From Anaeromassilibacillus sp. An200 (lineage in GTDB: Bacteria; Bacillota; Clostridia; Oscillospirales; Acutalibacteraceae), in contig NZ_NFJU01000014.1 in NCBI RefSeq assembly GCF_002160025.1, positions 1-64,000 of the forward strand: a stretch of 64,000 nt of DNA, written 5' to 3'. The notes beneath the pieces are model-generated. The model searched no databases. It had not been told where the DNA came from and saw only the letters and a program-made list of their open reading frames with translations. A program made the translations under genes and the position numbers. Positions 1 to 64,000 of the stretch are shown here, one piece after another; within the stretch, counting starts at the first letter, position 1, and each line of letters opens with the position of its first letter.

Positions 1-110
<110 letters not shown>

Positions 111-157
111 TTCAGTTTTCGCCGGGAGTTTTTTCTGTCTCTCTTGGCGACTCCAAT

Positions 158-186
158 ATATTATCACACCGTTTTGGAAAATGCAA
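158..186 (-). promoter_or_regulatory. Promoter of the 5S rRNA gene
   Basis: On the minus strand there is a TTGCAT box (181-186), a 17-bp spacer and TAATAT (158-163). It lies about 50 bp before the 5S 5' end. The leader between them contains a TCGCC/GGCGA inverted repeat that could serve processing. Sequence match only. Confidence 0.5.
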
Positions 187-271
187 GCCTTTTTTTCAAA
201 TTTTTTAAAAAATTTTTTGATTCCTCAAAAACCCCCGAAATTCGGGCATTTTCCTCTTACTAAATCCCTTT

Positions 272-300
272 TTGACTTTTCTCTCCCCTCCTTTTATAAT
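272..300 (+). promoter_or_regulatory. Promoter of the HAD hydrolase gene
   Basis: TTGACT (272-277), a 17-bp spacer and a perfect TATAAT (295-300). It points at the ATG at 358 and is one of the closest matches to the sigma-A consensus in the window. Confidence 0.65.
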
Positions 301-357
301 GTGAATCAGAAAACAGAGGAACGAGATACGGCACTTGTGTGCAGGAAGGGGACAAAT

Positions 358-1095
358 ATGAAAAAACCGCAGATGATTCTGTTTGACTACGGCCAGACGC
401 TCTGCACCGAACGCTGGGATGACCCGCTGGGCGGATGCCGGGCGGTGCTGAAGGCCGCTGTGGAAAATCCGCGCGGCATCACGCCGGAGCAGCTGGACGC
501 AGCCTTCTGGTCCATGGACACTTCGCTTTTCCGCCTTTCCAAGGATCCGTGGCAGACCGGCCCGGAGCTTTGCTGGCACGCCTTTGCGCGGTCGGTGTTT
601 GAATCGCTGGAGCTGAAATTCTCCATCGGCTATCAGGAGCTGGAGGAGCTGTTCTGGTATGAGCGCACGGAGCCGACGGTGGCGGTGGACTACGTGCCGG
701 AGCTTCTGGATTTCCTGAAACAGGAGGGGATCCGCACGGGCGTGGTGAGCAACCTGTGCTTCAATGAGAAAACGCTGTGCAAGCGGATCAATAAATGCCT
801 GCCCAATCACGCGTTTGAGTTCATCATGGTGTCGAGCGAATATGCGTTCCGCAAGCCGATGCCGCAGTTTTACCGCCTGGCGCTGACGAAGGCGCATCTG
901 GAACCCGGAGACGTGTGGTTCTGCGGGGACAACGCCGTCTGCGATGTGGACGGCCCGCAGGCCATCGGCATCCAGGGGATCTGGTTCACCGGCGCGATGC
1001 TCAACCCCGAAAGCCGGCGGCTGAGCCCGCAGAGCGAGGGCCACTGGGAGATCCAGGACTGGCGCGAGCTGCAAAGGATGCTGGAACAGTGCTGA
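358..1095 (+). CDS. HAD-family hydrolase
   Basis: 245-residue cytoplasmic protein of the haloacid dehalogenase superfamily; substrate unknown, probably a phosphorylated metabolite. Motif I is FDYGQTL near residue 9, so the nucleophile Asp is present, but the second Asp of the common DxDxT is a Gly. Motif II is the Ser of VVSNLCF, motif III the Lys of RKPMPQFY and motif IV CGDNAVCDVDG. The ATG at 358 is chosen because GGAAGGGG precedes it and it follows the promoter at 272-300; the frame stays open upstream to 181 but that stretch is low-complexity and AT-rich. It is a single gene, separated from ychF by about 170 bp. It lacks the second Asp expected of beta-phosphoglucomutase. Confidence 0.85.
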   Translation: MKKPQMILFDYGQTLCTERWDDPLGGCRAVLKAAVENPRGITPEQLDAAFWSMDTSLFRLSKDPWQTGPELCWHAFARSVFESLELKFSIGYQELEELFWYERTEPTVAVDYVPELLDFLKQEGIRTGVVSNLCFNEKTLCKRINKCLPNHAFEFIMVSSEYAFRKPMPQFYRLALTKAHLEPGDVWFCGDNAVCDVDGPQAIGIQGIWFTGAMLNPESRRLSPQSEGHWEIQDWRELQRMLEQC

Positions 1096-1125
1096 AGCAT
1101 CCGCTCCCTGAAACCGCTCTTTTCC

Positions 1126-1154
1126 TTGTGAAAAGTCTCCGGGTGTGGTATACT
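1126..1154 (+). promoter_or_regulatory. Original promoter of ychF, now separated from the gene
   Basis: TTGTGA (1126-1131), a 17-bp spacer and TATACT (1149-1154). Before integration this promoter would have read through the 42-bp site into ychF. It now reads into the left end of the element and meets the terminator at 1482-1525. Confidence 0.55.
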
Positions 1155-1237
1155 GATCCCATTGCACCGGCTTTCTGCCGCCGCGGGGCCTTCCTGCGCG
1201 CACACGGCGCAATTTTCCCCCGCCGGGGTGACACCGC

Positions 1238-1279
1238 CATTTTTTAAGGAGAAGTGAGAATACATGAAATTAGGTATCG
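1238..1279. repeat. attL, left copy of the 42-bp attachment repeat
   Basis: Identical over 42 bp to 13358-13399; bases on both sides differ. It holds TTAAGGAG, the ychF ATG and 13 further coding bases. The left flank is chromosomal, the right flank is element DNA. Confidence 0.93.
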
Positions 1280-1338
1280 GCGTTCAAACGCCGGATTTCA
1301 TATCTCCATACCTCTCTATAAACGCCGCCAAAGCCTGA
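1264..1338 (+). pseudogene. Decoy 5' remnant of ychF fused to element DNA
   Basis: The att repeat leaves a copy of the ychF ribosome binding site and start codon behind its native promoter. The frame reads five ychF residues (MKLGI), then 19 residues of element sequence, then TGA. The 24-residue product has no recognisable function; the ORF is a by-product of integration. Confidence 0.75.
1278..1291. repeat. Inverted repeat at the left element edge
   Basis: GGCGTT, two bases, AACGCC, starting at the last bases of attL. It could be part of an integrase or excisionase binding region. Inference only. Confidence 0.35.
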
Positions 1339-1400
1339 TACAGCGCGGTTTTACGCAAAACCAACCAAATTATAACTTCATATTTCTCTATGCAGTCCCA

Positions 1401-1427
1401 TGCGGAAATGGCGTAAAAATGGCGTAG
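1401..1427. repeat. Left subterminal 27-bp repeat, probable integrase arm site
   Basis: Matches 13291-13317 in the same orientation at 25 of 27 positions and itself contains GGCGTA twice. Its position inside attL and the partner inside attR fit arm-type sites bound by the N-terminal domain of a Tn916-like integrase. Confidence 0.6.
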
Positions 1428-1481
1428 AGAAATCGGCAGATTTGCAGATGAAGAAGAGCACTACTACTTTGAGAAAGAACA

Positions 1482-1525
1482 AAGATGAGCACGGCCTATA
1501 CAAACGGGCCGTGCTCATCTTTTTT
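1482..1525. terminator. Strong terminator at the left end of the element
   Basis: A perfect 15-bp stem (1482-1496 with 1507-1521), 10-base loop and a run of T on the plus strand. It lies downstream of the leftward cargo genes and also faces transcription entering from the old ychF promoter, so it can insulate both sides. Confidence 0.85.
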
Positions 1526-1547
1526 ATACGGTCAAACGGTTCCGTGC

Positions 1548-1979
1548 TTACTTGTCATCGCTATTAGCGGGATTTTGACGAAAATCCTCTTGAACGCCTT
1601 CGTTCAGATCAAAGCACATGGTTTTTGCATCAGCAACCCAGAAGCCGCGAACGCGGTACCGCTTGCCCGGAACCCAATCCTCGCCCGTGGCGGCGCGGAG
1701 CGGTTCCAGCAAATTTTTGCTGGAAATCGTCACAACGCCCTTCTGTTCACCCCGCGGCTTGGAGAACTTAAAGCCCTTCGGCTCACTGCTCTTGCACATA
1801 CGGATTGCAAACACCTTTGCCTTGGCATCCAGCAGGCACAGCACATAAGCGGGATAACCCATATCCTCCAACACCTTCTTGCTGAAGGTAACGCCGCTCT
1901 GGTTGAGGTACATATCCGGGTAAGCGTTGATGTTGGAGTCAATCGTTTCAAAATTCAGAGAAGAAAAATCAAAATTCAT
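1548..1979 (-). CDS. Hypothetical protein, last gene of the cargo strand
   Basis: 143-residue soluble protein that I do not recognise. The start at 1979 is chosen for the AAAGGA element about 8 bases upstream; a longer reading from 2024 lacks one and overlaps the recombinase. It follows the serine recombinase by 13 bp, so the two are probably co-translated, and the terminator at 1482-1525 closes the transcript. There are no membrane segments and no obvious catalytic motif; the tail ends in a polar DEF..NPANSDDK stretch. The coupling suggests a partner or accessory of the recombinase, but this is inference from position only. Confidence 0.75.
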   Translation of the reverse strand: MNFDFSSLNFETIDSNINAYPDMYLNQSGVTFSKKVLEDMGYPAYVLCLLDAKAKVFAIRMCKSSEPKGFKFSKPRGEQKGVVTISSKNLLEPLRAATGEDWVPGKRYRVRGFWVADAKTMCFDLNEGVQEDFRQNPANSDDK

Positions 1980-1992
1980 TGGTAAAATCCTT

Positions 1993-3195
1993 TCATTTCG
2001 TATTATCTTGTGTGTCATCGACAATTTTCATAAATTCCTGCCGTTCAGCAGGAGACCACCGGGAATCCAGAATCAAATACCCTTTGAACAGGCCATCTTT
2101 GACGCGGTGAGCGACAAAGCGGTTGCTCAGGAAACGCAGTTTCGCCTTATGGGGTGAAGTGTGCCGCTCAGACAACAGCTTTTGCACTTTCAGCCAGTCC
2201 TCTTTTTTGATAATTGCTGTATGGTGATTTTCCTTGAAGTACATATTCAGGTCTGTGTTTTTCACAGACTTGTGGGTGCGGAAATCCTTGGTGTAGGTTT
2301 TCTGCATCAAGGCATCACCACAGTATTTTTCGTTTCGGAGGATGCTGCGGACGGTACCGGCAGACCAGCTATCGTTGCCCATAGGGGATTTGATCCCCTG
2401 TTCGGTCAGTGCAACCGCAATCTCTGACGGCGATGCTCCTTCCAGACAGCTTTCGTAGATGTACTCAACAATCCTTGCCTCGGTCGGCTCAATCACCAGA
2501 CGGCCAAAGTGGTCGCGGTAGAATCCCAGAGTATTCTGTACAGAGAATTTGTAAATCCCCTCAGCCATACGCCAGCGAATACCCGCTTTGATGACCTCGC
2601 TTTTCTGCTGGGACTCCATTTCTGCCAGCGCGGACAGAAGAACGATTAACAGATTGTTCTTTCCATCGCCCGTGTAGGTGATGTGCTCCGTCTCAAATTC
2701 CACCGAGACAGGAGGATTCAGCGCAGAAAGAACATTTAGGTTGTCCAGTATGTCTACAATATTCCGGCCAAAGCGGCTGATGCTCTTGGTAAGGATCAGA
2801 TCAATTTTTCCGTCCACTGCATCGGCAATCATTTTTTGAAAACCAAGGCGCTTTTTGACGGTCGTGGCGCTGATGCCCTCGTCCTGATAGATTTCTACCA
2901 GCTCCCAGTCGGGATTACCTTCAATCCGCTGGGTAAAATGCCGGACCTGCATATCGAAACTGCCAACCTGTTCTTCTTCCTGTGTGCTGACACGGCAATA
3001 TGCCGCAACACGCAGTTTGGGGCGCTCTTGCTGCACTTCCTGCAACTTCTTGGGCAGAATCACAATAACGCCGTTGCTGCGCTGATTCTCCGCAATCTCG
3101 TCCTGCATGAGTTTGCGCCGCTGTTCCCTGCGCTCGGCACGGCTGCTAAACTGACGGGCCGATTCTATCTTCTTGGGATCAAGCGGTTTCGCCAT
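1993..3195 (-). CDS. Serine recombinase (resolvase/invertase plus recombinase domain)
   Basis: 400 residues. Residues 1-60 are charged and unusual for the family. A resolvase catalytic domain follows, with AAYCRVST (Ser at about 70) and LTKSISRFGRN, then a DNA-binding 'recombinase' domain with WSAGTVRSILRNEKYCGD. It cuts and rejoins DNA through a phosphoserine link. The GGAGG 9 bases before the ATG supports the start, which overlaps a short upstream ORF. At about 400 residues it is shorter than large phage serine integrases and lacks most of their long C-terminal region. The tyrosine integrase next to attR is the likelier enzyme for this element, so this one may act on the left module or be cargo from another element. 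Confidence 0.88.
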   Translation of the reverse strand: MAKPLDPKKIESARQFSSRAERREQRRKLMQDEIAENQRSNGVIVILPKKLQEVQQERPKLRVAAYCRVSTQEEEQVGSFDMQVRHFTQRIEGNPDWELVEIYQDEGISATTVKKRLGFQKMIADAVDGKIDLILTKSISRFGRNIVDILDNLNVLSALNPPVSVEFETEHITYTGDGKNNLLIVLLSALAEMESQQKSEVIKAGIRWRMAEGIYKFSVQNTLGFYRDHFGRLVIEPTEARIVEYIYESCLEGASPSEIAVALTEQGIKSPMGNDSWSAGTVRSILRNEKYCGDALMQKTYTKDFRTHKSVKNTDLNMYFKENHHTAIIKKEDWLKVQKLLSERHTSPHKAKLRFLSNRFVAHRVKDGLFKGYLILDSRWSPAERQEFMKIVDDTQDNTK

Positions 3196-3238
3196 ATCCT
3201 GCCTCCATCGAATTTACAGCCTTTTTCCCGTGCTGCAT
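3179..3238 (-). CDS. Possible 19-residue leader peptide of the serine recombinase
   Basis: ATG at 3238 is preceded by AAAGGAGG at a good distance; the frame ends 17 bases inside the recombinase gene. Such an overlap is typical of translational coupling. The peptide is basic and unrecognised. Confidence 0.35.
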   Translation of the reverse strand: MQHGKKAVNSMEAGYGETA

Positions 3239-3276
3239 GGGTATGCCACCTCCTTTGCGCGAATTTGTCTTTTCAC
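3214..3276 (-). CDS. Possible 20-residue upstream ORF with GTG start
   Basis: GTG at 3276 follows GGGAGGCG by about seven bases. The frame overlaps the start of the 19-residue ORF at 3238 and ends before the recombinase. Together they make a chain of overlapping short frames with separate ribosome binding sites. Confidence 0.3.
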   Translation of the reverse strand: MKRQIRAKEVAYPCSTGKRL

Positions 3277-3310
3277 CTGTATCGCCTCCCTGTGCGTTTA
3301 TTTATGACAA

Positions 3311-3376
3311 CCCCTGCGGGACGAATCCCCACAGGGTAGTCACCATAAGAAAAAGGCAGCAGATTTCTCTGCTGCC
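3311..3376 (-). terminator. Two hairpins after res, the second a terminator
   Basis: On the minus strand, GGCAGCAGA..TCTGCTGCC followed by five T (3350-3376) comes right after the res stop codon. A second stem (CCCTGTGGG/CCCGCAGGG, about 3314-3335) follows. They probably separate the R-M transcript from the serine recombinase transcript. Confidence 0.75.
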
Positions 3377-3410
3377 CCATCAGAAACCATGAGATGCGGT
3401 TATTCACTTA

Positions 3411-6014
3411 TTATAGGGCTTCGACCGTCTCCAAAAACTGCCCCATGCTCACCGCTCCGTGCGGCAGATTTTCCTCGTTCTGGAACACCATGTAATAGCG
3501 GTACTGGTTCCCAGCAGCATTCCGCCAAGCCGCACCCAGCTCGATTTTCTCCTGACTGTCATCGTTTTTCAGGTGTTCGCCCTTGGTTTCGGCGAGGATG
3601 ATCTTACCGCTCTTGGTCATAATCATAATGTCCGGATAGTGGTTAAAGTAGCCGTTGATGGCAAAGTCGTGCCGGGCGATATTCCGGTGCCACCACAGCA
3701 CATTGGGAATGGCCGTCAACTGCTTTACCAGCGCCTGTTCCAGCGTGTTCATGTCCTCCTCGGCCTCATAGAGCGACCTTCCGTAAATCGCCGTACTGCT
3801 TATGGGGTGGATTGCCGCAGGCAGGCGGTAATTGGGTTCACACACGATTTTGCCCCGGTCAAGCCAAGTGAAGAAAGTTTCCTTGTAGTGCTGTTCCAGC
3901 AGAGTCTCAATTTTGGCGCGAATTTTTGCGGCGAAGCCCAGCGGGGCTTTTTCCATCGCGGCAAGCTGCTCCCGATCCATCCCATCCACAATGAGATTGA
4001 CATAGACGCGCAAGTCGCCGCCATCCACCATGTTCAGCTTGTCCAACTGGTGGATCATCATTTCTTTACATTGGCGCACCCGGCTCTCAGGCGGCAAGCT
4101 GCTGAAATGCTCCTTGAAATACCGCTGGTCGGCAGCTTCCATCTGGTAAGCCCTCGGCACACTGCGGCCAGTCTCCACATCGACTTTGACGATCTCATCG
4201 TCCGCTGCGGTAAAATCAATGTCGTATGCCTTGCCTTTCAGGGTAAAACCGTCGGCAAGCTGTTCCTTGCTCAACAGCACCTTGTCCCCATCGGTAAACA
4301 GGGATTGCGGAATCACCTGGAAAAACTGCGGGATCAGCAGCCCATCCGCGCTCTCCCGATACTGGGGAATCATACGGAATGTATTCACCTTGTCTCGCAC
4401 CTCCCACGGCAGAGCGGCGGCAAATGGGTCGTTGTCTGCGCCCTGCACCGCCTGATTGTATGCGTCGCCCGCCTGCTGGGCCTCGGCAAGCATACTGTCC
4501 GCTTTTGGGGCGGATTCCGGCGAATTTTCGCTCTCTCTGCGCCGTTGCAGCTCCGCCCCGATGGATTTCCCGTCCAGCTCGGCAAAATCCTCCTGTGGGG
4601 CTTCTGGCTCAATAATCGGAAGTTGTTCCGGAACAGAAGCGGGTTTAACCGGTTCTACCGGCTCGGCAAGGCGGTAATCCCTGTCGCTGAAACCGGCGCT
4701 GTTCAGTCCACGGATGATCTGCTGGACCGTATCATTAAAGTCATTGGAGGAAGTCAGCACATAGGACATATTCAAGGACTTTGCCCTGCGCTCGGCGGTG
4801 TAGGGCAGGCGCAGAATGCGCCCTAAAATCTGCTCCACATCCACCTGACTGGTTTTGTTGGCAAGGGAAGCCAGAATATAGGCGAACGGGCAGTCCCAGC
4901 CTTCTTTCAGGGCGTTTACCGTGATGATGTACCGCACCGGGCAATCTGGGGACAGCAAGTCTACATTTTTCAGCTCGTTCACATCGGCGGTACGTATGGC
5001 AATGTGTTCGGCGGGAATCCCGGTGTTCACCAGCTCCGTCCGCAGCTTTTCAAAAGTGGTCGCATCCTCCTTGCCCTTTGGTTGGGCTTGGAACAGGGCG
5101 ATGGGACGGATGTATTTTCCGCCATTCTGATATTCTGCCGCTGCGATTTCTTCCAGCCTGTCCCGCAGGTCGATCGTGTCCATCAGCACCTCGGCCTGAC
5201 TGTCCCGGTTATAGACAATCACCGGCAGCTTGACCATGTGCTCCGCTTTGAGCTGCACCGCATCCACATAGGAGATGATGTTGCTGCGCTTCTTGGGGGT
5301 GGCGGTCAAATCCAGCACAAAGCAGGGGTTGAAATTGGCGAGCATTTCAATGCTTAGCTCCGACCGGGCGTGATGGCTCTCGTCCACAATCACCAGCGGG
5401 TTGAGCTGGTTGATGACCTGAAACAGCGCCGTCTCGTCCGCTTTCTCGATTGGATTTTCCGGCGTGCCCAACACCTTGGCAAAGGCGGCAAGGTTGCTGT
5501 TCTCCTGATAGGCTTTCAAGCCCTCCTTGCCCCGGCCACGGAAGGAATCGTAGGACAGCACCATAATGGAGAGCTGTTCGGTGACGGCGGTGGGGTTGAA
5601 ATTCTGCCCGTTCAAAAGCTCCTGCTTGGTGTAGACTTCCACCCGCCCGCCAAAATCCACATCGATTTTCTGCCGGTAGGGATGGCGTGGGTCTTTCAGG
5701 GTTTTGACTGTCTGTGTCAAAATTGCGTCAGATGGCACCAGCCACACCACCGCTTTTGTCTTGGTGAACGGCAGCGCGTCAAACACGGGCCGGACGGCGT
5801 TGCAGGCGAGAAAGGTTTTCCCGCCGCCGGTGGGCACCTTGAAGCAGAGATTGGGAACGCCGGGCAATACATCCTGATAGCTACCCAGCGTAGGCGCGCT
5901 CTTCTCCTGCCAAAAGAGCCGGAAGGAAGCACTATAGTCTCTGGTTTCGCCCAGCAGTTCCAGATAGCGGTTCAGATCGGCGATAACCTGCCGCTGATAG
6001 GTTTTCAGTTCCAT
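3411..6014 (-). CDS. res: Type III restriction enzyme, Res subunit
   Basis: 867-residue helicase-nuclease. An SF2 helicase core shows PTGGGKT (Walker A, 61-67), VDESHH (about 210), LTATP, and RILRLP (motif VI). The C terminus has a PD-(D/E)xK nuclease: PDIMIMT near 794 and AETKG near 809-811. With Mod it forms the ATP-dependent complex that cuts DNA after sensing unmethylated sites in head-to-head orientation. The start at 6014 is supported by TAAGGAGG; the frame upstream of it overlaps the end of mod and is not needed. It begins 13 bp after mod, the usual mod-res order. Length is in the family range and all motifs look intact, so the enzyme is probably active. Confidence 0.95.
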   Translation of the reverse strand: MELKTYQRQVIADLNRYLELLGETRDYSASFRLFWQEKSAPTLGSYQDVLPGVPNLCFKVPTGGGKTFLACNAVRPVFDALPFTKTKAVVWLVPSDAILTQTVKTLKDPRHPYRQKIDVDFGGRVEVYTKQELLNGQNFNPTAVTEQLSIMVLSYDSFRGRGKEGLKAYQENSNLAAFAKVLGTPENPIEKADETALFQVINQLNPLVIVDESHHARSELSIEMLANFNPCFVLDLTATPKKRSNIISYVDAVQLKAEHMVKLPVIVYNRDSQAEVLMDTIDLRDRLEEIAAAEYQNGGKYIRPIALFQAQPKGKEDATTFEKLRTELVNTGIPAEHIAIRTADVNELKNVDLLSPDCPVRYIITVNALKEGWDCPFAYILASLANKTSQVDVEQILGRILRLPYTAERRAKSLNMSYVLTSSNDFNDTVQQIIRGLNSAGFSDRDYRLAEPVEPVKPASVPEQLPIIEPEAPQEDFAELDGKSIGAELQRRRESENSPESAPKADSMLAEAQQAGDAYNQAVQGADNDPFAAALPWEVRDKVNTFRMIPQYRESADGLLIPQFFQVIPQSLFTDGDKVLLSKEQLADGFTLKGKAYDIDFTAADDEIVKVDVETGRSVPRAYQMEAADQRYFKEHFSSLPPESRVRQCKEMMIHQLDKLNMVDGGDLRVYVNLIVDGMDREQLAAMEKAPLGFAAKIRAKIETLLEQHYKETFFTWLDRGKIVCEPNYRLPAAIHPISSTAIYGRSLYEAEEDMNTLEQALVKQLTAIPNVLWWHRNIARHDFAINGYFNHYPDIMIMTKSGKIILAETKGEHLKNDDSQEKIELGAAWRNAAGNQYRYYMVFQNEENLPHGAVSMGQFLETVEAL

Positions 6015-6027
6015 GTATGTCGCCTCC

Positions 6028-7665
6028 TTACAACCGGCTGATGTCTCTGGGAATTTTCTTGAAAACAATCCCCATCTGCGACAGCTTATCGTCATCGATG
6101 GAGCAGCGGTCGGCGTAAATCACGGTGCCGCCTGCTTTTTCGGTGACGGCAGCCAAGAAATCATAGTCCAGCACCGTGATCCGCTGCGGTTCGTAGTAGA
6201 AGTAATAGCCGGTATCGTTGTGCTTACCGAGGTAATAGAGATTCTCCCCAGCGGCGGGCGTATAGGGCGTTTTCGTCTCCATGAACCAGATGTACTCCCG
6301 GATTTTTTCGGGCGCAACAGCTTCGTTCAGGTTTTCGCCGATGAGCAGCGGCTCGCCCAGCTCGTAGTAGCTGAAATTGCCGCTGGTGCCCTCCACTGCG
6401 CTCTTACCCTCGCCGTAGCCTCGGATGACCCGGCGTACCCGCTCGGCGGTGATGCTGTCGGCGTAGTCCATCATCTCCACCAAGATGAATTTGCGGTGCC
6501 CGCCGTCTGCCTTGTTCATGTTAAGGACGGCGTGGGCGGTGGTGCCAGAGCCTGCAAAGGAATCAAGAATAATCGAATCTTTTGCCGTAGCAATTTGGAT
6601 AATTCGCTGAACTAAACGAACAGGTTTAGGATAATCAAATGTAGCCGTTTTCCCAAAAATAGTTGTAATTTCCTTAGTTGCCTCTTGCGTATGGCCAACC
6701 TCGGTGTTAGGCCACCAAGTCCATATGTTACGACCTTCGCGTTCAGACAAATATGTTTTTTTCCTTGGAACTCCTTTTCCATCTGCACCAAACCAAATTC
6801 GACCAGCGGCTATTTCTTCGTCCATTCGCGCTTTTGTAAATCGCCAACATAGATTGTCCGGCAAGTCAATAATACGCCCACTTGGTGTAATCATTGTGTA
6901 AAACTGATCTTTTGTCCCGTGGCCAGCTTGCGCTGTACAGTCAGTTGAAACCCATGGGCCACGAGGATCATTATCGGGATTTTTATATTTTCTTTTATCC
7001 GCATCAGAAAAACTAAGCTGATTAATGGAATTATCGGCCATATTAATGTTTTTTAGATATGCACAAATATACTCGTGTCCAGTACTTACTTTCCTGCGAG
7101 CATCTGGAGAAGTACGCTTTTGCCAAACCATTTGTGCCAGAAAATTTCTTGCACCAAATATTTCATCACAAATCATACGCAATAGCATTTGAGCATTGTC
7201 ATCAATGCTGATAAAAATAACTCCATCCTCCGCCAGCAGCTTTTGCAGCAGTTTCAGCCGGGGGTACATCATGCACAGCCACTTGTCGTGGCGGGTCAGG
7301 TCCTCGCCCTCTTTGCCCACCACTTCGCCCAGCCATTTTCTGATTTTCGGGTCGTTTACATTGTCGTTGTACACCCAGCCCTCGTTGCCGGTGTTGTAGG
7401 GCGGATCAATGTAGATGCACTTCACCCGTCCCTCATACCGGGGCAGCAGGGCCTTCAGCGCGTCCAGATTATCCCCGTGGATGATCATGTTCTCACTGCC
7501 GTTGCGCCCCAGGGCGGTTTCTCTTGCGCCTTCGGCGCAATTCACCTTCTCCCCGGCGTGCTGGCCGTTTTCGTCAAAGCTGTATTGCCGGTCAAGCACC
7601 CGGAACGGCACTTCCTGATGGTGGTTGATGACTTTCTCTTTTCCAATCCACTCCAATGTCGGCAT
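6028..7665 (-). CDS. mod: Type III DNA methyltransferase, Mod subunit
   Basis: 545-residue adenine-N6 methyltransferase of the beta group: the catalytic DPPYNTG (87-93) precedes the AdoMet-binding FAGSGTT (370-376). Mod supplies sequence recognition for methylation and for the Res complex. Residues about 150-370, the target recognition part, are encoded by DNA (about 6555-7220) that is clearly richer in A and T than both flanks. That is a sign of exchange of the recognition module. The start at 7665 follows GGGAGGAACGACC. The product ends 13 bp before res. The site recognised cannot be predicted from sequence alone. Confidence 0.95.
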   Translation of the reverse strand: MPTLEWIGKEKVINHHQEVPFRVLDRQYSFDENGQHAGEKVNCAEGARETALGRNGSENMIIHGDNLDALKALLPRYEGRVKCIYIDPPYNTGNEGWVYNDNVNDPKIRKWLGEVVGKEGEDLTRHDKWLCMMYPRLKLLQKLLAEDGVIFISIDDNAQMLLRMICDEIFGARNFLAQMVWQKRTSPDARRKVSTGHEYICAYLKNINMADNSINQLSFSDADKRKYKNPDNDPRGPWVSTDCTAQAGHGTKDQFYTMITPSGRIIDLPDNLCWRFTKARMDEEIAAGRIWFGADGKGVPRKKTYLSEREGRNIWTWWPNTEVGHTQEATKEITTIFGKTATFDYPKPVRLVQRIIQIATAKDSIILDSFAGSGTTAHAVLNMNKADGGHRKFILVEMMDYADSITAERVRRVIRGYGEGKSAVEGTSGNFSYYELGEPLLIGENLNEAVAPEKIREYIWFMETKTPYTPAAGENLYYLGKHNDTGYYFYYEPQRITVLDYDFLAAVTEKAGGTVIYADRCSIDDDKLSQMGIVFKKIPRDISRL

Positions 7666-7784
7666 GGTCGTTCCTCCCTATTGCTGCTATCGTAAAAGAC
7701 CTTTCCCGTATCGGGAGGGCCGTATTTTGTCCAATCGAACCCGAACCGTGTTGCGGGCATCTTAATTTCGAGTGCAGTTCACGG

Positions 7785-8609
7785 TCAGCCAACCAGCGTT
7801 TTCAGTACATCCATAATCTGGCTGTACTCAATGTGGGCGGCATAGGCAAACTGCTTGCGGTACTTTTCCCACATGGCTTTGAGTTCCCGGCTGCTCTCGA
7901 TGTTGTGCAGAATGGCGGACACATCCGCAATCTGATGAGCTGTGCCGCGATGGGTTGCGGTGGCGTTTAACGCTTCGGCGAATACCGCCTTATCAAATTT
8001 CTGTGTGGTTGCCAGAATGTAAGCATCGTAAAAATCTCTCGGTCGGGTGTTGAACACGCCGCGCCGCAGGATGGTCTCCACCTTTTCCGCCATGACGGTT
8101 TCGATGTTGTACGCCCATAGCTCGTAGGATTTCTCGTCATCGAAAATTTCTGAAAACCGGTACTGCACCGCGTGGGGCGTAATAGCGTCCCCGGTGGACA
8201 CATCAATGCTCAGCGGGGTAATCAGCGTATCAAAATGGGCGTTCAGCATCACACGGTAGCCGCCGTAAATGTCATCCTCCCGGATAGGCAAGATTTTCCT
8301 CACCTTAAAGGTCACGCCGTCGTCAAAGGAAACGGCGGCCACCTGCTCCAATGCGTTGCGGATAGCCTCCGGGGTTAGGGGCAGATTTTTCAGCGTTGTG
8401 TCCAAATCCATCGTCGCCCGATTGTCCAGCCCCACGATGGCCGCCACCAGCATCCCGCCTTTCAACACAAACTTGTCCTTGTACTCCGATGCCGCAAGCC
8501 GGACAAGCAGGCGCTCGAACATATAGTTCTGCAAAATGACCTGTGCCGGGATATTTTTCTGCTTGGCGATGTTGCGGATTTTTGCTTTCAGACTCATGGC
8601 ATTGCTCAC
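7785..8609 (-). CDS. abiEii: AbiEii/AbiGii-type nucleotidyltransferase toxin
   Basis: 274 residues, DUF1814-type nucleotidyltransferase. Visible motifs: VLKGGMLV (49-56), the acidic DLD (68-70) that would bind metal and nucleotide, a Lys in MAEKVETI (about 176) and RPRDFYD (189-195). Members of this family modify tRNA ends or similar substrates and stop growth during phage infection. The start is a GTG at 8609 with GGAGG upstream; its first four bases overlap the stop of the partner gene (GTGA), the classic layout of a type IV toxin-antitoxin pair. The 119 bp between it and mod hold no convincing gene. Confidence 0.92.
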   Translation of the reverse strand: MSNAMSLKAKIRNIAKQKNIPAQVILQNYMFERLLVRLAASEYKDKFVLKGGMLVAAIVGLDNRATMDLDTTLKNLPLTPEAIRNALEQVAAVSFDDGVTFKVRKILPIREDDIYGGYRVMLNAHFDTLITPLSIDVSTGDAITPHAVQYRFSEIFDDEKSYELWAYNIETVMAEKVETILRRGVFNTRPRDFYDAYILATTQKFDKAVFAEALNATATHRGTAHQIADVSAILHNIESSRELKAMWEKYRKQFAYAAHIEYSQIMDVLKTLVG

Positions 8610-9199
8610 AGTAGTACCTCCAAATATTGGCGCAGTACTCCCGACACCCTCATCTGATGGGCATACTCATCCAGCCGGTTCAAGTCCTTCTTCGGGCTGG
8701 CGGCGTACTGTTTCAGCGCCGATAAAAATGTCTCCGTCCCAATCTTGTTACGGCTGCGGATTACATCGCAGATGGTGCGCTCCAAATCGTAGCAGGGAAC
8801 GGGATTTCCAGCGGGAGTTTCCAGCATTGTTTTGCCCAGCTCGAACAGCTCCGGCTTGATGTAGTACACCTTGCACTCCGCCTTGATGGCCGCAGACGGA
8901 ATGCAGCCAGAGGGCGCAGTTACGGTGTGCTCAAAGGGTGTCCGGTCGGAAATTCCATGAAGAAACAGCGCCGTCTCGTGGGAAAAAATAATGTTTTTCG
9001 ACCGGCGGCTGATGGACAGTAATTCGTCCTGCATATCCTCCGGGAGAACATATTGCCCCTTGACGATGCGGTGAATCTTTTCTGCTTTGCACAGCTTATA
9101 GAGCATCGCTTTGGAAATGCCGTACTGCGCCGCCGTTTTCGTTTCGATGATGCCGCCGTTTTTATTCGCAATCGCGGCCAGTTCCGCCATATAGTCCAT
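8606..9199 (-). CDS. abiEi: AbiEi-type antitoxin, winged helix
   Basis: 197 residues. The N terminus (about residues 5-60) is a winged helix-turn-helix like that of AbiEi, with YGISKAMLYKLCKAEKI as the recognition region; the rest matches the AbiEi C-terminal antitoxin domain in layout (SHETALFLHGISDR, YDLERTICDV). In characterised systems it represses its own operon and counteracts AbiEii without binding it directly. The start at 9199 is preferred to 9220 because GAGGTGAGCGG precedes it and it fits the promoter at 9230-9258. It is the first gene of the cargo strand; translation is coupled to the toxin. Confidence 0.9.
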   Translation of the reverse strand: MDYMAELAAIANKNGGIIETKTAAQYGISKAMLYKLCKAEKIHRIVKGQYVLPEDMQDELLSISRRSKNIIFSHETALFLHGISDRTPFEHTVTAPSGCIPSAAIKAECKVYYIKPELFELGKTMLETPAGNPVPCYDLERTICDVIRSRNKIGTETFLSALKQYAASPKKDLNRLDEYAHQMRVSGVLRQYLEVLL

Positions 9200-9229
9200 C
9201 CGCTCACCTCGCAATAACAACCTGATAAT

Positions 9230-9258
9230 AGTATATCCAAAATCACGATGATAGTCAA
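9230..9258 (-). promoter_or_regulatory. Promoter of the AbiE/type III R-M cargo strand
   Basis: On the minus strand TTGACT (9253-9258), 17 bp, TATACT (9230-9235), about 30 bp before the abiEi start. Confidence 0.65.
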
Positions 9259-9260
9259 CG

Positions 9261-9274
9261 GTTGCATTGGCAAC
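9261..9274. promoter_or_regulatory. Inverted repeat abutting the AbiE promoter, possible operator
   Basis: GTTGC, four bases, GCAAC directly upstream of the -35 box. Known AbiEi proteins bind inverted repeats at their promoters, so this is a candidate autoregulation site. Confidence 0.35.
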
Positions 9275-9338
9275 ATCAAGATAAAATTGAAGCCGATACT
9301 ATGATGTAAGTCAATTCTCGTTACGAGTTAACAGGGGT

Positions 9339-9396
9339 TTGGGTGCTCCCAACAAGAACCAATGAGCAGAACGCCCAACAGGCAGGATTGCTCATT
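9339..9396. other. Candidate transfer origin (oriT) region
   Basis: Between the divergent gene sets and upstream of mobC lie two inverted repeats: TTGGG/CCCAA (9339-9352) and AATGAGCA/TGCTCATT (9361-9368 with 9389-9396). MobC-dependent origins commonly sit here. No nick site can be assigned. Confidence 0.35.
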
Positions 9397-9461
9397 TCGC
9401 CGGTGTGTACGGACAGCGGCTGTGCTTGCTGTTCTCTGAAATTTCATATCCGCAGATTACG

Positions 9462-9502
9462 ATGCTTCCGCTTTTTCCAAGGCCGGGAGCATTTTTATTT
9501 TT
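9462..9502 (+). terminator. Terminator-like hairpin upstream of mobC
   Basis: ATGCTTCC (9462-9469) pairs with GGGAGCAT (9485-9492), followed by TTTTATTTTT. It would end a short transcript from the 9300-9460 region, which could be a leader or small RNA. Confidence 0.5.
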
Positions 9503-9531
9503 AAGCAGACCCCTGTTTTTCTCGGAGAAAA

Positions 9532-9605
9532 TGTCCGTTGTAAATTGAAAAGTTTTTTGGGGAGATCCCCCCCAATTCACAAAAAATTGTCCGTTGTAGT
9601 TTGAA
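9532..9605 (+). repeat. Pair of 18-bp direct repeats before mobC
   Basis: TGTCCGTTGTA..TTGAA occurs at 9532-9549 and 9588-9605 with 16 of 18 matches. Between them is a short GGGG/CCCC hairpin. Possible binding sites for MobC or a replication protein. Confidence 0.5.
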
Positions 9606-9620
9606 GGAGACGAATATCCA

Positions 9621-9950
9621 ATGGCTGAACGCACAAGGCCGATCCGCATCGAGTTCTGCGTCACCGAGCAGGAGCGTCAGCTTATCCAAAGCAAGATGGC
9701 TCAGCTCGGTACTAAGAACATGGGCGCATATCTCAGAAAAATGGCAATCGACGGCTACATCATCAAAGTGGATTACACCCAGCAGAAAAAGCTGGCCGCA
9801 GCCGTCAGCCGGGTTGCCAGCAATATCAACCAGATTTGCCGCCGGATCAACAGCACCGGGCATCTCTACGCTGAGGATGTTGAGGAGCTGAAAGAACGGC
9901 AAGTCGAGATTTGGTCGCTGCTCAAAGAAAACCAGCGAAAGGAATTGTAA
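9621..9950 (+). CDS. mobC: MobC-like relaxosome protein
   Basis: 109 residues. The N-terminal RPIRIEFCVTEQERQLI resembles a ribbon-helix-helix strand, and the middle carries the MobC pattern (MGAYLRKMAIDGYIIKVDY, then a helix with ASNINQICRRINSTG). Such proteins bind oriT and help the relaxase nick DNA. GAAGGAGA lies about nine bases upstream of the ATG. A relaxase gene would normally follow; here a 58-residue protein and replication genes do, so mobilisation would need an enzyme supplied in trans. Confidence 0.85.
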   Translation: MAERTRPIRIEFCVTEQERQLIQSKMAQLGTKNMGAYLRKMAIDGYIIKVDYTQQKKLAAAVSRVASNINQICRRINSTGHLYAEDVEELKERQVEIWSLLKENQRKEL

Positions 9951-9965
9951 TGACAGGAGGCCGTT

Positions 9966-10142
9966 ATGCCGCGTATGAGTAAAAAGCGAAAAGAAGAATG
10001 GGCGTTCTTTCTGAATGACCGCAGGCGCATCGCCTATAACGCCCTTTGCCGCAGGTGCGTTCACAACTGCAAGCAAAGTTTCCGTGCAATGGTGATTGTC
10101 TGCCCGCATTACCACTCCAAACGATCCCACCGCCCGCCTTAA
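9966..10142 (+). CDS. Small Cys/His-rich protein
   Basis: 58 residues, start at 9966 behind CAGGAGG. Very basic, with CRRCVHNC in the middle and CPHYH later, which could bind a metal ion. It is 15 bp after mobC and probably on the same transcript. The function is unknown; it may be a DNA-binding accessory of the element. Confidence 0.65.
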   Translation: MPRMSKKRKEEWAFFLNDRRRIAYNALCRRCVHNCKQSFRAMVIVCPHYHSKRSHRPP

Positions 10143-10211
10143 TTTCCCTTTGCCGGAAAAAGGAAGTGATGCACCATCTACTACAAAACCAACACCCCGC
10201 TGCCGCCTTTC

Positions 10212-10886
10212 GTGCCGTTGCCTCGGTTTATCCTTCGGGGAGAATACTCAATCAATGCCAAACTGCTCTATGCGCTGCTGCTGGGACGCACACAGCTCTC
10301 TCAGAAATCCGGCTGGGTTTCGGAGGATGGGGATGTCTATGTGATCTACACCATCCGGCAGATGGCAAATGACCTGAACCGGAGCGAGCGGACGGTCAAG
10401 GCCGCGCTGGCCGAGCTGGAAAATGCGGGCCTTATCACCCGTGTCCGGCAAGGCTGGAACCGGGCAAATCGTATTTTCCTGCAACTACCCGATGAGGTGC
10501 AGCTTTCTTCCCGTCCAGAGGGCAAGTTCTGCCCAATGGATGGGCTGGAATCTTCCCCTTGTATGGGGCAAAATTTGCCCATAAGTAAGAAAGAGAAGAA
10601 GAAAACAGATTCCAGTCAGAATAACAGGAGGGAGAACGCCCGCCGCTGTTTTGGACAGTATCAGAATGTTTTTCTTTTGGACAGGGAATTGGCCGATCTG
10701 CAATCCACATATCCCGGCCAATACGAGGATTACATCAACCGGCTGTCGGCCTATATGGCATCCAGCGGAAAGCACTATGCCAACCATTACGCTACAATCC
10801 GCAAGTGGCTGGACGAGGACAGCAAACCGAAGCCCGGTAAAAATTACGACTATACAGAGACCTATGAGGAAGGAGAATGTCTGTGA
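10212..10886 (+). CDS. RepA-like replication initiator, start uncertain
   Basis: At least 224 residues. The N-terminal part (FILRGEYSINAKLLYALLLGRTQLSQKSGW, then VYVIYTIRQMANDLNRSERTVKAAL) matches the winged-helix domain of plasmid/ICE replication initiator A proteins, and a helical C-terminal domain follows after a polar linker. GTG at 10212 is only the first legal start in frame and has no ribosome binding site. The frame upstream still reads family-like sequence (TIYYKTNTPLPPFVPLPRF) back to a TGA at 10167. A well-placed ATG at 10169 behind AAGGAAGTG is one base out of frame. A one-base change near 10172 would explain this. The 3' end overlaps the next gene by 10 bp. Confidence 0.8.
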   Translation: MPLPRFILRGEYSINAKLLYALLLGRTQLSQKSGWVSEDGDVYVIYTIRQMANDLNRSERTVKAALAELENAGLITRVRQGWNRANRIFLQLPDEVQLSSRPEGKFCPMDGLESSPCMGQNLPISKKEKKKTDSSQNNRRENARRCFGQYQNVFLLDRELADLQSTYPGQYEDYINRLSAYMASSGKHYANHYATIRKWLDEDSKPKPGKNYDYTETYEEGECL

Positions 10887-11740
10887 ATGTGAACCCGATT
10901 ATGGCTGCAATCGTTGAGGCAGCAGAGACCCTAAACACCGCCCCGGATGATTACATCAACCCGGATGACGGGCTGAAATACTGCGGCAAGTGCCACACGC
11001 CCAAGGAAGCCTATTTTCCCGAACAGTACCGCAAAAACGGGTTGGACAAGCACCCGATTGACTGCAAATGCGCCGCTGAGGAACGGGCGCGGCGCGAAGC
11101 GGAGCAACGGGAGCTGGAACGGCTGAACCGGATTGCCATGCTCCGCTCCGAAGCGTTCCGGGATATTCCCGCCGCCAGATGGCGGTTTGAAAATGCCGAG
11201 GTGATGACTCCACAGCTTGTTAAAGCGAGAAGATATTCCGAAAACTGGGATAGTTTCCACCAAGATGGAACCGGGCTGCTCTTGTTTGGGAATGTTGGCA
11301 CCGGGAAATCCTATGCAGCGGGCTGCATTGCCAACGCCCTGATTGAAAGAATGGTTTCCGTCCTATTTGCCGGGCTGTCCGATGTGGTGAACCGGATGCA
11401 GGGCAATTTCGGCGCTGACCGGGATGCCTACATGAAAATGCTGATGCGCCCGGAGCTGCTGATTTTGGATGACCTGGGCGCGGAGCGTAACACCAGCTTC
11501 GGCAGGGAGCGCGTGTTTGATGTGGTCAATAAGCGTTTGTTGACCGGCAAACCGATGATCGTCACCACCAACATCCCACTCTCTGTGATGCAGAAAGCTG
11601 CCGATCTGGATGAGCTCCGTATCTATGACAGGGTTTTGGAGGTCTGCATCCCCATCCAGTTTAACGGTGAGAATTTCCGAAAGGGCAATGCCGCGGAAAA
11701 TGTGAAGCGGGCAGCAAGAATTTTGAATCAGGAAAATTGA
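10877..11740 (+). CDS. DnaC/IstB-like ATP-binding protein
   Basis: 287 residues of the AAA+ helicase-loader family. An N-terminal zinc-like cluster (YCGKCHTP ... DCKCAAEE) precedes the ATPase core with GNVGTGKS (Walker A) and LILDDLGAE (Walker B), plus VTTNIPL as sensor region. It probably loads the host replicative helicase at the element's origin together with the initiator encoded just upstream, which it overlaps by 10 bp. AAGGAGAATG gives the ribosome binding site. Similar gene pairs are common in clostridial integrative elements that replicate after excision. Confidence 0.88.
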   Translation: MSVNVNPIMAAIVEAAETLNTAPDDYINPDDGLKYCGKCHTPKEAYFPEQYRKNGLDKHPIDCKCAAEERARREAEQRELERLNRIAMLRSEAFRDIPAARWRFENAEVMTPQLVKARRYSENWDSFHQDGTGLLLFGNVGTGKSYAAGCIANALIERMVSVLFAGLSDVVNRMQGNFGADRDAYMKMLMRPELLILDDLGAERNTSFGRERVFDVVNKRLLTGKPMIVTTNIPLSVMQKAADLDELRIYDRVLEVCIPIQFNGENFRKGNAAENVKRAARILNQEN

Positions 11741-11771
11741 CGAACTTCTATTCTACGAAAGGGGCAATCAA

Positions 11772-11978
11772 ATGGAAAATTCCATCGGCAAGGTGCCGAT
11801 CCACCTGAAAATGACACTCACGGCAAAGGAAGCCGCCGAATACAGCAATATCGGAATCAATAAAATCGACAGTATGCTGCGTTCTCCAAACTGCCCATTC
11901 GTACTTTTTGTGGGCAGCAAGAAATTAGTGAAGCGCAAAGAATTTGAACAGTACATCAGTCAGGTACTCGTGATCTGA
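11772..11978 (+). CDS. xis: Excisionase, Tn916 Xis-like
   Basis: 68 residues. LTAKEAAEYSNIGINKIDSMLRS is a MerR-like winged-helix start, followed by the strand FVLFVGSKKLVKRKEFEQYI, the usual pattern of Tn916-type excisionases. It bends DNA at the element ends and biases the integrase towards excision. GAAAGGGG precedes the ATG. It lies 110 bp before the integrase with a hairpin in between. Confidence 0.88.
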   Translation: MENSIGKVPIHLKMTLTAKEAAEYSNIGINKIDSMLRSPNCPFVLFVGSKKLVKRKEFEQYISQVLVI

Positions 11979-12014
11979 CATTGCATTTGAAAAATTCGCG
12001 GAGAAGCCTTGAGG

Positions 12015-12062
12015 AAAAGAGCACCATGCGCTATACTATATAGTGTAGTAGTGTGCTCTTTT
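12015..12062. terminator. Hairpin between xis and int
   Basis: AAAAGAGCAC (12015-12024) pairs with GTGCTCTTTT (12053-12062), with a further AT-rich palindrome inside. The T-rich 3' arm makes it a plausible terminator or attenuator limiting read-through from xis into int. Confidence 0.6.
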
Positions 12063-12088
12063 CTTCTCTGCGGGAAAGGAGCTCATCC

Positions 12089-13270
12089 ATGGGAAAGAAT
12101 TTCAAGGGAAAAGACTGCGGTAAGGGTATCTACCAAAGAAAGGACGGATTGTATAGCGCACGATTTGTTGATAAGGCCGGGAAGCGGCATGAGAAGTATT
12201 TTCAGACGCTGCCCGAAGCGCGAAACTGGATTGAGGACGCAAAGTACGCCGATAAGCATGACGATGTGTTTGTCGCTACCGATACGACAGTGGATGAATG
12301 GTTTGAATTCTGGATTGAAAATATTGTCGGGGATCTGGCTCCTAACACGCTCAGAAATTACCGGGAACGCTATGTCCGCAATATTCAGCCGGTCATCGGG
12401 AAGATGCTGATTGCCAATGTAAAACCGATGCACTGCAAAAAGGTGTTTATCCAGATGGATGCTGATTACGCAGGTTCCACCATTCGTCAGGCATACATCA
12501 CGATGGGGACAATGTTTAAGGCTGCGAAGATGAACGACCTGATTGCAAAGCACCCCATGGATGGCGTTCGGTTTACAAAGCCTGTTCGCGCTGTGGATGA
12601 TATTCACTATCTGACGCGGGAGGAACAGCGCCTATTTCTTGAAACAGCACGGCGCTCCCACAATTACAACCAGTATGCGCTCATCCTTGAGACCGGATTG
12701 CGCACCGGAGAAATGATTGGCTTAACATGGGATGCCATCGACTTTGAGCGCCGGACGCTTACGGTGAACAAGACCTTGGAGTTTCGTCACGCACAGAAAG
12801 TTTGGCGTGCCGGTCCTCCCAAAACTCAGCAGAGCTATCGCACTATTCCTTTGACGGATAAAGCGTATGACATTCTGAAAGAGGTGTGGGATAGCCGGAG
12901 CAGCAGAAAAGAATCCCCCCTGCTGTCACAAACGCTGGAATACATGGATAGGCGCACCGGCGTTACTTCCCGGCTTGTGATGCGGGATCTGGTCTTTATC
13001 AACTGGCGCACAGGGGAACCGGCGAAAAACAGTTCCTATGATACCCACCTCTATAAGCTTTGCGATGAAGCGGGGATCAACCGCTTTTGTATGCACGCTC
13101 TGCGCCATACCTACGCAACCCGTGCGATTGAAAGCGGAATGCAGCCGAAAGTGCTGCAAAAGCTGCTGGGGCACGCCAGCATCAAAACCACAATGGATCG
13201 GTATGTCCATGTAACCGATGAAACGCTGGATCAGGCAGTCAAGCAATTTCAACTCAGCAGCGTATGTTGA
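12089..13270 (+). CDS. int: Tyrosine integrase, Tn916 family
   Basis: 393 residues. An AP2-like arm-binding N terminus ([26 protein letters not shown]) is followed by a SAM-like core-binding domain and the catalytic domain: Arg205 in ETGLRTGE, His336 and Arg339 in HALRHTY, His362 in LLGHAS and Tyr372 in DRYVH. It would join attB and attP and, with Xis, reverse the reaction. ATG at 12089 is chosen for the AAAGGAG seven bases upstream. It ends 88 bp before attR, the usual place for the element's own integrase. No promoter of its own is obvious. Confidence 0.95.
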
Positions 13271-13290
13271 TATAACTTAATACAAGTCAA

Positions 13291-13317
13291 TGCGTAATTG
13301 GCGTAAAAATGGCGTAG
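13291..13317. repeat. Right subterminal 27-bp repeat, probable integrase arm site
   Basis: Partner of 1401-1427 (25 of 27 identical, same orientation), lying between int and attR. Confidence 0.6.
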
Positions 13318-13357
13318 CCGCCAAAACGTCAAAGTGCGAAAAACCTTGTAAATACGG

Positions 13358-13399
13358 CATTTTTTAAGGAGAAGTGAGAATACATGAAATTAGGTATCG
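13358..13399. repeat. attR, right copy of the 42-bp attachment repeat
   Basis: Identical to 1238-1279. The ychF start codon in use (13384) and its ribosome binding site are inside it; chromosomal ychF sequence continues to the right. Confidence 0.93.
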
Positions 13400-14478
13400 T
13401 CGGTCTGCCCAACGTGGGCAAAAGCACGCTGTTCAACGCCATCACAAACGCGGGGGCGCAGGCGGCAAACTATCCGTTCTGCACCATCGAGCCGAATGTC
13501 GGCGTCGTGGCTGTGCCGGACAAGCGCCTGGACAAGCTGGCTGAGATGTACCACCCGGAGAAGTACACGCCCGCGACGATTGAGTTTGTGGATATCGCCG
13601 GGCTGGTGCGCGGCGCGTCCAAGGGAGAGGGGCTTGGCAACAAGTTCCTTGCGAACATCCGCGAGGTGGATGCGATTGTGCATGTCGTGCGCTGCTTTGT
13701 GAACGACGATATCGTGCATGTCGAGGGCAGCATCGACCCGGCCCGCGACATCGAGACGATCAACCTCGAGCTGATCCTCTCGGATATGGAGATCCTCGAT
13801 CGCCGCATCGACAAGACGCAGAAGATGCTCAAGGCCGACAAGAAATACCAGGCGGAGCTGGACTTCTTCAAGCGCGTGCGCGAGGCCCTCGACGCGGGCA
13901 AATCGGCGCGCAGTGTGGAGTGCACGCCGGAGGAGGCGGAGCTGCTCTCCACCGTCTCGCTGCTGACGAACAAGCCTGTCATTTACGCGGCGAACATGAC
14001 GGAGTCGGATTTCAAGGACGGCGTGGAGAACAATCCGTATTTCCAGGCGGTGAAGAAGATAGCGGACGAGGAGCATGCCGGTGTGCTGCCGATTTCCGCG
14101 GAGATTGAAGCGGAGATCTCCGGGCTCGAGCCGGAGGAAAAGGAACTGTTTCTCGCGGATATGGGCCTTTCCGAGTCCGGTCTGGATCGCCTGATCAACG
14201 CCTGCTACAGCCTGCTGGGCCTGATCTCCTATCTGACCGCCGGGCAGCCCGAGGTGCGCGCGTGGACGATCACGAAGGGCACGAAGGCGCCCCAGGCCGC
14301 CGGTAAGATCCATTCGGATTTTGAGCGCGGCTTCATCCGCGCCGAGGTCATCGCGTTCGACGATCTCATGGCCTGCGGCTCCATGACGGCCGCCCGCGAG
14401 AAGGGACTTGTCCGCAGCGAGGGCAAGGAGTACGTCATGCAGGACGGCGACATCGTTCTCTTCCGCTTCAACGTCTGA
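13384..14478 (+). CDS. ychF: YchF/OLA1 family ATPase, integration target
   Basis: 364 residues, the full family length. GLPNVGKST is the P-loop, DIAGLVRGASKGEGLG follows, and the C-terminal TGS region ends in MQDGDIVLFRFNV. YchF is a ribosome-associated P-loop protein of the Obg family that prefers ATP and is linked to stress responses. AAGGAG lies about eight bases before the ATG and is contributed by the att repeat. The protein sequence is unchanged by the insertion, but the gene has lost its original promoter at 1126-1154. The 88 bp between int and attR show no strong promoter, so expression may now rely on read-through from int or a weak element promoter. Confidence 0.96.
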   Translation: MKLGIVGLPNVGKSTLFNAITNAGAQAANYPFCTIEPNVGVVAVPDKRLDKLAEMYHPEKYTPATIEFVDIAGLVRGASKGEGLGNKFLANIREVDAIVHVVRCFVNDDIVHVEGSIDPARDIETINLELILSDMEILDRRIDKTQKMLKADKKYQAELDFFKRVREALDAGKSARSVECTPEEAELLSTVSLLTNKPVIYAANMTESDFKDGVENNPYFQAVKKIADEEHAGVLPISAEIEAEISGLEPEEKELFLADMGLSESGLDRLINACYSLLGLISYLTAGQPEVRAWTITKGTKAPQAAGKIHSDFERGFIRAEVIAFDDLMACGSMTAAREKGLVRSEGKEYVMQDGDIVLFRFNV

Positions 14479-14552
14479 GCAGACTGAGTCTGCGCCTGCG
14501 GCGGGCATGACGCGCACGCCGCGTCCCGCGGCGAACCATGCAGAAAAACGAC

Positions 14553-14590
14553 GGCCCTCATGCGATCTTGCGTCGCATGAGGGCCTTGTT
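14553..14590. terminator. Terminator after ychF
   Basis: A perfect 13-bp stem GGCCCTCATGCGA/TCGCATGAGGGCC (14553-14565 with 14573-14585), followed by TTGTTGTG. It lies between the convergent ychF and the next minus-strand gene. Confidence 0.75.
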
Positions 14591-14653
14591 GTGTATCCCG
14601 CGCTGTTCACACGGAGAGATACGGCAGGTTGGCTGTGATTTTGGGCCTGGTTC

Positions 14654-15268
14654 TTACATGGCTCCGCCAAAGCCGCCGCCTGTGCCGCCGGAACCACTGC
14701 CGGAGGAGACGTCCCCTCCCCCGCCGCCCGCAGGCGCGCTGGGGGCGGCTGGTGCGCTCGGTGCGCTCGGCGCGCTGGATTGTGTGCCGCCGCTGCCCGA
14801 AACATCCGGCGAACCTTCGGACTCCTGCACCTTCTCGGCGGAGGATTCCTCCTCTTCCTTTTCCAGCACGCTCTTGCAGTCCTCCGGATCCTCCTTGGGC
14901 TTGCGCATGGCCATCGCCAGCGTGTACATCCGCGGATTGTTGCGAAGCAGGAAACGCAGATCCTCCGGCGGGACGTTGTCGCCCTCGCGCAGGCTTGCGG
15001 CGATCTTGGCGCACTGCCGCAGAGTCTTCAGCTCCTTTTTCATTGCCTCAATCTGCGGATCCTTTTGCTGCTGCGGACGCATCAGGGCAATCAGCCCTTT
15101 GGATTTGGCCTTTTCCCTCTCCTTTGCACGCAGCGCGTCCACCACCGCGGCGGAAAGCTCCAGCTTATCCATACGGCTGGTGGAAAAAGAGGAGGAGCGT
15201 CCGGACTTCTCCTGCTTTTCTGTCTGCCGCATTGCCTGCGCGGCTTGCCCAATACGCGAAATCTCCAT
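14654..15268 (-). CDS. Hypothetical protein with Ser/Ala/Pro and Gly-rich tail
   Basis: 204 residues, not recognised. Residues 1-130 are charged and helical (KLELSAAVVDALRAKEREKAKSKG, then a Lys/Glu-rich helix). The rest is low complexity: acidic KEEEESSAEK, repeated SAPSAPSAP, then Gly/Ser ending in GGGFGGAM. No signal peptide or membrane segment. GGAGGAAGAAAA precedes the ATG. A hairpin at 15312-15343 lies in its 5' leader. A disordered regulatory or scaffold role is possible, but nothing in the sequence proves it. Confidence 0.7.
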   Translation of the reverse strand: MEISRIGQAAQAMRQTEKQEKSGRSSSFSTSRMDKLELSAAVVDALRAKEREKAKSKGLIALMRPQQQKDPQIEAMKKELKTLRQCAKIAASLREGDNVPPEDLRFLLRNNPRMYTLAMAMRKPKEDPEDCKSVLEKEEEESSAEKVQESEGSPDVSGSGGTQSSAPSAPSAPAAPSAPAGGGGGDVSSGSGSGGTGGGFGGAM

Positions 15269-15311
15269 TTTTCTTCCTCCTTTCCGGTTCCTGGTGAACC
15301 AGATGCCTCCT

Positions 15312-15343
15312 CCCTCCTGAAACGCTGCTGCGTCTCAGGAGGG
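15312..15343. other. Hairpin in the leader of the 204-residue protein gene
   Basis: CCCTCCTGA-A-ACGC pairs with GCGT-C-TCAGGAGGG around a four-base loop. The rest of 15344-15576 is AT-rich and holds a tandem 11-bp repeat but no gene. Confidence 0.45.
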
Positions 15344-15473
15344 GTTCGGCTATTCTTCCTCTATATGGATCTATCGTCTGCTTCTGTGGTTTTATAAGCC
15401 TTGCAAAAAAGATTTTCCGGATTTTTCGTCAAATGAACGAGTTTTTTTCGTGTGGTTGTGGAAAATTAAGGGC

Positions 15474-15495
15474 AAAGTTTTCATAAAGTTTTCAT
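15474..15495. repeat. Tandem 11-bp repeat upstream of lacI promoter
   Basis: AAAGTTTTCAT occurs twice back to back. The one-helical-turn period suits a protein binding site; no family is implied. Confidence 0.4.
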
Positions 15496-15576
15496 TTTGT
15501 CTGTATCCGGGCATGAAATACGGGGAGTCAAGCTGAAATATTAGGCAAAGCAACCATAAATTTTTACAAAAAGGGC

Positions 15577-15605
15577 TTGACTTTTATTTTTGCATGTTGT
15601 ATAAA
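15577..15605 (+). promoter_or_regulatory. Promoter of the LacI-family regulator gene
   Basis: TTGACT (15577-15582), 17 bp, TATAAA (15600-15605). Confidence 0.6.
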
Positions 15606-15618
15606 TATAAACAGAATA

Positions 15619-15628
15619 AAAACGTTTT
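15619..15628. promoter_or_regulatory. Operator palindrome AAAACGTTTT, copy 1
   Basis: Central CG palindrome typical of LacI-family operators, placed just downstream of the -10 box of the regulator gene. It recurs at 16702-16711 and within 16764-16777, which supports autoregulation. Confidence 0.6.
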
Positions 15629-15658
15629 CGGAAAGACGCGGAGGGGAGGGCGTCCGCT

Positions 15659-16678
15659 ATGCCTGCTACGATACAGGACGTTGCGAAAGCATCGGGCGTC
15701 TCAGTGGGCACGGTATCCAGGGCTTTGAACAATTACCCGGATGTGAGCGCGAAAACACGCGCGAAGGTGCTCGAGGCCGTGCGGGAGCTGGGGTATTCCC
15801 CCAACCTCATGGCGAAAAATCTTTCCTCCAAGCATATACAGAATATTGCTGTTATTCTCTCCGGTTTTCTGGAGGAGAAAATGTTTAACGGGTTTGAAAC
15901 CATCCTCATGCGCGGCGCTTATGAGTACGCCGAGGAGCATGGCCTGGAGGTTTCCCTGTATGTCATCAACGGCAAAATCCAGATGGAAAAAAGCTACGAG
16001 CAGATGTGCTATGAGCACAATCTGGCCGGAGCGATTCTTCTGGGCCTGAAAACAACCGACCCATACTGCGAAACGCTCGGCGCGAGCCGGTATCCCTGCG
16101 TCACCATCGATCTTGAGGTCGCGGGCGATAACGTCACGAGCGTTACCATTGATCATATCGCGGCGTTTAAAGAGCTCACCCAGTATCTCATTGACTGCGG
16201 GCACAAGAAAATTGTCCTGGTGAATGGCCGCAAAAACGCCATGGTTACACTGGAACGATTGGCAGGAGCCTATGAGGCCATGGAGAAAAACGGCCTGACG
16301 CTCACAAACGACAACATTATCTACACCAATTTTCTGCGCGAGGAAGCGTATGACGGCGTGCTGCGCTATTTTTCCGAGCACAGCCCCGACAGCGCTACTG
16401 CATTCCTCTGCATGAGCGATATGCTCGCCATCGGCACGATGCAGGCGCTCCGCCAGCTTGGGCGGCGCGTCCCGCAGGATTATTCTGTTGTCGGCTACGA
16501 CGGGCTTGAACTTACCGAGTACACCGATCCGCCGCTTACCACCGTCGATCAGAATATCTTCGAAAAGGGCTACAAGGCCGCGCAGGTTCTTCACTCCAGA
16601 ATCCGGGGAGAACGAGTGCCGAACCGTGTTGTCCTTCCCCATACCCTTGCCATTCGCGGCAGCGTCAGAAACATCTGA
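15659..16678 (+). CDS. LacI-family transcription regulator of the sugar module
   Basis: 339 residues. Helix-turn-helix at residues 3-25 (TIQDVAKASGVSVGTVSRALN), hinge helix YSPNLMAKNLSSK, then a periplasmic-binding-protein-like sensor domain ending in ...PLTTVDQNIFEKGYKAAQ...LPHTLAIRGS, as in the CcpA/LacI group. It probably represses the transporter and phosphorylase genes that follow and its own gene through the AAAACGTTTT sites, and releases them on binding a sugar. GGAGGGGAGGG precedes the ATG. It lies 185 bp before the sugar-binding protein gene on the same strand. Confidence 0.92.
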   Translation: MPATIQDVAKASGVSVGTVSRALNNYPDVSAKTRAKVLEAVRELGYSPNLMAKNLSSKHIQNIAVILSGFLEEKMFNGFETILMRGAYEYAEEHGLEVSLYVINGKIQMEKSYEQMCYEHNLAGAILLGLKTTDPYCETLGASRYPCVTIDLEVAGDNVTSVTIDHIAAFKELTQYLIDCGHKKIVLVNGRKNAMVTLERLAGAYEAMEKNGLTLTNDNIIYTNFLREEAYDGVLRYFSEHSPDSATAFLCMSDMLAIGTMQALRQLGRRVPQDYSVVGYDGLELTEYTDPPLTTVDQNIFEKGYKAAQVLHSRIRGERVPNRVVLPHTLAIRGSVRNI

Positions 16679-16701
16679 CGCCATTTTTTCAGGATATTCC
16701 A

Positions 16702-16711
16702 AAAACGTTTT
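16702..16711. promoter_or_regulatory. Operator palindrome AAAACGTTTT, copy 2
   Basis: Between lacI and the binding-protein gene, 62 bp from copy 3. Two operators at this spacing could support looping or cooperative repression. Confidence 0.6.
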
Positions 16712-16763
16712 CGACCCAATTTCCCCTTTTTCTCCCTGGAAAGGAAGAGGAATTTGCGCAAAA

Positions 16764-16777
16764 CAAAAACGTTTTTG
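16764..16777. promoter_or_regulatory. Operator palindrome CAAAAACGTTTTTG, copy 3
   Basis: A 14-bp perfect palindrome, the longest of the three sites, about 87 bp before the binding-protein start. A clear -35/-10 pair for the operon could not be assigned near it. Confidence 0.65.
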
Positions 16778-16863
16778 TAAAATTTTGTCGAGTTCTCCTT
16801 TCGGAGATCGAAATAGTAAAAAATTCCTGCTATTATTATTTAATTTTAAGGAGGAATCTGAAA

Positions 16864-18213
16864 ATGAAAGCGAAAAAGATTTTGGCCAGTGTGCTGGCCG
16901 GCCTGATGCTTCTTGCCACGGCTGGCTGCAACAACAATGGGGGCGGCTCCACCGCTTCCGGCTCGACGGCTTCCGGCGGCAGCTCGAAGGGCGTGATCGA
17001 GGTAAGCATCCCGTCTTACAAGACGGGCGAGAACGTGGGCGCTGTGTTCTTTGAGCCCCAGGTTGAGCGCTTCAATGAGAAGTATGAGGGTCAGTACAAG
17101 ATTAACCTTGAGACCGTGCCGCAGGACGGCTTCGGCGATCGTCTCAAGCAGCTGGCCCAGCAGAACAAGCTGCCCGTGCTGGTGCAGGGCGGCGACCTGG
17201 ACTGGATCCTGAACGTCGTGATTCCCAACGGCCTGGCTTGGGATATGACCGACTGGCTTGAGGAGTCCGGCCTGCTCGAGCGTGCCGTTCAGGACAGCGT
17301 GGACTACAACAAGGACAAGGGCGACGGCAAAATCTACACCATCCCGAAGATGACCGTGCGTCCGACCGGCTTCTACTACAACACCGCCATGTGGAATCCG
17401 GAGGAGGATCTGAGCTCCCTGACCATGGATGAGCTGGTCACTCTCCTCGGCGATCAGAAGATTGCTTTCTCCACCGCGGAGAACGGCTGGGTTTCCGCTC
17501 TGTTCCTGACGGCTTTCATTGCCAACCAGGAGGGCGGCGTGGAACTGCTCCAGGCCGGCGCTGACGAGAAGATCACCGACTTCAGCGATCCGATCTTCGT
17601 CAATGCTGTGGCTTCCCTGCAGCAGCTTCTGCAGAACAATGCGGCTTCCAACTCCATCGGCGCGGCTTATGCTGACGCTGCCAACGCCTTCATGAGCGGA
17701 CAGGCCGCCGTGATCGCGAACGGCCCCTGGATGTCCAGCGAGTTCAATGAGTCCAACTCCGCCAACTGGAGCAACGGCTTCGACGGCGCAAACGTGAAGG
17801 CTTCCCTCTTCCCCGGCAATGTGGGCATTGAAAACAACCGTGCTTTCGGCGAGTGGTGGATTTCCGCTTCCGCTTCCGAGGAGGAGATCGAGCTGGCCAA
17901 GGCGTTCCTCGAGTTCATCAGCAACCCCGAGGAGCTTGAGGCTTACCTGCTGGCCGAGGGCGGCGACGCTCCGAACATCGAGTACAGTGAGGACTTCAAG
18001 GAGAAGCAGGCTGAGACGCAGGTTCTCGCGGATCTGGCTGCCGACACCACCGAGGAGACGGTCTATGTGCCCTGCATCCTCGACGTGATTCCGAACTCCG
18101 TTGCGAACACGGAATTCGGCAAGCTCCTGCCCTCCCTCGCAAACGGCACCTATACTCCCGAGGAGTTCTGCGACTGGATGACCCAGAAGTCCGTCGAAGC
18201 TTCCGCGGAATAA
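16864..18213 (+). CDS. Sugar ABC transporter substrate-binding lipoprotein
   Basis: 449 residues, family 1 solute-binding protein. Residues 1-21 form a lipoprotein signal (lipobox ATAGC, Cys at about 20-22), followed by a Gly/Ser/Thr linker. The mature part shows the usual family pattern: VERFNEKYEGQYKINLETVP, an FYYNTAMW segment, and AFMSGQAAVIANGPW near the hinge. It would sit on the outer face of the membrane and pass sugar to the two permeases downstream. AAGGAGG precedes the start. A terminator-like hairpin directly after the gene probably makes it more abundant than the permeases. No ATPase gene is in the operon; such systems usually share an MsmK-type ATPase encoded elsewhere. Confidence 0.93.
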   Translation: MKAKKILASVLAGLMLLATAGCNNNGGGSTASGSTASGGSSKGVIEVSIPSYKTGENVGAVFFEPQVERFNEKYEGQYKINLETVPQDGFGDRLKQLAQQNKLPVLVQGGDLDWILNVVIPNGLAWDMTDWLEESGLLERAVQDSVDYNKDKGDGKIYTIPKMTVRPTGFYYNTAMWNPEEDLSSLTMDELVTLLGDQKIAFSTAENGWVSALFLTAFIANQEGGVELLQAGADEKITDFSDPIFVNAVASLQQLLQNNAASNSIGAAYADAANAFMSGQAAVIANGPWMSSEFNESNSANWSNGFDGANVKASLFPGNVGIENNRAFGEWWISASASEEEIELAKAFLEFISNPEELEAYLLAEGGDAPNIEYSEDFKEKQAETQVLADLAADTTEETVYVPCILDVIPNSVANTEFGKLLPSLANGTYTPEEFCDWMTQKSVEASAE

Positions 18214-18237
18214 GCAGAGATACGCAAAAAGGAAGTA

Positions 18238-18286
18238 AAACGGCGCGCCGGCCTGCTGACGATACAGTCGGCTGCGCGCCGTTTTT
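18238..18286 (+). terminator. Partial terminator between binding protein and permease genes
   Basis: AACGGCGCGC ... GCGCGCCGTTTTT with an inner stem. It may attenuate transcription into the permeases. Confidence 0.7.
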
Positions 18287-18327
18287 CCTTATGAGAGAAT
18301 CCGACAAGAGAGGAGAGAGCCCCCGAT

Positions 18328-19236
18328 ATGAAAGCGCCAAAGAGCAGCCCGCGCGTCAAGGCCAGTAAAATGGAGCGGGCCAACTATAAATGGATTTATC
18401 TGTTCCTTCTTCCCACGGTTCTGATATTCCTGATGTTCTATTTCGTGCCGATCATCCAGGTGTTTCTGACCTCCTTCACCAAGTGGGACGGCTTTAACGC
18501 CCCGGAATTCAACGGCCTGACCAACTACATCAACATGTTCACCAACAGCGGCTTTACTTATGCGCTGAAGAACCTCTTCTACTGGTGCCTCGTCGGCATG
18601 TTCCTGCACGTCGGCTTTGGCGTGCTGACGGCTTTCGTGCTGTATCAGAAGCCGCGCGGATGGAAGTTCACCCGCATGGTGTTCATGATCCCGAACGTGA
18701 TCAGCGCCGCCGCCTGGGCGATGATTTACCGCTTCTTCTTCAGCGACGATATGGGCATTCTCAACAGCTTCATCCGGCTGATCGATCCGAACTTCCATGT
18801 GCAGTGGTTCTATACCTCTCCGTGGGCGTTCTGGGCCGTCACCTTCACCTGGCTGTTCTATGCCGTCATCGTCACCCTGCTGGTGCTGGGCGATCTGATG
18901 AACATTCCGCAGGAGCTTAACGAAGCCGCGAAAATTGACGGAGCCTCCGGCTGGCAGCTCGTGCGTCACATCCAGCTGCCGCTGTGCCGCTCCGCGATCG
19001 GCACCTCCGTCATCTGCACGCTGACCTCCCGTATCTCCATGTACGAGCAGATCTCCCTGACCACGCAGGGAGGCCCCGGCGACGACACCATGAGCCTGTC
19101 CATCCTGCTCGTCAAGGGCATCACGGACTACCGCTATGGCTACGCGAATGCCATCGGCGTGCTGATGTTCGTCATCGGCCTGATCATTCTCGGCATCGTG
19201 AACAAGGCGTTCCGTATGGACGTTTCGGATTATTAA
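18328..19236 (+). CDS. Sugar ABC transporter permease, MalF type
   Basis: 302 residues with about six membrane helices. The first spans roughly residues 20-45 (YLFLLPTVLIFLMFYFVPIIQVFL). The cytoplasmic EAA loop is present as ELNEAAKIDGASGWQLVRHIQLP, the contact site for the ATPase. It pairs with the permease encoded 18 bp downstream. GAGAGGAGAGAG precedes the ATG. Confidence 0.93.
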   Translation: MKAPKSSPRVKASKMERANYKWIYLFLLPTVLIFLMFYFVPIIQVFLTSFTKWDGFNAPEFNGLTNYINMFTNSGFTYALKNLFYWCLVGMFLHVGFGVLTAFVLYQKPRGWKFTRMVFMIPNVISAAAWAMIYRFFFSDDMGILNSFIRLIDPNFHVQWFYTSPWAFWAVTFTWLFYAVIVTLLVLGDLMNIPQELNEAAKIDGASGWQLVRHIQLPLCRSAIGTSVICTLTSRISMYEQISLTTQGGPGDDTMSLSILLVKGITDYRYGYANAIGVLMFVIGLIILGIVNKAFRMDVSDY

Positions 19237-19254
19237 GAAGGGAGGGCTTTCATC

Positions 19255-20088
19255 ATGGATAAAACGAAAAAGATTCTTACGAAAATCCTCCTGTACTTCG
19301 TGGAGATTTTTGTCATTGTCGTGTCCATTTTCCCGATTCTGTGGGTTATCGCTTCCTCCTTCAAGACAAACGGCGAGATTCTGTCCAGCCCTCTGGCGCT
19401 GCCCTCCTCGCTGTCGTTTGAGCCGTACATCCATCTGTTCCAGGAATACAACTTCCCGGTTTACTTCCTCAATTCGCTGCTGGCGGCGGGTATCTCCACC
19501 TTTGTCTCCCTGCTGTTCTACGCGATGGGCGGCTATGTGATCGCGAAGTTCCGTTTCCCCGGACGCGGCCTGCTGTTTGCCCTCTTCACCGTGACGCTTC
19601 TGGTGCCGGGCCACAGCCGCACGCAGCCGATTTTCTCCCTCATCACCCAGCTCAATCTGTATGACAGCATCTGGGGCGTGACGGTGGTGTACCTCTCCGC
19701 CGGTATGGCCATGTCGATCTTCGTGCTCAAGGCGGGCTTCATGGCGATCCCCGCTTCCCTTGACGAGGCGGCTGGCCTGGAGGGCTGCGGCTTCTTCCGC
19801 ACCTTCTGGTCGATCAACCTGCCGCTTGCCAAGAGCGCCCTTTCCACCGCCGGAATTCTCATGTTCCTCGGCAACTGGAACGAGTACTATTTCGCGTCCC
19901 TGCTGACTGTTTCCGATACGCAGCGCACGCTGCCGATCGCGCTGGCTTTCTTCACCAGCGAATTCTCCTACAACTATACTTCCCTGTTCGCCGCGCTGAC
20001 GGTCGTGGTGCTGCCGGGCATCATCCTGTACGCTTTCGCGCAGGAGCAGGTGCAGGCCAGCGTCGTGTCCAGCGGCGTCAAGGGCTGA
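19255..20088 (+). CDS. Sugar ABC transporter permease, MalG type
   Basis: 277 residues, about six membrane helices starting at residue 12. The EAA loop reads SLDEAAGLEGCGFFRTFWSINLP and the C terminus ends in QASVVSSGVKG, typical of MalG-like permeases. AAGGGAGGGC precedes the ATG. With the 18328-19236 product it forms the membrane channel of the importer. Confidence 0.93.
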   Translation: MDKTKKILTKILLYFVEIFVIVVSIFPILWVIASSFKTNGEILSSPLALPSSLSFEPYIHLFQEYNFPVYFLNSLLAAGISTFVSLLFYAMGGYVIAKFRFPGRGLLFALFTVTLLVPGHSRTQPIFSLITQLNLYDSIWGVTVVYLSAGMAMSIFVLKAGFMAIPASLDEAAGLEGCGFFRTFWSINLPLAKSALSTAGILMFLGNWNEYYFASLLTVSDTQRTLPIALAFFTSEFSYNYTSLFAALTVVVLPGIILYAFAQEQVQASVVSSGVKG

Positions 20089-20187
20089 TGATACCCCATC
20101 GTTTTTGATTCCCCGGCCCTGGGGGAAGGCCGTTTTTCGCTTTCCCGGCCTTTCCCGGGCGTATTCTGAGAAGGAGTGACCGTTTCC

Positions 20188-22488
20188 ATGAATTATAAGA
20201 AGGAACCCCTTGGCTGGATCATCGAGGAAGATGTATTTGATCCCCGCCGCACCGGAAAATGCGAGTCTATTTTCGCGCAGGGCAACGGCTATATGAACAT
20301 CCGCTGCACGCTGGAGGAGAGCTATGTCGGCGAGCACCGCGGCGCTTTCATCACCGGCACCTTCAACAAGGCTCTGCCCGACGAGGTGACGGAGCTGCCG
20401 AACCTGCCGGACGTGACGGAGATGAAGATCCTCGTCAACGGCGAGCGCTTTGCCATGGACGCCGGAAAAACCGAGGGCTACAGCCGTACCCTCGATCTGC
20501 GCACGGGCGAGGTGGTGCGCACCGTCAACTGGACGAGCCCCGCGGGCGTGAAGCTGCGCTTTGCCTTCCGCCGCTTTGTCTCTTTGAAAAATGAGCATCT
20601 GGCTGCCTTCCGCATGGAAGTCACCCCGCTTTCCGGGGATGTCGATCTGGTGATCGAGAGCGGCATCAGCTCCCGCACCTCCAACTCCGGCTCCCAGCAC
20701 TGCGCCGAGGGCGAAAAGCGCCTGGTTGAGGGCGGCGCGCTGCGCCTGATGACCCGCACCACGCAGTCCGACGTGCCGGTGGTGGTGCACTGCCTGCACA
20801 AGTTCACCCCCGCCCCGGCCGCTTCCCTGCCCGTCATGGAGCGCCGCTGCTTTGTGAACCGCTACACCTTCCATGTCGCGAAGGACGAGACGCTTTCCAT
20901 GGAGAAGCTGGCGGCCTACCACACCGGCCGCGACCTTGTCTTTACCTCCTACGGCCAGCCCGCGGGCTCCACGAACGCCATGCAGGTCTGCGCCGCGGGC
21001 GACGCCTGCCTCGCGAAGGCAGCCGGACACTCCTATGAGGATCTGCTCGCGGAATCCGCCGCCTGCTGGAAGCAGTATTGGGACGAGCAGGATGTCGTGA
21101 TCGAGAGCGAGGATCCGTTTGATCAGCTCGGCATGCGCTTTGCCCTCTATCACCTGAACATCATGATCCGCCGTGACGACAGCCGTGTGGGCATCGGCGC
21201 GAAAGGCATGACGGGCGAGGGCTACAAGGGCCATTCCTTTTGGGATACGGAAATGTTCCTCATGCCGCATTACCTCTTCACCGACCCCAAGGCCGCCCGC
21301 ACGCTGCTGGAATACCGCTGGCGCAGCCTGCCCGGCGCGTTCAAGAAGGCCGAGGAGAACGGCTATTCCGGCGCCATGTTCCCGTGGGAGAGTGCCTGGC
21401 TGGACGACGGCGAGGTGACGCCGCTCATCGGCGGCGCGGATATCGTGACGGGCAAGAGCATCCCGATTCTCACCGGCATGATTGAGCACCACATCTCCGC
21501 GGACGTCTCCTGGGGCGTGTGGCTCTACTACCTCGCCACCGGCGACGACTCCTATATGGATCAGTGCGGCTGCGAGATTCTCGTCGAGACGGCCCGCTTC
21601 TGGTCGAGCCGCGTGGAGTGGCAGGAGGACAAGGGGCGCTATGAGATCCGCGATGTCATTGGCCCCGACGAGTACAAGGAGCATGTCGACAACAACGCCT
21701 TCACGAACTATCTGACGGCGGAGAACCTGGACCGCGCCTGCGATGTGATCGCACAAATGCAGGAGAGGTGGCCGAACGCCTATGCTTCGCTCTCCGAGAA
21801 GTATGATCTCGCGGCCCTCTCGGCACAGTTCCAGGACGTACGCGCGAAGCTCTACCTGCCCCAGCCGGACGCCGACGGCATCATTGCGCAGAACGATCAG
21901 TATCTTGGCCTGGAAAAGACCGATCTCTCGAAATACAAGGCGCAGACGGGCGTTTCCTCCATCTATGAGGACTACAGCCCTCACCAGATGAACCAGATGA
22001 TGGTCTCCAAGCAGGCGGACCTCGTGATGCTCCTGCGCGTCATGCCCGACCTGTTCGACGCGGACACGCTGCGCAAGAACTTCCTGTTCTACGAGTCCCG
22101 CACGCTGCATGACTCCTCGCTGAGCCATGGGCAGCACTGCGTCCTCGCGTCCTGGCTCGGCCTGGATGAGATGGCGCTCGACATGTATCGCCACGCCATC
22201 CACATTGACCTTGGCCCGAACATGACCTCCTCCGACGAGGGCATTCACAGCGCCTCGATGGGCAATGTGTGGCAGTGCGCCGTCTGCGGCTTTGCGGGCC
22301 TTCAGTGGCACGCCGATCATCTCTCGCTCGACAACCATCTGCCGGCCTGCTGGAAGCGCCTGGCCTTCCGGGTGCATTACCGCGGCGCCGTGCTGCGCGT
22401 GGAGATGACACGCGACGCGATGCACATCACAAAGCTTTCCGGCCCGTCCGTGAAGCTTGTGGTCAACGGCGTGGAGGACACGCTGTAA
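20188..22488 (+). CDS. GH65 disaccharide phosphorylase (maltose/kojibiose-type)
   Basis: 766 residues, the usual GH65 length. The N-terminal beta-sandwich (GNGYMNIRCTLEESYVGEHRG), the (alpha/alpha)6 barrel with GHSFWDTEMFLMPHY, and the catalytic acid Glu in IGPDEYKEHVDNNAFTNYL are all present. MVSKQADLVML and HDSSLSHGQH line the phosphate site. It would split an imported alpha-linked glucose disaccharide with phosphate to beta-glucose-1-phosphate and a second sugar. Start at 20188 (GAAGGAG upstream) is preferred to 20176. Maltose, kojibiose, nigerose and trehalose phosphorylases cannot be told apart with confidence here. No beta-phosphoglucomutase gene is next to it. Confidence 0.9.
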   Translation: MNYKKEPLGWIIEEDVFDPRRTGKCESIFAQGNGYMNIRCTLEESYVGEHRGAFITGTFNKALPDEVTELPNLPDVTEMKILVNGERFAMDAGKTEGYSRTLDLRTGEVVRTVNWTSPAGVKLRFAFRRFVSLKNEHLAAFRMEVTPLSGDVDLVIESGISSRTSNSGSQHCAEGEKRLVEGGALRLMTRTTQSDVPVVVHCLHKFTPAPAASLPVMERRCFVNRYTFHVAKDETLSMEKLAAYHTGRDLVFTSYGQPAGSTNAMQVCAAGDACLAKAAGHSYEDLLAESAACWKQYWDEQDVVIESEDPFDQLGMRFALYHLNIMIRRDDSRVGIGAKGMTGEGYKGHSFWDTEMFLMPHYLFTDPKAARTLLEYRWRSLPGAFKKAEENGYSGAMFPWESAWLDDGEVTPLIGGADIVTGKSIPILTGMIEHHISADVSWGVWLYYLATGDDSYMDQCGCEILVETARFWSSRVEWQEDKGRYEIRDVIGPDEYKEHVDNNAFTNYLTAENLDRACDVIAQMQERWPNAYASLSEKYDLAALSAQFQDVRAKLYLPQPDADGIIAQNDQYLGLEKTDLSKYKAQTGVSSIYEDYSPHQMNQMMVSKQADLVMLLRVMPDLFDADTLRKNFLFYESRTLHDSSLSHGQHCVLASWLGLDEMALDMYRHAIHIDLGPNMTSSDEGIHSASMGNVWQCAVCGFAGLQWHADHLSLDNHLPACWKRLAFRVHYRGAVLRVEMTRDAMHITKLSGPSVKLVVNGVEDTL

Positions 22489-22533
22489 GGGGGTTGCTGC
22501 CATCTGACGGTGGGCTCCGCTTTTGCAGGATCG

Positions 22534-22580
22534 AAAAAGGGTTTCCCCGAAAGCACAGGCTTTTGGGGAAACCCTTTTTT
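22534..22580. terminator. Bidirectional terminator after the sugar operon
   Basis: AAAAAGGGTTTCCCC (22534-22548) pairs with GGGGAAACCCTTTTT (22565-22579). It serves the converging GH65 gene and the minus-strand gene on the right. Confidence 0.9.
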
Positions 22581-22603
22581 CATATTAATTCATATGCTTT
22601 CAA

Positions 22604-23758
22604 TCAGCCCGGCTTATAGCCGTTTTTGATCAGCAGGTTCTGGATCTTCTCGTGGGGATCGATCAGGGCGCTCATGGAAACGTCGTGGTTCAGAGCGGCG
22701 ATGAGGTAAGCAATGTACTTGCTGCAATCCACCTCATAGAACCACTCGCGGCTGCGCAGGGCGTCGGTGCGGTATGTGAGGTTGGAGCCGAGCACACCGC
22801 TGATGATGCCCTTGCTGTACGCTTCATCGAACTGGTCGAGGCCATTGGTGAAGATCGGGTAAGTGGCATAGCAGAAGATGCGGCGGGCATTCTGCTTTTT
22901 CAGCTCGTAGGCAATGTCGAGCATGGACTCGCCGGAGGAAATGATGTCGTCCGCGATGAACACATCCTTGCCCTCCACGGAATCGCCCAGGTATTCATGC
23001 GCAATGATCGGGTTGCGGCCGTTCACCACGCGGGAGTAGTCACGGCGCTTGTAGAACATGCCGAGGTTGACCCCGAGCACGGAAGCGTAGTACATGTTGC
23101 GGTTCAGGGCACCCTCGTCCGGGCTGACGATCATGAAGTTGTCCCAGTCCAGCTTGAGGTTCGGCACCTGGTTGATCAGGGCCTTGAGCACCTGGTAGGT
23201 GGGCATGACGTTGTCGAAGCCCATGAGAGGGGCGGCGTTCTGTACGCGGGGATCGTGCGCGTCGAAGCTGATGACGTTCGCCACGCCCATGGCCTGCAGC
23301 TCCTGCAAAGCAAACGCGCAGTCGAGGCTTTCACGGTAGTTGCGGCGGTGCTGGCGGCCGCCGAAGAGAATGGGCATAATCACGCTCAGACGGTGGGCCT
23401 TGCCGCTGGCCGCCTGAATGAGACGCTTGAGATCCTGGAAATGGTCGTCCGGGCTCATGCTGTTCTGCTGGCCAAACATGTTGTACTTGCAGCTGTAGTT
23501 TCCCACGTCGACAAGCAGATACAGATCCATGCCGCGCACCGTGTCGCGGATCAGGCCCTTGCCGTCGCCGGAGGAAAAGCGGGGGCATTCGCTTTCAATG
23601 ATGAAGGATTCCTTGGCTTCAGGGCTTCCCTGTGCCATCTGCACCAGGTAGCTGTCCACCTTTTCTCCCATTTCCCGTGCGCCCTCCGTCACAATCAGAC
23701 CGAGGGACGCCGTGCGGCTGCCCCTGTGAAAGATCGCCTTCGCGTCCATATGCTCCAC
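22604..23758 (-). CDS. prs: Ribose-phosphate pyrophosphokinase-like protein
   Basis: 384 residues. The PRPP-binding loop DVFIADDIISSGESM and the N-terminal MPILFGGRQHRRNYRESLD (equivalent to the flexible-loop region) identify the PRPP synthetase/phosphoribosyltransferase fold. It would make PRPP from ribose-5-phosphate and ATP for nucleotides, His and Trp. It is about 65 residues longer than ordinary Prs, with extra N-terminal sequence and a long C terminus, so it belongs to a variant class. GTG at 23758 is chosen for AAAAGGAG eight bases upstream; ATG at 23749 is also possible, while the ATG at 23803 has no ribosome binding site. Confidence 0.85.
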   Translation of the reverse strand: MEHMDAKAIFHRGSRTASLGLIVTEGAREMGEKVDSYLVQMAQGSPEAKESFIIESECPRFSSGDGKGLIRDTVRGMDLYLLVDVGNYSCKYNMFGQQNSMSPDDHFQDLKRLIQAASGKAHRLSVIMPILFGGRQHRRNYRESLDCAFALQELQAMGVANVISFDAHDPRVQNAAPLMGFDNVMPTYQVLKALINQVPNLKLDWDNFMIVSPDEGALNRNMYYASVLGVNLGMFYKRRDYSRVVNGRNPIIAHEYLGDSVEGKDVFIADDIISSGESMLDIAYELKKQNARRIFCYATYPIFTNGLDQFDEAYSKGIISGVLGSNLTYRTDALRSREWFYEVDCSKYIAYLIAALNHDVSMSALIDPHEKIQNLLIKNGYKPG

Positions 23759-23801
23759 CGTTACCACTCCTTTTCGATGATTCCGTGTGTAATGTACCTT
23801 C

Positions 23802-23831
23802 ATTTTACACGATCTTTACCTGATATTACAA
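23802..23831 (-). promoter_or_regulatory. Promoter of the prs-like gene
   Basis: Minus strand TTGTAA (23826-23831), 18 bp, TAAAAT (23802-23807). Confidence 0.45.
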
Positions 23832-23944
23832 TCTCCCGGGCCAAAAATCTGCGATATACTGAAAAAATCGCCTTTTTTCTGTCTGTAATTCGACACAAAG
23901 CCCGCAGAAGCGGCTCTTTTGCGGAAATTTGGTGCAAAAAAGGA

Positions 23945-23993
23945 AAAAACCGGCCGGTTCAGCGGGGAGATCCCGCCGGACCGGCCGGCTGTT
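23945..23993 (-). terminator. Terminator after the phosphohexomutase gene
   Basis: Minus strand GCCGGCCGGTCCGGCGGG ... CCCGCTGAACCGGCCGG followed by six T. Confidence 0.85.
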
Positions 23994-24000
23994 TATCTGT

Positions 24001-25698
24001 TTACTGCATGCCGAGCAGAGGCTTGGTCTGCGCGCGCAGGCGGCTGATGACATCGCGGCTTTCCGCGTCCGTTTTGCCCTTGCCGGAGAGATAGACCTTG
24101 ATCTTCGGCTCGGTGCCGGAGGGGCGCACGATCAGCTTGCTGCCGTTGTCCAGACGGTACTCCAGCACGTTCGACTTCGGCAGGGTGATGGGGCTTTCCT
24201 TGCCGCCGTCGCAGCGAACGGAGGTCTTGTAGTCGCTCCAGCCTGTCACACGCCAGCCCGCGATCTCCTCGGGGGCCTTCGCGCGCAGCGAGTCCATAAT
24301 GGAGGCCATGGCTTTCATGCCGTCCTCGCCCTCAAAGGCGAAGTTCTCGACCTCGTTGCGGTAGTAGCCGAACTGGTCATAGAGCGCATCCATCGCGTCC
24401 GCGAGCGTCATGCCCTTCTGCTTGTAATACCAGGCCATCTGGCAGATCAGCATGCTGGCGTCCACCGCGTCCTTGTCGCGCACATAGCCGCCGGAGAGAT
24501 ACCCGTAGCTCTCCTCAAAGCCGAGCAGGAAGCGGTCCTCCTCGCCCTTTTCCTCGAGCAGGGCAATCTGGTCGCCGATGTATTTGAAGCCCGTGAGGAT
24601 ACGCACACACGCAATGCCGTAATGCTCCGCCACGGGGGTGGCCATATCCGTGCTTACGATGGTCGTCACGGCGATCGGGTTCTTCGGCATGTCGCCGCGC
24701 TCCTTGCGCCGCCGGGCGATGAAGTCGAGCAGCAGCACGCCCACCTCGTTGCCGGTCATCAGGCGGTATTCGCCGTTCTGCTTCACGGCGATGCCGCAGC
24801 GGTCGGCGTCCGGGTCGGTGGCGAGCAGCAGATCCGGGTGGACCTTCTCGCACAGCTCCAGGCCCTTTTGCAGCGCTTCGCGGATCTCCGGGTTCGGGAA
24901 CGGGCAGGTGGTGAAGTTGCCGTCCGGATGCTCCTGCTCCGGCACGATGGAAACCTCGTCCACACCGATCATATCAAGGATGCGCGTCACCGGAATCAGG
25001 CCCGTGCCGTTGAGCGGCGTGTAGACGACCTTCAGGCCCGTGCACGGCTCGTCGATCATGCTCTGCCCTTTTACGGCCATCAGGAATTCATCCATCACCT
25101 TGTCCGGGATCCAGGAAATCAGGCCCTTCTTCATGCCCTCGTCAAAGGACATGTGCTTGACGCCCTCAAAAATATCGGTGGCGGCAATCTCCGCGGAGAC
25201 GTCGTTGGCCATCTCGGCGGTAATCTGGCAGCCGTCGCTGCCGTAGGCCTTGTAGCCGTTGTATTTGGCGGGGTTGTGGCTGGCGGTGATGCACACGCCC
25301 GCGTCGCATTTCAGATAGCGCACCGCGAAGGAGAGCGTCGGGGTGGGGGTCAGGCGGGGGTACACGTGGGCATGAATGCCGTTGGCGGCAAACACCGCCG
25401 CCGTCTCCCGCGCAAACAGCTCGGACTTGATGCGGCTGTCGTAGGCGATTGCGACGCTCGCGCCTGTTTTGTGCTTGTTGAGATAGTTGGCGATGCCCTG
25501 CGTCGCCTTGCGTACCGTATAGATATTCATCCGGTTGGTGCCGGCGCCAATGACGCCGCGCAGGCCGGCTGTTCCAAAGGCCAGATCCTGGTAAAAGCGG
25601 TCGTTGATCTCCTCCTCGTTTCCGCGTACAGACTCAAGCTCCTGCGTGAGATCCCGATCCTCCAGGGACTGAGAAAGCCATCTCTCGTATTCCGTCAT
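24001..25698 (-). CDS. pgcA: Phosphoglucomutase/phosphomannomutase
   Basis: 565 residues of the alpha-D-phosphohexomutase superfamily. The phosphoserine loop TASHNPAKYNGYK lies near residues 138-150, the metal loop DPDADRCG near 295, the sugar-binding GFEESYGYLSG near 400, and the C-terminal phosphate loop is RPSGTEPKIKVY. It interconverts glucose-1-phosphate and glucose-6-phosphate (alpha anomer). The enzyme cannot use the beta-glucose-1-phosphate made by GH65 inverting phosphorylases, so its closeness to that gene does not complete the pathway. The gene has its own promoter and terminator. Confidence 0.94.
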   Translation of the reverse strand: MTEYERWLSQSLEDRDLTQELESVRGNEEEINDRFYQDLAFGTAGLRGVIGAGTNRMNIYTVRKATQGIANYLNKHKTGASVAIAYDSRIKSELFARETAAVFAANGIHAHVYPRLTPTPTLSFAVRYLKCDAGVCITASHNPAKYNGYKAYGSDGCQITAEMANDVSAEIAATDIFEGVKHMSFDEGMKKGLISWIPDKVMDEFLMAVKGQSMIDEPCTGLKVVYTPLNGTGLIPVTRILDMIGVDEVSIVPEQEHPDGNFTTCPFPNPEIREALQKGLELCEKVHPDLLLATDPDADRCGIAVKQNGEYRLMTGNEVGVLLLDFIARRRKERGDMPKNPIAVTTIVSTDMATPVAEHYGIACVRILTGFKYIGDQIALLEEKGEEDRFLLGFEESYGYLSGGYVRDKDAVDASMLICQMAWYYKQKGMTLADAMDALYDQFGYYRNEVENFAFEGEDGMKAMASIMDSLRAKAPEEIAGWRVTGWSDYKTSVRCDGGKESPITLPKSNVLEYRLDNGSKLIVRPSGTEPKIKVYLSGKGKTDAESRDVISRLRAQTKPLLGMQ

Positions 25699-25765
25699 TC
25701 TCTATCACATGCCTTTCCATTCCATAATGAGAGGCTCCGCCCGAGGACGAAACCCTTCTGTTATT

Positions 25766-25794
25766 AGCTTATCATTCCGGTGAAAACGTGTCAA
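25766..25794 (-). promoter_or_regulatory. Promoter of the phosphohexomutase gene
   Basis: Minus strand TTGACA (25789-25794), 17 bp, TAAGCT (25766-25771). The -35 box is perfect, the -10 box weak. Confidence 0.45.
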
Positions 25795-25807
25795 TGGGGA
25801 AAGGCTG

Positions 25808-26272
25808 TCACAGCCGCACAAGATTTGTCACGATTCCCGCCGGAGTCAGATCGACGATCCCATAGGATCCTTCCGTGCCGTGCAGGCTGCCGGGGTTCAT
25901 CAGATACAGCCCGTCCTCGTAGTCTGTCAGCGGCTGATGGGTGTGGCCGAAGAGAAGAATATCCGCCTTTCGCTCCCGCGCCGCGCACACGATTTGATAC
26001 AAACTGTATTTTACATTATAAGCATGACCGTGCGTATAAAAGATTTTCTTTCCCTCCAGCGTGATTTCCCCAATGGTGGGCAGGGTGGATCCCCAGTCGC
26101 AGTTGCCGCGCACCTGCAAAAACATCTTTTCCGGGAAGTTGGCCTTCATCAGGGAGGCTTCCTCCTCGCCGTCTCCCAGGTGGATGACCACCTCAGCCTT
26201 CGGCTGGCGCAGGATGGCGGTACGCAGGGCGTATTCGTCGCGGTGTGTGTCGGATGTGACGAAAATTCTCAT
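25808..26272 (-). CDS. YfcE/MJ0936-type metallophosphoesterase
   Basis: 154 residues, calcineurin-like phosphoesterase. Metal ligands are visible as SDTH (Asp8, His10), LGDGEEE, RGNCD, TGH in FYTHGHAYNVK and GHTHQP. This fold hydrolyses phosphodiesters such as bis-pNPP, with poorly known natural substrates. Start at 26272 follows GGAGGGAATATCC. It is encoded divergently from the small-protein cluster at 26357 and lies 109 bp downstream of the phosphohexomutase start. Confidence 0.9.
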   Translation of the reverse strand: MRIFVTSDTHRDEYALRTAILRQPKAEVVIHLGDGEEEASLMKANFPEKMFLQVRGNCDWGSTLPTIGEITLEGKKIFYTHGHAYNVKYSLYQIVCAARERKADILLFGHTHQPLTDYEDGLYLMNPGSLHGTEGSYGIVDLTPAGIVTNLVRL

Positions 26273-26356
26273 CGGATATTCCCTCCAGGCATGAATCAAA
26301 TAGGAGCCGCATACAGATAACACAAGGGGCTTTCCCCTGAAAACGAGACAAAAGGC

Positions 26357-26542
26357 GTGATGACGATGAAAGAGATCCATTCCGACGCGGACCGCCAGGC
26401 CCTGCTCCAGCAGCTCATGGGCCAGCTTTCCCCGGAGGACGAAAAATCCCTTCAAAAGATCCTGGCGGACAAGGACGCGCAGAAAAAGCTGCTCAGCACG
26501 CCGCAGGCGCGCGAGCTCATGAAGCAGCTGTTCGGAAAATAA
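26357..26542 (+). CDS. Small charged protein, first of a three-gene cluster
   Basis: 61 residues, helical and charged (QLLMGQLSPEDEKSLQKILADKDAQKKLLSTPQARELMKQLFGK). The TPQARELMKQL end recalls the YmfJ/SspI-like short helical proteins of clostridia but I cannot name it. ATG at 26357 or 26366. It ends 12 bp before the next ORF, so the three genes form one operon. Confidence 0.6.
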   Translation: MMTMKEIHSDADRQALLQQLMGQLSPEDEKSLQKILADKDAQKKLLSTPQARELMKQLFGK

Positions 26543-26554
26543 GGAGGCCTTGCC

Positions 26555-27004
26555 ATGGAGGATCTGAGCGGGAAAATCAATGAGCTGCTGGGAAACCCGG
26601 CAGCGATGGCACAGCTTCAGAGCCTTGCCGCCTCGCTCGGACTTGGTGGAGGAGACGGCGAGCATGGCTCCGGCGGCTCCTCCGGGGGACATTCCGGCGG
26701 GAACGCCGGTCCGGCCTCCTCCGGCGGCGGGGAGAACGGACTGCTGGCCGCTCTCTCCGGGCTTCTGGGGCAGGGAAAGGAAGAATCGCATCCCGCTGTG
26801 GCGGAGGGCGGGGATCTCACGCAGGCGATCCTGCGCATGGCCCCTCTTCTCGGCAGCCTGCGGGAGGAAACGGACGGCACCCGGCTTCTGCACGCGCTGC
26901 GGCCCCTGCTCTCGCCCTCGCGGCGGCAGCGGCTGGATCAGGCCGTGCGTCTGATGCAGCTCATGCGCGTGCTGCCGCTGCTCAAGAGCAGCGGGCTGTT
27001 CTGA
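26555..27004 (+). CDS. Hypothetical protein with Gly/Ser-rich middle
   Basis: 149 residues. A helix with NPAAMAQLQSLAASLGL at the N terminus, about 60 residues rich in Gly, Ser and Glu, then a helical part (AILRMAPLLGSLREETDGTRLLHALRPLLSPSRRQRLDQAVRLMQLMRVLPLL). No signal or catalytic motif. AAGGAGG precedes the ATG. Similar helix-linker-helix small proteins are seen in clostridial genomes without known role; membrane-surface or spore-related functions are possible. Confidence 0.65.
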   Translation: MEDLSGKINELLGNPAAMAQLQSLAASLGLGGGDGEHGSGGSSGGHSGGNAGPASSGGGENGLLAALSGLLGQGKEESHPAVAEGGDLTQAILRMAPLLGSLREETDGTRLLHALRPLLSPSRRQRLDQAVRLMQLMRVLPLLKSSGLF

Positions 27005-27020
27005 AAAGGGGGGATTGAGA

Positions 27021-27413
27021 TTGCCGCAGGACAATGAAATGCAGCGCTTGCAGCAGGAGGCGGTGCGCCGCGTGCGGGAGATGCAGTCCCGGGCGCAGAT
27101 CGCCGCCCAGCCGCAGGCGCAGAGAACGGACGGCCACAACGGCGGACAGAACGCGGGAAGCGCAGACAGGCAGGGAAACGGCGGGCCGCAGAACGGCGGC
27201 GGGCACGACCGTCAAAACGGGCAGGAGCTGCGCCCCTCCCCCGGCCCGCAGCATCCGGCCCAGCAGGAAGGCCATTCGCCGGAGCTTCTGCGCATGCTCT
27301 TTCAGCAGGAGGACCGCACGCTGATCCTGCTCCTTCTCCTGCTTTTGGTGGAGGAAAATCAGGACCCTTCCCTGCTTCTGGCGCTTTTATATCTGGCGAT
27401 GTCGCCGGAATAA
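27021..27413 (+). CDS. Hypothetical protein with polar middle and hydrophobic end
   Basis: About 130 residues. N-terminal basic helix (LQQEAVRRVREMQSRAQ), a long Gln/Asn/Gly/Arg-rich linker, then a very hydrophobic end (LILLLLLLLVEENQDPSLLLALLYLAMSPE) that may lie on or in the membrane. The start is a TTG at 27021 or 27015 behind GGGGGG; ATG at 27036 is the alternative. Third gene of the cluster, 16 bp after the second. The stop is a few bases from the opposing 27418-28419 gene. Confidence 0.55.
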   Translation: MPQDNEMQRLQQEAVRRVREMQSRAQIAAQPQAQRTDGHNGGQNAGSADRQGNGGPQNGGGHDRQNGQELRPSPGPQHPAQQEGHSPELLRMLFQQEDRTLILLLLLLLVEENQDPSLLLALLYLAMSPE

Positions 27414-27417
27414 GGCG

Positions 27418-28419
27418 TCAGCCCGGCTCACGGACGGCGTAGACGTATTCCTCGCCGGTCTCCGGGTCGGTTTTCATCACATACTCCATGTATTTCGACG
27501 GGCTTGGCGCGGTGTTTTCCGTGCCGGAGGACGTCTCCTGGGTGCGCCACGGGTCCGTGGGCAGCACGTAGCCGACGGTGAGAACGGTGGTATCGCCCTC
27601 GCGGCGGCTGCTCTCCGTGTACGGCGTCATCGCGCTGTCCGAGCTGAACACGGAGACGTGATAAGTATTGGTGGTGCTGTCGTACGTGTAGAAGGTTTCC
27701 TCCGTCGGGTTCGAGGGACTCAGCGAGCAGTCGGGGCCGAACAGCTCCTGGGCGGCGGAGGCCACCACACCCAGCGGGATAATGGCAAGGCCGTTGTCAT
27801 CGTAGCCCGTCCACTCAGAGCGCTTTTCCAAAATGGATTTCCAGAGAGCCGCGTTCTGCACAAAGGTGGGATCGGCGGTTTCCGGGGAATCAAACGGCTC
27901 CGGGTCCTGCATCACGATGCAGGCCAGCTTTTCATCGTAGGCGCGCAGGGCGGAATCGTCCGTGGCCTGATCATAGATGCGCGTGCCGATCATCCCCGCC
28001 AGGGAGACAACGCCCACCAGCGCCAGCAGCAGCACCAGCGAGCCGAGCACCACGCCGTAGCGGTGGCGGCCGCGTGCTCTCGCGCTTCTCGCGCTGGATG
28101 CGGCGGCCGGGGCTGCCGGAACGGCAGCCCCAGAGCTCCAGGAGGAATCGTCCGGCTCCTGTGTGTCCTCTGCCTGAGCTTCCATGGATTCCTCTTTTGC
28201 GGAAGCTTCCGTTTCCTCCGTCTGGTCCGCCTTCCGTTTGGGGGCGGGCTTTTCCTTTTTCTTGGCAAATTCCCTGTCGTCGGGGAGATCCTCTCCCTCG
28301 GGCAGGAAATCATCCAGCTCGGAGTCTGTCCCCTCCTGCACCGGAGCGGACGCGCCCTGCCGGTAATCCGCCGAGAACGACGGAGCGTTTCTGTTTCCTT
28401 TGCGTTTCTTTTTCGCCAT
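27418..28419 (-). CDS. Single-pass membrane protein, function unknown
   Basis: 333 residues. Residues 1-125 are a charged, probably disordered cytoplasmic part rich in Lys, Glu and Pro. One membrane helix follows (VVLGSLVLLLALVGVVSLAGMIGTRIY, about 126-150), then an extracellular domain of about 180 residues with many Thr/Ser/Tyr. No known catalytic motif. It lies 23 bp downstream of proA on the same strand and may be co-transcribed, though no functional link is evident. Confidence 0.75.
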   Translation of the reverse strand: MAKKKRKGNRNAPSFSADYRQGASAPVQEGTDSELDDFLPEGEDLPDDREFAKKKEKPAPKRKADQTEETEASAKEESMEAQAEDTQEPDDSSWSSGAAVPAAPAAASSARSARARGRHRYGVVLGSLVLLLALVGVVSLAGMIGTRIYDQATDDSALRAYDEKLACIVMQDPEPFDSPETADPTFVQNAALWKSILEKRSEWTGYDDNGLAIIPLGVVASAAQELFGPDCSLSPSNPTEETFYTYDSTTNTYHVSVFSSDSAMTPYTESSRREGDTTVLTVGYVLPTDPWRTQETSSGTENTAPSPSKYMEYVMKTDPETGEEYVYAVREPG

Positions 28420-28442
28420 AGCCGGGTTCCCCTTCCGTGAGG

Positions 28443-29696
28443 TCAGCGGATCTGTCCGTCTCCCTCAATGATAAATTTTGTGGACGTCAGCTCATTGACG
28501 CCCATCGGGCCGCGCGCGTGGAGCTTCTGCGTGGAGATGCCGATCTCCGCGCCAAGCCCGAACTCGCCGCCGTCCGTAAAGCGTGTGGAGCAGTTGACAT
28601 AAACTGCCGCCGCGTCGATTTGTTCCGTAAAGTGTTTTGCGTTTGCGTAGTTTTGAGTGATGATGCACTCGCTGTGCCCGCTCGAGTGGGCCGCGATGTG
28701 CGACACGGCTTCGTCGAAGTCCCGCACAACGCGCACACCCATCACCAGATCCAGGTATTCGGTGTCCCAGTCCTCGCCGCACGCGGGAACGGCGGCAATG
28801 CCGTTTTCCTGCAAAATAGCCAGAGCCTGCGGGCAGGCGCGCAGCTGTACGCCGCGATCGGTGAGGGCTTTCCCCACAAGAGGCAGGAGCGCCGGGGCGG
28901 CCTTCTCGTGCACCAGCAGCTTTTCCAGCGCGTTGCACACGGAGGGACGCTGCGTCTTGCCGTTGACGGCGATATCGACAGCCATCTGCGGGTCGGCGCT
29001 TTCGTCAAGGTACAGGTGGCAGTTGCCCACGCCTGTCTCAATAACAGGAACACGGGAATTTTCCACGACGGAGCGGATCAGCCCGGCTCCGCCGCGCGGG
29101 ATGAGCACATCGAGATAGCCGGTCAGGCTCATCAGCTCCCGGGAGGATTCGCGGGAGGTATCGCGGACAAGCTGGAGAGAGCCTTCCGGCAGACCGGCTT
29201 TGTGCGCGGCTTCGGCCATGCAGTCGAGGATGGCGCAGTTGCTGCGGATGGCCTCCTTGCCGCCGCGCAGGATGACGGCGTTTCCGGCTTTCAGACAGAG
29301 GGCGGCGGCGTCCGCGGTGACGTTCGGCCTGGCCTCGTAGATCATCCCGACCACGCCCAGCGGAACGCGCACGCGGCGGATGAACATGCCGTTCGGGCGC
29401 ACGCCGCCGCTCACCACGCTGCCGATGGGATCGGCCTGCGCCGCGACCTGCCGCACACCGGAGGCCATGGAGGCGATCCGTGCTTCGCTGAGCGAAAGGC
29501 GATCGAGCAGCGACTCAGACATCCCATTTGCGCGGGCGGCTTCCACGTCCTCGCGGTTCGCGGCGAGAATGGCGGGCGCGCAGTCCTCAAGGGCCTGGGC
29601 CATGGCAAGCAGGGCCTTGTCCTTCAGCGGCCCGGCGCAGGCCAGAAAACGGGCGGCGGCTTTCGCCTTCGCCCCCATGCTTTGCAGTTCTGTCAT
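28443..29696 (-). CDS. proA: Glutamate-5-semialdehyde dehydrogenase
   Basis: 417 residues, full length. It reduces gamma-glutamyl phosphate to the semialdehyde in proline synthesis. Family segments seen are PLGVVGMIYEARPNVT, LRGGKEAIRSN, VIPRGGAGLIR, the active-site Cys in RPSVCNALEK, and NCSTRFTDGGEFGLGAEIGISTQKLHARGPMG. The start at 29696 is set by AAAGGAGG. The partner gene proB lies upstream on the same strand but 551 bp away, separated by a block of hairpins that may uncouple their expression. Confidence 0.96.
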   Translation of the reverse strand: MTELQSMGAKAKAAARFLACAGPLKDKALLAMAQALEDCAPAILAANREDVEAARANGMSESLLDRLSLSEARIASMASGVRQVAAQADPIGSVVSGGVRPNGMFIRRVRVPLGVVGMIYEARPNVTADAAALCLKAGNAVILRGGKEAIRSNCAILDCMAEAAHKAGLPEGSLQLVRDTSRESSRELMSLTGYLDVLIPRGGAGLIRSVVENSRVPVIETGVGNCHLYLDESADPQMAVDIAVNGKTQRPSVCNALEKLLVHEKAAPALLPLVGKALTDRGVQLRACPQALAILQENGIAAVPACGEDWDTEYLDLVMGVRVVRDFDEAVSHIAAHSSGHSECIITQNYANAKHFTEQIDAAAVYVNCSTRFTDGGEFGLGAEIGISTQKLHARGPMGVNELTSTKFIIEGDGQIR

Positions 29697-29726
29697 GATA
29701 AAAACCTCCTTTGCAAACCCTTTACA

Positions 29727-29797
29727 CGGCGCAGCCGCCTGAAAGTTTTCGTCCACCTTTTTCAAAAGGTGGCGGGGTTATAGGGGCAGCGCCCCTA
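29727..29797. repeat. Dispersed intergenic hairpin repeat, copy 1
   Basis: Small stem CGGC/GCCG, then AAAGTTTTCGTCCACCTTTT and its hairpin (CCACCTTTT/AAAAGGTGG), then TAGGGGC/GCCCCTA. The 36 bases from 29742 match 58937-58972 at 35 positions. It is in the 5' leader of proA. Confidence 0.8.
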
Positions 29798-30138
29798 AAT
29801 CGTAACCTTTTCCTTCCCAAAATGCAGGAGGGGAAGGAAAAACAGTCCGGGGGACTGTTTTTTCGCAGGGGGACCCACATGAGGGGTCCCCCTCGCACCG
29901 CCACGGGCGGGGCGCAAGTCGCTCAGGCCGCGACGGGCCCCTACTTTCTTTGCGAAAAGAAAGTAGGCAAAGATTCGCGAGGGGCTTTGCCCCTTCGAAC
30001 CCCACGCTTTCTTTTCTACGTCAGCCCTGTGCCCCCTTTCCCTCGTCACGGCCGGCTGAAATTGCGCTGACGCGCAAAAACGCCGGCTGGTGGGGGAAAA
30101 CCTCAAAATTAGCGTGGGGAATAATTTTGAGGTTTTCC
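29742..30138. repeat. Hairpin-dense intergenic block between proB and proA
   Basis: About 400 bp without a convincing gene but with at least seven stems: 29753-29772, 29781-29797, an imperfect one at about 29809-29841, AAACAGTCC/GGACTGTTT at about 29842-29862, GGGGGACCC/GGGTCCCCC at about 29868-29892, CTACTTTCTTT/AAAGAAAGTAG at about 29941-29966, and a perfect 17-bp stem at 30095-30138. It looks like several repeat units inserted side by side. Confidence 0.75.
30095..30138. repeat. Perfect 17-bp inverted repeat
   Basis: GGAAAACCTCAAAATTA (30095-30111) pairs with 30122-30138 around a 10-base loop. It has no T tail, so it is more like a repeat element or RNA structure than a terminator. Confidence 0.7.
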
Positions 30139-30247
30139 GTGCATGGGGGTTACGGCTCTACAGGAGCTTGCGGTTTGCTCCCGGCGCTCCATGCTTTTGA
30201 AGCTGTCCAGATGGCAATTCCATCATACCAAACAGCGTGCGCAAACT

Positions 30248-31045
30248 TTATCGGATCCCGCCAAAGACGGTGCCGATCTGCTCGCCGTCGAACAGGCGGT
30301 ACAGCGTTTCGGGAGTGGCCCCGCTCATGACACAGCAGGGGATTCCGTTCTCGTTGACCAGCTTTGCGGCGCGCACCTTGGTGGCCATGCCGCCGGTGCC
30401 GCGGTTCGTTCCCGCGCCGCCCGCCAGCGCTTCCACTTCCTCCGTTACCTCGCGCAGGTACGGGATGCGCTTTGCGTCCGGATCCGTGCGCGGGTTCGCG
30501 GTGTACAGCCCGTCGATGTCCGTGAGCAGGATCAGCAGATCCGCGCGCGTCAGTTTGGCGACGATCGCGGACAGCGTGTCGTTGTCGCCGATGTGGCTGC
30601 CGACCAGCTCGTCGACCGCGACGGTGTCGTTCTCGTTGACGATCGGAAGAATCCCCATGTGCAGCAGCTCCTCAAACGTGTTTTCCACGTTGCGGCGGCT
30701 GCGGTCGTCGTCGATGACGTCGCCGGTGAGCAGCACCTGCGCCACTGTGCGGCTGTACTCCCCGAAAAACTTATCGTAAATAAACATCAGCTCGCACTGG
30801 CCCACCGCCGCGAGCGCCTGCTTTTTCTCCGTCTCCGCCGGGCGGTCGTGCAGGCCCAGCTTGCCCATGCCCACGCCGATCGCGCCGGACGTGACCAGGA
30901 TGATCTCCCGGCCGCCGTTCTGCAAATCGCTCAGCACGCGGCACAGCGATTCCACGCGCCGCAGGTTCAGTTTTCCGTTTTCATACGTCAGCGTGGAGGT
31001 GCCCACCTTCACGACAACGCGCTTTGCCTGTGTGATGACCGACAT
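30248..31045 (-). CDS. proB: Glutamate 5-kinase
   Basis: 265 residues: amino acid kinase domain only, without the C-terminal PUA domain found in longer ProB forms. It phosphorylates glutamate in the first step of proline synthesis. Visible are VVVKVGTSTLT, VTSGAIGVGMGKLGL, IVNENDTVAVDEL, LTDIDGLYTANPR and GTGGMATKVRAAK. Start at 31045 follows GAAGGGGACGG. It lies 93 bp after pnp with a terminator in between and 551 bp before proA. Confidence 0.95.
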   Translation of the reverse strand: MSVITQAKRVVVKVGTSTLTYENGKLNLRRVESLCRVLSDLQNGGREIILVTSGAIGVGMGKLGLHDRPAETEKKQALAAVGQCELMFIYDKFFGEYSRTVAQVLLTGDVIDDDRSRRNVENTFEELLHMGILPIVNENDTVAVDELVGSHIGDNDTLSAIVAKLTRADLLILLTDIDGLYTANPRTDPDAKRIPYLREVTEEVEALAGGAGTNRGTGGMATKVRAAKLVNENGIPCCVMSGATPETLYRLFDGEQIGTVFGGIR

Positions 31046-31089
31046 ATTCCGTCCCCTTCCCCCGGGCGCGGGCCCGGCTAAAAGCAGAA

Positions 31090-31124
31090 GGGGCCGCCGC
31101 AAGCGAGACGCTTCCGGCAGCCCC
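31090..31124 (-). terminator. Terminator after pnp
   Basis: Minus strand GGGGCTGCCGGAAGCG pairs with CGCTTGCGGCGGCCCC; a T-rich tail follows imperfectly. Confidence 0.65.
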
Positions 31125-31138
31125 AGTGAATGGCTTTT

Positions 31139-33370
31139 TTATTCCTCGCGGCTGCGCGGCTTGTTCGTGTTGGCGAAGAAGCCGTTGCTCGCGCGCGGGC
31201 GATCCTCGCGGCGCGGGCCGTGATCACGGCGGGGACGGCGCGGAGCGTCGGAGATCTCGTTCTCCGGCACAAGGCCCTCCACCTCGATCAGCGCGTCGCG
31301 GCGGGACAGGTTCAGACGGCCCTTGTCGTCGATCTCAAGCACCTTGACCATCACCTCGTCGCCGACGTTCACCACGTCCGTCACTTTCTCGGTGCGCTTG
31401 ACGTCAAGCCGCGAGATGTGCACCAGGCCCTCCTTGCCGGGGGCGATCTCCACAAACGCGCCGAAGTCCATCAGGCGCGTGACCTTGCCCTTGTAAATGG
31501 CGCCCGGCTCCGGATCGTTCACGATCGTGTCGACAATCGACAGCGCGCGGCGGCAGTTGTCCGCGTCCAGGCCGGAGATAAAGACGTGTCCGTCCTCCTC
31601 CACGTCAACCTTCACGCCGCACTCGGCGCAGATCTTCTGGATGACCTTGCCGCCTGTGCCGATGACCTCGCGGATCTTGTCCACCGGGATGACGGTGCTC
31701 ATCATCTTCGGCGCGTACGGAGACAGCTCCTTGCGCGGCTCCGGAATGGCCTTGAGGATGATTTCGTCAATGATATAGTTGCGTGCCTTGTGCGTCTTTT
31801 CGAGGGCCTCCTTGACCATCTCCGGAAGCAGGCCGTCGATCTTCAGGTCCATCTGGATGGCCGTGATGCCTTCCTTCGTGCCCGCAACCTTGAAGTCCAT
31901 GTCGCCGAAGAAGTCCTCCAGGCCCTGGATGTCGACCATCGTCATCCAGCGGCTGCCCTCGGTGATCAGGCCGCAGGAAATACCCGCGACGGGAGCCTTG
32001 ATCGGCACGCCCGCGTCCATGAGAGCCAGCGTGGAGCCGCAGACGGAAGCCTGCGAGGTGGAGCCGTTGGAGCTGAGCACCTCGGAAACCAGGCGGTACG
32101 CATACGGGAATTCCTCCACCGGCGGGATGACCGGCAGCAGCGCGCGCTCCGCGAGAGCGCCGTGGCCGATCTCGCGGCGGCCGGGGCCGCGGCTGGGCTT
32201 CGTCTCGCCCACGGAGTAGGACGGGAAGTTGTACTGGTGCATGTAGCGCTTGAACTCCTCCTCGTCGATGCCGTCGAGCATCTGCTGATCGCTGACGGGG
32301 CCGAGGGTGGCCACGGTGAGCACCTGCGTCTGGCCGCGGGTGAACATGCCGGAGCCGTGTGTGCGCGGCAGCAGGCCGACCTCCGCGTCAAGCGGGCGCA
32401 TGTCGTCCATGCCGCGCCCGTCCACGCGCTTCTGCTCGTCGAGCAGCCAGCGGCGCACCACATATTTCTGCGTTTTATACAGGCACTCGTCGATCTGCGC
32501 CTCCTGCTCGGGATAGAGCGGATCGAAGTGCTCGTGAACTTTTTCATAAACGGGCTTCAGGCGGGCGTCGCGCACGTTCTTGTCGTCCGTGTCGAGCGCG
32601 GCCTGGATGTCCGCGAGAGCGAAGTCGCGCACAGCCTCCTGCATCTCGTCGCTGGCGTGCACGGCGGGGTAGGAGAACTTCGGCTTGCCGATCTGCGCCT
32701 GGATATCCTTGATGAAGGCGATGATCTTCTGGTTGGCCTCGTGGCCCGCGAGGATGCCGTTATACATCACCTCGTCGGAGACGATGTTCGCGCCAGCCTC
32801 GATCATCGGGATGCGCGTCTCGGTGGAGGCAACGGTGACAGCCATCTGGCTCACGGCGCGCTGGGCGGCGGTGGGGTTGATGACATACTCGCCATCGACC
32901 AGGCCGACGGAAACGCCGGAGATCGGGCCGTTCCACGGAATGTCGGAGATGGAGAGCGCGATACTCGTGCCGACCATGCCCGCGATCTCGGGGGCGCAGT
33001 CGTGATCCACACTCATCACGGTGCACACGACGGAAACGTCGTTGCGCATATCCTTCGGGAAGAGCGGGCGGATCGGGCGGTCGATCACGCGGCTGGTGAG
33101 GATGGCCTTGTCCGTCGGACGGCCCTCACGCTTCAGGAAGGAGCCGGGGATCTTGCCCACGGAGTACAGCTTCTCCTCGAAATCGACGGAGAGAGGGAAG
33201 AAGTCAACGCCCTCGCGGGGCTTCGCGGAAGCGGTGACAGCCACATGCACGACCGTGTCGCCGTAGCGCACGAGGCAGGCGCCGTTGGCAAGGCCCGCCA
33301 TCTTTCCGGTTTCAATCACCAGCGGACGGCCGGCGAAGTCAGTTTCAAACGTGCGGAAATTTTCAAACAC
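31139..33370 (-). CDS. pnp: Polyribonucleotide nucleotidyltransferase (PNPase)
   Basis: 743 residues. Two RNase PH domains, then KH (IREVIGTGGKVIQKI) and S1 (YKGKVTRLMDFGAFVEIAPGKEGLVHIS). It degrades RNA 3'-5' with phosphate and is part of the degradosome. The start is taken as GTG at 33370 because AAAAGGAGG sits nine bases upstream; ATG codons further upstream precede that ribosome binding site. The C terminus ends in a basic Arg-rich tail (RRPRRDHGPRREDRPR). It follows rpsO, the normal bacterial pairing. Confidence 0.97.
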   Translation of the reverse strand: MFENFRTFETDFAGRPLVIETGKMAGLANGACLVRYGDTVVHVAVTASAKPREGVDFFPLSVDFEEKLYSVGKIPGSFLKREGRPTDKAILTSRVIDRPIRPLFPKDMRNDVSVVCTVMSVDHDCAPEIAGMVGTSIALSISDIPWNGPISGVSVGLVDGEYVINPTAAQRAVSQMAVTVASTETRIPMIEAGANIVSDEVMYNGILAGHEANQKIIAFIKDIQAQIGKPKFSYPAVHASDEMQEAVRDFALADIQAALDTDDKNVRDARLKPVYEKVHEHFDPLYPEQEAQIDECLYKTQKYVVRRWLLDEQKRVDGRGMDDMRPLDAEVGLLPRTHGSGMFTRGQTQVLTVATLGPVSDQQMLDGIDEEEFKRYMHQYNFPSYSVGETKPSRGPGRREIGHGALAERALLPVIPPVEEFPYAYRLVSEVLSSNGSTSQASVCGSTLALMDAGVPIKAPVAGISCGLITEGSRWMTMVDIQGLEDFFGDMDFKVAGTKEGITAIQMDLKIDGLLPEMVKEALEKTHKARNYIIDEIILKAIPEPRKELSPYAPKMMSTVIPVDKIREVIGTGGKVIQKICAECGVKVDVEEDGHVFISGLDADNCRRALSIVDTIVNDPEPGAIYKGKVTRLMDFGAFVEIAPGKEGLVHISRLDVKRTEKVTDVVNVGDEVMVKVLEIDDKGRLNLSRRDALIEVEGLVPENEISDAPRRPRRDHGPRREDRPRASNGFFANTNKPRSREE

Positions 33371-33545
33371 TGGGGAAATCCTCCTTTTCATCGTCATGTC
33401 GCGGGACGGTTTCCCAGCCTTAGCAATAAAATCCGCGCCCCCGCGGGAGGCGTGCATTTCACTGCTAAAACGGGACCCTTCCCCCTTGCGCGGCGTTCGG
33501 GAAGGCGGGCATGCCGCGCCCGCCGCGTTCTCCCTAATGCCACAA

Positions 33546-33574
33546 AGGCAGGCGGAAACACGTCCCGCCTGCCT
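33546..33574 (-). terminator. Terminator between rpsO and pnp
   Basis: Minus strand GGCAGGCGG/CCGCCTGCC stem followed by TTTG. The remaining 33371-33545 leader of pnp contains GC-rich inverted repeats (GGCGGGCAT/GCCGC type) but no gene. Confidence 0.65.
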
Positions 33575-33589
33575 GAAATATGCTCTTTT

Positions 33590-33853
33590 TTACTTGCGGA
33601 TGCCCAGACGCTCGATCAGGGAACGATAACGCTCGATGTCGACGCGCATCAGATAGTTCAGCAGGTTTCTTCTCTGGCCGACCATCTTCAGCAGGCCGCG
33701 GCGGCTGTGGTGATCCTTCTGATGGGTCTTGAGGTGATCCGTCAGATCGTTGATGCGCTTCGTCAGAACGGCAACCTGAACCTCCGGGGAACCGGTGTCG
33801 CCCTCATGGGTCGCATACTCCTTGATAATCGCTGTCTTTTCTTCCTTCAGCAT
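33590..33853 (-). CDS. rpsO: 30S ribosomal protein S15
   Basis: 87 residues, standard S15 with [29 protein letters not shown] and [22 protein letters not shown]. It binds 16S rRNA helices in the platform. AGGTGG precedes the ATG. Its promoter lies over the end of ribF. Confidence 0.98.
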
Positions 33854-33976
33854 GGAAAATTCCACCTTTCTGTTTTTGATTCTCCGGCGTCGCAGGCCAG
33901 GGCCGGTGAACGTCCCCGTCCGGGGCTTGCCCCCTGATCCGCGGAGCGGAAAAGCTGTGTGAAAAATCACTGGTAT

Positions 33977-34005
33977 AGTATAGCACAAATCTCACAGCTT
34001 GTAAA
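33977..34005 (-). promoter_or_regulatory. Promoter of rpsO-pnp
   Basis: Minus strand TTTACA (34000-34005), 17 bp, TATACT (33977-33982). The -35 box is within the last codons of ribF. Confidence 0.55.
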
Positions 34006-34894
34006 TGATTTTCTTCGCCGTTTCGCGGTCCCGCAGGATCTGCTCGTGCAGCTCGCTCAGGCCGGGAAACCGGCGTTCCTCGCGCACAAAGCCGTGCAGC
34101 TCGGTGCGCACGGTCTCGCCATACAGCTCGCGGCCGTGGTAGTCGGGCATCCAGGTTTCGCACAGCGGGCCGTCCGAGCCCACCGTCGGCTTGACCCCGA
34201 CATTTGCCACGCCGTAATATTTCTCCCCGCCCACATCCACAAGGGCGGCGTATACGCCGAAGCGCGGCAGAATGAAGCCGGGCGGGATCGGCTGGTTCAC
34301 CGTCGGGAAGCCGAGCGTGCGCCCGAGCTGCCTGCCGTGCTCCACCGGGAAATCGTAGGAGAAGGGCCGCCCAAGCAGGCGGTTTGCCTCCTCGATTTCG
34401 CCCTGCGCGATGAGCGATCGGATCCGCGTGCTGCTCACCGGCTTTCCGGCCAGCAGCACCGGCTCCTGCACCGTGACGGAGAAGCCCAGCTCATCCCCAA
34501 GCCGCACCAGATCCTGCACCGAGCCCGCGCCATTTTTTCCGAAATGGAAGTTAAAGCCGCAGCACACCCGTTTGGCGCGGCACACGCCCACCAGCACCTC
34601 GCGCACAAAGCGCTCCGCCTCCATCTCCCGGATGAGTGAGAACGGAATCGACCAGCACAGCTCCACGCCCAGCTCGCCGAGCAGCTCCAGCTTGCGATCC
34701 TGCGGCAGGAGCACCGGCGCGCCCTTGCCGCCCTCGCGCAGGATGTCCGTCTGGAAGGTGAATACCGCCGGGGCTTCGGGCCCGCCCATCGCGGCGGTGA
34801 TAACGCGCCGGTGGCCCATGTGCAGGCCGTCGAACACGCCGAGGGCGACGGCGGTGTCCTCCCCGGATGGGTGCAGGTCCTGATACAGCTTCAT
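33992..34894 (-). CDS. ribF: Bifunctional riboflavin kinase/FAD synthetase
   Basis: 300 residues. The N-terminal nucleotidyltransferase has GVFDGLHMGHRRVI and SSTRIRSLI; the C-terminal flavokinase has LGFPTVNQ and PYG-like VANVGVKPTVG. It makes FMN and then FAD. Its ATG overlaps the stop of truB (ATGA), so translation is coupled. No FMN riboswitch is seen nearby, as expected for a gene buried in this operon. Confidence 0.96.
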   Translation of the reverse strand: MKLYQDLHPSGEDTAVALGVFDGLHMGHRRVITAAMGGPEAPAVFTFQTDILREGGKGAPVLLPQDRKLELLGELGVELCWSIPFSLIREMEAERFVREVLVGVCRAKRVCCGFNFHFGKNGAGSVQDLVRLGDELGFSVTVQEPVLLAGKPVSSTRIRSLIAQGEIEEANRLLGRPFSYDFPVEHGRQLGRTLGFPTVNQPIPPGFILPRFGVYAALVDVGGEKYYGVANVGVKPTVGSDGPLCETWMPDYHGRELYGETVRTELHGFVREERRFPGLSELHEQILRDRETAKKIIYKL

Positions 34895-35829
34895 GCTTGT
34901 GTCTCCTTTCTTCCCGGATCCGCCGGGGCGGGGCCGCAGAACAGGCGCAGCACGCGCAGCTCCCCTCCGGCTGTCTCCGCCAGCCCGAGGAAGCGCATGT
35001 CCGGCCCGAGTACGCGCAGGCGTTCCCCGTCCGGGAGTGCCTTTCCCCGCAGGGACGTGCGGGCGGCATCGAGCGCGCCGCCGTTTGCAAAGCGCGCCGC
35101 CTGCGCCGCGCTCACCGTCACCGCCGGGTATACGGAGAACAATCCCTCCACGGGACGCACAAGGGCGGACAGGTCGTCTGTTTCCGCCAGACGGCGGGCT
35201 TCGTCGAGCGGTACGGCGTCCGCGAGCGAAAAGCCGCACGCGCGTGTGCGGCGCAAAGCCGTCATCGTGCCGAGCGTCCCGGCCGCCGCCGCCAGATCCT
35301 CAATCAGGGCGCGGATATACGTCCCCTTGGAGCAGGAGACCAGCAGCTCCCCGGTCTGCCGTTCTTCGTCAAACGACAGCAGCTCCAGCCGCGCGATCGT
35401 GATGGGCCGCGCTTCGCGCTCGACCTCGATTCCCTTGCGGGCCAGCTCGTAGAGCCGCTTGCCGTCCTTCTTGATCGCCGAGTACATGGGCGGGATCTGC
35501 AAAATGTCCCCGCGAAAGCGCGGCAGCACGGCGGCCAGAGCCTCGCGCGAAATGCGCGCGTCCGTTTGCCCGATCGCCTGGCCGGTGCGGTCGCCCGTGT
35601 CGGTGCGCGTGCCGAGCGCAAAGGCCGCCCGATACTCCTTCTCCGTGTCCGGCAGCAGCGCTTCCGCCCGCGTCGCGCGGCCCAGCAGCAGCGGCAGCAC
35701 GCCGGTGGCCATCGGGTCAAGCGTGCCGGTGTGGCCGATCTTTTTCTGCCCGAACAGCCGCCGTGCCACAGCCACCGCGTCAAAGGAGGTGAAGCCCTCC
35801 GGCTTATCCAGAATGAAAACTCCCGTCAT
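34891..35829 (-). CDS. truB: tRNA pseudouridine(55) synthase
   Basis: 312 residues. Catalytic motif GHTGTLDPMATGVLPL (Asp near residue 40), then KKEYRAAF-like EKEYRAAFALGTRTDTGD and SCSKGTYIRALIEDL. It makes pseudouridine 55 in the T loop. ATG at 35829 is chosen for AAGGAGG seven bases before it; GTG at 35835 is possible. It follows rbfA after 91 bp holding a 13-bp GC hairpin. The nrnA gene usually found between rbfA and truB is missing. Confidence 0.96.
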   Translation of the reverse strand: MTGVFILDKPEGFTSFDAVAVARRLFGQKKIGHTGTLDPMATGVLPLLLGRATRAEALLPDTEKEYRAAFALGTRTDTGDRTGQAIGQTDARISREALAAVLPRFRGDILQIPPMYSAIKKDGKRLYELARKGIEVEREARPITIARLELLSFDEERQTGELLVSCSKGTYIRALIEDLAAAAGTLGTMTALRRTRACGFSLADAVPLDEARRLAETDDLSALVRPVEGLFSVYPAVTVSAAQAARFANGGALDAARTSLRGKALPDGERLRVLGPDMRFLGLAETAGGELRVLRLFCGPAPADPGRKETQA

Positions 35830-35870
35830 GCGCACTCCTCCTTCGTTTCTTCCCGCGCGGCCTGCGCAAA

Positions 35871-35900
35871 CGGGGGCGGCGGGCTGTCCCGCCGCCCCCG
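35871..35900. other. GC hairpin between rbfA and truB
   Basis: A perfect 13-bp stem (35871-35883 with 35888-35900), four-base loop, no T run. Possible RNA processing or stabilising element. Confidence 0.55.
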
Positions 35901-35920
35901 TCCGTGGCCTGCGTGTGGCG

Positions 35921-36280
35921 TTATGATTCGGTGTCGTCCTTTTCCAGATCGTGCAGGATCCGGCTGATGTTCGCGCTGTATTCGATGGAATCCGTCGCCT
36001 TGAAGATCAGCTCCGGCACATGGCGCAGCTGGAGCCTGCGGCCCAGCTCACGCCGCAGGAAGCCGGAGGCCGAGCGCAGGCCCTGCACGGCCGTTTTCGC
36101 CCGATCCAGCCCCTCCATGGCGCTGACGTATACGGTGCAGTAAGACAGGTCGTTCGTGACCTCCACGCGCACAATGCTCAGAAGCATGTTCTGCGTGCGC
36201 GGATCCTTGAGCTCGCGCAGCAGCGCGGAGAGCTCGCGGCGGATGTCCTCCGTCGTTCTTCCCAGCTTGTGGCCCGGCAT
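35921..36280 (-). CDS. rbfA: 30S ribosome-binding factor A
   Basis: 119 residues. KH-like fold with IRRELSALLRELKDPRTQNMLLSIVRVEVTNDLSYCTVYVS and ELGRRLQLRHVPELIFKATDSIEY. It helps late 30S maturation. It lies 24 bp after infB in the canonical operon. Confidence 0.95.
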   Translation of the reverse strand: MPGHKLGRTTEDIRRELSALLRELKDPRTQNMLLSIVRVEVTNDLSYCTVYVSAMEGLDRAKTAVQGLRSASGFLRRELGRRLQLRHVPELIFKATDSIEYSANISRILHDLEKDDTES

Positions 36281-36304
36281 AGCGGGACCCCCTTTCCCGG
36301 GGCG

Positions 36305-38932
36305 TCAGGACTCGCGGTATTCCTCCATGACGAAGGCCTCGAGAATGTCGCCCTCCTTGATATCGTTGAAGCGTTCCAGGCCGATGCCGCAGTCGTAGCC
36401 GTCCGCGACCTCCTTGACGTCGTCCTTGAAGCGGCGCAGGGACGCGATTTTGTCCTCCGTGATGACGATGCCGTCGCGCACGACGCGGATCTGCGCGGCG
36501 CGGGTGATCTTGCCCGAGATGACGTGCGAGCCGGCGATCGTGCCGACGCTGCTGATCTTGTAGACCTCGCGGACCTCGGCGCGGCCCAGGGCGACCTCGC
36601 GGAACTTCGGCGCGAGCATGCCCTTCATCGCGGACTCAATCTCTTCGATGCAGTCGTAGATGATGCGGTACAGGCGCATGTCGACGCTGTCGCGCTTGGC
36701 GTTGGCCTCGGCCACCGGATCGGGGCGCACGTTGAAGCCGACGATGATGGCGTTGGAAGCGTTGGCGAGCATGACGTCGGACTCGTTGATCGCGCCCACG
36801 CCGCCGTGGATGACCACCACGCGGACCTCCTCGTTCGAGAGCTTCTCGAGCGACTGGCGCACGGCCTCGACGGAGCCCTGCACGTCGGCCTTGACGATGA
36901 TCTTGAGCTCCTTCATCTCGCCCTGCTGCATCTGATCGAAGAGGTTGTCAAGCGTGACCTTCGTGCGGGAGTTGAACATTTCCTCCTTCTGCTCGTTGCG
37001 GCGCTGCTCGACCAGCTCACGCGCCAGGCGCTCGTCGGAAACGGCGTTGAAGATATCGCCGCCCACCGGCACATCGTCCAGGCCCGTGACCTCCACCGGC
37101 ACACTCGGGCCCGCCTCGTGGATGCGGCGGCCGTGCTCGTCGGTCATGGCGCGCACGCGGCCCACCGTCATGCCTGCCACGACAATGTCGCCGGTGTGCA
37201 GGGTGCCGTTCTGCACCAGCACGGTGGCCACCGGGCCGCGGCCCTTGTCCAGGCGCGCCTCGATGACCGTGCCCTTCGCGGCGCGGTCCGGGTTCGCCTT
37301 GAGCTCCTTCATGTCCGCCACCAGCGTGACCATCTCAAGCAGATCGTCGATGCCGTCGCCCGTGAGCGCGGAGACGGGGATGCACGGCGTGTCGCCGCCC
37401 CACTCCTCCGGCACCAGCTCATGCTCGGTCAGCTGCTGGAGCACGTGATCCGGGTTTGCGCCCGGCTTATCCATCTTGTTGATCGCGACGATGATGCTCA
37501 CATTCGCGGCCTTCGCGTGGTTGATGGCTTCGATCGTCTGCGGCATGATGCCGTCGTCCGCCGCCACCACGAGGATCGCGATGTCCGTCACCTGCGCGCC
37601 GCGGGCACGCATCGTGGTGAACGCGGCGTGGCCGGGCGTGTCGAGGAAGGTGATCGTGCGATCGCCCAACTGCACGCGGTACGCGCCGATGTGCTGGGTG
37701 ATGCCGCCCGCCTCGGTGGCCGTAACGTGCGCGTTGCGGATCTTGTCGAGCAGGGAGGTCTTGCCGTGGTCGACGTGGCCCATCACGACCACGACCGGGG
37801 CGCGCGGCACGAGGTTCTCGTCGTCGTCCTCGCTGTCGTCGATGATGCGCTCCTCGATGGTGACGACGACCTCCTTCTCCACCTTCGCGTGGAATTCCAT
37901 CGCGACAAGGGAGGCGGTGTCAAAGTCGATGACATCGTTGATCGACGCGAACACGCCCAGGCCCATCAGCTTCTTGATGACCTCCGCCGCCGTCGCCTTC
38001 AGGCGCAGGGCCAGCTCGCCCACGGTGATCTCGTCCGGCACCTGGATCGTCATGTGCTTCTGCTTTCTCTCCAGCGCGATGCGGCGCATCCGCTCGGCCT
38101 CCGTCTCCTTGCGGGAGTTGCGGGGCTTGCCGCGGTACTGGCTGCTGCGCTGCGTGAGCTTCTGCTTCTGCACGGTGTTCTCCACCTTCATCTTCTCGGA
38201 AGCGAGGCGGTCGTACTTTTCATTGTATTTTTCCAGCTCCACATGGGACGCGCGCGTGTCAACGATGCGGCCCTCGGGACGGCGCACCACGTTGTCCTGC
38301 TGTGCGTTCTGGGCGGGCTGCTGGGCGGCAGGGCGTGCCTGCTGCTGTGCCGCCGGGCGCTGCTGGGGCGCGGGCTGCGCGTTCGCACGGTTCTGGTTAT
38401 TCCCATTGTTCTGCGGGGCACGGCGATCGTTCTGCCGCTGCCCGTTCTGGGCGTTCTGGCCGTTCGGGCGGTTCGGATTGTTCTGCCGCCGGTCGCTGCC
38501 GTTGTTCTGCGGGGCGCGGCGATCATTCTGGCGCTGTCCGTTCTGTGCGTTCTGCGGCGCGCGGTCGTTTCTGCCGCCGTTCTGCCGGGCAGGCTGCTGG
38601 GCGGGCTGCTGCGCCGCTGGGGCCTCCTTCGCGGGCGCTTCCTTCGCGGCGGGCTTGCGGGCCGGCTCTTCCTGCTTCGGCGCGGGAGCAGCCTTTGGCT
38701 CCTCCTCCGCTGTCACGGTCACCTCCGGCTCACGGCCGGACGCGAAGTAATCGTCCAGGCTTGCGGAGGAGTGGCTCTGGGTGAAGCTCTCAAACACGAC
38801 GTCGAGCTCCTCCTCGGTGAGCGCCGTCATGTGCTTCTTTGTCTCCCCGCAGTATTTCTGCAGCGTGTCAAGGACCTCCTTGTTCGGGACGTTCAGATCC
38901 TTGGCGACCTCGTGGACTCTGTATTTAATCAT
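36305..38932 (-). CDS. infB: Translation initiation factor IF-2
   Basis: 875 residues. An N-terminal IF2_N domain ([22 protein letters not shown]) is followed by a long disordered part rich in Asn, Gln, Arg and Pro (about 100-250) with internal repeats. The second IF2_N ([17 protein letters not shown]) precedes the GTPase domain: GHVDHGKT (about 383-390), [15 protein letters not shown]. Domains II-IV follow. It brings fMet-tRNA to the 30S subunit. The ATG at 38932 overlaps ylxQ by 8 bp. Confidence 0.97.
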
Positions 38933-39278
38933 CAATAGAATCAACCTCCTCAGTCATTCCTGCCGGCGCTGCTTCCTCCAGCATCGCCCTGAGCTTTCCG
39001 GCGAAGCCGCTGTCGTTCACGGCGAGGATCCCGGTCCGTTTCCCCACCGAGAAAGCGATTTCGTCCATCGTGACGCCGGCGGGAAGCACCGGCGTGCTGG
39101 CTGCCTGCGCTGCGGCGCGCGCGCTGCGCTCCGAACGCTCGGACAGATCCGACGCGAGCAGCAGAAGCTTTGTCTTTCCCTTCTGCATGGCTTCCTGTGC
39201 GGCGTCGGCTCCCATGGAAAGCTTCTGGGCCCTTCTGGCGATGCCAAGGAAGGACAGAAGCCTCTCCTTCTCATTCAT
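38925..39278 (-). CDS. ylxQ: L7Ae-family RNA-binding protein YlxQ
   Basis: 117 residues with the L7Ae/L30e/S12e/Gadd45 fold: [40 protein letters not shown] and [25 protein letters not shown]. It probably binds a kink-turn RNA. Its start overlaps ylxR by 8 bp, and its end overlaps infB. Confidence 0.93.
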
Positions 39279-39540
39279 TCCGGCTCAATTCCTCCTCCAT
39301 CCGGTCGTAAACCGTGTCGGGGATCCGGCAGGAAAACGCCCGTTCCAGCCTGCGCGCCTTGCGCGCTGCCTTCAGGCACTCCGCGCTCCTGCACACATAG
39401 GCGCCCCGTCCCGGCTTTTTGCCGGTCAGGTCAAGGGAAACCTCTCCCTCGGGGGATTTGACCACCCGCACCAGCTCTTTTTTCGGTTTCATCTCGCCGC
39501 AGCCGGTGCACATTCTCATCGGGATTTTCTTTTGGTGCAT
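39271..39540 (-). CDS. ylxR: YlxR family protein (DUF448)
   Basis: 89 residues. MRMCTGCGEMKPKKELVRVVKSPEGEVSLDLTGKKPGRGAYVC is the family signature with two Cys pairs. Family members bind RNA or act as regulators of rnpB or metabolism. ATG at 39540 or an upstream GTG at 39552 could start it. It lies between nusA and ylxQ, as in other Firmicutes. Confidence 0.94.
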   Translation of the reverse strand: MHQKKIPMRMCTGCGEMKPKKELVRVVKSPEGEVSLDLTGKKPGRGAYVCRSAECLKAARKARRLERAFSCRIPDTVYDRMEEELSRNE

Positions 39541-39571
39541 CACGCGGGTCACCTCGCTTCTTTTCTGGGGT

Positions 39572-40807
39572 TTATTCGGCCTCTTCGGAAGCGGGGGCGG
39601 TCTCAGGCGCCGCCTCCGCAGGCGCTTCGGCTTCGGGCTGTGCGCCCGTCTCCTGCGGCGCCGCTTCCTCCTGGGCCGGGGTTTCTTCCTCTTCCTTTAT
39701 GGGGGCGGGCTCTTCGTCCTCCCCGTAAAAGCCGCTTTCGGGCTTGATGTCAATCTTCCAGCCGGTCAGCTTCGCGGCCAGGCGGGCGTTCTGGCCCTTG
39801 TTGCCGATGGCGAGGGAGAGCTGGCTGTCCGGCACGGTCACGCGGCAGGAGCGGGAACCGTCCTGCGCCACCGTGACGCTCACCACGTCCGCCGGGGAGA
39901 GCGCCGAGGCGATGAACTTCGCCGGATCGTCGCTGTACTCCACGATGTCAATTTTTTCGCCGCCGAGCTCCTCGACGATGCTCGACACACGGCTGCCGCG
40001 CGCTCCGATGCACGCGCCGATGGCGTCGACGTCCGGGTTGTGGCTGACAACGGCCAGCTTTGTGCGGGAACCGGCTTCGCGGGAGACGGCCTTGATCTCC
40101 ACGGTGCCGTCGTAGATCTCGGGTACTTCGGTTTCAAACAGCCGCTTGACGAGATCCGGGTGCGTGCGGGAGATAACGGCGCGCGGCCCGCGCTCGGTCT
40201 CGCGCACATCCACGACGTACACGCGGATATGTTTGCCCTCCTCGAGCACCTCGCCGCCCACCTGCTCGGAGCGCGGCAGCACAGCCTCGGCCTTGCCGAT
40301 GCGCAGCGTCGCGGCCCCGGTGCGCGGGTCGATGCGCTCCACCAGCGCGCTGACCAGCTCTTGGTTCTTGCTCTGGAACTCCTGCATCATCTGGCCGCGC
40401 TCGCCGTCGCGGATGCCCTGGCGGATGATGTTGCGGGCCGTCTGCGCCGCGATGCGCCCGAATTCCTTGGTGTTCATCGTCACATACACGTCGTCGCCGA
40501 CCTCGACGGTGGGATCGATCTTGCGTGCCTTCTCGAGCAGGACCTCCTTACCGGGCTCCCACACGTCGTCGACGGCGATCATCTTCAGCCGCACCTCAAA
40601 CATGCCGGTCTCCGGGTTCAGGTCGATGACAGCGTCCTCGTTGTCATAGCTGTTCTTGCACGCTGTGAGAATGGCCTTCTTGATCTTCTCCAGCATGAAG
40701 TCCACGGGGATGCCGCGCTCCTTTTCGAGCAGCTCCAGCGCCTCAAAAATCTCATTTTTATTGTTTTCGGGCTTGTCGTTCTTTTTCTTCGCAGATCTCC
40801 CTGCCAT
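39572..40807 (-). CDS. nusA: Transcription termination/antitermination factor NusA
   Basis: 411 residues. N-terminal RNA-polymerase-binding domain, S1 domain (EVLEEGKHIRVYVVDV region), and KH1/KH2 with ACIGARGSRVSSIVEELGGEKIDIVEYSDDPAKFIASAL and IGNKGQNARLAAKLTGWKIDIK. It modulates pausing, termination and antitermination. An extra acidic tail of about 50 residues rich in Glu, Ala and Pro extends the C terminus. ATG at 40807 follows GGAGGG; rimP ends one base before it. Confidence 0.96.
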   Translation of the reverse strand: MAGRSAKKKNDKPENNKNEIFEALELLEKERGIPVDFMLEKIKKAILTACKNSYDNEDAVIDLNPETGMFEVRLKMIAVDDVWEPGKEVLLEKARKIDPTVEVGDDVYVTMNTKEFGRIAAQTARNIIRQGIRDGERGQMMQEFQSKNQELVSALVERIDPRTGAATLRIGKAEAVLPRSEQVGGEVLEEGKHIRVYVVDVRETERGPRAVISRTHPDLVKRLFETEVPEIYDGTVEIKAVSREAGSRTKLAVVSHNPDVDAIGACIGARGSRVSSIVEELGGEKIDIVEYSDDPAKFIASALSPADVVSVTVAQDGSRSCRVTVPDSQLSLAIGNKGQNARLAAKLTGWKIDIKPESGFYGEDEEPAPIKEEEETPAQEEAAPQETGAQPEAEAPAEAAPETAPASEEAE

Positions 40808-40808
40808 C

Positions 40809-41312
40809 TTAACTGTTCCCTCCATCCACGTCCTCGTCGTCCAGCAGGCGCACCTTGGAAACGGCCGCCTTTTCCAGCGTGAGCGGCTCTTCGCTGCCCG
40901 CGTCCAGCGTCATGACGTTGTTTTCATACCCTGTGAGCGTTCCGCGCACCTCGCGCCTGCCGTCCGGAAGCGGGCGGATCAGCCGCACCAGCACCGGCGC
41001 GCCCAGAAAGGCGGCAAAGTGCTCCGGCCTTGTCAGCTCGCGCCCCAGCCCGGGGGAGCAGACCTCCAGGCAGTATTCCCGGTCGATGGGATCCAGCGCG
41101 TCGAGCGGATCGTTGACGGCGCGGCTCATCGCCACACAGTCGTCGATGCCGATCCCGCCGGGCTTGTCAATATAGATGCGCAGGAACCAGTCCGCGCCCT
41201 CCTTGACGAAGCGGACGTCCCACAGAAGATAGCCAAGGCTCTCCGCGATTGGCCCGGCCAGCTGCCGGACAACGGCGGCGGTGTTCCCGCCTTTTTTCTT
41301 CTCAGCCAACAC
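40809..41312 (-). CDS. rimP: Ribosome maturation factor RimP
   Basis: 167 residues. LLWDVRFVKEGADWFLRIYIDKPGGIGIDDCVAMSRAVNDPLD and EYCLEVCSPGLGRELTRPEHF are family signatures. It assists 30S assembly. The start is a GTG at 41312 behind AAGGAGAGG; it is the first gene of the nusA operon. Confidence 0.95.
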   Translation of the reverse strand: MLAEKKKGGNTAAVVRQLAGPIAESLGYLLWDVRFVKEGADWFLRIYIDKPGGIGIDDCVAMSRAVNDPLDALDPIDREYCLEVCSPGLGRELTRPEHFAAFLGAPVLVRLIRPLPDGRREVRGTLTGYENNVMTLDAGSEEPLTLEKAAVSKVRLLDDEDVDGGNS

Positions 41313-41349
41313 CCGTCACCTCTCCTTGAAAATTGGGATAATACAAACA

Positions 41350-41373
41350 AAAGAGCGGGTCGCCCCACTCTTT
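41350..41373 (-). terminator. Leader hairpin of the rimP-nusA operon, possible attenuator
   Basis: On the transcript, AAAGAGTGGG, four bases, CCCGCTCTTT, then TGTTTG. It is between the promoter and rimP and resembles an intrinsic terminator that NusA could use for feedback. Confidence 0.6.
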
Positions 41374-41400
41374 CATCATTCCACCATATCAAACATTGTT

Positions 41401-41429
41401 ATTTTAACACAAGGCCCATGAAAAATCAA
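41401..41429 (-). promoter_or_regulatory. Promoter of the rimP-nusA-infB operon
   Basis: Minus strand TTGATT (41424-41429), 17 bp, TAAAAT (41401-41406). Confidence 0.6.
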
Positions 41430-41498
41430 GCGGCTCCTCCGCAAAACGGCGAGCGCTTTTGCCCGCCGGAATTGTGGAAAATGAGGGAAACCGGGCGT

Positions 41499-42035
41499 TC
41501 AGCTTTCCATCTGGCGGCCCAGGAAGCTCGCCGCCACCTGCGCCAGCTTTGTCTCCGCGTCCCCCAGGGCCGCGCCGCCCTCCGGCTGTAAAACCACGAC
41601 CGCGCCCGTCACATCGCTCTCGGCGATGATGGGGTACACGATCGACGCGGGGCGGCTGACGCCCTCCACCGGGCGCAGGCGGCTCGCGCCGTTGCTCACA
41701 AAGCTGTGGCGCGACTGCATATATTCCTCCAGCTCCGGCGAGACGCGCCGCTCCAGATACTCACGCCGCGGCACCCCCGCCGCCGCCACCACATGGTCGC
41801 GGTCGCACACGAGCGTCGGCAGGTTCGCCGTCTTGCTCAGTACCTCGGCATACTGGGACGCGAAGGACGAAAGCTCCCCCACCGGGGAGTATTTGCGGAA
41901 CACCACTCCGCCCTGCGCGTCCGTGAAAATTTCCAGCGGGTCACCCTCCCGGATCCGCAGCGTGCGCCGGATCTCCTTCGGGATCACCACGCGCCCCAGA
42001 TCGTCGATTCTTCTCACAATTCCCGTGGCTTTCAT
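41499..42035 (-). CDS. spoVT: Stage V sporulation protein T
   Basis: 178 residues. An AbrB-type DNA-binding domain (MKATGIVRRIDDLGRVVIPKEIRR onwards) plus a C-terminal GAF domain. SpoVT tunes sigma-G-dependent genes in the forespore, so the host very probably sporulates. It is a single gene. Confidence 0.96.
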   Translation of the reverse strand: MKATGIVRRIDDLGRVVIPKEIRRTLRIREGDPLEIFTDAQGGVVFRKYSPVGELSSFASQYAEVLSKTANLPTLVCDRDHVVAAAGVPRREYLERRVSPELEEYMQSRHSFVSNGASRLRPVEGVSRPASIVYPIIAESDVTGAVVVLQPEGGAALGDAETKLAQVAASFLGRQMES

Positions 42036-42110
42036 ACCATTCCTCCATAGATACAGCCGGAAGGATTCCGGCGAAATTTCTCATGGGTAGTATTGCCGGG
42101 GCATGAAGAA

Positions 42111-43652
42111 TTATCCGTTTTCAGAGGGCTGATTTGACGGGGAGATTTCTGCGGGTGCGGCGGCTTTGCCGGAAGAATCCATGTTTGCCGTTTGCGCGGG
42201 AGCTGGAGCCGGGGCGCAAGGTTCCTGGCCGGCCGCGGCCACTTTTCCGCCGATCATGCCGGAAAGCAGAGCTTTCACATCAATGCCCATGCCCTGGGAA
42301 ATCCCCTCGGTGATCTGCGTGGTTCCGTTGATGATGTCCTGTAAAAGCTTGGCGCTGTTGCCATCACCGTACATGGTGATCTTATCCACTTTTGAAAGAG
42401 GCTCGGCCACGTTCCGGGCAATCGCGGGCAGGGCGTTCATGACCATCTCAATGACAGCCGCCTGGCCGTATTTTTTCATAGCCTCCGCTTTCCTGTCGAT
42501 GCCCTCCGCCTCTGCCAGCGCCTTCGCCTGGATGGACGCGGCCTCCGCTTTACCCACGGCGGAGATACCGGCGGCTTCCTGCTCCTTGGCGAAGCGGGCG
42601 GCTTCCGCCTGCTTTTTCACGGCCTCCGCCTCTTGCTCCTGCTCGTACCGCCTGGCTTCCGCGTCCTTCTGGCGCTGGAACAGAGCGGCCTGCGCCTCCT
42701 GCTCCTTGCGGTAACGGTCGGCGTCCGCTTTGGCGCGGATCTCCGCGTCCAGCGCCTGCTTGGCCACCTCTACCTCCTGCTTTTTCAGCTCGGCTTCGCG
42801 GGCGGTTTTGGCGATCTCCGCGTCCACTGTGGCGGTACCGATGATCTTCTGCTGGGCCTGGTTCTGGATCTCGTAGGCGGCTTCCGCTTCGGCCTTTTTG
42901 GTGTCTGCCGAGATCTTCAGCTCCGCCCGCTTGATCTCCAGTTCATTCTGCTTCTGGGCGATTTGGGTCTGGGATTCCACCTTGGCGTCGTTGGCCGCCT
43001 TGTCCGCGTCGGCCTGGGCAATGGCCACGTCCCGGTCCGCCTGGGCTTTGGCGATGGCGGCATTCTTCTTGATGAGGGAGGTGTTTTCCGCGCCCAGATC
43101 CTGGATCAGGCCGTTTTCATCCTGCACATTCTGAATGTTGCAGGAGAGGATCTCAATGCCCAGCTTTTCCATGTCCCGGGAGGCCTTCTGCATCACCTGG
43201 TCGGAGAAGGAGTCCCGGTCGGTGTTGATCTTTTCCAGCGTCAGCGTGCCGATGATCTCCCGCATGTTGCCCTGGAGGGAATCCTTCAGATCCTGGGCGA
43301 TGTCAACGCCTTTCTTGTTCAGAAAGTTCTTGGCTGCCAGCCGGATGCCTTTTTCCTCCGGAGAGATGCGCACCTTGGCCACGGCATCCACGGAGACATT
43401 GATGAAGTCGTTGGTCGGAACGGACTGCTCCGTCTTGATGTCCACCGTCATCTGGCCCAGATACAGTTTGTCCAGGCGCTCCAGAAAGGGAATGCGGATG
43501 CCCGCCTGCCCGATGAGGATGCGGCTGTTTTTCCGCAGGCCGGAGATGATGTACGCCTGATCCGGCGGGGCTTTGACATACCCCATGAGCAGTATGATGA
43601 GGATCACAATAACCGGGATAAGGATCGGTAGGGAATTCCACAGAAAATTCAT
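42111..43652 (-). CDS. Flotillin-like SPFH membrane protein
   Basis: 513 residues. One N-terminal membrane segment (LPILIPVIVILIILLMGYV, 6-25), an SPFH/band 7 domain (APPDQAYIISGLRKNSRILIGQAGIRIPFLERLD), a long coiled coil rich in Ala, Glu, Lys and Gln (about 190-400), and a C-terminal helix. Flotillins form membrane microdomains or cage-like rings. Start at 43652 is preferred to 43700. It lies 28 bp downstream of a membrane protein with no NfeD similarity, in place of the usual NfeD partner. Confidence 0.92.
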   Translation of the reverse strand: MNFLWNSLPILIPVIVILIILLMGYVKAPPDQAYIISGLRKNSRILIGQAGIRIPFLERLDKLYLGQMTVDIKTEQSVPTNDFINVSVDAVAKVRISPEEKGIRLAAKNFLNKKGVDIAQDLKDSLQGNMREIIGTLTLEKINTDRDSFSDQVMQKASRDMEKLGIEILSCNIQNVQDENGLIQDLGAENTSLIKKNAAIAKAQADRDVAIAQADADKAANDAKVESQTQIAQKQNELEIKRAELKISADTKKAEAEAAYEIQNQAQQKIIGTATVDAEIAKTAREAELKKQEVEVAKQALDAEIRAKADADRYRKEQEAQAALFQRQKDAEARRYEQEQEAEAVKKQAEAARFAKEQEAAGISAVGKAEAASIQAKALAEAEGIDRKAEAMKKYGQAAVIEMVMNALPAIARNVAEPLSKVDKITMYGDGNSAKLLQDIINGTTQITEGISQGMGIDVKALLSGMIGGKVAAAGQEPCAPAPAPAQTANMDSSGKAAAPAEISPSNQPSENG

Positions 43653-43680
43653 GCATGACACCTGCTCTTTCTTCTGTATG

Positions 43681-44205
43681 TTAGGGCTTGCTGGAAGCAT
43701 GATCCCCGCTGTTTTTTTCTCCGGGAGCGGCTGCCTCCTGCCGCTGTTTGTCCAAAATCCGCTGCGTCGCTTCCACGGACTTCCGGAGCGCTTCCTGGTT
43801 GCTTTTTTCCAGTTCCCGCAGGTGGCCTGCCAGGTCCTCCTGCATGGAGATCAGTGCCCTGGTGGTCATCTGGAACCGGCCGGCGTCCTCCCCGTGGGAA
43901 AGCTGCCAGTCAAACCACGCCCGGTACCGCTTGCGCTCTTTGGGAAGCAAATAGACCAGAAGGCCGTCCTGCTCTTTGCCGCGGGGATAGTAGACAGGAC
44001 CGTCCACCTGCATTTCCCATTTCTCCGGGGCGGCGCGGTACAGAGCCATGATCTGATCAAAAGTCAGAAGCAGAATCTCTCCATTTTGGGAACGCTCCCG
44101 CAGATACACGGACTCCTTTCGCAGGATGTGGAGGGAAAGAAGAACCAGGATCAGGGCCAGCGCCGCACAACCGGCGAGAATGCCTATCGTGATCGGGGTA
44201 TCCAT
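43681..44205 (-). CDS. Membrane-anchored protein upstream of flotillin
   Basis: 174 residues. One N-terminal membrane helix (TIGILAGCAALALILVLLSLHIL), then a soluble region with WEMQVDGPVYYPRGKEQDGLLVYLLPKERKRYRAWFDWQL, and a helical, basic C terminus. Not recognised. The tight spacing to the flotillin gene (28 bp) and the shared promoter at 44236-44264 suggest a flotillin partner taking the NfeD position. Confidence 0.75.
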   Translation of the reverse strand: MDTPITIGILAGCAALALILVLLSLHILRKESVYLRERSQNGEILLLTFDQIMALYRAAPEKWEMQVDGPVYYPRGKEQDGLLVYLLPKERKRYRAWFDWQLSHGEDAGRFQMTTRALISMQEDLAGHLRELEKSNQEALRKSVEATQRILDKQRQEAAAPGEKNSGDHASSKP

Positions 44206-44235
44206 AACAACCTCCTCTCCTTCGGAACTACCCTT

Positions 44236-44264
44236 AGTATAGCGAAAACAAAACTCAATTACAA
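44236..44264 (-). promoter_or_regulatory. Promoter of the flotillin operon
   Basis: Minus strand TTGTAA (44259-44264), 17 bp, TATACT (44236-44241). Confidence 0.6.
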
Positions 44265-44409
44265 CACTTCCCGTGCGGCTTTTTGTTTATTTTATACACT
44301 TTCCCCGCGCTGTCCTGCCGGAAAATTCTGGGATTTTCTCCCGAGCGGCCCCGGATCTTTTGTTTTCTTGCACGACGCATAAAATGTTCGATTTTTGTTC
44401 GAAAACAGC

Positions 44410-44438
44410 TTGCAAAATAAGAACATATGTGCTAAACT
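44410..44438 (+). promoter_or_regulatory. Promoter with LexA-like box
   Basis: TTGCAA (44410-44415), 17 bp, TAAACT (44433-44438). The spacer contains GAACATATGTGC (44421-44432), one mismatch from the Gram-positive GAAC-N4-GTTC LexA core. An inverted repeat ATGTGC/GCACAT (44427-44446) overlaps the -10 box. Several TTCGAA/CGAAC fragments surround it. Confidence 0.45.
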
Positions 44439-44498
44439 AAGCACATGGTCGAACAAAATATCGAATATAACAGAACATACGGTTGGAGGGAATGGGCG

Positions 44499-44882
44499 AT
44501 GATGGAAATTGGAATGGTGACGGCGATTGCGGCGGCAGCAATGTTTTTCTGGTACCGTCCGCGCTGGGGCGAGGGAGCAAAGCTGTGCGCGCTGTGTTTT
44601 GTGATGGGATTGGCAGGCATGTTCATGGGCGGGTGCGGGCCTCTGCTCGCGGTGCTGGAGGGGCTGCTGGCGATGGTGGCGGGCGTGTGCTGCCTGTTTT
44701 CCCTGCACCGGGAAAAGCTGGCCCGCCTGCGGGCACAAAAGCGCCGCGCACACCAAAAAGCGCAGCCCGTCCCGGCACAGCAGCCCGCCCCGGCGCAGGC
44801 GGACAGGGCCGCAGCGTCGGATCGCGCCCCGCTGCTGACGGTGCTGTACGGCGGGGAGCCCCGGGGACGCGGCTGCGCTTGA
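44499..44882 (+). CDS. Small membrane protein behind the SOS-like promoter
   Basis: 127 residues. Two or three hydrophobic segments (IGMVTAIAAAAMFFWY; LCALCFVMGLAGMFMGGCGPLLAVLEGLLAMVAGVCCLF), then a basic/Ala/Gln/Pro-rich cytoplasmic tail. TTGGAGGG precedes the ATG at 44499. Not recognised. If the upstream box is real, damage-induced expression would recall YneA-type division inhibitors, but there is no LysM or similar domain. Confidence 0.65.
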   Translation: MMEIGMVTAIAAAAMFFWYRPRWGEGAKLCALCFVMGLAGMFMGGCGPLLAVLEGLLAMVAGVCCLFSLHREKLARLRAQKRRAHQKAQPVPAQQPAPAQADRAAASDRAPLLTVLYGGEPRGRGCA

Positions 44883-44908
44883 CAAGCTCTCCCGCCCGGC
44901 GGTATACT
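44879..44908 (+). promoter_or_regulatory. Promoter of the 150-residue membrane protein gene
   Basis: Perfect TTGACA (44879-44884), 18 bp, TATACT (44903-44908). Confidence 0.6.
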
Positions 44909-44952
44909 GGTACAAAACCGGCGCTGAGCCGGATAACGGGGGATTTTATCGG

Positions 44953-45405
44953 ATGACAGGCTACATTTATGTTTTCCTGTGGTTTGCGGTGGGGCTGCTG
45001 CTTCTGTTCCGCTTCGGCAAGGAGAATAAGGTCTTTTACCCGCTCGGCGGCTTTTTCCTTCTGCTGGGCGTGTGGTGGCTGGTGGATACACTCCAGGGCG
45101 GCACGATGTTCCAGGGCGTGTGGGGCTGGGTGCTGCGTGTGGTGACAGCCGGCGCGCTGGTGCTGGCGTGCACCGTCTATTATAAGGAAACGAAGCGCTC
45201 CCGCGAGGAGGACGAAGCCCGGAAGCGGGAGCAGGCCGAGGCCCGGAAGGCCGCCATGCTGCCGCGCGACGGCGAACCTCTGAGCGAAAAAGCCGGAGAC
45301 GAAACGGACGCGCCCGGCGAGAACGGCCTGCAGGAAAACCCGGACGGCCCCGGGGCGGACGCACCCGGAGGGGAATCCTCCGGCGGGGACGCGGACGGCG
45401 AATAG
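44953..45405 (+). CDS. Membrane protein with acidic tail
   Basis: 150 residues. Three membrane helices (YIYVFLWFAVGLLLLFRF; YPLGGFFLLLGVWWLVDTL; GWVLRVVTAGALVLACTVYY), then a charged and Gly/Pro/Asp-rich cytoplasmic tail. Own promoter at 44879. Not recognised; a hairpin at about 45416-45466 ends the transcript. Confidence 0.7.
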   Translation: MTGYIYVFLWFAVGLLLLFRFGKENKVFYPLGGFFLLLGVWWLVDTLQGGTMFQGVWGWVLRVVTAGALVLACTVYYKETKRSREEDEARKREQAEARKAAMLPRDGEPLSEKAGDETDAPGENGLQENPDGPGADAPGGESSGGDADGE

Positions 45406-45415
45406 GAAACGGACA

Positions 45416-45466
45416 GAGCGCTCCTCTGCGCCGCACGGAAACGCGCGGCATGGAGGGGCGCTCTTC
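45416..45466. terminator. Terminator before the dam-type gene
   Basis: AGAGCGCTCCTC pairs with GGGGCGCTCT through a longer imperfect stem; followed by TCTCTT. Confidence 0.5.
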
Positions 45467-45468
45467 TC

Positions 45469-45497
45469 TTGTGGAGACGGTCGAAGTGTGGTAGAAT
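45469..45497 (+). promoter_or_regulatory. Promoter of the Dam-type R-M pair
   Basis: TTGTGG (45469-45474), 17 bp, TAGAAT (45492-45497) with TGG in front as an extended -10. Confidence 0.55.
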
Positions 45498-45534
45498 ACG
45501 AAGATAAACTCCGGACGGGGAGGAAGGAAACAAG

Positions 45535-46386
45535 ATGGCGGCAAAAAGGGGAAAGAGGGATCGCGAGGCGGTTCCGGTGGTGAAATGGGTGGGAGGAAAG
45601 CGTCAGCTTCTGGCGGCGCTCGATCCCCTGCTGCCCAAGCGGATCCGCACATACTGCGAGCCGTTTGTCGGGGGCGGGGCGATGCTCTTCCATTTGCAGC
45701 CGGACAGCGCCTTTGTCAACGACGTGAACCCGGAGCTGATCAACCTCTATGAGGTCATCCGGGACGACGTGGACGGCCTGCTGCACGAGCTGTCCGCTTT
45801 CTCCAATGACGCGGAATGTTTCTACGCCGTGCGCGACTGGGACCGTGATCCGCAGTCTTACGCGCAGATTGACCGTGTGCGGCGCGCGGCGCGGATTGTT
45901 TACCTGAACAAGACGTGCTACAACGGCCTGTTCCGCGTCAACAGCGCGGGGGAGTTCAACACGCCGTTCGGACGGTACAAAAATCCCGGCATCGTGAACG
46001 AGACCGCGCTGCGGGCGGTGCACCGCTATTTTTCTTCGGCGGACATTCAGTTTTCGTGCGAGGACTATGCGAAGGTGCTCGACCGCCTGCCGCCGCAGAC
46101 GTTTGTGTATCTGGATCCGCCGTATGATCCTGTGTCGGATACGGCGAACTTCACCGGATACGCCAAGGCGGGCTTCGGGCGCGAGGAGCAGATCCGGCTG
46201 CGCGAGTGCTGCGATACGCTGACGAAGCGGGGGATCCGCTTCATGCTCTCGAATTCCGCGACGGCCTTCATCCGCGAGCAGTACGCGGCGTACCACATCA
46301 CCGCCGTGAGCGCGCGCCGTGCCGTCAACTCCGATCCGAGCAAGCGCGGAAGCGTGGAAGAGGTGGTGATCCGCAATTATGAGTAA
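45535..46386 (+). CDS. dam: Dam-family DNA adenine methyltransferase
   Basis: 283 residues, class alpha: KWVGGKRQLL and EPFVGGGAMLFHL bind AdoMet, YLDPPYDPVSDTANFTGY is the catalytic motif. Dam/DpnIIA-type enzymes methylate adenine, most often in GATC. It is followed with an 8-bp overlap by a nuclease gene, so it is the protective half of a type II R-M system, not a housekeeping Dam. GGAAGGAAACAAG precedes the ATG. GATC is the probable but unproven target. Confidence 0.93.
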   Translation: MAAKRGKRDREAVPVVKWVGGKRQLLAALDPLLPKRIRTYCEPFVGGGAMLFHLQPDSAFVNDVNPELINLYEVIRDDVDGLLHELSAFSNDAECFYAVRDWDRDPQSYAQIDRVRRAARIVYLNKTCYNGLFRVNSAGEFNTPFGRYKNPGIVNETALRAVHRYFSSADIQFSCEDYAKVLDRLPPQTFVYLDPPYDPVSDTANFTGYAKAGFGREEQIRLRECCDTLTKRGIRFMLSNSATAFIREQYAAYHITAVSARRAVNSDPSKRGSVEEVVIRNYE

Positions 46387-47671
46387 AGGGAGAAACGACG
46401 AGGCCTGGGAGGCCATTTTCGAGCGCTGGGACGTGCCGGGCACGGTGGAGCGCGAGGGCGGCTTTGTGATCTCCGCCGATCAGATCCGCGAGTACCGCGA
46501 GCCGCGCCTGATGGCGAAGTTCGATCACAGGGTGAACCTGCCGGACGTGTTTTTGCAGCATTCGCTGGCGATTCTGCCTGTGACGCGCGGGGATTATCTG
46601 ATCGGCCCGTTTGAGGCATACTGCCGGTTTGAGGAGAGCGCGGCGGCGGTGCGGCGCTTTTCGCTGCCCGCGTCGCTCGAGAGCCTGGACGGCGGGCGGA
46701 TCCCGAGTGAGTCCATCGCGGTCAACTGCGCGGCGGCTTCGGGGATTCTGGCGGATTTCCTCGGCGAGGAAACGCTGGTGCCGACCGTCTCCGGGCGCAT
46801 GAATTCCGACCGCTTTTCCTTTTCCATCCAAAGCGCGGACGGCCGGGAGCTCCCCGTGCAGGTCGACCATGCGCAGATTGAGATCGACGCGGCGTTTGAG
46901 GGCGCGAACAGCCTTGCGCTGATCGAGGCCAAGCGCGATCTCTCCGAGGATTTTCTGGTGCGTCAGCTGTATTATCCCTTCCGCGTATGGAGCGCCCGGG
47001 TGCACAAGCGCGTGCGCCCCGTGTTCCTGATCCATTCGAACGGCCTGTTCCGGCTGTATGAATATGAATTCACCGATCCGTCGTGCTATAATTCCCTGCG
47101 GCTGGTGCAGCAGAAAACCTACAGCTTGGAGGACACGGACTTCACCCGCCGCGACCTGCTTGACGTGCTGCGTGAGACGCCGCGAAGCGAGGAGCCGGAT
47201 GTGGCTTTCCCGCAGGCGAACAGCCTGGAGCGTGTGTTTAACCTGTGCGAGCTGCTGCAGGCCCAGCCGATGACGCCGCAGGAGGTGACAGCGGCGTATG
47301 ATTTCACGCTGCGGCAGGCCGGGTATTATACGGCGGCAGCGCGCTTTCTGGGGCTGGTGAAGAAGGACGGCCCCTGCTTCCGTCTGACGCAGGAGGGCCG
47401 CCGGATTCTGGAGCTCAGCTACCGCAAACGGCAGGCGGCGCTGTGCTCGCGCATGGCGAGAAGCCTTGCCTTCCGCGAGCTGCTGAACCTTGGCGCGCAC
47501 AAGCCCGAGCCTGTGACCGCCGAGGAAGCGCGGGAGCTTCTGCGGCGTGCGCGTCCGCCGGAGGTGTGGAGCGAGGAAACGCTGACGCGCCGCGCTTCCA
47601 CCGCCGTGAGCTGGGTCAACTGGCTTCTGCGCCCGCAGGGTGAGGAGGAGCAGCAGCTGACGTTTTTCTGA
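46379..47671 (+). CDS. Type II restriction endonuclease, DUF6997-like
   Basis: 430 residues. A PD-(D/E)xK nuclease core is visible: QIEIDAAFEGANSLALIEAKRD followed by FLVRQLYYPFRVW, the pattern of restriction enzymes with DUF6996/DUF6997 domains. The C-terminal part looks like a winged helix (FTLRQAGYYTAAARFLGLVKKDG). It overlaps the Dam-type gene and would cut the same site when unmethylated. Codon use and GC content look like the rest of the chromosome. Family assignment is from memory of the motif pattern. Confidence 0.82.
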   Translation: MSKGRNDEAWEAIFERWDVPGTVEREGGFVISADQIREYREPRLMAKFDHRVNLPDVFLQHSLAILPVTRGDYLIGPFEAYCRFEESAAAVRRFSLPASLESLDGGRIPSESIAVNCAAASGILADFLGEETLVPTVSGRMNSDRFSFSIQSADGRELPVQVDHAQIEIDAAFEGANSLALIEAKRDLSEDFLVRQLYYPFRVWSARVHKRVRPVFLIHSNGLFRLYEYEFTDPSCYNSLRLVQQKTYSLEDTDFTRRDLLDVLRETPRSEEPDVAFPQANSLERVFNLCELLQAQPMTPQEVTAAYDFTLRQAGYYTAAARFLGLVKKDGPCFRLTQEGRRILELSYRKRQAALCSRMARSLAFRELLNLGAHKPEPVTAEEARELLRRARPPEVWSEETLTRRASTAVSWVNWLLRPQGEEEQQLTFF

Positions 47672-47689
47672 ACGAGGGATATAGAACAA

Positions 47690-47721
47690 GACCCCCTTGC
47701 GGTGTGAATCGCAAGGGGGTC
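47690..47721. terminator. Bidirectional terminator after the R-M pair
   Basis: A perfect 12-bp stem GACCCCCTTGCG/CGCAAGGGGGTC between two converging genes. Confidence 0.8.
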
Positions 47722-47736
47722 AAATTGTGTCTGGAT

Positions 47737-48846
47737 TTATTCCGCTGCGGAGCTGCTGGCGGGTGGGGTGAAGGTGTAGAATTCGGAAGCGTGGTAGGTG
47801 GCGATGGCGGCATCGTTGAAGGTGACGCCCTCATAGGACTCGATTCCGGCCTTCACCATGTCGAGGTATTCCTCCGATTTCATGCTGGAAAGCAGGGTCT
47901 GGCGGTTGCCCTCCTGGCCGATGTAATCGTCCGCGGAATCTGCCACATTGTTCTTGCGCACAACCACGATTCCCTTGCTCAGGCCCGTGACCTCAAAGCA
48001 GCGGACCTCGCCGTTCTGCATTTCATCGAGGTTTGTCTTAATCTCGGAGGGGAAGGAGGAGTTGATATACTCTCCGTCCACCAGCTGGTTGGACAGCTGC
48101 TCATCCTCAGAGGAAATGACGGTCTTGAAATCCTCTGCCGCTTCCTCCATCGTCATTTCGCCCGCGTTGATTTTCTCCGCGTAGCCTTCAAACAGCTCGC
48201 GGCGGGCGGCGGTTTCCTCCTCCGTCATCGTGGTGTCTTCCTCGTCGCCGGTCAGCTCGCCGGAGGTCTTATAGGCCAGAGAGGAGAAGATATAGTCGAA
48301 ATCATAGTAGGTTTCTTCGAAATACGCGCGCAGCTCGTCGTCGCTGACAGCCTTTTCGCCGCCCTCGCCATAGATGGTGTTGAACAGCTTGGTGTACATC
48401 ATATTTGCCTCGCCGTAGGCGATCTCAAAGGATTCCTGGGAGACGTACTTCTTGACGGAAGCCGGGATATAGCCCCATGCGGCCGCGGCGTTGCTCTTGC
48501 CCTGGGCCTTCTCCTCGTCCGTCAGCGATGCGCCGAGCGCGTCAAGCTGATCGCGCAGGTAGAAGTATTCCTTCGTGTAGCGCATGGCCTCGTCACGGAT
48601 CCAATCCTCGGCGGGCTGGCCGTCGATCTGCTGCTCCAGCAGGGAGACAGAGCTGTCCACGCCCTCCTGCTGCTGTGCCGCGGCGATCGCGGAATAGAAG
48701 TTGTAAACGTAAACGCCGACGGGGAGACGCTCCCCATCCTTTTCCACGCTCCAGCTCTGGTCGGCAGTGGAGCAGGAGGCCGCTCCGAAGGCGGTCAGAA
48801 CGGCGAGCAGCAGGGCTGCAAGCTTTTTCTTCATTTTCATTTTCAT
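47737..48846 (-). CDS. SurA/PrsA-like foldase lipoprotein
   Basis: 369 residues. Lipoprotein signal with lipobox GAASC (Cys about 25). The mature part has the helical SurA N-terminal pattern (EDWIRDEAMRYTKEYFYLRDQLDALGASLTDEEK) and a region like a degenerate parvulin domain (AEDFKTVISSEDEQLSNQLVDGEYINSSFPSEIKTNLDEMQNGEV). It would fold exported proteins at the outer membrane face. The lack of a clear parvulin motif makes isomerase activity doubtful. Start at the first of three in-frame Met (48846). Confidence 0.82.
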   Translation of the reverse strand: MKMKMKKKLAALLLAVLTAFGAASCSTADQSWSVEKDGERLPVGVYVYNFYSAIAAAQQQEGVDSSVSLLEQQIDGQPAEDWIRDEAMRYTKEYFYLRDQLDALGASLTDEEKAQGKSNAAAAWGYIPASVKKYVSQESFEIAYGEANMMYTKLFNTIYGEGGEKAVSDDELRAYFEETYYDFDYIFSSLAYKTSGELTGDEEDTTMTEEETAARRELFEGYAEKINAGEMTMEEAAEDFKTVISSEDEQLSNQLVDGEYINSSFPSEIKTNLDEMQNGEVRCFEVTGLSKGIVVVRKNNVADSADDYIGQEGNRQTLLSSMKSEEYLDMVKAGIESYEGVTFNDAAIATYHASEFYTFTPPASSSAAE

Positions 48847-48903
48847 GACTCAACTCCGAAATCAAATTGAAATTCTGCCGGAAAATCCGGCATTGGCTCT
48901 CTA

Positions 48904-49902
48904 TTATACCCTTTTTTCTTCCTGTTGTCCAGAAGAGGGCGCGGCGGAATCCAAGGGGAAGCCGGCTTTTTCCTCTATGCGGTAGCGCGGGCGGGCCTTG
49001 ACCTCGCTGTAAATTTTCCCCACATAGCCGCCCACAACGCCCACGCACAGAAGCTGGATGCCGCCGAGCAGCCAGATCGAGCAGATGATCGCCGTCCATC
49101 CCGCCACAGTCTGGCCCATAAAATGGGAGATCAGCGCGTACAGCAGCCCGAGGATGCTTGCCATCGAGACGAAGATCCCAAGGCGCGAAATCAGCCGCAG
49201 CGGGCGCACGCTGAAGGAGGTAATCCCATCGAGCGCAAAGGAGATCATTTTTTTGAGCGGGTATTTCGATTCCCCGGCAAAGCGCTCGTGCCGGTCGTAG
49301 TAGACATAATCGCTGCGGTAGCCGATCAGCGGCACGATGCCGCGCAGGAACAGGTTGACCTCGCGGTACTCAGAGAGCGCGTCGAGCGCGCGGCGGCTCA
49401 TCAGGCGGTAATCCGCGTGGTTGTAAACCACATCGACGCCGAGCATGTGCATGAATTTATAAAAGCCCTGCGCCGTGACGCGCTTGAAGGCGGTGTCCGT
49501 GTCGCGGCGGTTGCGTACGCCGTACACCACATCGCAGCCCTCCCGGAATTTCTCCAGAAACTGCGGCAGCACGGACACATCATCCTGCAAATCCGCGTCC
49601 AGGCTGATCGCGCAGTCCGCGTGCAGGCGCGCTTCCATCAGGCCCGCCAGCAGGGCGTTCTGGTGGCCGCGGTTGTGGGCCAGCTTCAGGCCGCGCACAA
49701 ACGGGTTTTCCCGGGAAAGCGACTCAATCAGCGCCCAGGTGGCGTCGCGGCTGCCGTCGTCGACAAAGAGCATCCGGCTTTCCGGGGCGGCCAGCCCCTG
49801 CGCCTGCATAGAGGAAAGCTGTTCGGTCAGGCGGCGCGCCGTTTCGGGCAGCACCTCCTCCTCGTTGTAGCAAGGGATCACCAGATAAACAATCGAAGGC
49901 AA
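48904..49902 (-). CDS. Family 2 glycosyltransferase, DPM1/GtrB type
   Basis: 332 residues. GT-A domain with VIPCYNEEEVLPET, FVDDGSRDATW and DADLQDD, plus two C-terminal membrane helices (IFVSMASILGLLYALISHFMG and TAIICSIWLLGGIQLLCVGVVGGYVGKIY). It would load a sugar on undecaprenyl phosphate at the inner face. The start is a TTG at 49902 with AAGGAGG eight bases before it. It follows the YfhO gene by 16 bp, so the two probably act in one glycolipid or wall-glycosylation path. Confidence 0.9.
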   Translation of the reverse strand: MPSIVYLVIPCYNEEEVLPETARRLTEQLSSMQAQGLAAPESRMLFVDDGSRDATWALIESLSRENPFVRGLKLAHNRGHQNALLAGLMEARLHADCAISLDADLQDDVSVLPQFLEKFREGCDVVYGVRNRRDTDTAFKRVTAQGFYKFMHMLGVDVVYNHADYRLMSRRALDALSEYREVNLFLRGIVPLIGYRSDYVYYDRHERFAGESKYPLKKMISFALDGITSFSVRPLRLISRLGIFVSMASILGLLYALISHFMGQTVAGWTAIICSIWLLGGIQLLCVGVVGGYVGKIYSEVKARPRYRIEEKAGFPLDSAAPSSGQQEEKRV

Positions 49903-49918
49903 AACCGTTTCCTCCTTT

Positions 49919-52576
49919 TTATGGACGATCTTCTGTGTCTCCGGCAGGAAATTCCTGCGTTTCCGGTTCCGGTGGACTTTCCGCTTCAGGAGCGGGAACG
50001 GCCGGATCCTGCGGATACGCGGGCTCCTGCATGCCGGAAACGCTCCGGGAAGCCGAATCGCCCTGCTGTGCGGACGCGGGAACCGGACGGCGGGCGGCCG
50101 CGCGCGCCGTGCGGTCAAAGCGGCGGGAGAGCAGCAGGTACAGCACGAGGATCAGCACACCCGCGGCGGAGACAGCCGCGCCGAGCTTCAGACCGGGCGT
50201 CTCATAGGTAAAGCGGATTTCGCTTGTCCCGGCGGGCACCTTCACCGCCATGAAGCCGACGTTCACCTTCTCAATCACAGCCGGTTCCCCGTTGACGGTG
50301 GCGGTCCAGCCGCCCTCCCACGGGACGCTGAAAAAGACCAGCCGTTCACGGTCGCCGGTGAAGGTGGCGGAAAAACCGCTGTTGTCGCGCGAGAAGCTGC
50401 TGCACGACATGGAGCGGCGGTCGAGACAGTCCTGATAATACGCTTCCTCGGAATACAGGAAGGTGATATCGGAGCCGTCCCCCTCAGACGGGGAAACGAT
50501 CACATCCTGCACGCCGGGAACGGAGCCGTCCTCCGTTTCCTCCGGCAGGGAAAGGGTGTCGACATGCGTGAGAAGATCGCCGTATTGTTCGGCCTGCTCG
50601 TCGAACAGCACGAGAGCCTTGAGCAGCACCAGATGGCGGTTCCCCTCGCTCACCGCGTCGTATTCCTCGCGTGTGATGTAGTAATCGTAGGAAAAGCCCA
50701 TCGGGATATAATATTGGTTCTCCCAGATGTCGAAGCCGTTCTGCGTGGTGTAGTATGTCCAGCCGGGCATCTGCGGATCGCTGCCCTCCGCGCCGCCGAA
50801 GCGGTCGCCCGTGGAAACCGGGTCAAAGAGCCAGCGGCAGGAGGTCAGGGCGCGCAGGCCGTACACGTCCGTTTCCGGCCGGGAAGCCACGTCGCGCTGC
50901 ACGCCGATCGTCGGGTAAAACTCCATGATGGAGCCGGGAACGATGCTGTGGAACGCCTGGATGGTCGGAATCTGCCAGAACATGGCCTGGTTGTCCATGC
51001 CGTCGAACACGTCGACGCGGCAGTTCTTCGTGTCCGGCAGGGAAATGTCCTTCCCGCCGTTGAGACAGTACGGAATGATATGCTTGTGGGTGTCGTCGCT
51101 CTGCGTTTTGCCCAGCGCGATGAAGAAGATCGAATAGACGACCGTGATCAGCATCGTGCCGCGGATTGCATACCGCAGAAAGCGCCGCTTGCCCCGGCGG
51201 ATCCATTTGAGGAGGATTGCCAGCAGCAGAAGGCTCAGAAGGGCGATCGCCACATAGCTCCAGAAGCGCGTGGGATAGTCCTCAAGCCCAAAGGTGATCG
51301 TTTCCACGCCCTCGGTGTCCGTCGTTTTCTCCCACATCAGGCCGATCGGCAGGGCGATGCCGAGCGTTATCCCGCAGGTGCGGCGCAGAGCCCGCAGCCA
51401 GTCGGTGTGCGGCGTGTCCACGGCCAGCACGGTGGCCAGGCTCATCATCAGCGTGAGCATGTAATACCAGCGCGCGTAATAGCTCGAGTTAAAGAGCTGG
51501 AAGGACGAATTCAGGATCGGCACGAACGCCATGAGGAACAGGATCGGCAGGAACGTTTTGAGCCAGTGGCGGCCGCGCCGGTGCAGGAAGCCGAGCACAC
51601 CCGTCATGCTGAACAGCGGCAGCCACGCGCCGAGGGAGGCCCATTTCGCCTCGCTGTCCGGCGTGAAGTTTGGCCGCGCGGGGATGTCCGGCGGGAAGAA
51701 GAAGCATTCCAGAATGTGGATGTAGCGCTGGTTCCAGCCGTAGAGAAGGGCGCTCCAGCCGTTGGGAGGATTGTCCACGCGCGGGTTCTGCACCACGGCG
51801 AGGATCGTCGGCACCAGCAGCACGCACGACATGAGCACGCCCACAACGGCTTCGCAGAACAGCAGCAGGAAGTCGCGCAGATTGAGCTTGAAGGAGCGCG
51901 TGAACAGGCGCAGGAAGAAATAGATCAGCGTGAATGTCACCTGACCGACGAAGAAATAATAATTGACAAAGCAGCACAGGAACACGGTGAAGGCAAACAC
52001 GCCGCGCCGCCGTGTGGCGATGTATTCATCGAGCGCCCAGAGCATGAGCGGGAAAAAGACGATCGCTTCATGGAAATGGTTGAAAAAGATGTTGTAAACG
52101 GAAAAGCCCGAAAACGCATACAAAAGCCCGCCGAGCACCGCCGCGTCCCCGCGCGTGACGTAGCGCCGGATGTAGTGCGCGCCCGTGGCGGACGCACAGG
52201 CGAACTTGAGAATGAGCAGCGGCCCCATCAGATACGGCACCGCCTGGCTCGGGAAGGGAATCGTCAGCCAGAAGAACGGGCTTCCCAGCAGATAAAAGGT
52301 ATAGCTGCCGATGAAGTTCGCGCCGAGATCCGTCGTCCAGCTCCAGCCGAGATTGCCGCTGCGCACGGCGTCATGGCACATCTGGTAGAACGGAACCTGC
52401 TGCACGTTGAAATCCCCGTAAAAGAGGAAATAGCCGTTGTCAAACAGAATAAACGGGATAAAAAAAAGAAAAGCGGTGGCAAAGGCAATCCAGAACGCGC
52501 GCAGAAGATAGCTGGATCGCCAGCGGTACAGGAGCCGTCCCCTCAGCTCCGCAAGTTGGATCGCATCAGTCGGCAT
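49919..52576 (-). CDS. YfhO-family multi-spanning membrane protein
   Basis: 885 residues with about a dozen membrane helices. The N-terminal half (FLFFIPFILFDNGYFLFYGDFNVQQVPFYQMCHDAVRSG) and YSFGSFVYN-like YAFSGFSVYNIFFNHFHEAIVFFPLMLWALDEY match YfhO, a GT-C fold used in lipoteichoic acid glycosylation; a large outer domain and a last helix near 840 follow. It is co-transcribed with the GT2 gene, which could provide the lipid-linked sugar. Start at 52576 follows CGGAGG; the upstream ATG at 52618 has no ribosome binding site. The Pro/Glu-rich C-terminal tail is cytoplasmic. Confidence 0.9.
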   Translation of the reverse strand: MPTDAIQLAELRGRLLYRWRSSYLLRAFWIAFATAFLFFIPFILFDNGYFLFYGDFNVQQVPFYQMCHDAVRSGNLGWSWTTDLGANFIGSYTFYLLGSPFFWLTIPFPSQAVPYLMGPLLILKFACASATGAHYIRRYVTRGDAAVLGGLLYAFSGFSVYNIFFNHFHEAIVFFPLMLWALDEYIATRRRGVFAFTVFLCCFVNYYFFVGQVTFTLIYFFLRLFTRSFKLNLRDFLLLFCEAVVGVLMSCVLLVPTILAVVQNPRVDNPPNGWSALLYGWNQRYIHILECFFFPPDIPARPNFTPDSEAKWASLGAWLPLFSMTGVLGFLHRRGRHWLKTFLPILFLMAFVPILNSSFQLFNSSYYARWYYMLTLMMSLATVLAVDTPHTDWLRALRRTCGITLGIALPIGLMWEKTTDTEGVETITFGLEDYPTRFWSYVAIALLSLLLLAILLKWIRRGKRRFLRYAIRGTMLITVVYSIFFIALGKTQSDDTHKHIIPYCLNGGKDISLPDTKNCRVDVFDGMDNQAMFWQIPTIQAFHSIVPGSIMEFYPTIGVQRDVASRPETDVYGLRALTSCRWLFDPVSTGDRFGGAEGSDPQMPGWTYYTTQNGFDIWENQYYIPMGFSYDYYITREEYDAVSEGNRHLVLLKALVLFDEQAEQYGDLLTHVDTLSLPEETEDGSVPGVQDVIVSPSEGDGSDITFLYSEEAYYQDCLDRRSMSCSSFSRDNSGFSATFTGDRERLVFFSVPWEGGWTATVNGEPAVIEKVNVGFMAVKVPAGTSEIRFTYETPGLKLGAAVSAAGVLILVLYLLLSRRFDRTARAAARRPVPASAQQGDSASRSVSGMQEPAYPQDPAVPAPEAESPPEPETQEFPAGDTEDRP

Positions 52577-52719
52577 GGAAAAACCTCCGGGCGGCGTGAG
52601 CCGCAGGCAGAATTTCACAGAGCAATTTGAAAAAAGCGTGTAACCTTTGCTCCGTCCCGCGCGTGTTGCGGGTAAGGAAGAGACAGGGACGGCGCGCCGC
52701 CCCTCAAACGAATGTGATC

Positions 52720-52728
52720 ATTATAGCA
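52720..52728 (-). promoter_or_regulatory. Extended -10 promoter of the YfhO-GT2 operon
   Basis: Minus strand TGC followed by a perfect TATAAT. No clear -35 box. The 284 bp between yfhO and the next gene hold only the two divergent promoters. Confidence 0.45.
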
Positions 52729-52769
52729 CAGTCTCCCCCAAAGAAAAAGTTAAAAAACTGTGACGTCGC

Positions 52770-52798
52770 TTGCAAAATCAGCCCGCTTCCCTTATGAT
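52770..52798 (+). promoter_or_regulatory. Promoter of the YfbR-type gene
   Basis: TTGCAA (52770-52775), 17 bp, TATGAT (52793-52798). Confidence 0.55.
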
Positions 52799-52860
52799 AG
52801 GAAAGAGTATGGGCGGTTTTCGGGGGATTTTCCCGAACGATCGCAAAGGAGGGAACGGCC

Positions 52861-53499
52861 CTGCGCCATTTTTTCGCCGTTTTGTCGCGCATGAAGCATA
52901 TCCGCCGCTGGGGGCTTATGCGCTGCACCCGGGAAGAAAACCTCTGCGAGCACAGCTTTGAGACGGCGGTGCTCGCCCACGCGCTGGCCGTGCTGCGCAA
53001 CGAGCGCTTCGGCGGGAGCGTTTCGCCGGAGCGGGCTGCCGCGCTCGCCCTGTTTCACGACGCCTCCGAGATCTTCACCGGGGATCTTCCCACGCCGGTC
53101 AAATACGACAACCCCGCCCTGCGCAGCGCCTACGCACAGGTGGAAAGCCACGCGAGAAGCCGCCTGCTCTCCATGCTGCCGGAGGATCTGCGCCCCACCT
53201 ACCGCCCCCTTCTGGAGGAGGGCGGGCCGGAAGAAGCGGAGCTGCGCCGCATCGTCAAGGCCGCGGACAAGCTTTCCGCTCTGATCAAATGTATGGAGGA
53301 GCGCCGTGCCGGAAACGCGGAGTTTTCCCGGGCGGAGCAGACGCTGCGCCGCGCCGTGGAGGATATGCGCCTGCCGGAGGCGGACTGCTTCCTCACTGAA
53401 TTTCTGCCTTCCTACGCCCTGACGCTCGACGAGCAGGAGGGCGATCCCACTGAAATCACCGAAGGAAAGGATACGGGTTCCCATGAAAGAGAGCTTTGA
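52861..53499 (+). CDS. yfbR: YfbR-type 5'-deoxynucleotidase, probable CTG start
   Basis: 212 residues, HD-domain phosphohydrolase. HFFAVLSRMKHIRRWGLMR, NLCEHSFETAVLAHAL and LFHDASEIFTGDLPTPVKYDN are family signatures; the HD pair and His ligands are present. It dephosphorylates deoxyribonucleoside monophosphates. The first ATG in frame (52891 region) or the TTG at 52882 would cut into the conserved N terminus. A CTG at 52861 sits seven bases after AAGGAGGG and gives the full family start, so it is preferred. The 3' end overlaps the LCP gene by 17 bp. Confidence 0.88.
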   Translation: MRHFFAVLSRMKHIRRWGLMRCTREENLCEHSFETAVLAHALAVLRNERFGGSVSPERAAALALFHDASEIFTGDLPTPVKYDNPALRSAYAQVESHARSRLLSMLPEDLRPTYRPLLEEGGPEEAELRRIVKAADKLSALIKCMEERRAGNAEFSRAEQTLRRAVEDMRLPEADCFLTEFLPSYALTLDEQEGDPTEITEGKDTGSHEREL

Positions 53500-54592
53500 A
53501 GAGAAGAACGGCCGCAAGCTGCAAACAAAGCCACGGCAGCCGAAGAGCGCCCTGATCCGAAATATTGCCATTCTGGTGCTGAGCGTCGCTTTCCTTGTCA
53601 CCGGCGTGACTATGGTATATGCCGAGTCGCTGCTGGGAAGGATCAACACCGTCGTGGACGAAAGCACGGCGGGCGACAACCCCTTTGAGCAGACGAGCGC
53701 CGATCCCGGCACCATCGTGGAATCGAAGCCCGAGGATCACCCCGAGGCCGACGATGAGGGCCTGAAAAAGGTCGGCGGGCTGTGGCACGATGATATGATT
53801 GCCAATATCCTTGTCATGGGCGTGGACGATTACCAGCCGAACGACCCCGGCCGCACGGACAGCATGATGCTTGTCACCATCGACACGCGCCACCGGCAGC
53901 TGAAGGTGACCTCCTTCATGCGCGATATGTACGTCGCGATCCCGGGCTGCAGCTCCAACCGCATCAACACGGCCTATTCGATCGACGGCCCGTCGCTGCT
54001 CGTTTCCACCATTGAAGCAAACTTCGGCATTGATATCGACCGCTGGGTGGTGGTGGATTTCTCCGCCTTCAATGAGATCATCGATGCGATGGGCGGCGTG
54101 GAGATCACCCTGACGCAGGCCGAGGCCGATCTGGTCAACCGCTATTCCGGCGACCCGCGCTGGAACCTGAGCGAGGGCACGTTTGTGCTCAGCGGCGCGC
54201 AGGCCCGCTACTACAGCCGTATCCGCGCCATCGGCGACGACTTTGAGCGCACCGAGCGCCAGCGCAAGGTGTTCGCCGCCATCGTCGACAAATTCAAGGA
54301 TTCGGACATCGCCACGATCAACAACGTGCTGTACAACACCCTGAACCTGATCCAGACGAATATGAGCCGCAACTACATCCTGAATCTCGCGAGCCAGTCT
54401 TTGACGTACCTCAACTACGATCTGTATGAGATGCGCATCCCCGGCGACGGGCAGTATGAGGCGGCGTATGTGACCATCAGCGGCACGCGCGCCGCCGTGC
54501 TGGTCCCGGATCGCGAGGCGTGCAGCGAGAGCCTGGTGGACTTTGTGTTCGGAGACGCGGCGGAATATGAGGCCGCGCAGAACGCGGAGTGA
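53483..54592 (+). CDS. LCP-family cell wall ligase
   Basis: 369 residues. Cytoplasmic N terminus, one membrane helix (ALIRNIAILVLSVAFLVTGVTMVYAE, 24-48), then an LytR-CpsA-Psr domain: ILVMGVDDYQPNDPGRTDSMMLVTIDTRHRQLKVTSFMRDMYV, NTAYSIDGP, VDFSAFNEIIDAMGGVEI and RYYSRIRAIGDDFERTERQRKV. The Arg/Asp residues of the polyprenyl phosphate pocket are present. It would transfer anionic polymers to peptidoglycan. GAAAGGA precedes the ATG; overlap with yfbR suggests co-transcription. Confidence 0.95.
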   Translation: MKESFEEKNGRKLQTKPRQPKSALIRNIAILVLSVAFLVTGVTMVYAESLLGRINTVVDESTAGDNPFEQTSADPGTIVESKPEDHPEADDEGLKKVGGLWHDDMIANILVMGVDDYQPNDPGRTDSMMLVTIDTRHRQLKVTSFMRDMYVAIPGCSSNRINTAYSIDGPSLLVSTIEANFGIDIDRWVVVDFSAFNEIIDAMGGVEITLTQAEADLVNRYSGDPRWNLSEGTFVLSGAQARYYSRIRAIGDDFERTERQRKVFAAIVDKFKDSDIATINNVLYNTLNLIQTNMSRNYILNLASQSLTYLNYDLYEMRIPGDGQYEAAYVTISGTRAAVLVPDREACSESLVDFVFGDAAEYEAAQNAE

Positions 54593-54651
54593 AAACTTGG
54601 CAAATCCGACCAGGAAGCGGACGGAATCCTCTGGCTTTTTTCTCCCCTTTG

Positions 54652-54660
54652 TGCTAGAAT
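54652..54660 (+). promoter_or_regulatory. Extended -10 promoter of darA
   Basis: TGC followed by TAGAAT (54655-54660), about 75 bp before the darA ATG. No good -35 box. Confidence 0.4.
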
Positions 54661-54734
54661 AAGGGCAGCTCCCTCCGGCGGGGTACGCTTTCCCGCCCAT
54701 TGGGATATTTTGTCAGGATTGTGAGGGGTTCTGT

Positions 54735-55058
54735 ATGAAACTGATTTTCGCGATTGTGAGCAACGATGACAGCAGCATGGTGGCGTCCGCGCTGACGAAG
54801 AACGGCTTTTACGCCACGAAGCTGGCCACCACCGGCGGCTTTCTCAAGGCGGGCAACACCACCTTTATCTGCGGCGTCGACGACGAAAAGGTTGACCGCG
54901 TGATCGACATCATTTCCAAGCAGAGCAGCCGCCGCACCCAGCTGGTGCCGAGCGCGACCACCATGGATGTGGGCATGTACACGTCCTTCCCCGTGGAGGT
55001 CACGGTGGGCGGCGCCACCATCTTTGTCCTGAACGTCGACCGTTTCGAGAAGGTCTGA
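54735..55058 (+). CDS. darA: Cyclic-di-AMP-binding PII-like protein DarA
   Basis: 107 residues, complete. MKLIFAIVSNDDSSMVASALTKNGFYATKLATTGGFLKAGNTTF with a large variable loop is the PstA/DarA signature. It is a trimeric c-di-AMP sensor with unknown output. It lies before holB, as in Bacillus; the tmk and yaaR neighbours are missing. Confidence 0.96.
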   Translation: MKLIFAIVSNDDSSMVASALTKNGFYATKLATTGGFLKAGNTTFICGVDDEKVDRVIDIISKQSSRRTQLVPSATTMDVGMYTSFPVEVTVGGATIFVLNVDRFEKV

Positions 55059-55151
55059 TTTTCTCAAGCGGCAGCGCCTCCGTCCGGCGGGGCGGCCTTC
55101 GGGCCGCCCCGCCGGGGATCGGGGGCCTTTTGCGCGGAAAGGGGTTGTTCC

Positions 55152-56021
55152 ATGCAGTTCGGTTCGCTGGTGGAAAAGGAAGAGCTGAAAAGCCGCCTGT
55201 CGATCGCCTTTGGAGGGGATCGATTCCCGAACGCCGCCGTCCTGGAGGGCGGCACGGCAGACGGGCGGCGGGAGCTCGCGCTGTTTCTGGCGCGGGCCGC
55301 TTTGTGCTCCGGCGAAGGGGAGCGTCCCTGCGGCGTGTGTTCCAACTGTGTGAAAGCGCTGGCCGGGTCGCACCCGGATCTGCGCGTGGAGGGCGGAAGC
55401 GGAGCCGCGCGCTCGTTCCATGTGGACGTGGTGCGCAGCGTGCGCGACGACGCCTTCATCCGGCCAAACGAGGCTGCGCGCAAGGTCTTTGTGCTGCTGG
55501 AAGCGCAGGCTATGTCGGAGCAGGCGCAGAACGCCCTGCTCAAGGTGCTCGAGGAGCCGCCGCCGTCCGTGCTGTTTCTGCTCACTGTCCCCTCCGCTTC
55601 CATGCTTCTGCCCACGGTGCGCTCCCGCTCCCAGCTGTTCCGGCTCGACGGCGCGGAGCCCTGCACGGCGGATCCCGAGCTGCTTTCCCGCATCGCGGCC
55701 GCTCTGTGCGCTCCCGGCGAGGCGGAGCTTTTGTTCCTGACGGCCCCGCTCATCCGGGATAAGGAGTCCCTCTCTGCGGTGCTTGAAGGGCTTACCCTTT
55801 TGTTCCGCGATGCCTGCGCCCTGCGCGCGGGGGCTTCGGCGGGCTGCCTTTCCGGCCTGCCGGATGACGCGGCGGCTTTGTCCCGCGCCCTCACAAGGGA
55901 CAGCCTGTTCCGCCTGCTCACCCTCACAAGGGAGGCCGCGGCGGCCCAGAAGCGCAACGCGAACGCCGCCCTGCTTGTCACAACGCTGTGCGCGCGTTTG
56001 CGCGCCGCCGCCGGGCGGTGA
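55152..56021 (+). CDS. holB: DNA polymerase III delta' subunit
   Basis: 289 residues. A Zn-like cluster CSGEGERPCGVCSNC (about 55-75) and EQAQNALLKVLEEPPPSVLFLLTVPSASMLLPTVRSRSQLF (with the SRC-like SRS motif) are typical of clamp-loader delta'. There is no functional Walker A, as expected for delta'. It helps load the sliding clamp. At 289 residues it is shorter than many orthologues. It is followed 40 bp later by ricT. Confidence 0.93.
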   Translation: MQFGSLVEKEELKSRLSIAFGGDRFPNAAVLEGGTADGRRELALFLARAALCSGEGERPCGVCSNCVKALAGSHPDLRVEGGSGAARSFHVDVVRSVRDDAFIRPNEAARKVFVLLEAQAMSEQAQNALLKVLEEPPPSVLFLLTVPSASMLLPTVRSRSQLFRLDGAEPCTADPELLSRIAAALCAPGEAELLFLTAPLIRDKESLSAVLEGLTLLFRDACALRAGASAGCLSGLPDDAAALSRALTRDSLFRLLTLTREAAAAQKRNANAALLVTTLCARLRAAAGR

Positions 56022-56061
56022 TTCCCCGGGGCAAGGCCCCGTTCTTTTTTGGAGGTAATCT

Positions 56062-56934
56062 ATGGCCGAAATCATTGGCGTTCGTTTTCGTAATGTTGGA
56101 AAAATATATTATTTCGATCCCGACGGCGCGAGCCTGCGCCAGGGCGACCGCGTGATTGTCGAAACGTCGCGCGGCGTGGAGTGCGGCGAGGTCATGATGA
56201 TCAACCGCGAGATCGATGAGGAGAGCGTGCCGCAGCCGCTCAAGAAGCTGATCCGCCTTGCCACAAAGGAGGATCTGGCCCGCATCGCGGAGAACGCCGC
56301 GAAGGAAAAGACGGCGTATCAGATCTGCGCGCGCAAAATTGAAGCCCACAAGCTGGATATGAAGCTGGTGAGCGTCGAATATACCTTTGACAATTCCAAG
56401 ATCCTGTTCTATTTCACGGCGGACGGGCGCATCGATTTCCGCGAGCTCGTGAAGGATCTCGCGTCCGTGTTCCGCACCCGCATTGAGCTGCGCCAGATCG
56501 GTGTGCGCGATGAAGCCAAGATGCTGGGCGGCATCGGCATCTGCGGGCGGCCCTTCTGCTGCGCCTCCTTCCTCAGCGGGTTCCAGCCCGTCTCGATCAA
56601 GATGGCGAAGGAGCAGGGGCTTTCCCTCAACCCCGTGAAGATTTCCGGCGCGTGCGGGCGGCTGATGTGCTGCCTCAAATACGAGCAGGAGGCCTATACC
56701 GATCTGCTCCGCAACACCCCGCCGATCGGCTCGCTTGTCTCCACCCCGGAGGGGCGCGGCGTCGTCACCGAGGTCAATCTCCTCACCGGGATGCTGCACG
56801 TCCGTCTCGACGGCGCGGCGGAGGGCGTGCTCAAGACGTTCCATGTCAAGCAGCTGCGCGTCCTGCGGCCCGGAAAGGGCAAGCGCCTTTCCCAGGAGGA
56901 GCTGGAAAAACTCAAGAATCTGGAGAAGGGCTGA
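56062..56934 (+). CDS. ricT: PSP1/RicT-family protein
   Basis: 290 residues. VRFRNVGKIYYFDP start, PSP1 domain, and the Cys-rich ICGRPFCCASFL ... GACGRLMCCLKYEQ that holds Fe-S in the Ric (YaaT/YlbF/YmcA) complex. In Bacillus the complex promotes RNase Y maturation of mRNAs and sporulation phosphorelay activity. It lies in the conserved holB-yaaT position. Confidence 0.95.
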   Translation: MAEIIGVRFRNVGKIYYFDPDGASLRQGDRVIVETSRGVECGEVMMINREIDEESVPQPLKKLIRLATKEDLARIAENAAKEKTAYQICARKIEAHKLDMKLVSVEYTFDNSKILFYFTADGRIDFRELVKDLASVFRTRIELRQIGVRDEAKMLGGIGICGRPFCCASFLSGFQPVSIKMAKEQGLSLNPVKISGACGRLMCCLKYEQEAYTDLLRNTPPIGSLVSTPEGRGVVTEVNLLTGMLHVRLDGAAEGVLKTFHVKQLRVLRPGKGKRLSQEELEKLKNLEKG

Positions 56935-56976
56935 TTTTCCAAGATTGTTGCGGGAGTGTAAAATCTTACGCCGCTC

Positions 56977-57004
56977 TTGCATTTTGGAATTTTTATGGTA
57001 TGAT
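56977..57004 (+). promoter_or_regulatory. Promoter of the ferredoxin gene
   Basis: TTGCAT (56977-56982), 16 bp, TATGAT (56999-57004). Confidence 0.5.
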
Positions 57005-57035
57005 AGGAATATCAAATTATGGAGGTGTATTCCCA

Positions 57036-57206
57036 ATGGCATATGTTATTTCTGACGAGTGCATCGCTTGCGGCGCTTGCGCTGCTGAGTGCCCCGTGAA
57101 CGCGATTTCCGAGGGCGACGGCAAGTATGTGATCGACGCTTCTCTGTGCACCGAGTGCGGCTCCTGCGCCAACACCTGCCCCGTGGGCGCGCCGAAGGCC
57201 GAATAA
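57036..57206 (+). CDS. 2x[4Fe-4S] ferredoxin
   Basis: 56 residues, clostridial ferredoxin. Both CxxCxxCxxxCP motifs are intact (CIACGACAAECP and CTECGSCANTCP). It is a low-potential electron carrier for anaerobic metabolism. GGAGG precedes the ATG and it has its own promoter, so it is an insertion in the ricT-trmN6 neighbourhood, not part of it. Confidence 0.96.
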   Translation: MAYVISDECIACGACAAECPVNAISEGDGKYVIDASLCTECGSCANTCPVGAPKAE

Positions 57207-57291
57207 TTTTACACTCAGGCAAAAAAGGGTTCAGGATTGCCGCGCGGCGTTCCTGGGCCTTTCTTTTTGCCCGCGAAAGGGGGATTGGCGC

Positions 57292-58035
57292 GTGGAGGAG
57301 CTTTCCTGGGAGCCGCTGTCGCCGCAGGCGGCCGTGCGCGTCTCACGCGTCCACCGGTTCAATACGGATACCATTCTGCTGGCGGATTTTTCCATGCCGA
57401 AAAAAGGGGAGCGGTGCGCGGAGCTGGGCGCGGGCTGTGGGGTGATCTCCCTGCTGTGGGCGCTGCGGAGCGAGCCCGCGCGCGTCTTTGCCGTGGAGCT
57501 TCAGGAGGACGCCGCCGCGCTGTGCCGTGAGAGCGTGGAGCATAACGGCCTTTCCGGCGTCATGGAGGTGATCCGGGCCGACCTACGGGACAGCGCCCTG
57601 CTGCGCGGCTTTTTTGAGCCGGGCTCGCTTGACCGTATGGCCTGCAATCCGCCGTACCAGACCGCCGGGACGGGCGTGGAGAGCCGGGAAGCGGGGGAGC
57701 GCATCGCGCGGCACGAGGTGGCCTGCACTTTCGCGGACATTGCCGCCAGCGCGCGCTTTTTCCTGCGCTGGGGCGGAAAATTCTGCTGCTGCCAGCGCCC
57801 GGAGCGATTGCCCGCCGTCATGGCGGAGCTGTCCCGCGCCGGGCTGGAGCCGAAGCGTCTGCGACTGGTGCAGCAGCGTCCGCAGAAGGCTCCCTTCCTC
57901 TTTCTGCTCGAAGCCGTGCGCGGCGCGAAGCCGGGATTGCGCGTTGAACCGGTCCTGTTTGTCGAGGGAGACGCAGGCGGCTGGTCACAGGAGATTTTGG
58001 GAATATACGGAACGTATAAAGAGGGAAGAATATAA
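57292..58035 (+). CDS. trmN6: tRNA1(Val) adenine-N6-methyltransferase-like protein
   Basis: 247 residues. AdoMet motif ELGAGCGVISLLWAL and catalytic NPPY (CNPPYQTAGTG) identify the YabB/TrmN6 family, which methylates A37 of tRNA1(Val). Start GTG at 57292 (GGGGGA upstream). The order trmN6-rsmI follows Bacillus yabB-yabC, with yazA missing. Confidence 0.92.
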   Translation: MEELSWEPLSPQAAVRVSRVHRFNTDTILLADFSMPKKGERCAELGAGCGVISLLWALRSEPARVFAVELQEDAAALCRESVEHNGLSGVMEVIRADLRDSALLRGFFEPGSLDRMACNPPYQTAGTGVESREAGERIARHEVACTFADIAASARFFLRWGGKFCCCQRPERLPAVMAELSRAGLEPKRLRLVQQRPQKAPFLFLLEAVRGAKPGLRVEPVLFVEGDAGGWSQEILGIYGTYKEGRI

Positions 58036-58065
58036 AGAAAAATACAGACAGAAAGGATGCTGCGC

Positions 58066-58902
58066 ATGAGCGGGACATTGACGATAGTGGGGACACCGAT
58101 CGGGAATCTGGGGGATTTCTCGCCGCGCGCGGTGCAGGCGCTGGAGGAGACGGATTTTATCGCGGCGGAGGACACGCGGGTGACGCTCCGCCTGCTTAAC
58201 CATTTCGGGATCAAAAAGCCGCTGGTCAGTTACTATGAACACAATAAACGCGAGCGCGGAGAGCAGATCTGCGCTCGCATTGAGGCGGGGGAAAACTGCG
58301 TGCTGGTGTCGGACGCGGGGATGCCCGCCATCTCGGATCCCGGCGAGGAGCTGGTGGCGCAGTGCGCGGAGCGCGGCATTCCGGTGCTGGCGGTGCCGGG
58401 GCCGAGCGCGGTGGTGACGGCGCTGGCGCTCTCCGGCCTGCCGACGGGACGGTTCACGTTTGAGGGCTTTCTGAGCATGAATAAAAAAAGCCGCCGGGAG
58501 CATCTGGCCCAGCTCACCGACGAACGCCGCACGATGGTCTTTTATGAAGCGCCGCACAAGCTTCCGACGACGCTCCGCGATCTGTATGAAGCGCTCGGCG
58601 ACCGGCGGGTTGCGCTGGCGCGCGAGCTGACGAAGGTGCATGAGGAGGTGCAGCGCACGACGCTGCGGGAAGCCGCCGCGCGGTACGCGGACGGGGGCGC
58701 GCGCGGGGAGTTTGTGCTGGTCGTGGAGGGCGCGCCGGAGCCGGAGCAGGAGGAAACCGTCTCGCTCGAGGATGCCGCCCGCGCGGTGCGCGAGCTGGCC
58801 GAGCGCGAGGGTGTTTCCCTCTCCGAGGCGGCCCGGCGCGTCGCGGCGCTCACCGGCCTGAAAAAATCCGCGATTTATCACGCCGCGTCCGCTTCCGAAT
58901 AA
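58066..58902 (+). CDS. rsmI: 16S rRNA 2'-O-ribose C1402 methyltransferase
   Basis: 278 residues, tetrapyrrole methylase fold: GTPIGNLGDFSPRA, EDTRVTLRLLNHF, SDAGMPAISDPGE and FEGFLSMNKKSRRE. It methylates the ribose of C1402 in the decoding centre. ATG at 58066 is chosen for GAAAGGA upstream; ATG at 58057 is possible. The gene ends 35 bp before the dispersed repeat. Confidence 0.95.
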   Translation: MSGTLTIVGTPIGNLGDFSPRAVQALEETDFIAAEDTRVTLRLLNHFGIKKPLVSYYEHNKRERGEQICARIEAGENCVLVSDAGMPAISDPGEELVAQCAERGIPVLAVPGPSAVVTALALSGLPTGRFTFEGFLSMNKKSRREHLAQLTDERRTMVFYEAPHKLPTTLRDLYEALGDRRVALARELTKVHEEVQRTTLREAAARYADGGARGEFVLVVEGAPEPEQEETVSLEDAARAVRELAEREGVSLSEAARRVAALTGLKKSAIYHAASASE

Positions 58903-58920
58903 GCTGCGCTTCCGGCGGCA

Positions 58921-58990
58921 GCGGCATAGCCGCATAAAAGTTTTCGTCCACCTTTTACAAAAGGTGGCGGGGTATGGGGCGGAGCCCCAC
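58921..58990. repeat. Dispersed intergenic hairpin repeat, copy 2
   Basis: Same layout as 29727-29797: stem GCGGC/GCCGC, AAAGTTTTCGTCCACCTTTT, hairpin CCACCTTTT/AAAAGGTGG, then GGGGC/GCCCC. From 58937, 35 of 36 bases match copy 1. It lies between the converging rsmI and merR-like genes and reaches into the latter. Confidence 0.8.
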
Positions 58991-59998
58991 AAAATTTCGC
59001 GAAGCAGTAGAAAAGCTAGAAAAAAGAGCGAAGCGAATTTTTTCGGACGGCGGCAACACCCCACTGTGCACCTGTGTAATCCGTGCGCAGCGCAGCGCAA
59101 AATCCTGATCCTGAAACACACGCGGGAGCACCGCGTCGACGTTCAGGGAGCCGTCCGGCTGCAAAAGGCCGAGCGAGCGCGCTTCCCGTTTCGGCACGCT
59201 GACGGTGATCGAAAGCCCCGCGTAGACTTCACCCGGCAGCAGGGAGCTGCTCAGCGCCGACCCGGCGGGGGAATCCTCAAACGGAATCCGGTAGATTCCC
59301 GAGGGAATCGGGGAATCTGTTGGGAATTCCATCTCCATCTCCGCAAGAAGCAGCCCGTTGTCGTTCGGCACGTCTGTGTCCAGAAACACCACGTCGCTGC
59401 CCATGCCGCTGAACAGCGTCAGCTCTGTATTCTCGCTGTGGATCCACAGCCCCAGCGCCGTGCCCGCGCACAGCACAAGCACCAGAACAGCCGCCAGCCC
59501 CATGCGCAGGCGGAGCCGCGAGCGTTCCCTGCGCTCCACGTTTTCTGAGGCCTGCCGGGTGAGCGCGGCGCGTTCCTCGCCGGTCAGCTCGTCGAAGCGG
59601 CCGAAATCCGGCTCCAGATCCCGCGCGGGCAGGGGCGTTTCCTCATGGTTCAGCGCGTTGTACAGCGCGTCCGGCTCCATGCTTTGCGGCAGGGAGACCC
59701 CTTCCAGCGCGTTCAGAATCGAGGTGCATTCCTCGTGTTCTCCGCGCAGCTCCCGCAGGTGCTCCGAAAATACAACGTCGCGCTCTCCGGGAGACTCCAG
59801 CAAGCGGCGGATCTGCTCGACCGAAAAGCGGTATTCGCGCAGGCGCGCCACCAGCCGCAGCCGCTGCATGTCCTCCGGCGAATAATCGCGGTAGTCGTTT
59901 CCCTGTGTGACGGCGGGGCGGATCAGCCCCTTTTCCTCATAAAAACGGACGGCTCTTCTGGTGAGGTTCGTCTGCTCGCAGACTTCCTTGATTTTCAT
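58955..59998 (-). CDS. Membrane-anchored MerR-family regulator
   Basis: 347 residues. N-terminal MerR winged helix (IKEVCEQTNLTRRAVRFYEEKGLIRPAV..YRDYSPEDMQRLRLVARLREYRFSVEQIRRLLE), a dimerisation helix, then a membrane segment (LRMGLAAVLVLVLCAGTALGLWI, about 165-187) and an outer domain of about 130 residues without recognised motifs. It could sense an extracellular or membrane signal directly. Its promoter has a 19-bp spacer, the hallmark of MerR-controlled promoters. The last 11 residues (VGLRPIPRHLL) and the stop are encoded by the dispersed repeat, so the original C terminus is probably altered. Confidence 0.85.
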   Translation of the reverse strand: MKIKEVCEQTNLTRRAVRFYEEKGLIRPAVTQGNDYRDYSPEDMQRLRLVARLREYRFSVEQIRRLLESPGERDVVFSEHLRELRGEHEECTSILNALEGVSLPQSMEPDALYNALNHEETPLPARDLEPDFGRFDELTGEERAALTRQASENVERRERSRLRLRMGLAAVLVLVLCAGTALGLWIHSENTELTLFSGMGSDVVFLDTDVPNDNGLLLAEMEMEFPTDSPIPSGIYRIPFEDSPAGSALSSSLLPGEVYAGLSITVSVPKREARSLGLLQPDGSLNVDAVLPRVFQDQDFALRCARITQVHSGVLPPSEKIRFALFSSFSTASRNFVGLRPIPRHLL

Positions 59999-60021
59999 TC
60001 GGATCTCCTCCTTCCGCCTTC

Positions 60022-60052
60022 ATGATACGGTGTGACGCAGGGGAACGGTCAA
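60022..60052 (-). promoter_or_regulatory. MerR-type promoter with 19-bp spacer
   Basis: Minus strand TTGACC (60047-60052), 19 bp, TATCAT (60022-60027), right before the MerR-like gene. Confidence 0.6.
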
Positions 60053-60075
60053 GTGTTTTTTGTCTTTTTTTCAAA

Positions 60076-60118
60076 AAAACGGAGATTAGGTGAACATTTT
60101 TCACCCAATCTCCGTTTT
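60076..60118 (-). terminator. Terminator overlapping the end of the glycosyltransferase pair
   Basis: Minus strand AAAACGGAGATTGGGTGAA pairs with TTCACCTAATCTCCGTTTT, then a T run. The stop codon at 60101-60103 is inside the stem. Confidence 0.85.
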
Positions 60119-61144
60119 CTGTTTTTCGGAATTCAAACTCCGCACACCCAGCTCCCGGAGCGATCCGGCGGGCTTTCGGGGGTGCAGGAGCACCGCCAGC
60201 CCGTGACGGCTCAGATAGCGCGCGTTGTCCTCCTCCTGCCCGGGAATGGGATCGAACACCGCGAGCGGGATCCCCGCCGCGAGGGCTTCGGAGGTGGTCA
60301 GGCCGCCCGGCTTGGTCACGAGCAGATCGCATGCGTGCATGTAATCCGCCACGCGATCCGTGAACAGGATCGGATGCAGCCGGTGGCGCGAACTGGCGGA
60401 CAGCTTCTGAAAGCGGCGGAACAGCTTTTCGTTTTTGCCCGTGATGACCACGGCCTCAAACGCGTCCGGCAGCGCGTCGATCGTGCGGAACGCACGCAGC
60501 ACGCTCCGCACGCCGAACGATCCCGCCATGAACAGCAGCACGGGCAGCGCATCCGGCAGGGAAAGCTCGCGGCGCAGGGCGGCGCGGTCCGGCCGTTCCC
60601 GGAATTTTGGGTTGATCGGAATGCCGCGCACCGTGATTTTTTCCTTTGGGACGCCGCGCCGGATCAGTTCTTCCCCGGCTTCCCCGCACGAGGCCCAGTA
60701 TTCGTCGGCTTCCTCCGTTACCCACGCGGCGTGCGTGCCGTAGTCCGTGAGCAGGTGCGCGACTTTTGCTTTCAGCAGCCCTTTGGCCTTGAGCAGCCCC
60801 ACGAACTGGCATGAAAACGGATAGGCGCACACGACGAGATCCGGCTGGTGGCGCTCAATGACGGGCAGAAGCCGTTTCGCGAGCGGCGCACCCAGGGCGC
60901 GCATGGAGCCGCTTCCCCCCTTTTTGCGGTCGGTCAGGCGGTAGCACACCCCGAAGGCGCGGGGGACATACTTTGCGGAAAAGCGGTAGAGATCGCAGCA
61001 AAAAAAGTCGATCAGCCGTCCGAAGGGCTTGGTGGAATCCTCCAGAGCGACCTCCCAGCCCTGCTGCTCCAGCTCTGTTTTCAGCGCGCGGGCCGCGCTC
61101 AGATGGCCGCCGCCCGCCAGCGCGTATAAGATGACAGCCTTCAT
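60101..61144 (-). CDS. MGDG-synthase-like glycosyltransferase A (GT28)
   Basis: 347 residues. N-terminal YALAGGGHLSAARALKTEL (MGDG synthase domain) and C-terminal DLLVTKPGGLTTSEALAAGIPLAVFDPIPGQEEDN (GT28 UDP-sugar site). Members such as UgtP glucosylate diacylglycerol for membrane glycolipids and LTA anchors. Its ATG overlaps the stop of the upstream paralogue (ATGA), so both are translated together. It lacks a membrane segment, as usual for this family. Confidence 0.9.
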   Translation of the reverse strand: MKAVILYALAGGGHLSAARALKTELEQQGWEVALEDSTKPFGRLIDFFCCDLYRFSAKYVPRAFGVCYRLTDRKKGGSGSMRALGAPLAKRLLPVIERHQPDLVVCAYPFSCQFVGLLKAKGLLKAKVAHLLTDYGTHAAWVTEEADEYWASCGEAGEELIRRGVPKEKITVRGIPINPKFRERPDRAALRRELSLPDALPVLLFMAGSFGVRSVLRAFRTIDALPDAFEAVVITGKNEKLFRRFQKLSASSRHRLHPILFTDRVADYMHACDLLVTKPGGLTTSEALAAGIPLAVFDPIPGQEEDNARYLSRHGLAVLLHPRKPAGSLRELGVRSLNSEKQKTEIG

Positions 61145-62274
61145 GCTTTCTCCTGCCCGCTCTTCTGCGTCAGCTCGTTGAGCAGGGAGAAAATATTGCG
61201 GCTTGACGCGGATTTGTCAAACGACCCGCAAGATTCCCGCATGGCTTCGAGACGCCGGGAATCCTCCAAAAGCGAGATAATTTCCTTCGCGCAGTTTTTG
61301 CGGGAGTCGAGAGGGATGGCCATGTTGTGCGAGATGAGGAAATTCGCGTTGTCCTCCTCCTGCCCGGGGATCGCGTCGAACACGGCGAGCGGGATATCGC
61401 ACGCGAGGGCTTCGGAGGTCGTCAGGCCGCCGGGCTTCGTCACCAGCAGATCGCACGCGTGCATATAATCCGCCACGCGGTCGGTGAAAAACACCAGTTT
61501 GGTCGGCTTGGGCGAGCGCAGGATGATTTTCTGGAACGCACGGTATAAGCGCTTGTTGCGGCCTGTAATAATAATGATCTGGAACGGGAAATCGGTGCGC
61601 ACCAGATCCTTGTAAATGCCGAGAATGTTCATCACGCCGAACGATCCCGCCATGAAAAGGACGGTTGGCAGGGAAGAGGACAGGCCAAATTCACGCAAAA
61701 GCGCGTGTTTGTCCGCTTTGCTGAAAAACACATCCTCCACCGGGATGCCGAAGGGATGGATTTTTTCCTCCGGTACGCCCCATTCGGTCATCTGGGAGGC
61801 CATGGCCTCGTTGGCGACGACGTAGGCGTCCACATGCGGGGCGATCCACGCGCGGTGCGGGCCGTAGTCCGTCATCAGGCAGATGAGCGGAGCCGTCACG
61901 CGGCCCTTTCCCTTGAGATGGGAGACCATTTCCGTCGCAAAGGGGTGCGTGGAAATGATGACGTCCGGTTTTTCTTCTGTGAGCAGGGGCATCAGCCGCA
62001 CGCCCACCGCTCCGTTAAACCGGGACACGAGAGAATACAGCGGCGTGTCCATGTTGGTCGCACGGTACAGGCGGCCGAACACGCGCGGCGCTTTGGTGGC
62101 CATAAAATGGTAGCCGTCGCAGCAGGTTTTATCCAGAATGGTGTTGATCGATTTGAGCGCGTCCGCGATCACCACCTCGTTGCCTCCGGTGTTTTCTCTG
62201 ATATAAGTCTGCAATGCGCGGGAGGCCCGAAGATGGCCTCCGCCTGTCGCCGCGGAAAGTATTAAAATCTTCAA
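61141..62274 (-). CDS. MGDG-synthase-like glycosyltransferase B (GT28)
   Basis: 377 residues, paralogue of the next gene. KILILSAATGGGHLRASRALQTYI, LMTDYGPHRAWIAPHVDAYVVANE, FMAGSFGVMNIL and ACDLLVTKPGGLTTSEALACDIPLAVFDAIPGQEEDN. The start is a TTG at 62274 with AGAGGAG upstream; upstream frame to 62361 lacks a ribosome binding site. Two adjacent members may add two successive sugars or use different acceptors. Confidence 0.9.
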   Translation of the reverse strand: MKILILSAATGGGHLRASRALQTYIRENTGGNEVVIADALKSINTILDKTCCDGYHFMATKAPRVFGRLYRATNMDTPLYSLVSRFNGAVGVRLMPLLTEEKPDVIISTHPFATEMVSHLKGKGRVTAPLICLMTDYGPHRAWIAPHVDAYVVANEAMASQMTEWGVPEEKIHPFGIPVEDVFFSKADKHALLREFGLSSSLPTVLFMAGSFGVMNILGIYKDLVRTDFPFQIIIITGRNKRLYRAFQKIILRSPKPTKLVFFTDRVADYMHACDLLVTKPGGLTTSEALACDIPLAVFDAIPGQEEDNANFLISHNMAIPLDSRKNCAKEIISLLEDSRRLEAMRESCGSFDKSASSRNIFSLLNELTQKSGQEKA

Positions 62275-62517
62275 AACGCTCACTCCTCTTACACCTGCGA
62301 TGGGCAATTCGCGCGCCTGCGGCGGGCAAGCCGCGCAAGACGGCTCCGCCGTCCCGGCCATGTGGGTCCGTATGTTTGGCGTCCCGCGCTGCTGCCGCAG
62401 AGAAGCACGGGAGTAGGTCCAGACCGTCCCGCGTCTGGATTTTCTGCGTCTATTATACCATATCTGGAAGAAATAGCAAAGATGCTTCTGTATAAAACGC
62501 AGAAACCGCGCGGCTGC

Positions 62518-62546
62518 TTGTCTTTTCGTCTGCTTTATGGTATCCT
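62518..62546 (+). promoter_or_regulatory. Promoter of the holin-like toxin mRNA
   Basis: TTGTCT (62518-62523), 17 bp, TATCCT (62541-62546). The leader that follows has CCCCC (about 62614-62618) able to pair with the GGGGGG ribosome binding site. The rest of 62275-62517 shows no gene. Confidence 0.5.
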
Positions 62547-62641
62547 GATTTCAGCGCTGTCGAGAAACGTCAAGCGGTTAGCCCCCTGCTTTTCGGGGGA
62601 CTTCTTTTTCCCCCGGATCCGCATGGAAAGGGGGGATGAGA

Positions 62642-62728
62642 ATGGTCACATATTCGGATCTGATTCAAATCGGTATTCTGGTTGTAGCCATTATTGCCCT
62701 GTTTATGCAGGCAAATAAAAAGAAGTAA
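62642..62728 (+). CDS. Holin-like type I toxin peptide
   Basis: 28 residues: MVTYSDLIQIGILVVAIIALF and a short basic end with QANKKK. A single membrane helix with a polar N terminus is the signature of the putative holin-like toxin family (Hol_Tox; TxpA/BsrG-type peptides), which permeabilise or disturb the membrane. AAAGGGGGGATGAGA precedes the ATG; this ribosome binding site can pair with a CCCCC run in the leader. A consensus antisense promoter faces it from 62846. It is too short for automatic ORF lists. Confidence 0.82.
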   Translation: MVTYSDLIQIGILVVAIIALFMQANKKK

Positions 62729-62811
62729 CCGCAGGCCTAGCAATGCTCACGCGGTTACTTCTGTAATCCAAGTGGGGGGCTGACCGTTTTCCGGCAGCGC
62801 CCTCTGCTTCT
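62713..62811 (-). ncRNA. Antisense antitoxin RNA of the holin-like toxin
   Basis: The minus-strand promoter at 62818-62846 would start an RNA near 62811. It runs to the hairpin AAGTAACCGC/GCGGTTACTT (62723-62760), followed by CTTTTTATTT on that strand. The about 100-nt RNA is complementary to the 3' UTR and the last codons of the toxin, as in txpA-RatA. Confidence 0.72.
62723..62760. terminator. Terminator of the antitoxin RNA
   Basis: A 10-bp stem (62723-62732 with 62751-62760) with a U-rich tail on the minus strand; it includes the toxin stop codon. Confidence 0.75.
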
Positions 62812-62817
62812 GCTTTC

Positions 62818-62846
62818 ATTATAGTTCTTTTCTTAAGTCGTGTCAA
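62818..62846 (-). promoter_or_regulatory. Perfect consensus promoter of the antitoxin RNA
   Basis: Minus strand TTGACA (62841-62846), exactly 17 bp, TATAAT (62818-62823). It has no ORF behind it, which fits an RNA gene. Confidence 0.8.
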
Positions 62847-62907
62847 CAACATGTTGGAGAAGCGGGCGGAGCGCATGAGAATGCCGTTTTCCCCCTTTCC
62901 CGAACGA

Positions 62908-62967
62908 TTGCAAAAGATTTACAGTTTTCTTAAAATGCTTTACTTTTTCCCATAAAAGCGATATGAT
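62908..62967 (+). promoter_or_regulatory. Tandem promoters of the VanW gene
   Basis: TTGCAA-17-TAAAAT (62908-62936) and TTTACT-17-TATGAT (62939-62967). Confidence 0.5.
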
Positions 62968-63006
62968 GAATTAAGATCTGTTAGGAATACTTCGGGAGGA
63001 ACATTC

Positions 63007-64000
63007 ATGGCATATGCAGAAAATAGGCCGGGTCCCGCCCATATGGAACCGGATAAAAGAAAAAAATCATCGAAAAAAGGGATGATAGCGACTCTGTGCG
63101 TTGTCGCGGTTCTCGTTGTGGCCGGAGTGGGCGGCTGGTTCCTTTGGGATCAGCAGCAGAAGGCGCAGCAGGCGGCCCATGAGGCGGAGGTGTCGGCATT
63201 GCTCGACACGGATACCTTTTATCAGGGCGTGCGCGTTGACGGGATTGATCTCGGCGGCAGGACGATGGAGCAGGCGCGAGAGCTTCTCAATACCTCAGAA
63301 ACGGGGGTCCCTCAGACCTTCACCGTCACTTTGACGCATGAGGATCAGTCATTTACCCTGACACAGGCCGATGTGGGCTACAGCGTCGATACGGAGCAGG
63401 TGCTGGAGGAGGCGTATCAGTACGGCCGCACCGGCACGCGGGAGGAGCGCTATGAGACAGTCAAGGCGCTCCAGACGACTCCTGTCGATTTTGATCTGTC
63501 CGCGAGCATGCAGGACGATACGCTGAGCGCGAAGCTTCAGGAGCTGACGGCTCCGCTTGCCCGCGAAGCGCAGGACGCGTCCGTTGTGTCCTTTAACGCC
63601 GAGACGGAGGAATTCACGTTTTCGGAAGGTCAGACCGGTATTGCCGTCGACCTTGACTCCCTCACCCAGAAGGTAAAGGACGCCATTGCGGCCGGGGGAG
63701 GTACGGTCGAAGTCCCTGTCACGGAAACGCCGTACAACATCAGTGCCGACGATCTGCGCCAGAATCTCAAGAAGCTCGGCACCTACAGCACCACCTCCAC
63801 CAACACCGCCAACGGCAACTATAACATGGCGCGCGCCATGTCGTCCATCAACGGCACCTGTTTGCAGCCGGGCGAGACGTTCTCGTATTTCGGCGTGGTG
63901 GGCCCCGCCGGGCGCGCGGAAGGCTATAAGGCCGCGAACGCCATCGTGAACGGCAAGCTGGTTCCCTCCTACGGCGGCGGCATCTGCCAGACCTCCACAA
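63007..64000 (+). CDS. VanW family wall protein, 3' end outside window
   Basis: 331 residues seen. A charged N terminus (about 1-25), one membrane helix (ATLCVVAVLVVAGVGGWFLW, about 29-48), a PG_binding_4-type domain (YQGVRVDGIDLGGRTMEQARELLN and TLTQADVGYSVDTEQVLEEAYQYGR), then the VanW domain (NMARAMSSINGTCLQPGETFSYFGVVGPA...YGGGICQTST) cut by the edge. It faces outward and probably acts on or binds peptidoglycan; despite the name, most members are not vancomycin resistance factors. GGGAGG precedes the ATG. Confidence 0.92.
   Translation, partial: MAYAENRPGPAHMEPDKRKKSSKKGMIATLCVVAVLVVAGVGGWFLWDQQQKAQQAAHEAEVSALLDTDTFYQGVRVDGIDLGGRTMEQARELLNTSETGVPQTFTVTLTHEDQSFTLTQADVGYSVDTEQVLEEAYQYGRTGTREERYETVKALQTTPVDFDLSASMQDDTLSAKLQELTAPLAREAQDASVVSFNAETEEFTFSEGQTGIAVDLDSLTQKVKDAIAAGGGTVEVPVTETPYNISADDLRQNLKKLGTYSTTSTNTANGNYNMARAMSSINGTCLQPGETFSYFGVVGPAGRAEGYKAANAIVNGKLVPSYGGGICQTST

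Follow-up and report, generated by a model that had tools for sequence, protein, structure and literature searches.

The locus analysed here raises the question of how ychF, a conserved gene, is transcribed once a mobile element has entered the chromosome at its start codon. We analysed the window, by which we mean the whole stretch of 64,000 nucleotides, together with related loci. A sequence-only reading of the window had claimed that the insertion strands the native ychF promoter upstream of a short decoy ORF and a strong hairpin, leaves ychF behind the integrase gene without an obvious promoter, and may thereby rewire ychF expression.

The 12.1-kb insertion was bounded by an exact 42-bp direct repeat that the sequence-only reading had not mentioned, with the left copy (attL, + strand) at 1238-1279, comprising the native RBS, the start codon and the codons after it, and the right copy (attR, + strand) at 13358-13399, with an AAGGAG RBS at 13366-13371. 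The exact insertion point was the ychF start codon. Because the repeat includes the RBS, the start codon and the codons that follow, ychF itself (13384-14478, + strand; TIGR00092, E 9.5e-152) remains intact. The insertion has an integrase gene at one of its ends, is flanked by direct repeats and occurs at the same site across independent hosts, which identified it as a site-specific tyrosine-integrase element, of the Tn916-Xis/tyrosine-Int class with type III RM and AbiE cargo. On its minus strand the element encodes a hypothetical protein (1548-1985; no match in Pfam, PADLOC or NCBIfam), a type III restriction subunit whose start is not fixed (3411-6095), a type III DNA methyltransferase (6028-7665), an AbiEii toxin-like nucleotidyltransferase (7785-8609) and an AbiEi antitoxin (8606-9199). 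The plus strand carries, with Pfam matches, genes for a NikA/MobC mobilisation protein (9621-9950), a RepA_N replication initiator-like protein (10212-10886) and an IstB/DnaC-like ATPase (10877-11740), followed by a Tn916-type excisionase (Xis, 11772-11978; PF09035, E 6e-35) and the tyrosine integrase (12089-13270; PF00589, E 1e-30). Two repeats on the plus strand, at 1377-1427 in the left arm and 13267-13317 in the right arm, matched at 76% with an exact 19-bp core and are probable integrase arm sites.

At the left end, the promoter that the earlier reading had placed at 1126-1154 (+ strand) was present as TTGTGA-17-TG-TATACT (9/12 matches plus TG), a grade of which lone matches are not rare (3 found vs 0.9 expected in shuffles). 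We took it to be ychF's own promoter because the congener G152, whose site (L116) is empty, has the same type of promoter before ychF, TTGAGA-17-TG-TATACT, at a similar distance (-10 at -108, compared with -115 in the window). The gene upstream of ychF differs in G152, and the G152 HAD gene sits on another contig. Following insertion, the native promoter points into the left end of the element, with a terminator-like hairpin about 220 bp in (1481-1525, + strand). The hairpin bore out the earlier description, with a 17-bp stem at 1481-1522 followed by a T run (-31.1 kcal/mol, z -9.7; 0/200 shuffles equally good), and was not among the output of a simple terminator scan. Strong, comparably placed hairpins were found within 11 of 12 left ends at z -3.2 or lower, values that are biased low because the best of several positions was picked before scoring, and 4/10 distinct left ends satisfied a stricter terminator rule. 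The left-end hairpin would be expected to halt transcription that starts at the stranded native promoter or, in the circular form, transcription of int.

An integrase search of genome contigs yielded 77 loci, of which 70 were judged; the remainder were three remote loci (below 60%), two without the integrase 3' end and two on contigs that ended too soon. The results showed that ychF was the next gene on the same strand in 67/70 judged loci, at a gap of 84-264 bp (median 116). In the three exceptions (L038, L091 and L105) the right-end leader enters other DNA, which resembles an element left end in L038 and L091; L038 could be attP or a tandem junction. From position 144 onward, L105 shows the element right end, a ATGAAATTAGG match and then non-ychF DNA, and this junction is possibly a secondary site. 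Only two plasmid records carried integrases 60-80% identical to that of the window, and both had ychF next. Among 150 genomes of the same family, the integrase was found in six at E <= 1e-60, a limit that missed partial integrase ends at contig edges (for example in G078), and its coordinates adjoined ychF in 6/6. Judged by record titles, the hosts of the integrase family were mostly gut Clostridia. At seven loci, integrases at least 97% identical to that of the window adjoined ychF genes whose products were 58-93% identical to the window's, and this pairing of near-identical integrases with divergent ychF indicates, from sequence comparison, that the element family has been transferred between genera. 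The window YchF was 99.5% identical to that of Candidatus Caccousia avicola (L109), which makes it probable that the host belongs to that genus. The right end of one element met the left end of another at L161/L162 (G159), L163 (G166), L168 (G156) and L170 (G162), and in G159 an att-like junction followed each of two integrases, which were 69% and 88% identical to that of the window. These junctions suggest tandem arrays before ychF in the four genomes.

Comparison across the family revealed that all DNA 5' of the ychF start codon is element DNA and that the ychF frame and N-terminus are kept (MKLG in 58/58 attR). The attR leader up to the start codon was of the element type, reading AAGGAGATGTAGAGATAT in 16/19 distinct sister right ends and differing from it by one base in two; the nineteenth was that of the window. 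Codon 3, by comparison, was host-dependent, with TTA, CTA or CTT occurring after an identical leader, and import of codons 3-4 by the element was disfavoured for this reason. Left and right ends agree from the ATG on, not before, in L164, and in L159 their agreement around the start codon amounts to (T)ATGAAA. The simplest reading of these junctions is that strand exchange takes place within ATGAAA, the first two codons of ychF. The RBS of the target gene is therefore element-supplied in 18/19 sister leaders, whereas the window has a host-type leader: 13366-13383 in attR equals 1246-1263 in attL, within an identity of 26 bp. The two leaders differ at the four other sites for which both the host left end and attR could be read (L159, L160, L161/L162 and L164), and gene conversion between the ends is a possible explanation for the host-type leader of the window. 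As the host-type RBS is kept at attR, the change in this genome would concern transcription and not the RBS. The idea that elements bring a stronger Shine-Dalgarno sequence was rejected, since AAGGAG was present in 58/58 attR compared with 7/25 native leaders but the predicted energies were alike (p = 0.21). ATGAAATTAGG was in excess at occupied sites (47/58 vs 12/25, p = 0.004, among related sequences), which reads as a target preference.

To compare the DNA in front of ychF in the two states, we scored sigma-A-like sites with one simple weighted scheme, in which a score of 9 or more was considered strong. In agreement with the sequence-only reading, ychF follows the integrase gene, and none of the sites in 13271-13357 reached the scan threshold for a promoter. 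For the 115 bp preceding the start codon, the mean score was 6.90 (shuffles 7.33) across 58 distinct attR gaps, compared with 8.92 (shuffles 7.64) across 25 native ychF leaders. With 115 bp scored, 0/58 int-ychF gaps and 16/25 native leaders reached at least 9; with 140 bp, the counts were 2/58 and 18/25, respectively. Of the 58 int-ychF gaps, one contained a terminator-like site and 57 had none.

Upstream of int, a near-consensus promoter (P_int, TTGAGG-17-TATACT, 12009-12037, + strand) had a counterpart in 43/43 family members. All 43 distinct int leaders, which are related sequences reduced to 28 once near-identical ones are removed, reached a score of 9 (mean 10.5; shuffles 7.8, with 5% reaching 9); a 17-bp spacer was present in 43/43 and an extended -10 in 35. 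A hairpin across P_int (12012-12065, + strand; z -5.6), with 87.5% of cells pairing, gave a covariation score of 0.497 compared with 0.266 for shuffled alignments (0/500 as high; slid controls <=0.224). Seven pairs showed two-sided change, which is not unusual (shuffles 6.3), and the RNAalifold energy was weak (-1.2 kcal/mol), yet 26/29 single sequences folded with z below -2. We also considered whether P_int had evolved for ychF. Among 20 Tn916-Xis loci examined, nine had an integrase frame by set criteria, four of them ychF elements, and 4/5 of the non-ychF modules likewise scored at least 9. Strong int promoters thus occur in Tn916-Xis modules away from ychF, and the idea that P_int was made for ychF was rejected.

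Judged from sequence, it is likely that attP recombines with attB at the ychF start and that ychF is then transcribed by read-through from P_int, so that its promoter is swapped and not silenced. The tyrosine integrase would recombine attP with attB at the start codon (ATGAAA...), and in the integrated state ychF would be co-transcribed with int from P_int as an int-ychF operon. Since RNA started at P_int would lack the left arm of the P_int hairpin, this hairpin is predicted to end only those transcripts that arrive from xis and to spare those initiated at P_int. Excision would bring the native promoter back in front of ychF, and the left-end hairpin would lie in the path of the int transcript in the circular form. 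Integration would give ychF a different, probably constitutive promoter, with no silencing. The recurrence of the layout in dozens of related bacteria suggests that the integrase promoter drives the host gene. The earlier proposal of rewired expression holds for the source of ychF transcription, which must change on integration because the native promoter is displaced systematically in the integrase family and the gap offers no clear promoter of its own. It may not hold for the level, or for a dependence of ychF on the state of the element, as the mean score of P_int (10.5) compared with native ychF promoters (9.3) means that ychF expression may be near normal in the integrated state.

Transcription independent of int, from a weak ychF promoter of the element's own at the end of int, is unlikely. 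The candidate, TTCAAC-17-TGa-TATAAC at 13248-13276, overlaps the integrase stop, and with the -10 set 100-120 bp before the start codon, 7/25 representative gaps scored at least 8 compared with 3.6% of shuffles. The -10 alone was unenriched (4/25 vs 2.6 expected), however, and the -35 look-alike falls within the conserved last int codons, in a stretch that matches the left arm repeat at 1377-1427 and may for that reason be a protein-binding site.

A still less probable alternative to transcription from P_int is that integration largely silences ychF and excision restores its expression, as proposed for a pneumococcal satellite prophage located upstream of ychF. The available part of PMC6375853 reports lower ychF mRNA in pneumococcus when that element is integrated, and the native promoter is displaced in the window as well; across the clostridial family, however, a strong promoter and almost no terminator lie ahead of ychF, and the RBS and intact start codon were present in 58/58. 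According to the available parts of PMC6375853, PMC8637289 and PMC10383233, the pneumococcal prophage, which lies between dnaN and ychF, resembles the element in the window in its position upstream of ychF, in having an integrase gene that adjoins ychF and in altering the ychF promoter. It differs in its hosts and in the reported drop in ychF mRNA (PMC6375853), and its att site is described as an intergenic 14-bp repeat (26 bp in PMC8637289 and PMC10383233), whereas the att repeat in the window is 42 bp long, of another sequence and located at the start codon.

The chimeric ORF at attL (1264-1338, + strand; MKLGIGVQTPDFISPYLSINAAKA, 24 aa) was found as the earlier reading had described it, and although signals for its expression (promoter, RBS and start codon) are in place, and a DFI-like stretch (loose pattern) is common to 9/12 left ends, a functional peptide is very improbable, given that the chimeras range from 12 to 50 codons across the 12 left ends and that the shared stretch follows conserved left-arm DNA, which is out of frame in L159. 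We therefore regard this decoy ORF as probably an incidental by-product.

The proposed transcription of ychF from P_int can be placed beside other elements that enter the 5' ends of genes, as described in the available parts of the cited papers. IMEVchUSA3 and other dusA-specific elements likewise target a conserved gene at its 5' end, to which they bring new expression signals and a new start region, and dusA stays expressed behind IMEVchUSA3; the host of IMEVchUSA3 is Vibrio and DusA gains a new N-terminus, whereas that of YchF is unaltered here (PMC8409611). SXT/R391 ICEs at prfC are similar in their tyrosine integrase, their insertion into a translation-linked gene at its 5' end, the new promoter and the tandem arrays, but are conjugative, reside in gammaproteobacteria and give the target a new N-terminus (PMC2791158, PMC4489591, PMC8409611). 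Streptococcal ICEs at rbgA, ftsK and ebfC also enter gene 5' ends and keep the N-terminus, and two at rbgA and one at ebfC replace the promoter; their targets and hosts are different, and the remaining elements leave 15-64 bp upstream of the start codon unchanged (PMC4701971). The window shares with the Tn916 family an Xis of PF09035 (Tn916-Xis) followed by a tyrosine integrase, but Tn916 uses many AT-rich sites (PMC3715440), whereas the integrase family of the window was at ychF in 67/70 loci. Among the matches listed for ychF with integration or elements, mostly outside subscription journals, the elements recognised at ychF were pneumococcal, with no report of the clostridial ychF-element family.

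Elements that enter gene 5' ends with new expression signals are thus an already established kind, and the family described here differs from the known cases in its start-codon target, its hosts, which are mostly gut Clostridia, and the predicted use of the int promoter. It appears to land on the start codon of a conserved gene and, by prediction, to lend it the int promoter. Its empty and occupied hosts form a natural collection in which to test the effects of insertion on a translation- and stress-linked ATPase, and they could also show whether an element is stabilised when int is coupled to a host gene. A tentative and rather doubtful extension is that such operon capture is a stabilising strategy, in which P_int is the only promoter of the YchF gene and int transcription comes under host purifying selection. 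If so, silencing or deletion of P_int would cost the host its YchF, YchF dosage would be unequal between the integrated and excised states, and the design would have spread across many genera of gut Clostridia.

Several minor observations concern the rest of the element and its surroundings. No relaxase was recognised with Pfam among the 11 element proteins scanned, in which NikA/MobC is present, and a relaxase was found in the related element L159; the window proteins scanned included no conjugation genes. Rfam at gathering scores over 1-16000 gave, as the only known RNA family, a 5S rRNA gene on the minus strand at the window edge (1-108). A second recombinase, of the serine type (Resolvase + Recombinase in Pfam, 1993-3195, - strand), lies near the left end of this tyrosine-integrase element, and a similar one was present in L162. 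Among the selected proteins scanned, defence cargo was recurrent: both the window and L162 carried type III RM, the window shared AbiE with L160, and L161 had an IetS-like protein. In place of such cargo, L159 encoded a PucR regulator, a transporter of short-chain fatty acids and its relaxase.

Follow-up and report, generated by a model that had tools for sequence, protein, structure and literature searches.

An AbiE toxin-antitoxin pair as the probable front module of exchangeable restriction-modification cargo on a ychF-targeting integrative element

The 64,000-nucleotide stretch of DNA analyzed here (the window; Anaeromassilibacillus sp. An200, contig NZ_NFJU01000014.1) carries an integrative element in which an AbiE pair stands ahead of a type III restriction-modification (R-M) pair (Table 1). 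We favor, with moderate confidence, a reading in which AbiE is a self-repressed, stabilizing front module and the R-M genes are exchangeable cargo that would be expressed by read-through, the whole being carried on an element that inserts at the start of ychF, leaving the gene restored. The original prediction of an AbiE pair and a full type III system on a compact, 12-kb mobile element was borne out in its gene content: both families are confirmed, all four genes are motif-intact, and the six cargo genes are open on the minus strand in the order foreseen (abiEi-abiEii-mod-res, a serine recombinase and an unrecognized last gene).

Table 1. Features of the element and its insertion site (positions in the window)
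Feature	Positions	Strand	Support
attL	1238..1279	+	42-bp repeat copy; exact match to 13358-13399
Terminator hairpin, strong, probably bidirectional	1481..1522		closes left end of element
143-aa protein, partner of recombinase	1548..1979	-	no family match
Serine recombinase, 400 aa	1993..3195	-	PF00239 + PF07508; catalytic YCRVST
Predicted intrinsic terminator after res	3353..3378	-	11-pair stem + U run
res, type III restriction subunit, 867 aa	3411..6014	-	PF04851; PADLOC REase_III E 3e-80
mod, type III methyltransferase, 545 aa	6028..7665	-	PF01555; PADLOC MTase_III E 4e-205
Low-GC divergent target-recognition region in mod (aa 191-345)	6631..7095	-	
abiEii, nucleotidyltransferase toxin, 274 aa	7785..8609	-	PF08843 E 6e-45; PADLOC AbiEii E 6e-101
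abiEi, winged-helix antitoxin and regulator, 197 aa	8606..9199	-	PADLOC AbiEi E 1e-69
Predicted abiE promoter, TTGACT-N17-TATACT	9230..9258	-	sigma-70-like, 10/12
Distal box (ATTGACTTACATCATAGT), candidate AbiEi operator	9298..9315	-	
mobC/NikA-like relaxosome accessory protein	9621..9950	+	PF21983, PF05713
RepA_N-type replication initiator	10212..10886	+	PF06970
DnaC/IstB-like helicase loader	10877..11740	+	PF01695; NF005992 above cut-off
Excisionase	11772..11978	+	phrog_16129 E 3e-18
Tyrosine integrase, ychF-targeting family	12053..13270	+	PF00589; homologues adjoin ychF
attR	13358..13399	+	other 42-bp repeat copy; leads into intact ychF
ychF, intact	13384..14478		begins within attR

The length of the element, 12,120 bp, is the period of the 42-bp direct repeat, each copy of which contains the ribosome-binding site, ATG and first codons of the housekeeping gene ychF, so that the attL copy is an orphaned ychF 5' end. 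A site-specific integrase together with direct repeats at this defined attB marks the element as integrative, and it is probably mobilizable; mobC is present, but the open reading frame list and a Pfam search yielded no relaxase within the element. Related integrases lie at ychF in approximately 15 other genomes and are flanked there by the same ychF junction as the attR of the window. These ychF-targeting elements are a defined family, of which we found no description in the literature searched. Copies at 90-98% identity occur in another family (G372) and in a MAG contig. The gene content and the relatives suggest a Clostridia-like host. A clean, empty attB was sought in the genus and none was found; G001 and G002 hold integrase sequence there too, and in G004 no match to the window's left flank was found. 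A phage or plasmid origin was rejected: at the DNA level phages gave no match, and plasmids just two short ones, in mod. The pneumococcal satellite prophage PhiBM6001.4 also integrates beside ychF (PMC10383233), but it is reported as intergenic with a 26-bp att, whereas the present element occupies the ychF 5' end with its longer repeat. Another parallel is offered by the non-canonical, relaxase-less IMEs with an accessory factor, a described class (PMC5704250) which shares with this element an integrase, an excisionase, a relaxosome accessory protein and the lack of a T4SS, and from which it differs in its target and in carrying RepA_N and DnaC-like genes. The existence of that class bears on the suggestion, scarcely credible to us, that the element is a decayed remnant which neither moves nor defends any more. 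Its lack of a relaxase and the broken or split state of several relatives would fit such decay, but every cargo and core gene is open with motifs intact, the att repeats are perfect, and near-identical copies in another family point to recent movement.

AbiEi matches PDB entries 6y8q and 9hlo_A (E 2e-28), with a Pfam match below the cut-off only, and AbiEii matches 9hlo_B (E 4e-48) and bears the nucleotidyltransferase motifs GG...R.T.D.D at residue 51 and R.RDFYD at 189. The genes overlap by 4 nt, and a COG5340-like winged-helix antitoxin gene immediately 5' of a DUF1814 toxin gene is the arrangement of AbiE type IV toxin-antitoxin systems. Streptococcus agalactiae AbiE (PMC3985639; AbiEi structure, PMC7319586) has the same gene order and overlap, the same pairing of winged-helix antitoxin with DUF1814 nucleotidyltransferase, and a promoter just 5', and the sequence match to it spans nearly the full length; there, AbiEi represses its own promoter and AbiE stabilizes a plasmid (PMC3985639). 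That locus is, however, described as bicistronic with inverted-repeat operators (PMC3985639), whereas in the window mod-res follows with no intervening terminator, and the conserved boxes upstream of abiEi are direct repeats.

Mod (E 2.5e-63 to PDB 6k0w) is of the beta type, as its DPPY motif (residue 87) precedes the recognition region and FAGSG (residue 370) follows it. The recognition region stands out in composition (GC 0.29-0.46, whereas the two ends of the gene have 0.55-0.58) and in divergence, being mostly 25-57% identical in relatives compared with 89-96% in the DPPY block. Res, encoded next to mod, combines an SF2 helicase with a C-terminal PD-ExK nuclease (TGGGKT, DESH, QILGRILR and PD..ETK at positions 62, 211, 395 and 794), and matches EcoP15I Res (4zcf_C) weakly. 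The pair resembles type III systems of the EcoP15I kind (PDB 4zcf, 6k0w) in the DPPY, FxGxG and central recognition region of Mod, and in the helicase motifs and C-terminal nuclease of Res, but differs in standing behind AbiE in one probable transcription unit. The cargo had been credited with two addiction systems; AbiE is known to stabilize plasmids (PMC3985639), which upholds one half of that claim, while the type III half is ungrounded.

Type III R-M systems cleave in an ATP-dependent manner 25-27 bp from paired asymmetric sites, and post-segregational killing has been amply documented with type II R-M but not, in general, with type III. As to how the genes are transcribed, a sigma-70-like site lies exactly where the original prediction placed the promoter, and its motif is kept 5' of related abiE loci; it is this conservation that supports it, since a promoter scan by score alone performs near chance (12 found vs 9.7 expected). 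Its -35 hexamer falls within the proximal of two conserved tandem boxes, the distal one being shared by the window, G372, L023, G103 and G142. An inverted-repeat operator was also sought in the window and was not significant (12/20, a score reached by 29/200 shuffles). The 119-nt spacer between abiEii and mod contains neither a terminator (z 0.03) nor a consensus promoter, and abiE-mod-res can therefore be one transcript, as they probably are. A single promoter for all six genes, as first envisaged, was rejected: the predicted terminator between res and the recombinase (-19.7 kcal/mol, z -3.5) probably makes the recombinase and the 143-aa gene a separate unit, at the far end of which the left-hand hairpin has folding energies between -30 and -32 kcal/mol, with z near -7 whichever strand is read.

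These last two genes probably form a module of their own, judging from their position and from a homologue of the 143-aa protein (44-45%) that lies behind a recombinase homologue in G155. The recombinase has the Resolvase and Recombinase domains, and lacks the zinc-ribbon/coiled-coil region of large serine recombinases; a motif search found no zinc-ribbon CxxC, and only ~56 residues follow the two domains. The 143-aa protein merits its label of unrecognized, with zero matches in Pfam, PADLOC, NCBIfam or PHROG and no significant PDB fold match; its structural model (pLDDT 76) is similar to small proteins of phages, for example KSY1 Gp105.

Comparison with relatives reveals exchange of modules within one AbiE clade, in which the R-M part is exchangeable and AbiE would be the portable front. 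The same four-gene order recurs in L023 (94-98%), and both ends of the unit are found in G372, spread over two contigs. Elsewhere, a ychF element in G420 carries mod-res without AbiE, L189 holds AbiE with other contents, and G540 pairs AbiE with a type II-like R-M system. A dedicated AbiE-Mod-Res system was rejected, as among the 80 closest mod loci AbiE is present only at the near-identical L023; mod-res recurs without AbiE in most relatives and AbiE heads other R-M types, so the combination is modular. Within the clade, an R-M gene of one type or another lies shortly downstream in 6 of 16 independent loci, against 0/33 AbiE loci lying farther off, outside the clade (Fisher p 6e-4, by a post hoc criterion; outside neighbors were profile-scanned in part, a few outside contigs end early, and counting G1252, with HsdM ~2.3 kb downstream, would make the outside figure 1/33). 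None of the 16 has R-M directly upstream (p 0.018), and several of the downstream genes lie 10-160 bp from AbiE on the same strand.

These counts also weigh on the alternative that AbiE and the type III genes are independent neighbors in a cargo slot, with mod-res driven from a separate promoter within or close to the spacer and AbiEi without effect on it. We consider this possible, if on balance unlikely. Most mod-res relatives lack AbiE and hence have other promoters there, most clade AbiE loci have non-R-M neighbors, and defense genes group into islands anyway; against this stand the lack of a consensus promoter or terminator in the spacer, the strictly downstream placement of R-M in the clade, and the short same-strand distances. 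A mod promoter shared with AbiE-less relatives was sought by alignment and rejected, little beyond the ribosome-binding site being held in common. Nor is the favored reading, of an AbiEi-led read-through unit, without difficulties: the boxes are not the inverted repeats of S. agalactiae, 10 of the 16 clade loci have no R-M adjoining AbiE, and other mod-res pairs do without AbiE, so that mod is expressible in its absence. Tighter coupling, in which AbiE guards the R-M system and inhibition or loss of Mod-Res frees AbiEii to halt growth as one abortive system, appears quite improbable. It would accord with the linkage of AbiE to R-M of several types and with a known proposal of immunity-dormancy coupling (PMC3506569); but the two show no visible common domain or contact, other AbiE pairs of the clade have KAP ATPases, AAA-DUF4143 or unrelated genes as neighbors, and AbiE functions alone elsewhere (PMC3985639).

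Under the favored reading of AbiE as front module, AbiEi is most likely a repressor of its own promoter and thereby keeps AbiEii low, while read-through across the spacer would set the level of the Mod-Res complex and transcription would end at the hairpin 3' of res. On arrival in a new cell the unit would be strongly expressed at first, because AbiEi is absent there, and damped later. AbiE would stabilize the element and perhaps also make phage infection abortive, and Mod-Res would methylate host DNA and cut unmodified incoming DNA. The individual parts of this cargo are already known; a recurrent AbiE-first arrangement before R-M was not described in the literature searched. Repressor-led defense islands are among the nearest precedents. 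RptR-controlled islands likewise set a repressor gene and promoter repeats among defense genes, RptR acting on direct repeats, and can hold a toxin-antitoxin inside an R-M operon (PMC12255303), and BrxR leads islands with many different defense systems (PMC9122601). They differ from the present case, where the candidate regulator would be the antitoxin itself; neither a WYL-domain (BrxR) protein nor an RptR-like gene was seen.

When a restriction system is newly arrived, host methylation must be complete before cutting begins, and type II R-M systems are often timed by controller proteins. The timing of type III and other cargo R-M on mobile elements is less clear. We tentatively suggest, as a rather doubtful extension of these findings, that one AbiE clade provides a portable expression head, under antitoxin control, for swappable R-M systems on mobile elements, its antitoxin timing the restriction burst on arrival and then damping it. 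If an antitoxin repressor does time several unrelated R-M types, then the co-travel of AbiE and R-M would be explained, and a small regulator would let an element exchange R-M types with its control wiring unchanged. More broadly, the cargo slot of the ychF-targeting family could be mined for defense genes.

The six minus-strand cargo genes named in the original prediction are genuine open frames, and the first four encode AbiEi, AbiEii, type III Mod and type III Res according to profiles and PDB comparisons, with intact catalytic motifs in all four. PDB 9hlo is labelled AbiGI/AbiGII; as its antitoxin chain scores the same as 6y8q and shares practically all aligned residues with it, we infer that it is the AbiE pair of S. 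agalactiae, differently named. The TTG at 9220 was rejected as the abiEi start, being too near the promoter. Elsewhere, the AbiEii gene of genome G118 (L105) carries an in-frame stop and is a degraded copy.

Coordinates of features in the window
Feature	Position	Strand	Remark
Promoter-like site	1126-1154		TTGTGA-TATACT
42-bp repeat, left copy	1238-1279		
Hairpin	1481-1522		strong
143-aa gene	1979-1548	minus	
Serine recombinase	3195-1993	minus	
Terminator	3378-3353		canonical
res	6014-3411	minus	
mod	7665-6028	minus	
mod recognition region	6631-7095		AT-rich
abiEii	8609-7785	minus	
abiEi	9199-8606	minus	ATG start, good RBS
Promoter	9258-9230		10-of-12 match in promoter scan
42-bp repeat, right copy	13358-13399		
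ychF	from 13384		intact frame

The promoter proposed ahead of abiEi is present, and as matches in this region approximate shuffled expectation, little weight can be given to its score by itself. Related abiE loci conserve its sequence as TTGACTnnnATCATAAT around -35, and the window, G372, L023, G103 and G142 also have a second copy of this box ~56 bp upstream of the first. In S. agalactiae, AbiEi represses its own promoter via inverted repeats (PMC3985639, PMC7319586); the inverted repeat upstream of abiE in the window is not significant, strong ones occur in a few relatives, and the upstream sequence likely holds an AbiE operator of uncertain form. The 119-nt abiEii-mod spacer folds no better than shuffles and lacks a consensus promoter, and a terminator directly follows res; thus abiEi-abiEii-mod-res can form one transcript, as predicted, while the recombinase and 143-aa gene, lying past that terminator, should not belong to it. 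In the window and at L288 the 143-aa protein is conserved as a pair with a short serine recombinase, and its predicted model is similar to small phage proteins that are uncharacterised (KSY1 Gp105, E 2.5e-6).

That this cargo sits in a 12-kb mobile unit is borne out by a perfect 42-bp direct repeat enclosing 12.1 kb. G+C is 0.52, versus 0.61 on the right side, and a hairpin closes the left end. The repeat holds the ychF RBS, start codon and first codons; in about 15 further genomes of the order, ychF is immediately preceded by an integrase homologue of 59-99% identity, and the nearer relatives conserve GGCGTAAAAATGGCGTA repeats in the interval from int to ychF. Members of this tyrosine integrase clade (L126, L155-L168, L220) are inserted at the ychF 5' end, with RBS and first codons replaced, across many genomes in the order and class; the sole report of ychF-adjacent integration found in a literature search concerns a pneumococcal satellite prophage (PMC10383233). 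A promoter-like site lies left of attL, ~12 kb from ychF, which in the integrated state must depend on a different promoter or on transcription reading through from int. The core comprises int, xis, a DnaC-like gene, RepA_N and mobC. As the element encodes no relaxase, a helper would be required for its transfer; a review describes IMEs that have an accessory factor and no relaxase (PMC5704250). On contig C102 of the same genome, a second AbiE pair (L107) adjoins a relaxase-looking gene, possibly the helper, and a mobC 43% identical to that of the window.

Related elements point to exchange of modules. Among the 80 mod loci of GTDB genomes closest to that of the window, AbiE occurs only at L023. 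This MAG contig of 4.8 kb bears the label Mailhella (Desulfovibrionaceae), and its abiE-mod-res unit is 94-98% identical to the window, indicating either recent cross-phylum transfer or mis-binning. The mod recognition region is 100% identical there; in other relatives identity is mostly 25-57%, beside a DPPY block at 89-96%, a pattern consistent with a swapped recognition domain. In G372, which belongs to a different family of the order, int-xis-dnaC-rep-mobC-abiE and res-recombinase-143-aa gene lie on two separate contigs, at 90-98% identity. Within the same integrase family, the 13.0-kb G420 element, with att-like sequences on both sides, has mod-res without AbiE, then Hypoth_Ymh and TIR-domain genes (L126 13647-15830) and an AAA gene, all inside the element; the L189 element has AbiE with a three-recombinase insertion; and that of G540 has AbiE, then a two-domain MTase protein and putative REase. 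In the G307 element (7.8 kb, att-like sequences on both sides), inspection by eye suggests genes for an ABC transporter. Outside the G420 element, past its left att, L126 17656-18383 contains a second fragment of int (78%) along with xis (80%), an arrangement that resembles tandem accretion of two ychF elements. In related ychF-type elements (L189, L191), the cargo slot is filled by three consecutive serine recombinase genes; IMG/VR calls these elements viral, yet they look like IMEs.

In a tree of 51 sampled AbiEii proteins (49 independent loci), that of the window belongs to a supported clade (99/96) comprising 18 rows, of which 16 are independent. Six of the 16 have an R-M gene in the same orientation that starts ≤1.2 kb downstream: type III R-M in the window, an N6 MTase carrying a fused specificity-like region (G103), type II-like R-M (G540), N6_Mtase with HSDR_N (G658), type I HsdM and HsdR (G637) and N6_Mtase (G617). 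Three further clade loci have defence-like neighbours, namely AAA-DUF4143 (G142), a KAP NTPase (G521) and a set that includes an HSP90-type ATPase (G548). No R-M gene lies directly upstream of AbiE in the 16 clade loci, nor within 1.2 kb downstream in the 33 rows outside the clade, where many neighbours were judged by eye; in one of these, G1252, HsdM is ~2.3 kb away. The Fisher values (6e-4 for clade versus outside, 0.018 for downstream versus upstream) are only indicative because the criterion was post hoc, the rows are related and many outside neighbours were judged by eye.

The simplest account is a mobilizable element whose cargo unit is headed by a stabilising, self-regulated toxin-antitoxin pair, and in which the R-M part is exchangeable. 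Type III R-M would contribute restriction beside AbiE; to our knowledge, an addiction effect of its own is doubtful. AbiE stabilises plasmids and confers phage resistance (PMC3985639). The candidate AbiEi repressor ahead of R-M genes may be compared to BrxR (PMC9122601) and to RptR, a protein whose targets are direct repeats within the promoter of a type I R-M island that includes DarTG2 (PMC12255303); from this comparison, placing R-M genes behind a shared repressor seems to be a strategy already known. The new element, if true, would be an antitoxin acting as shared repressor for several R-M types.
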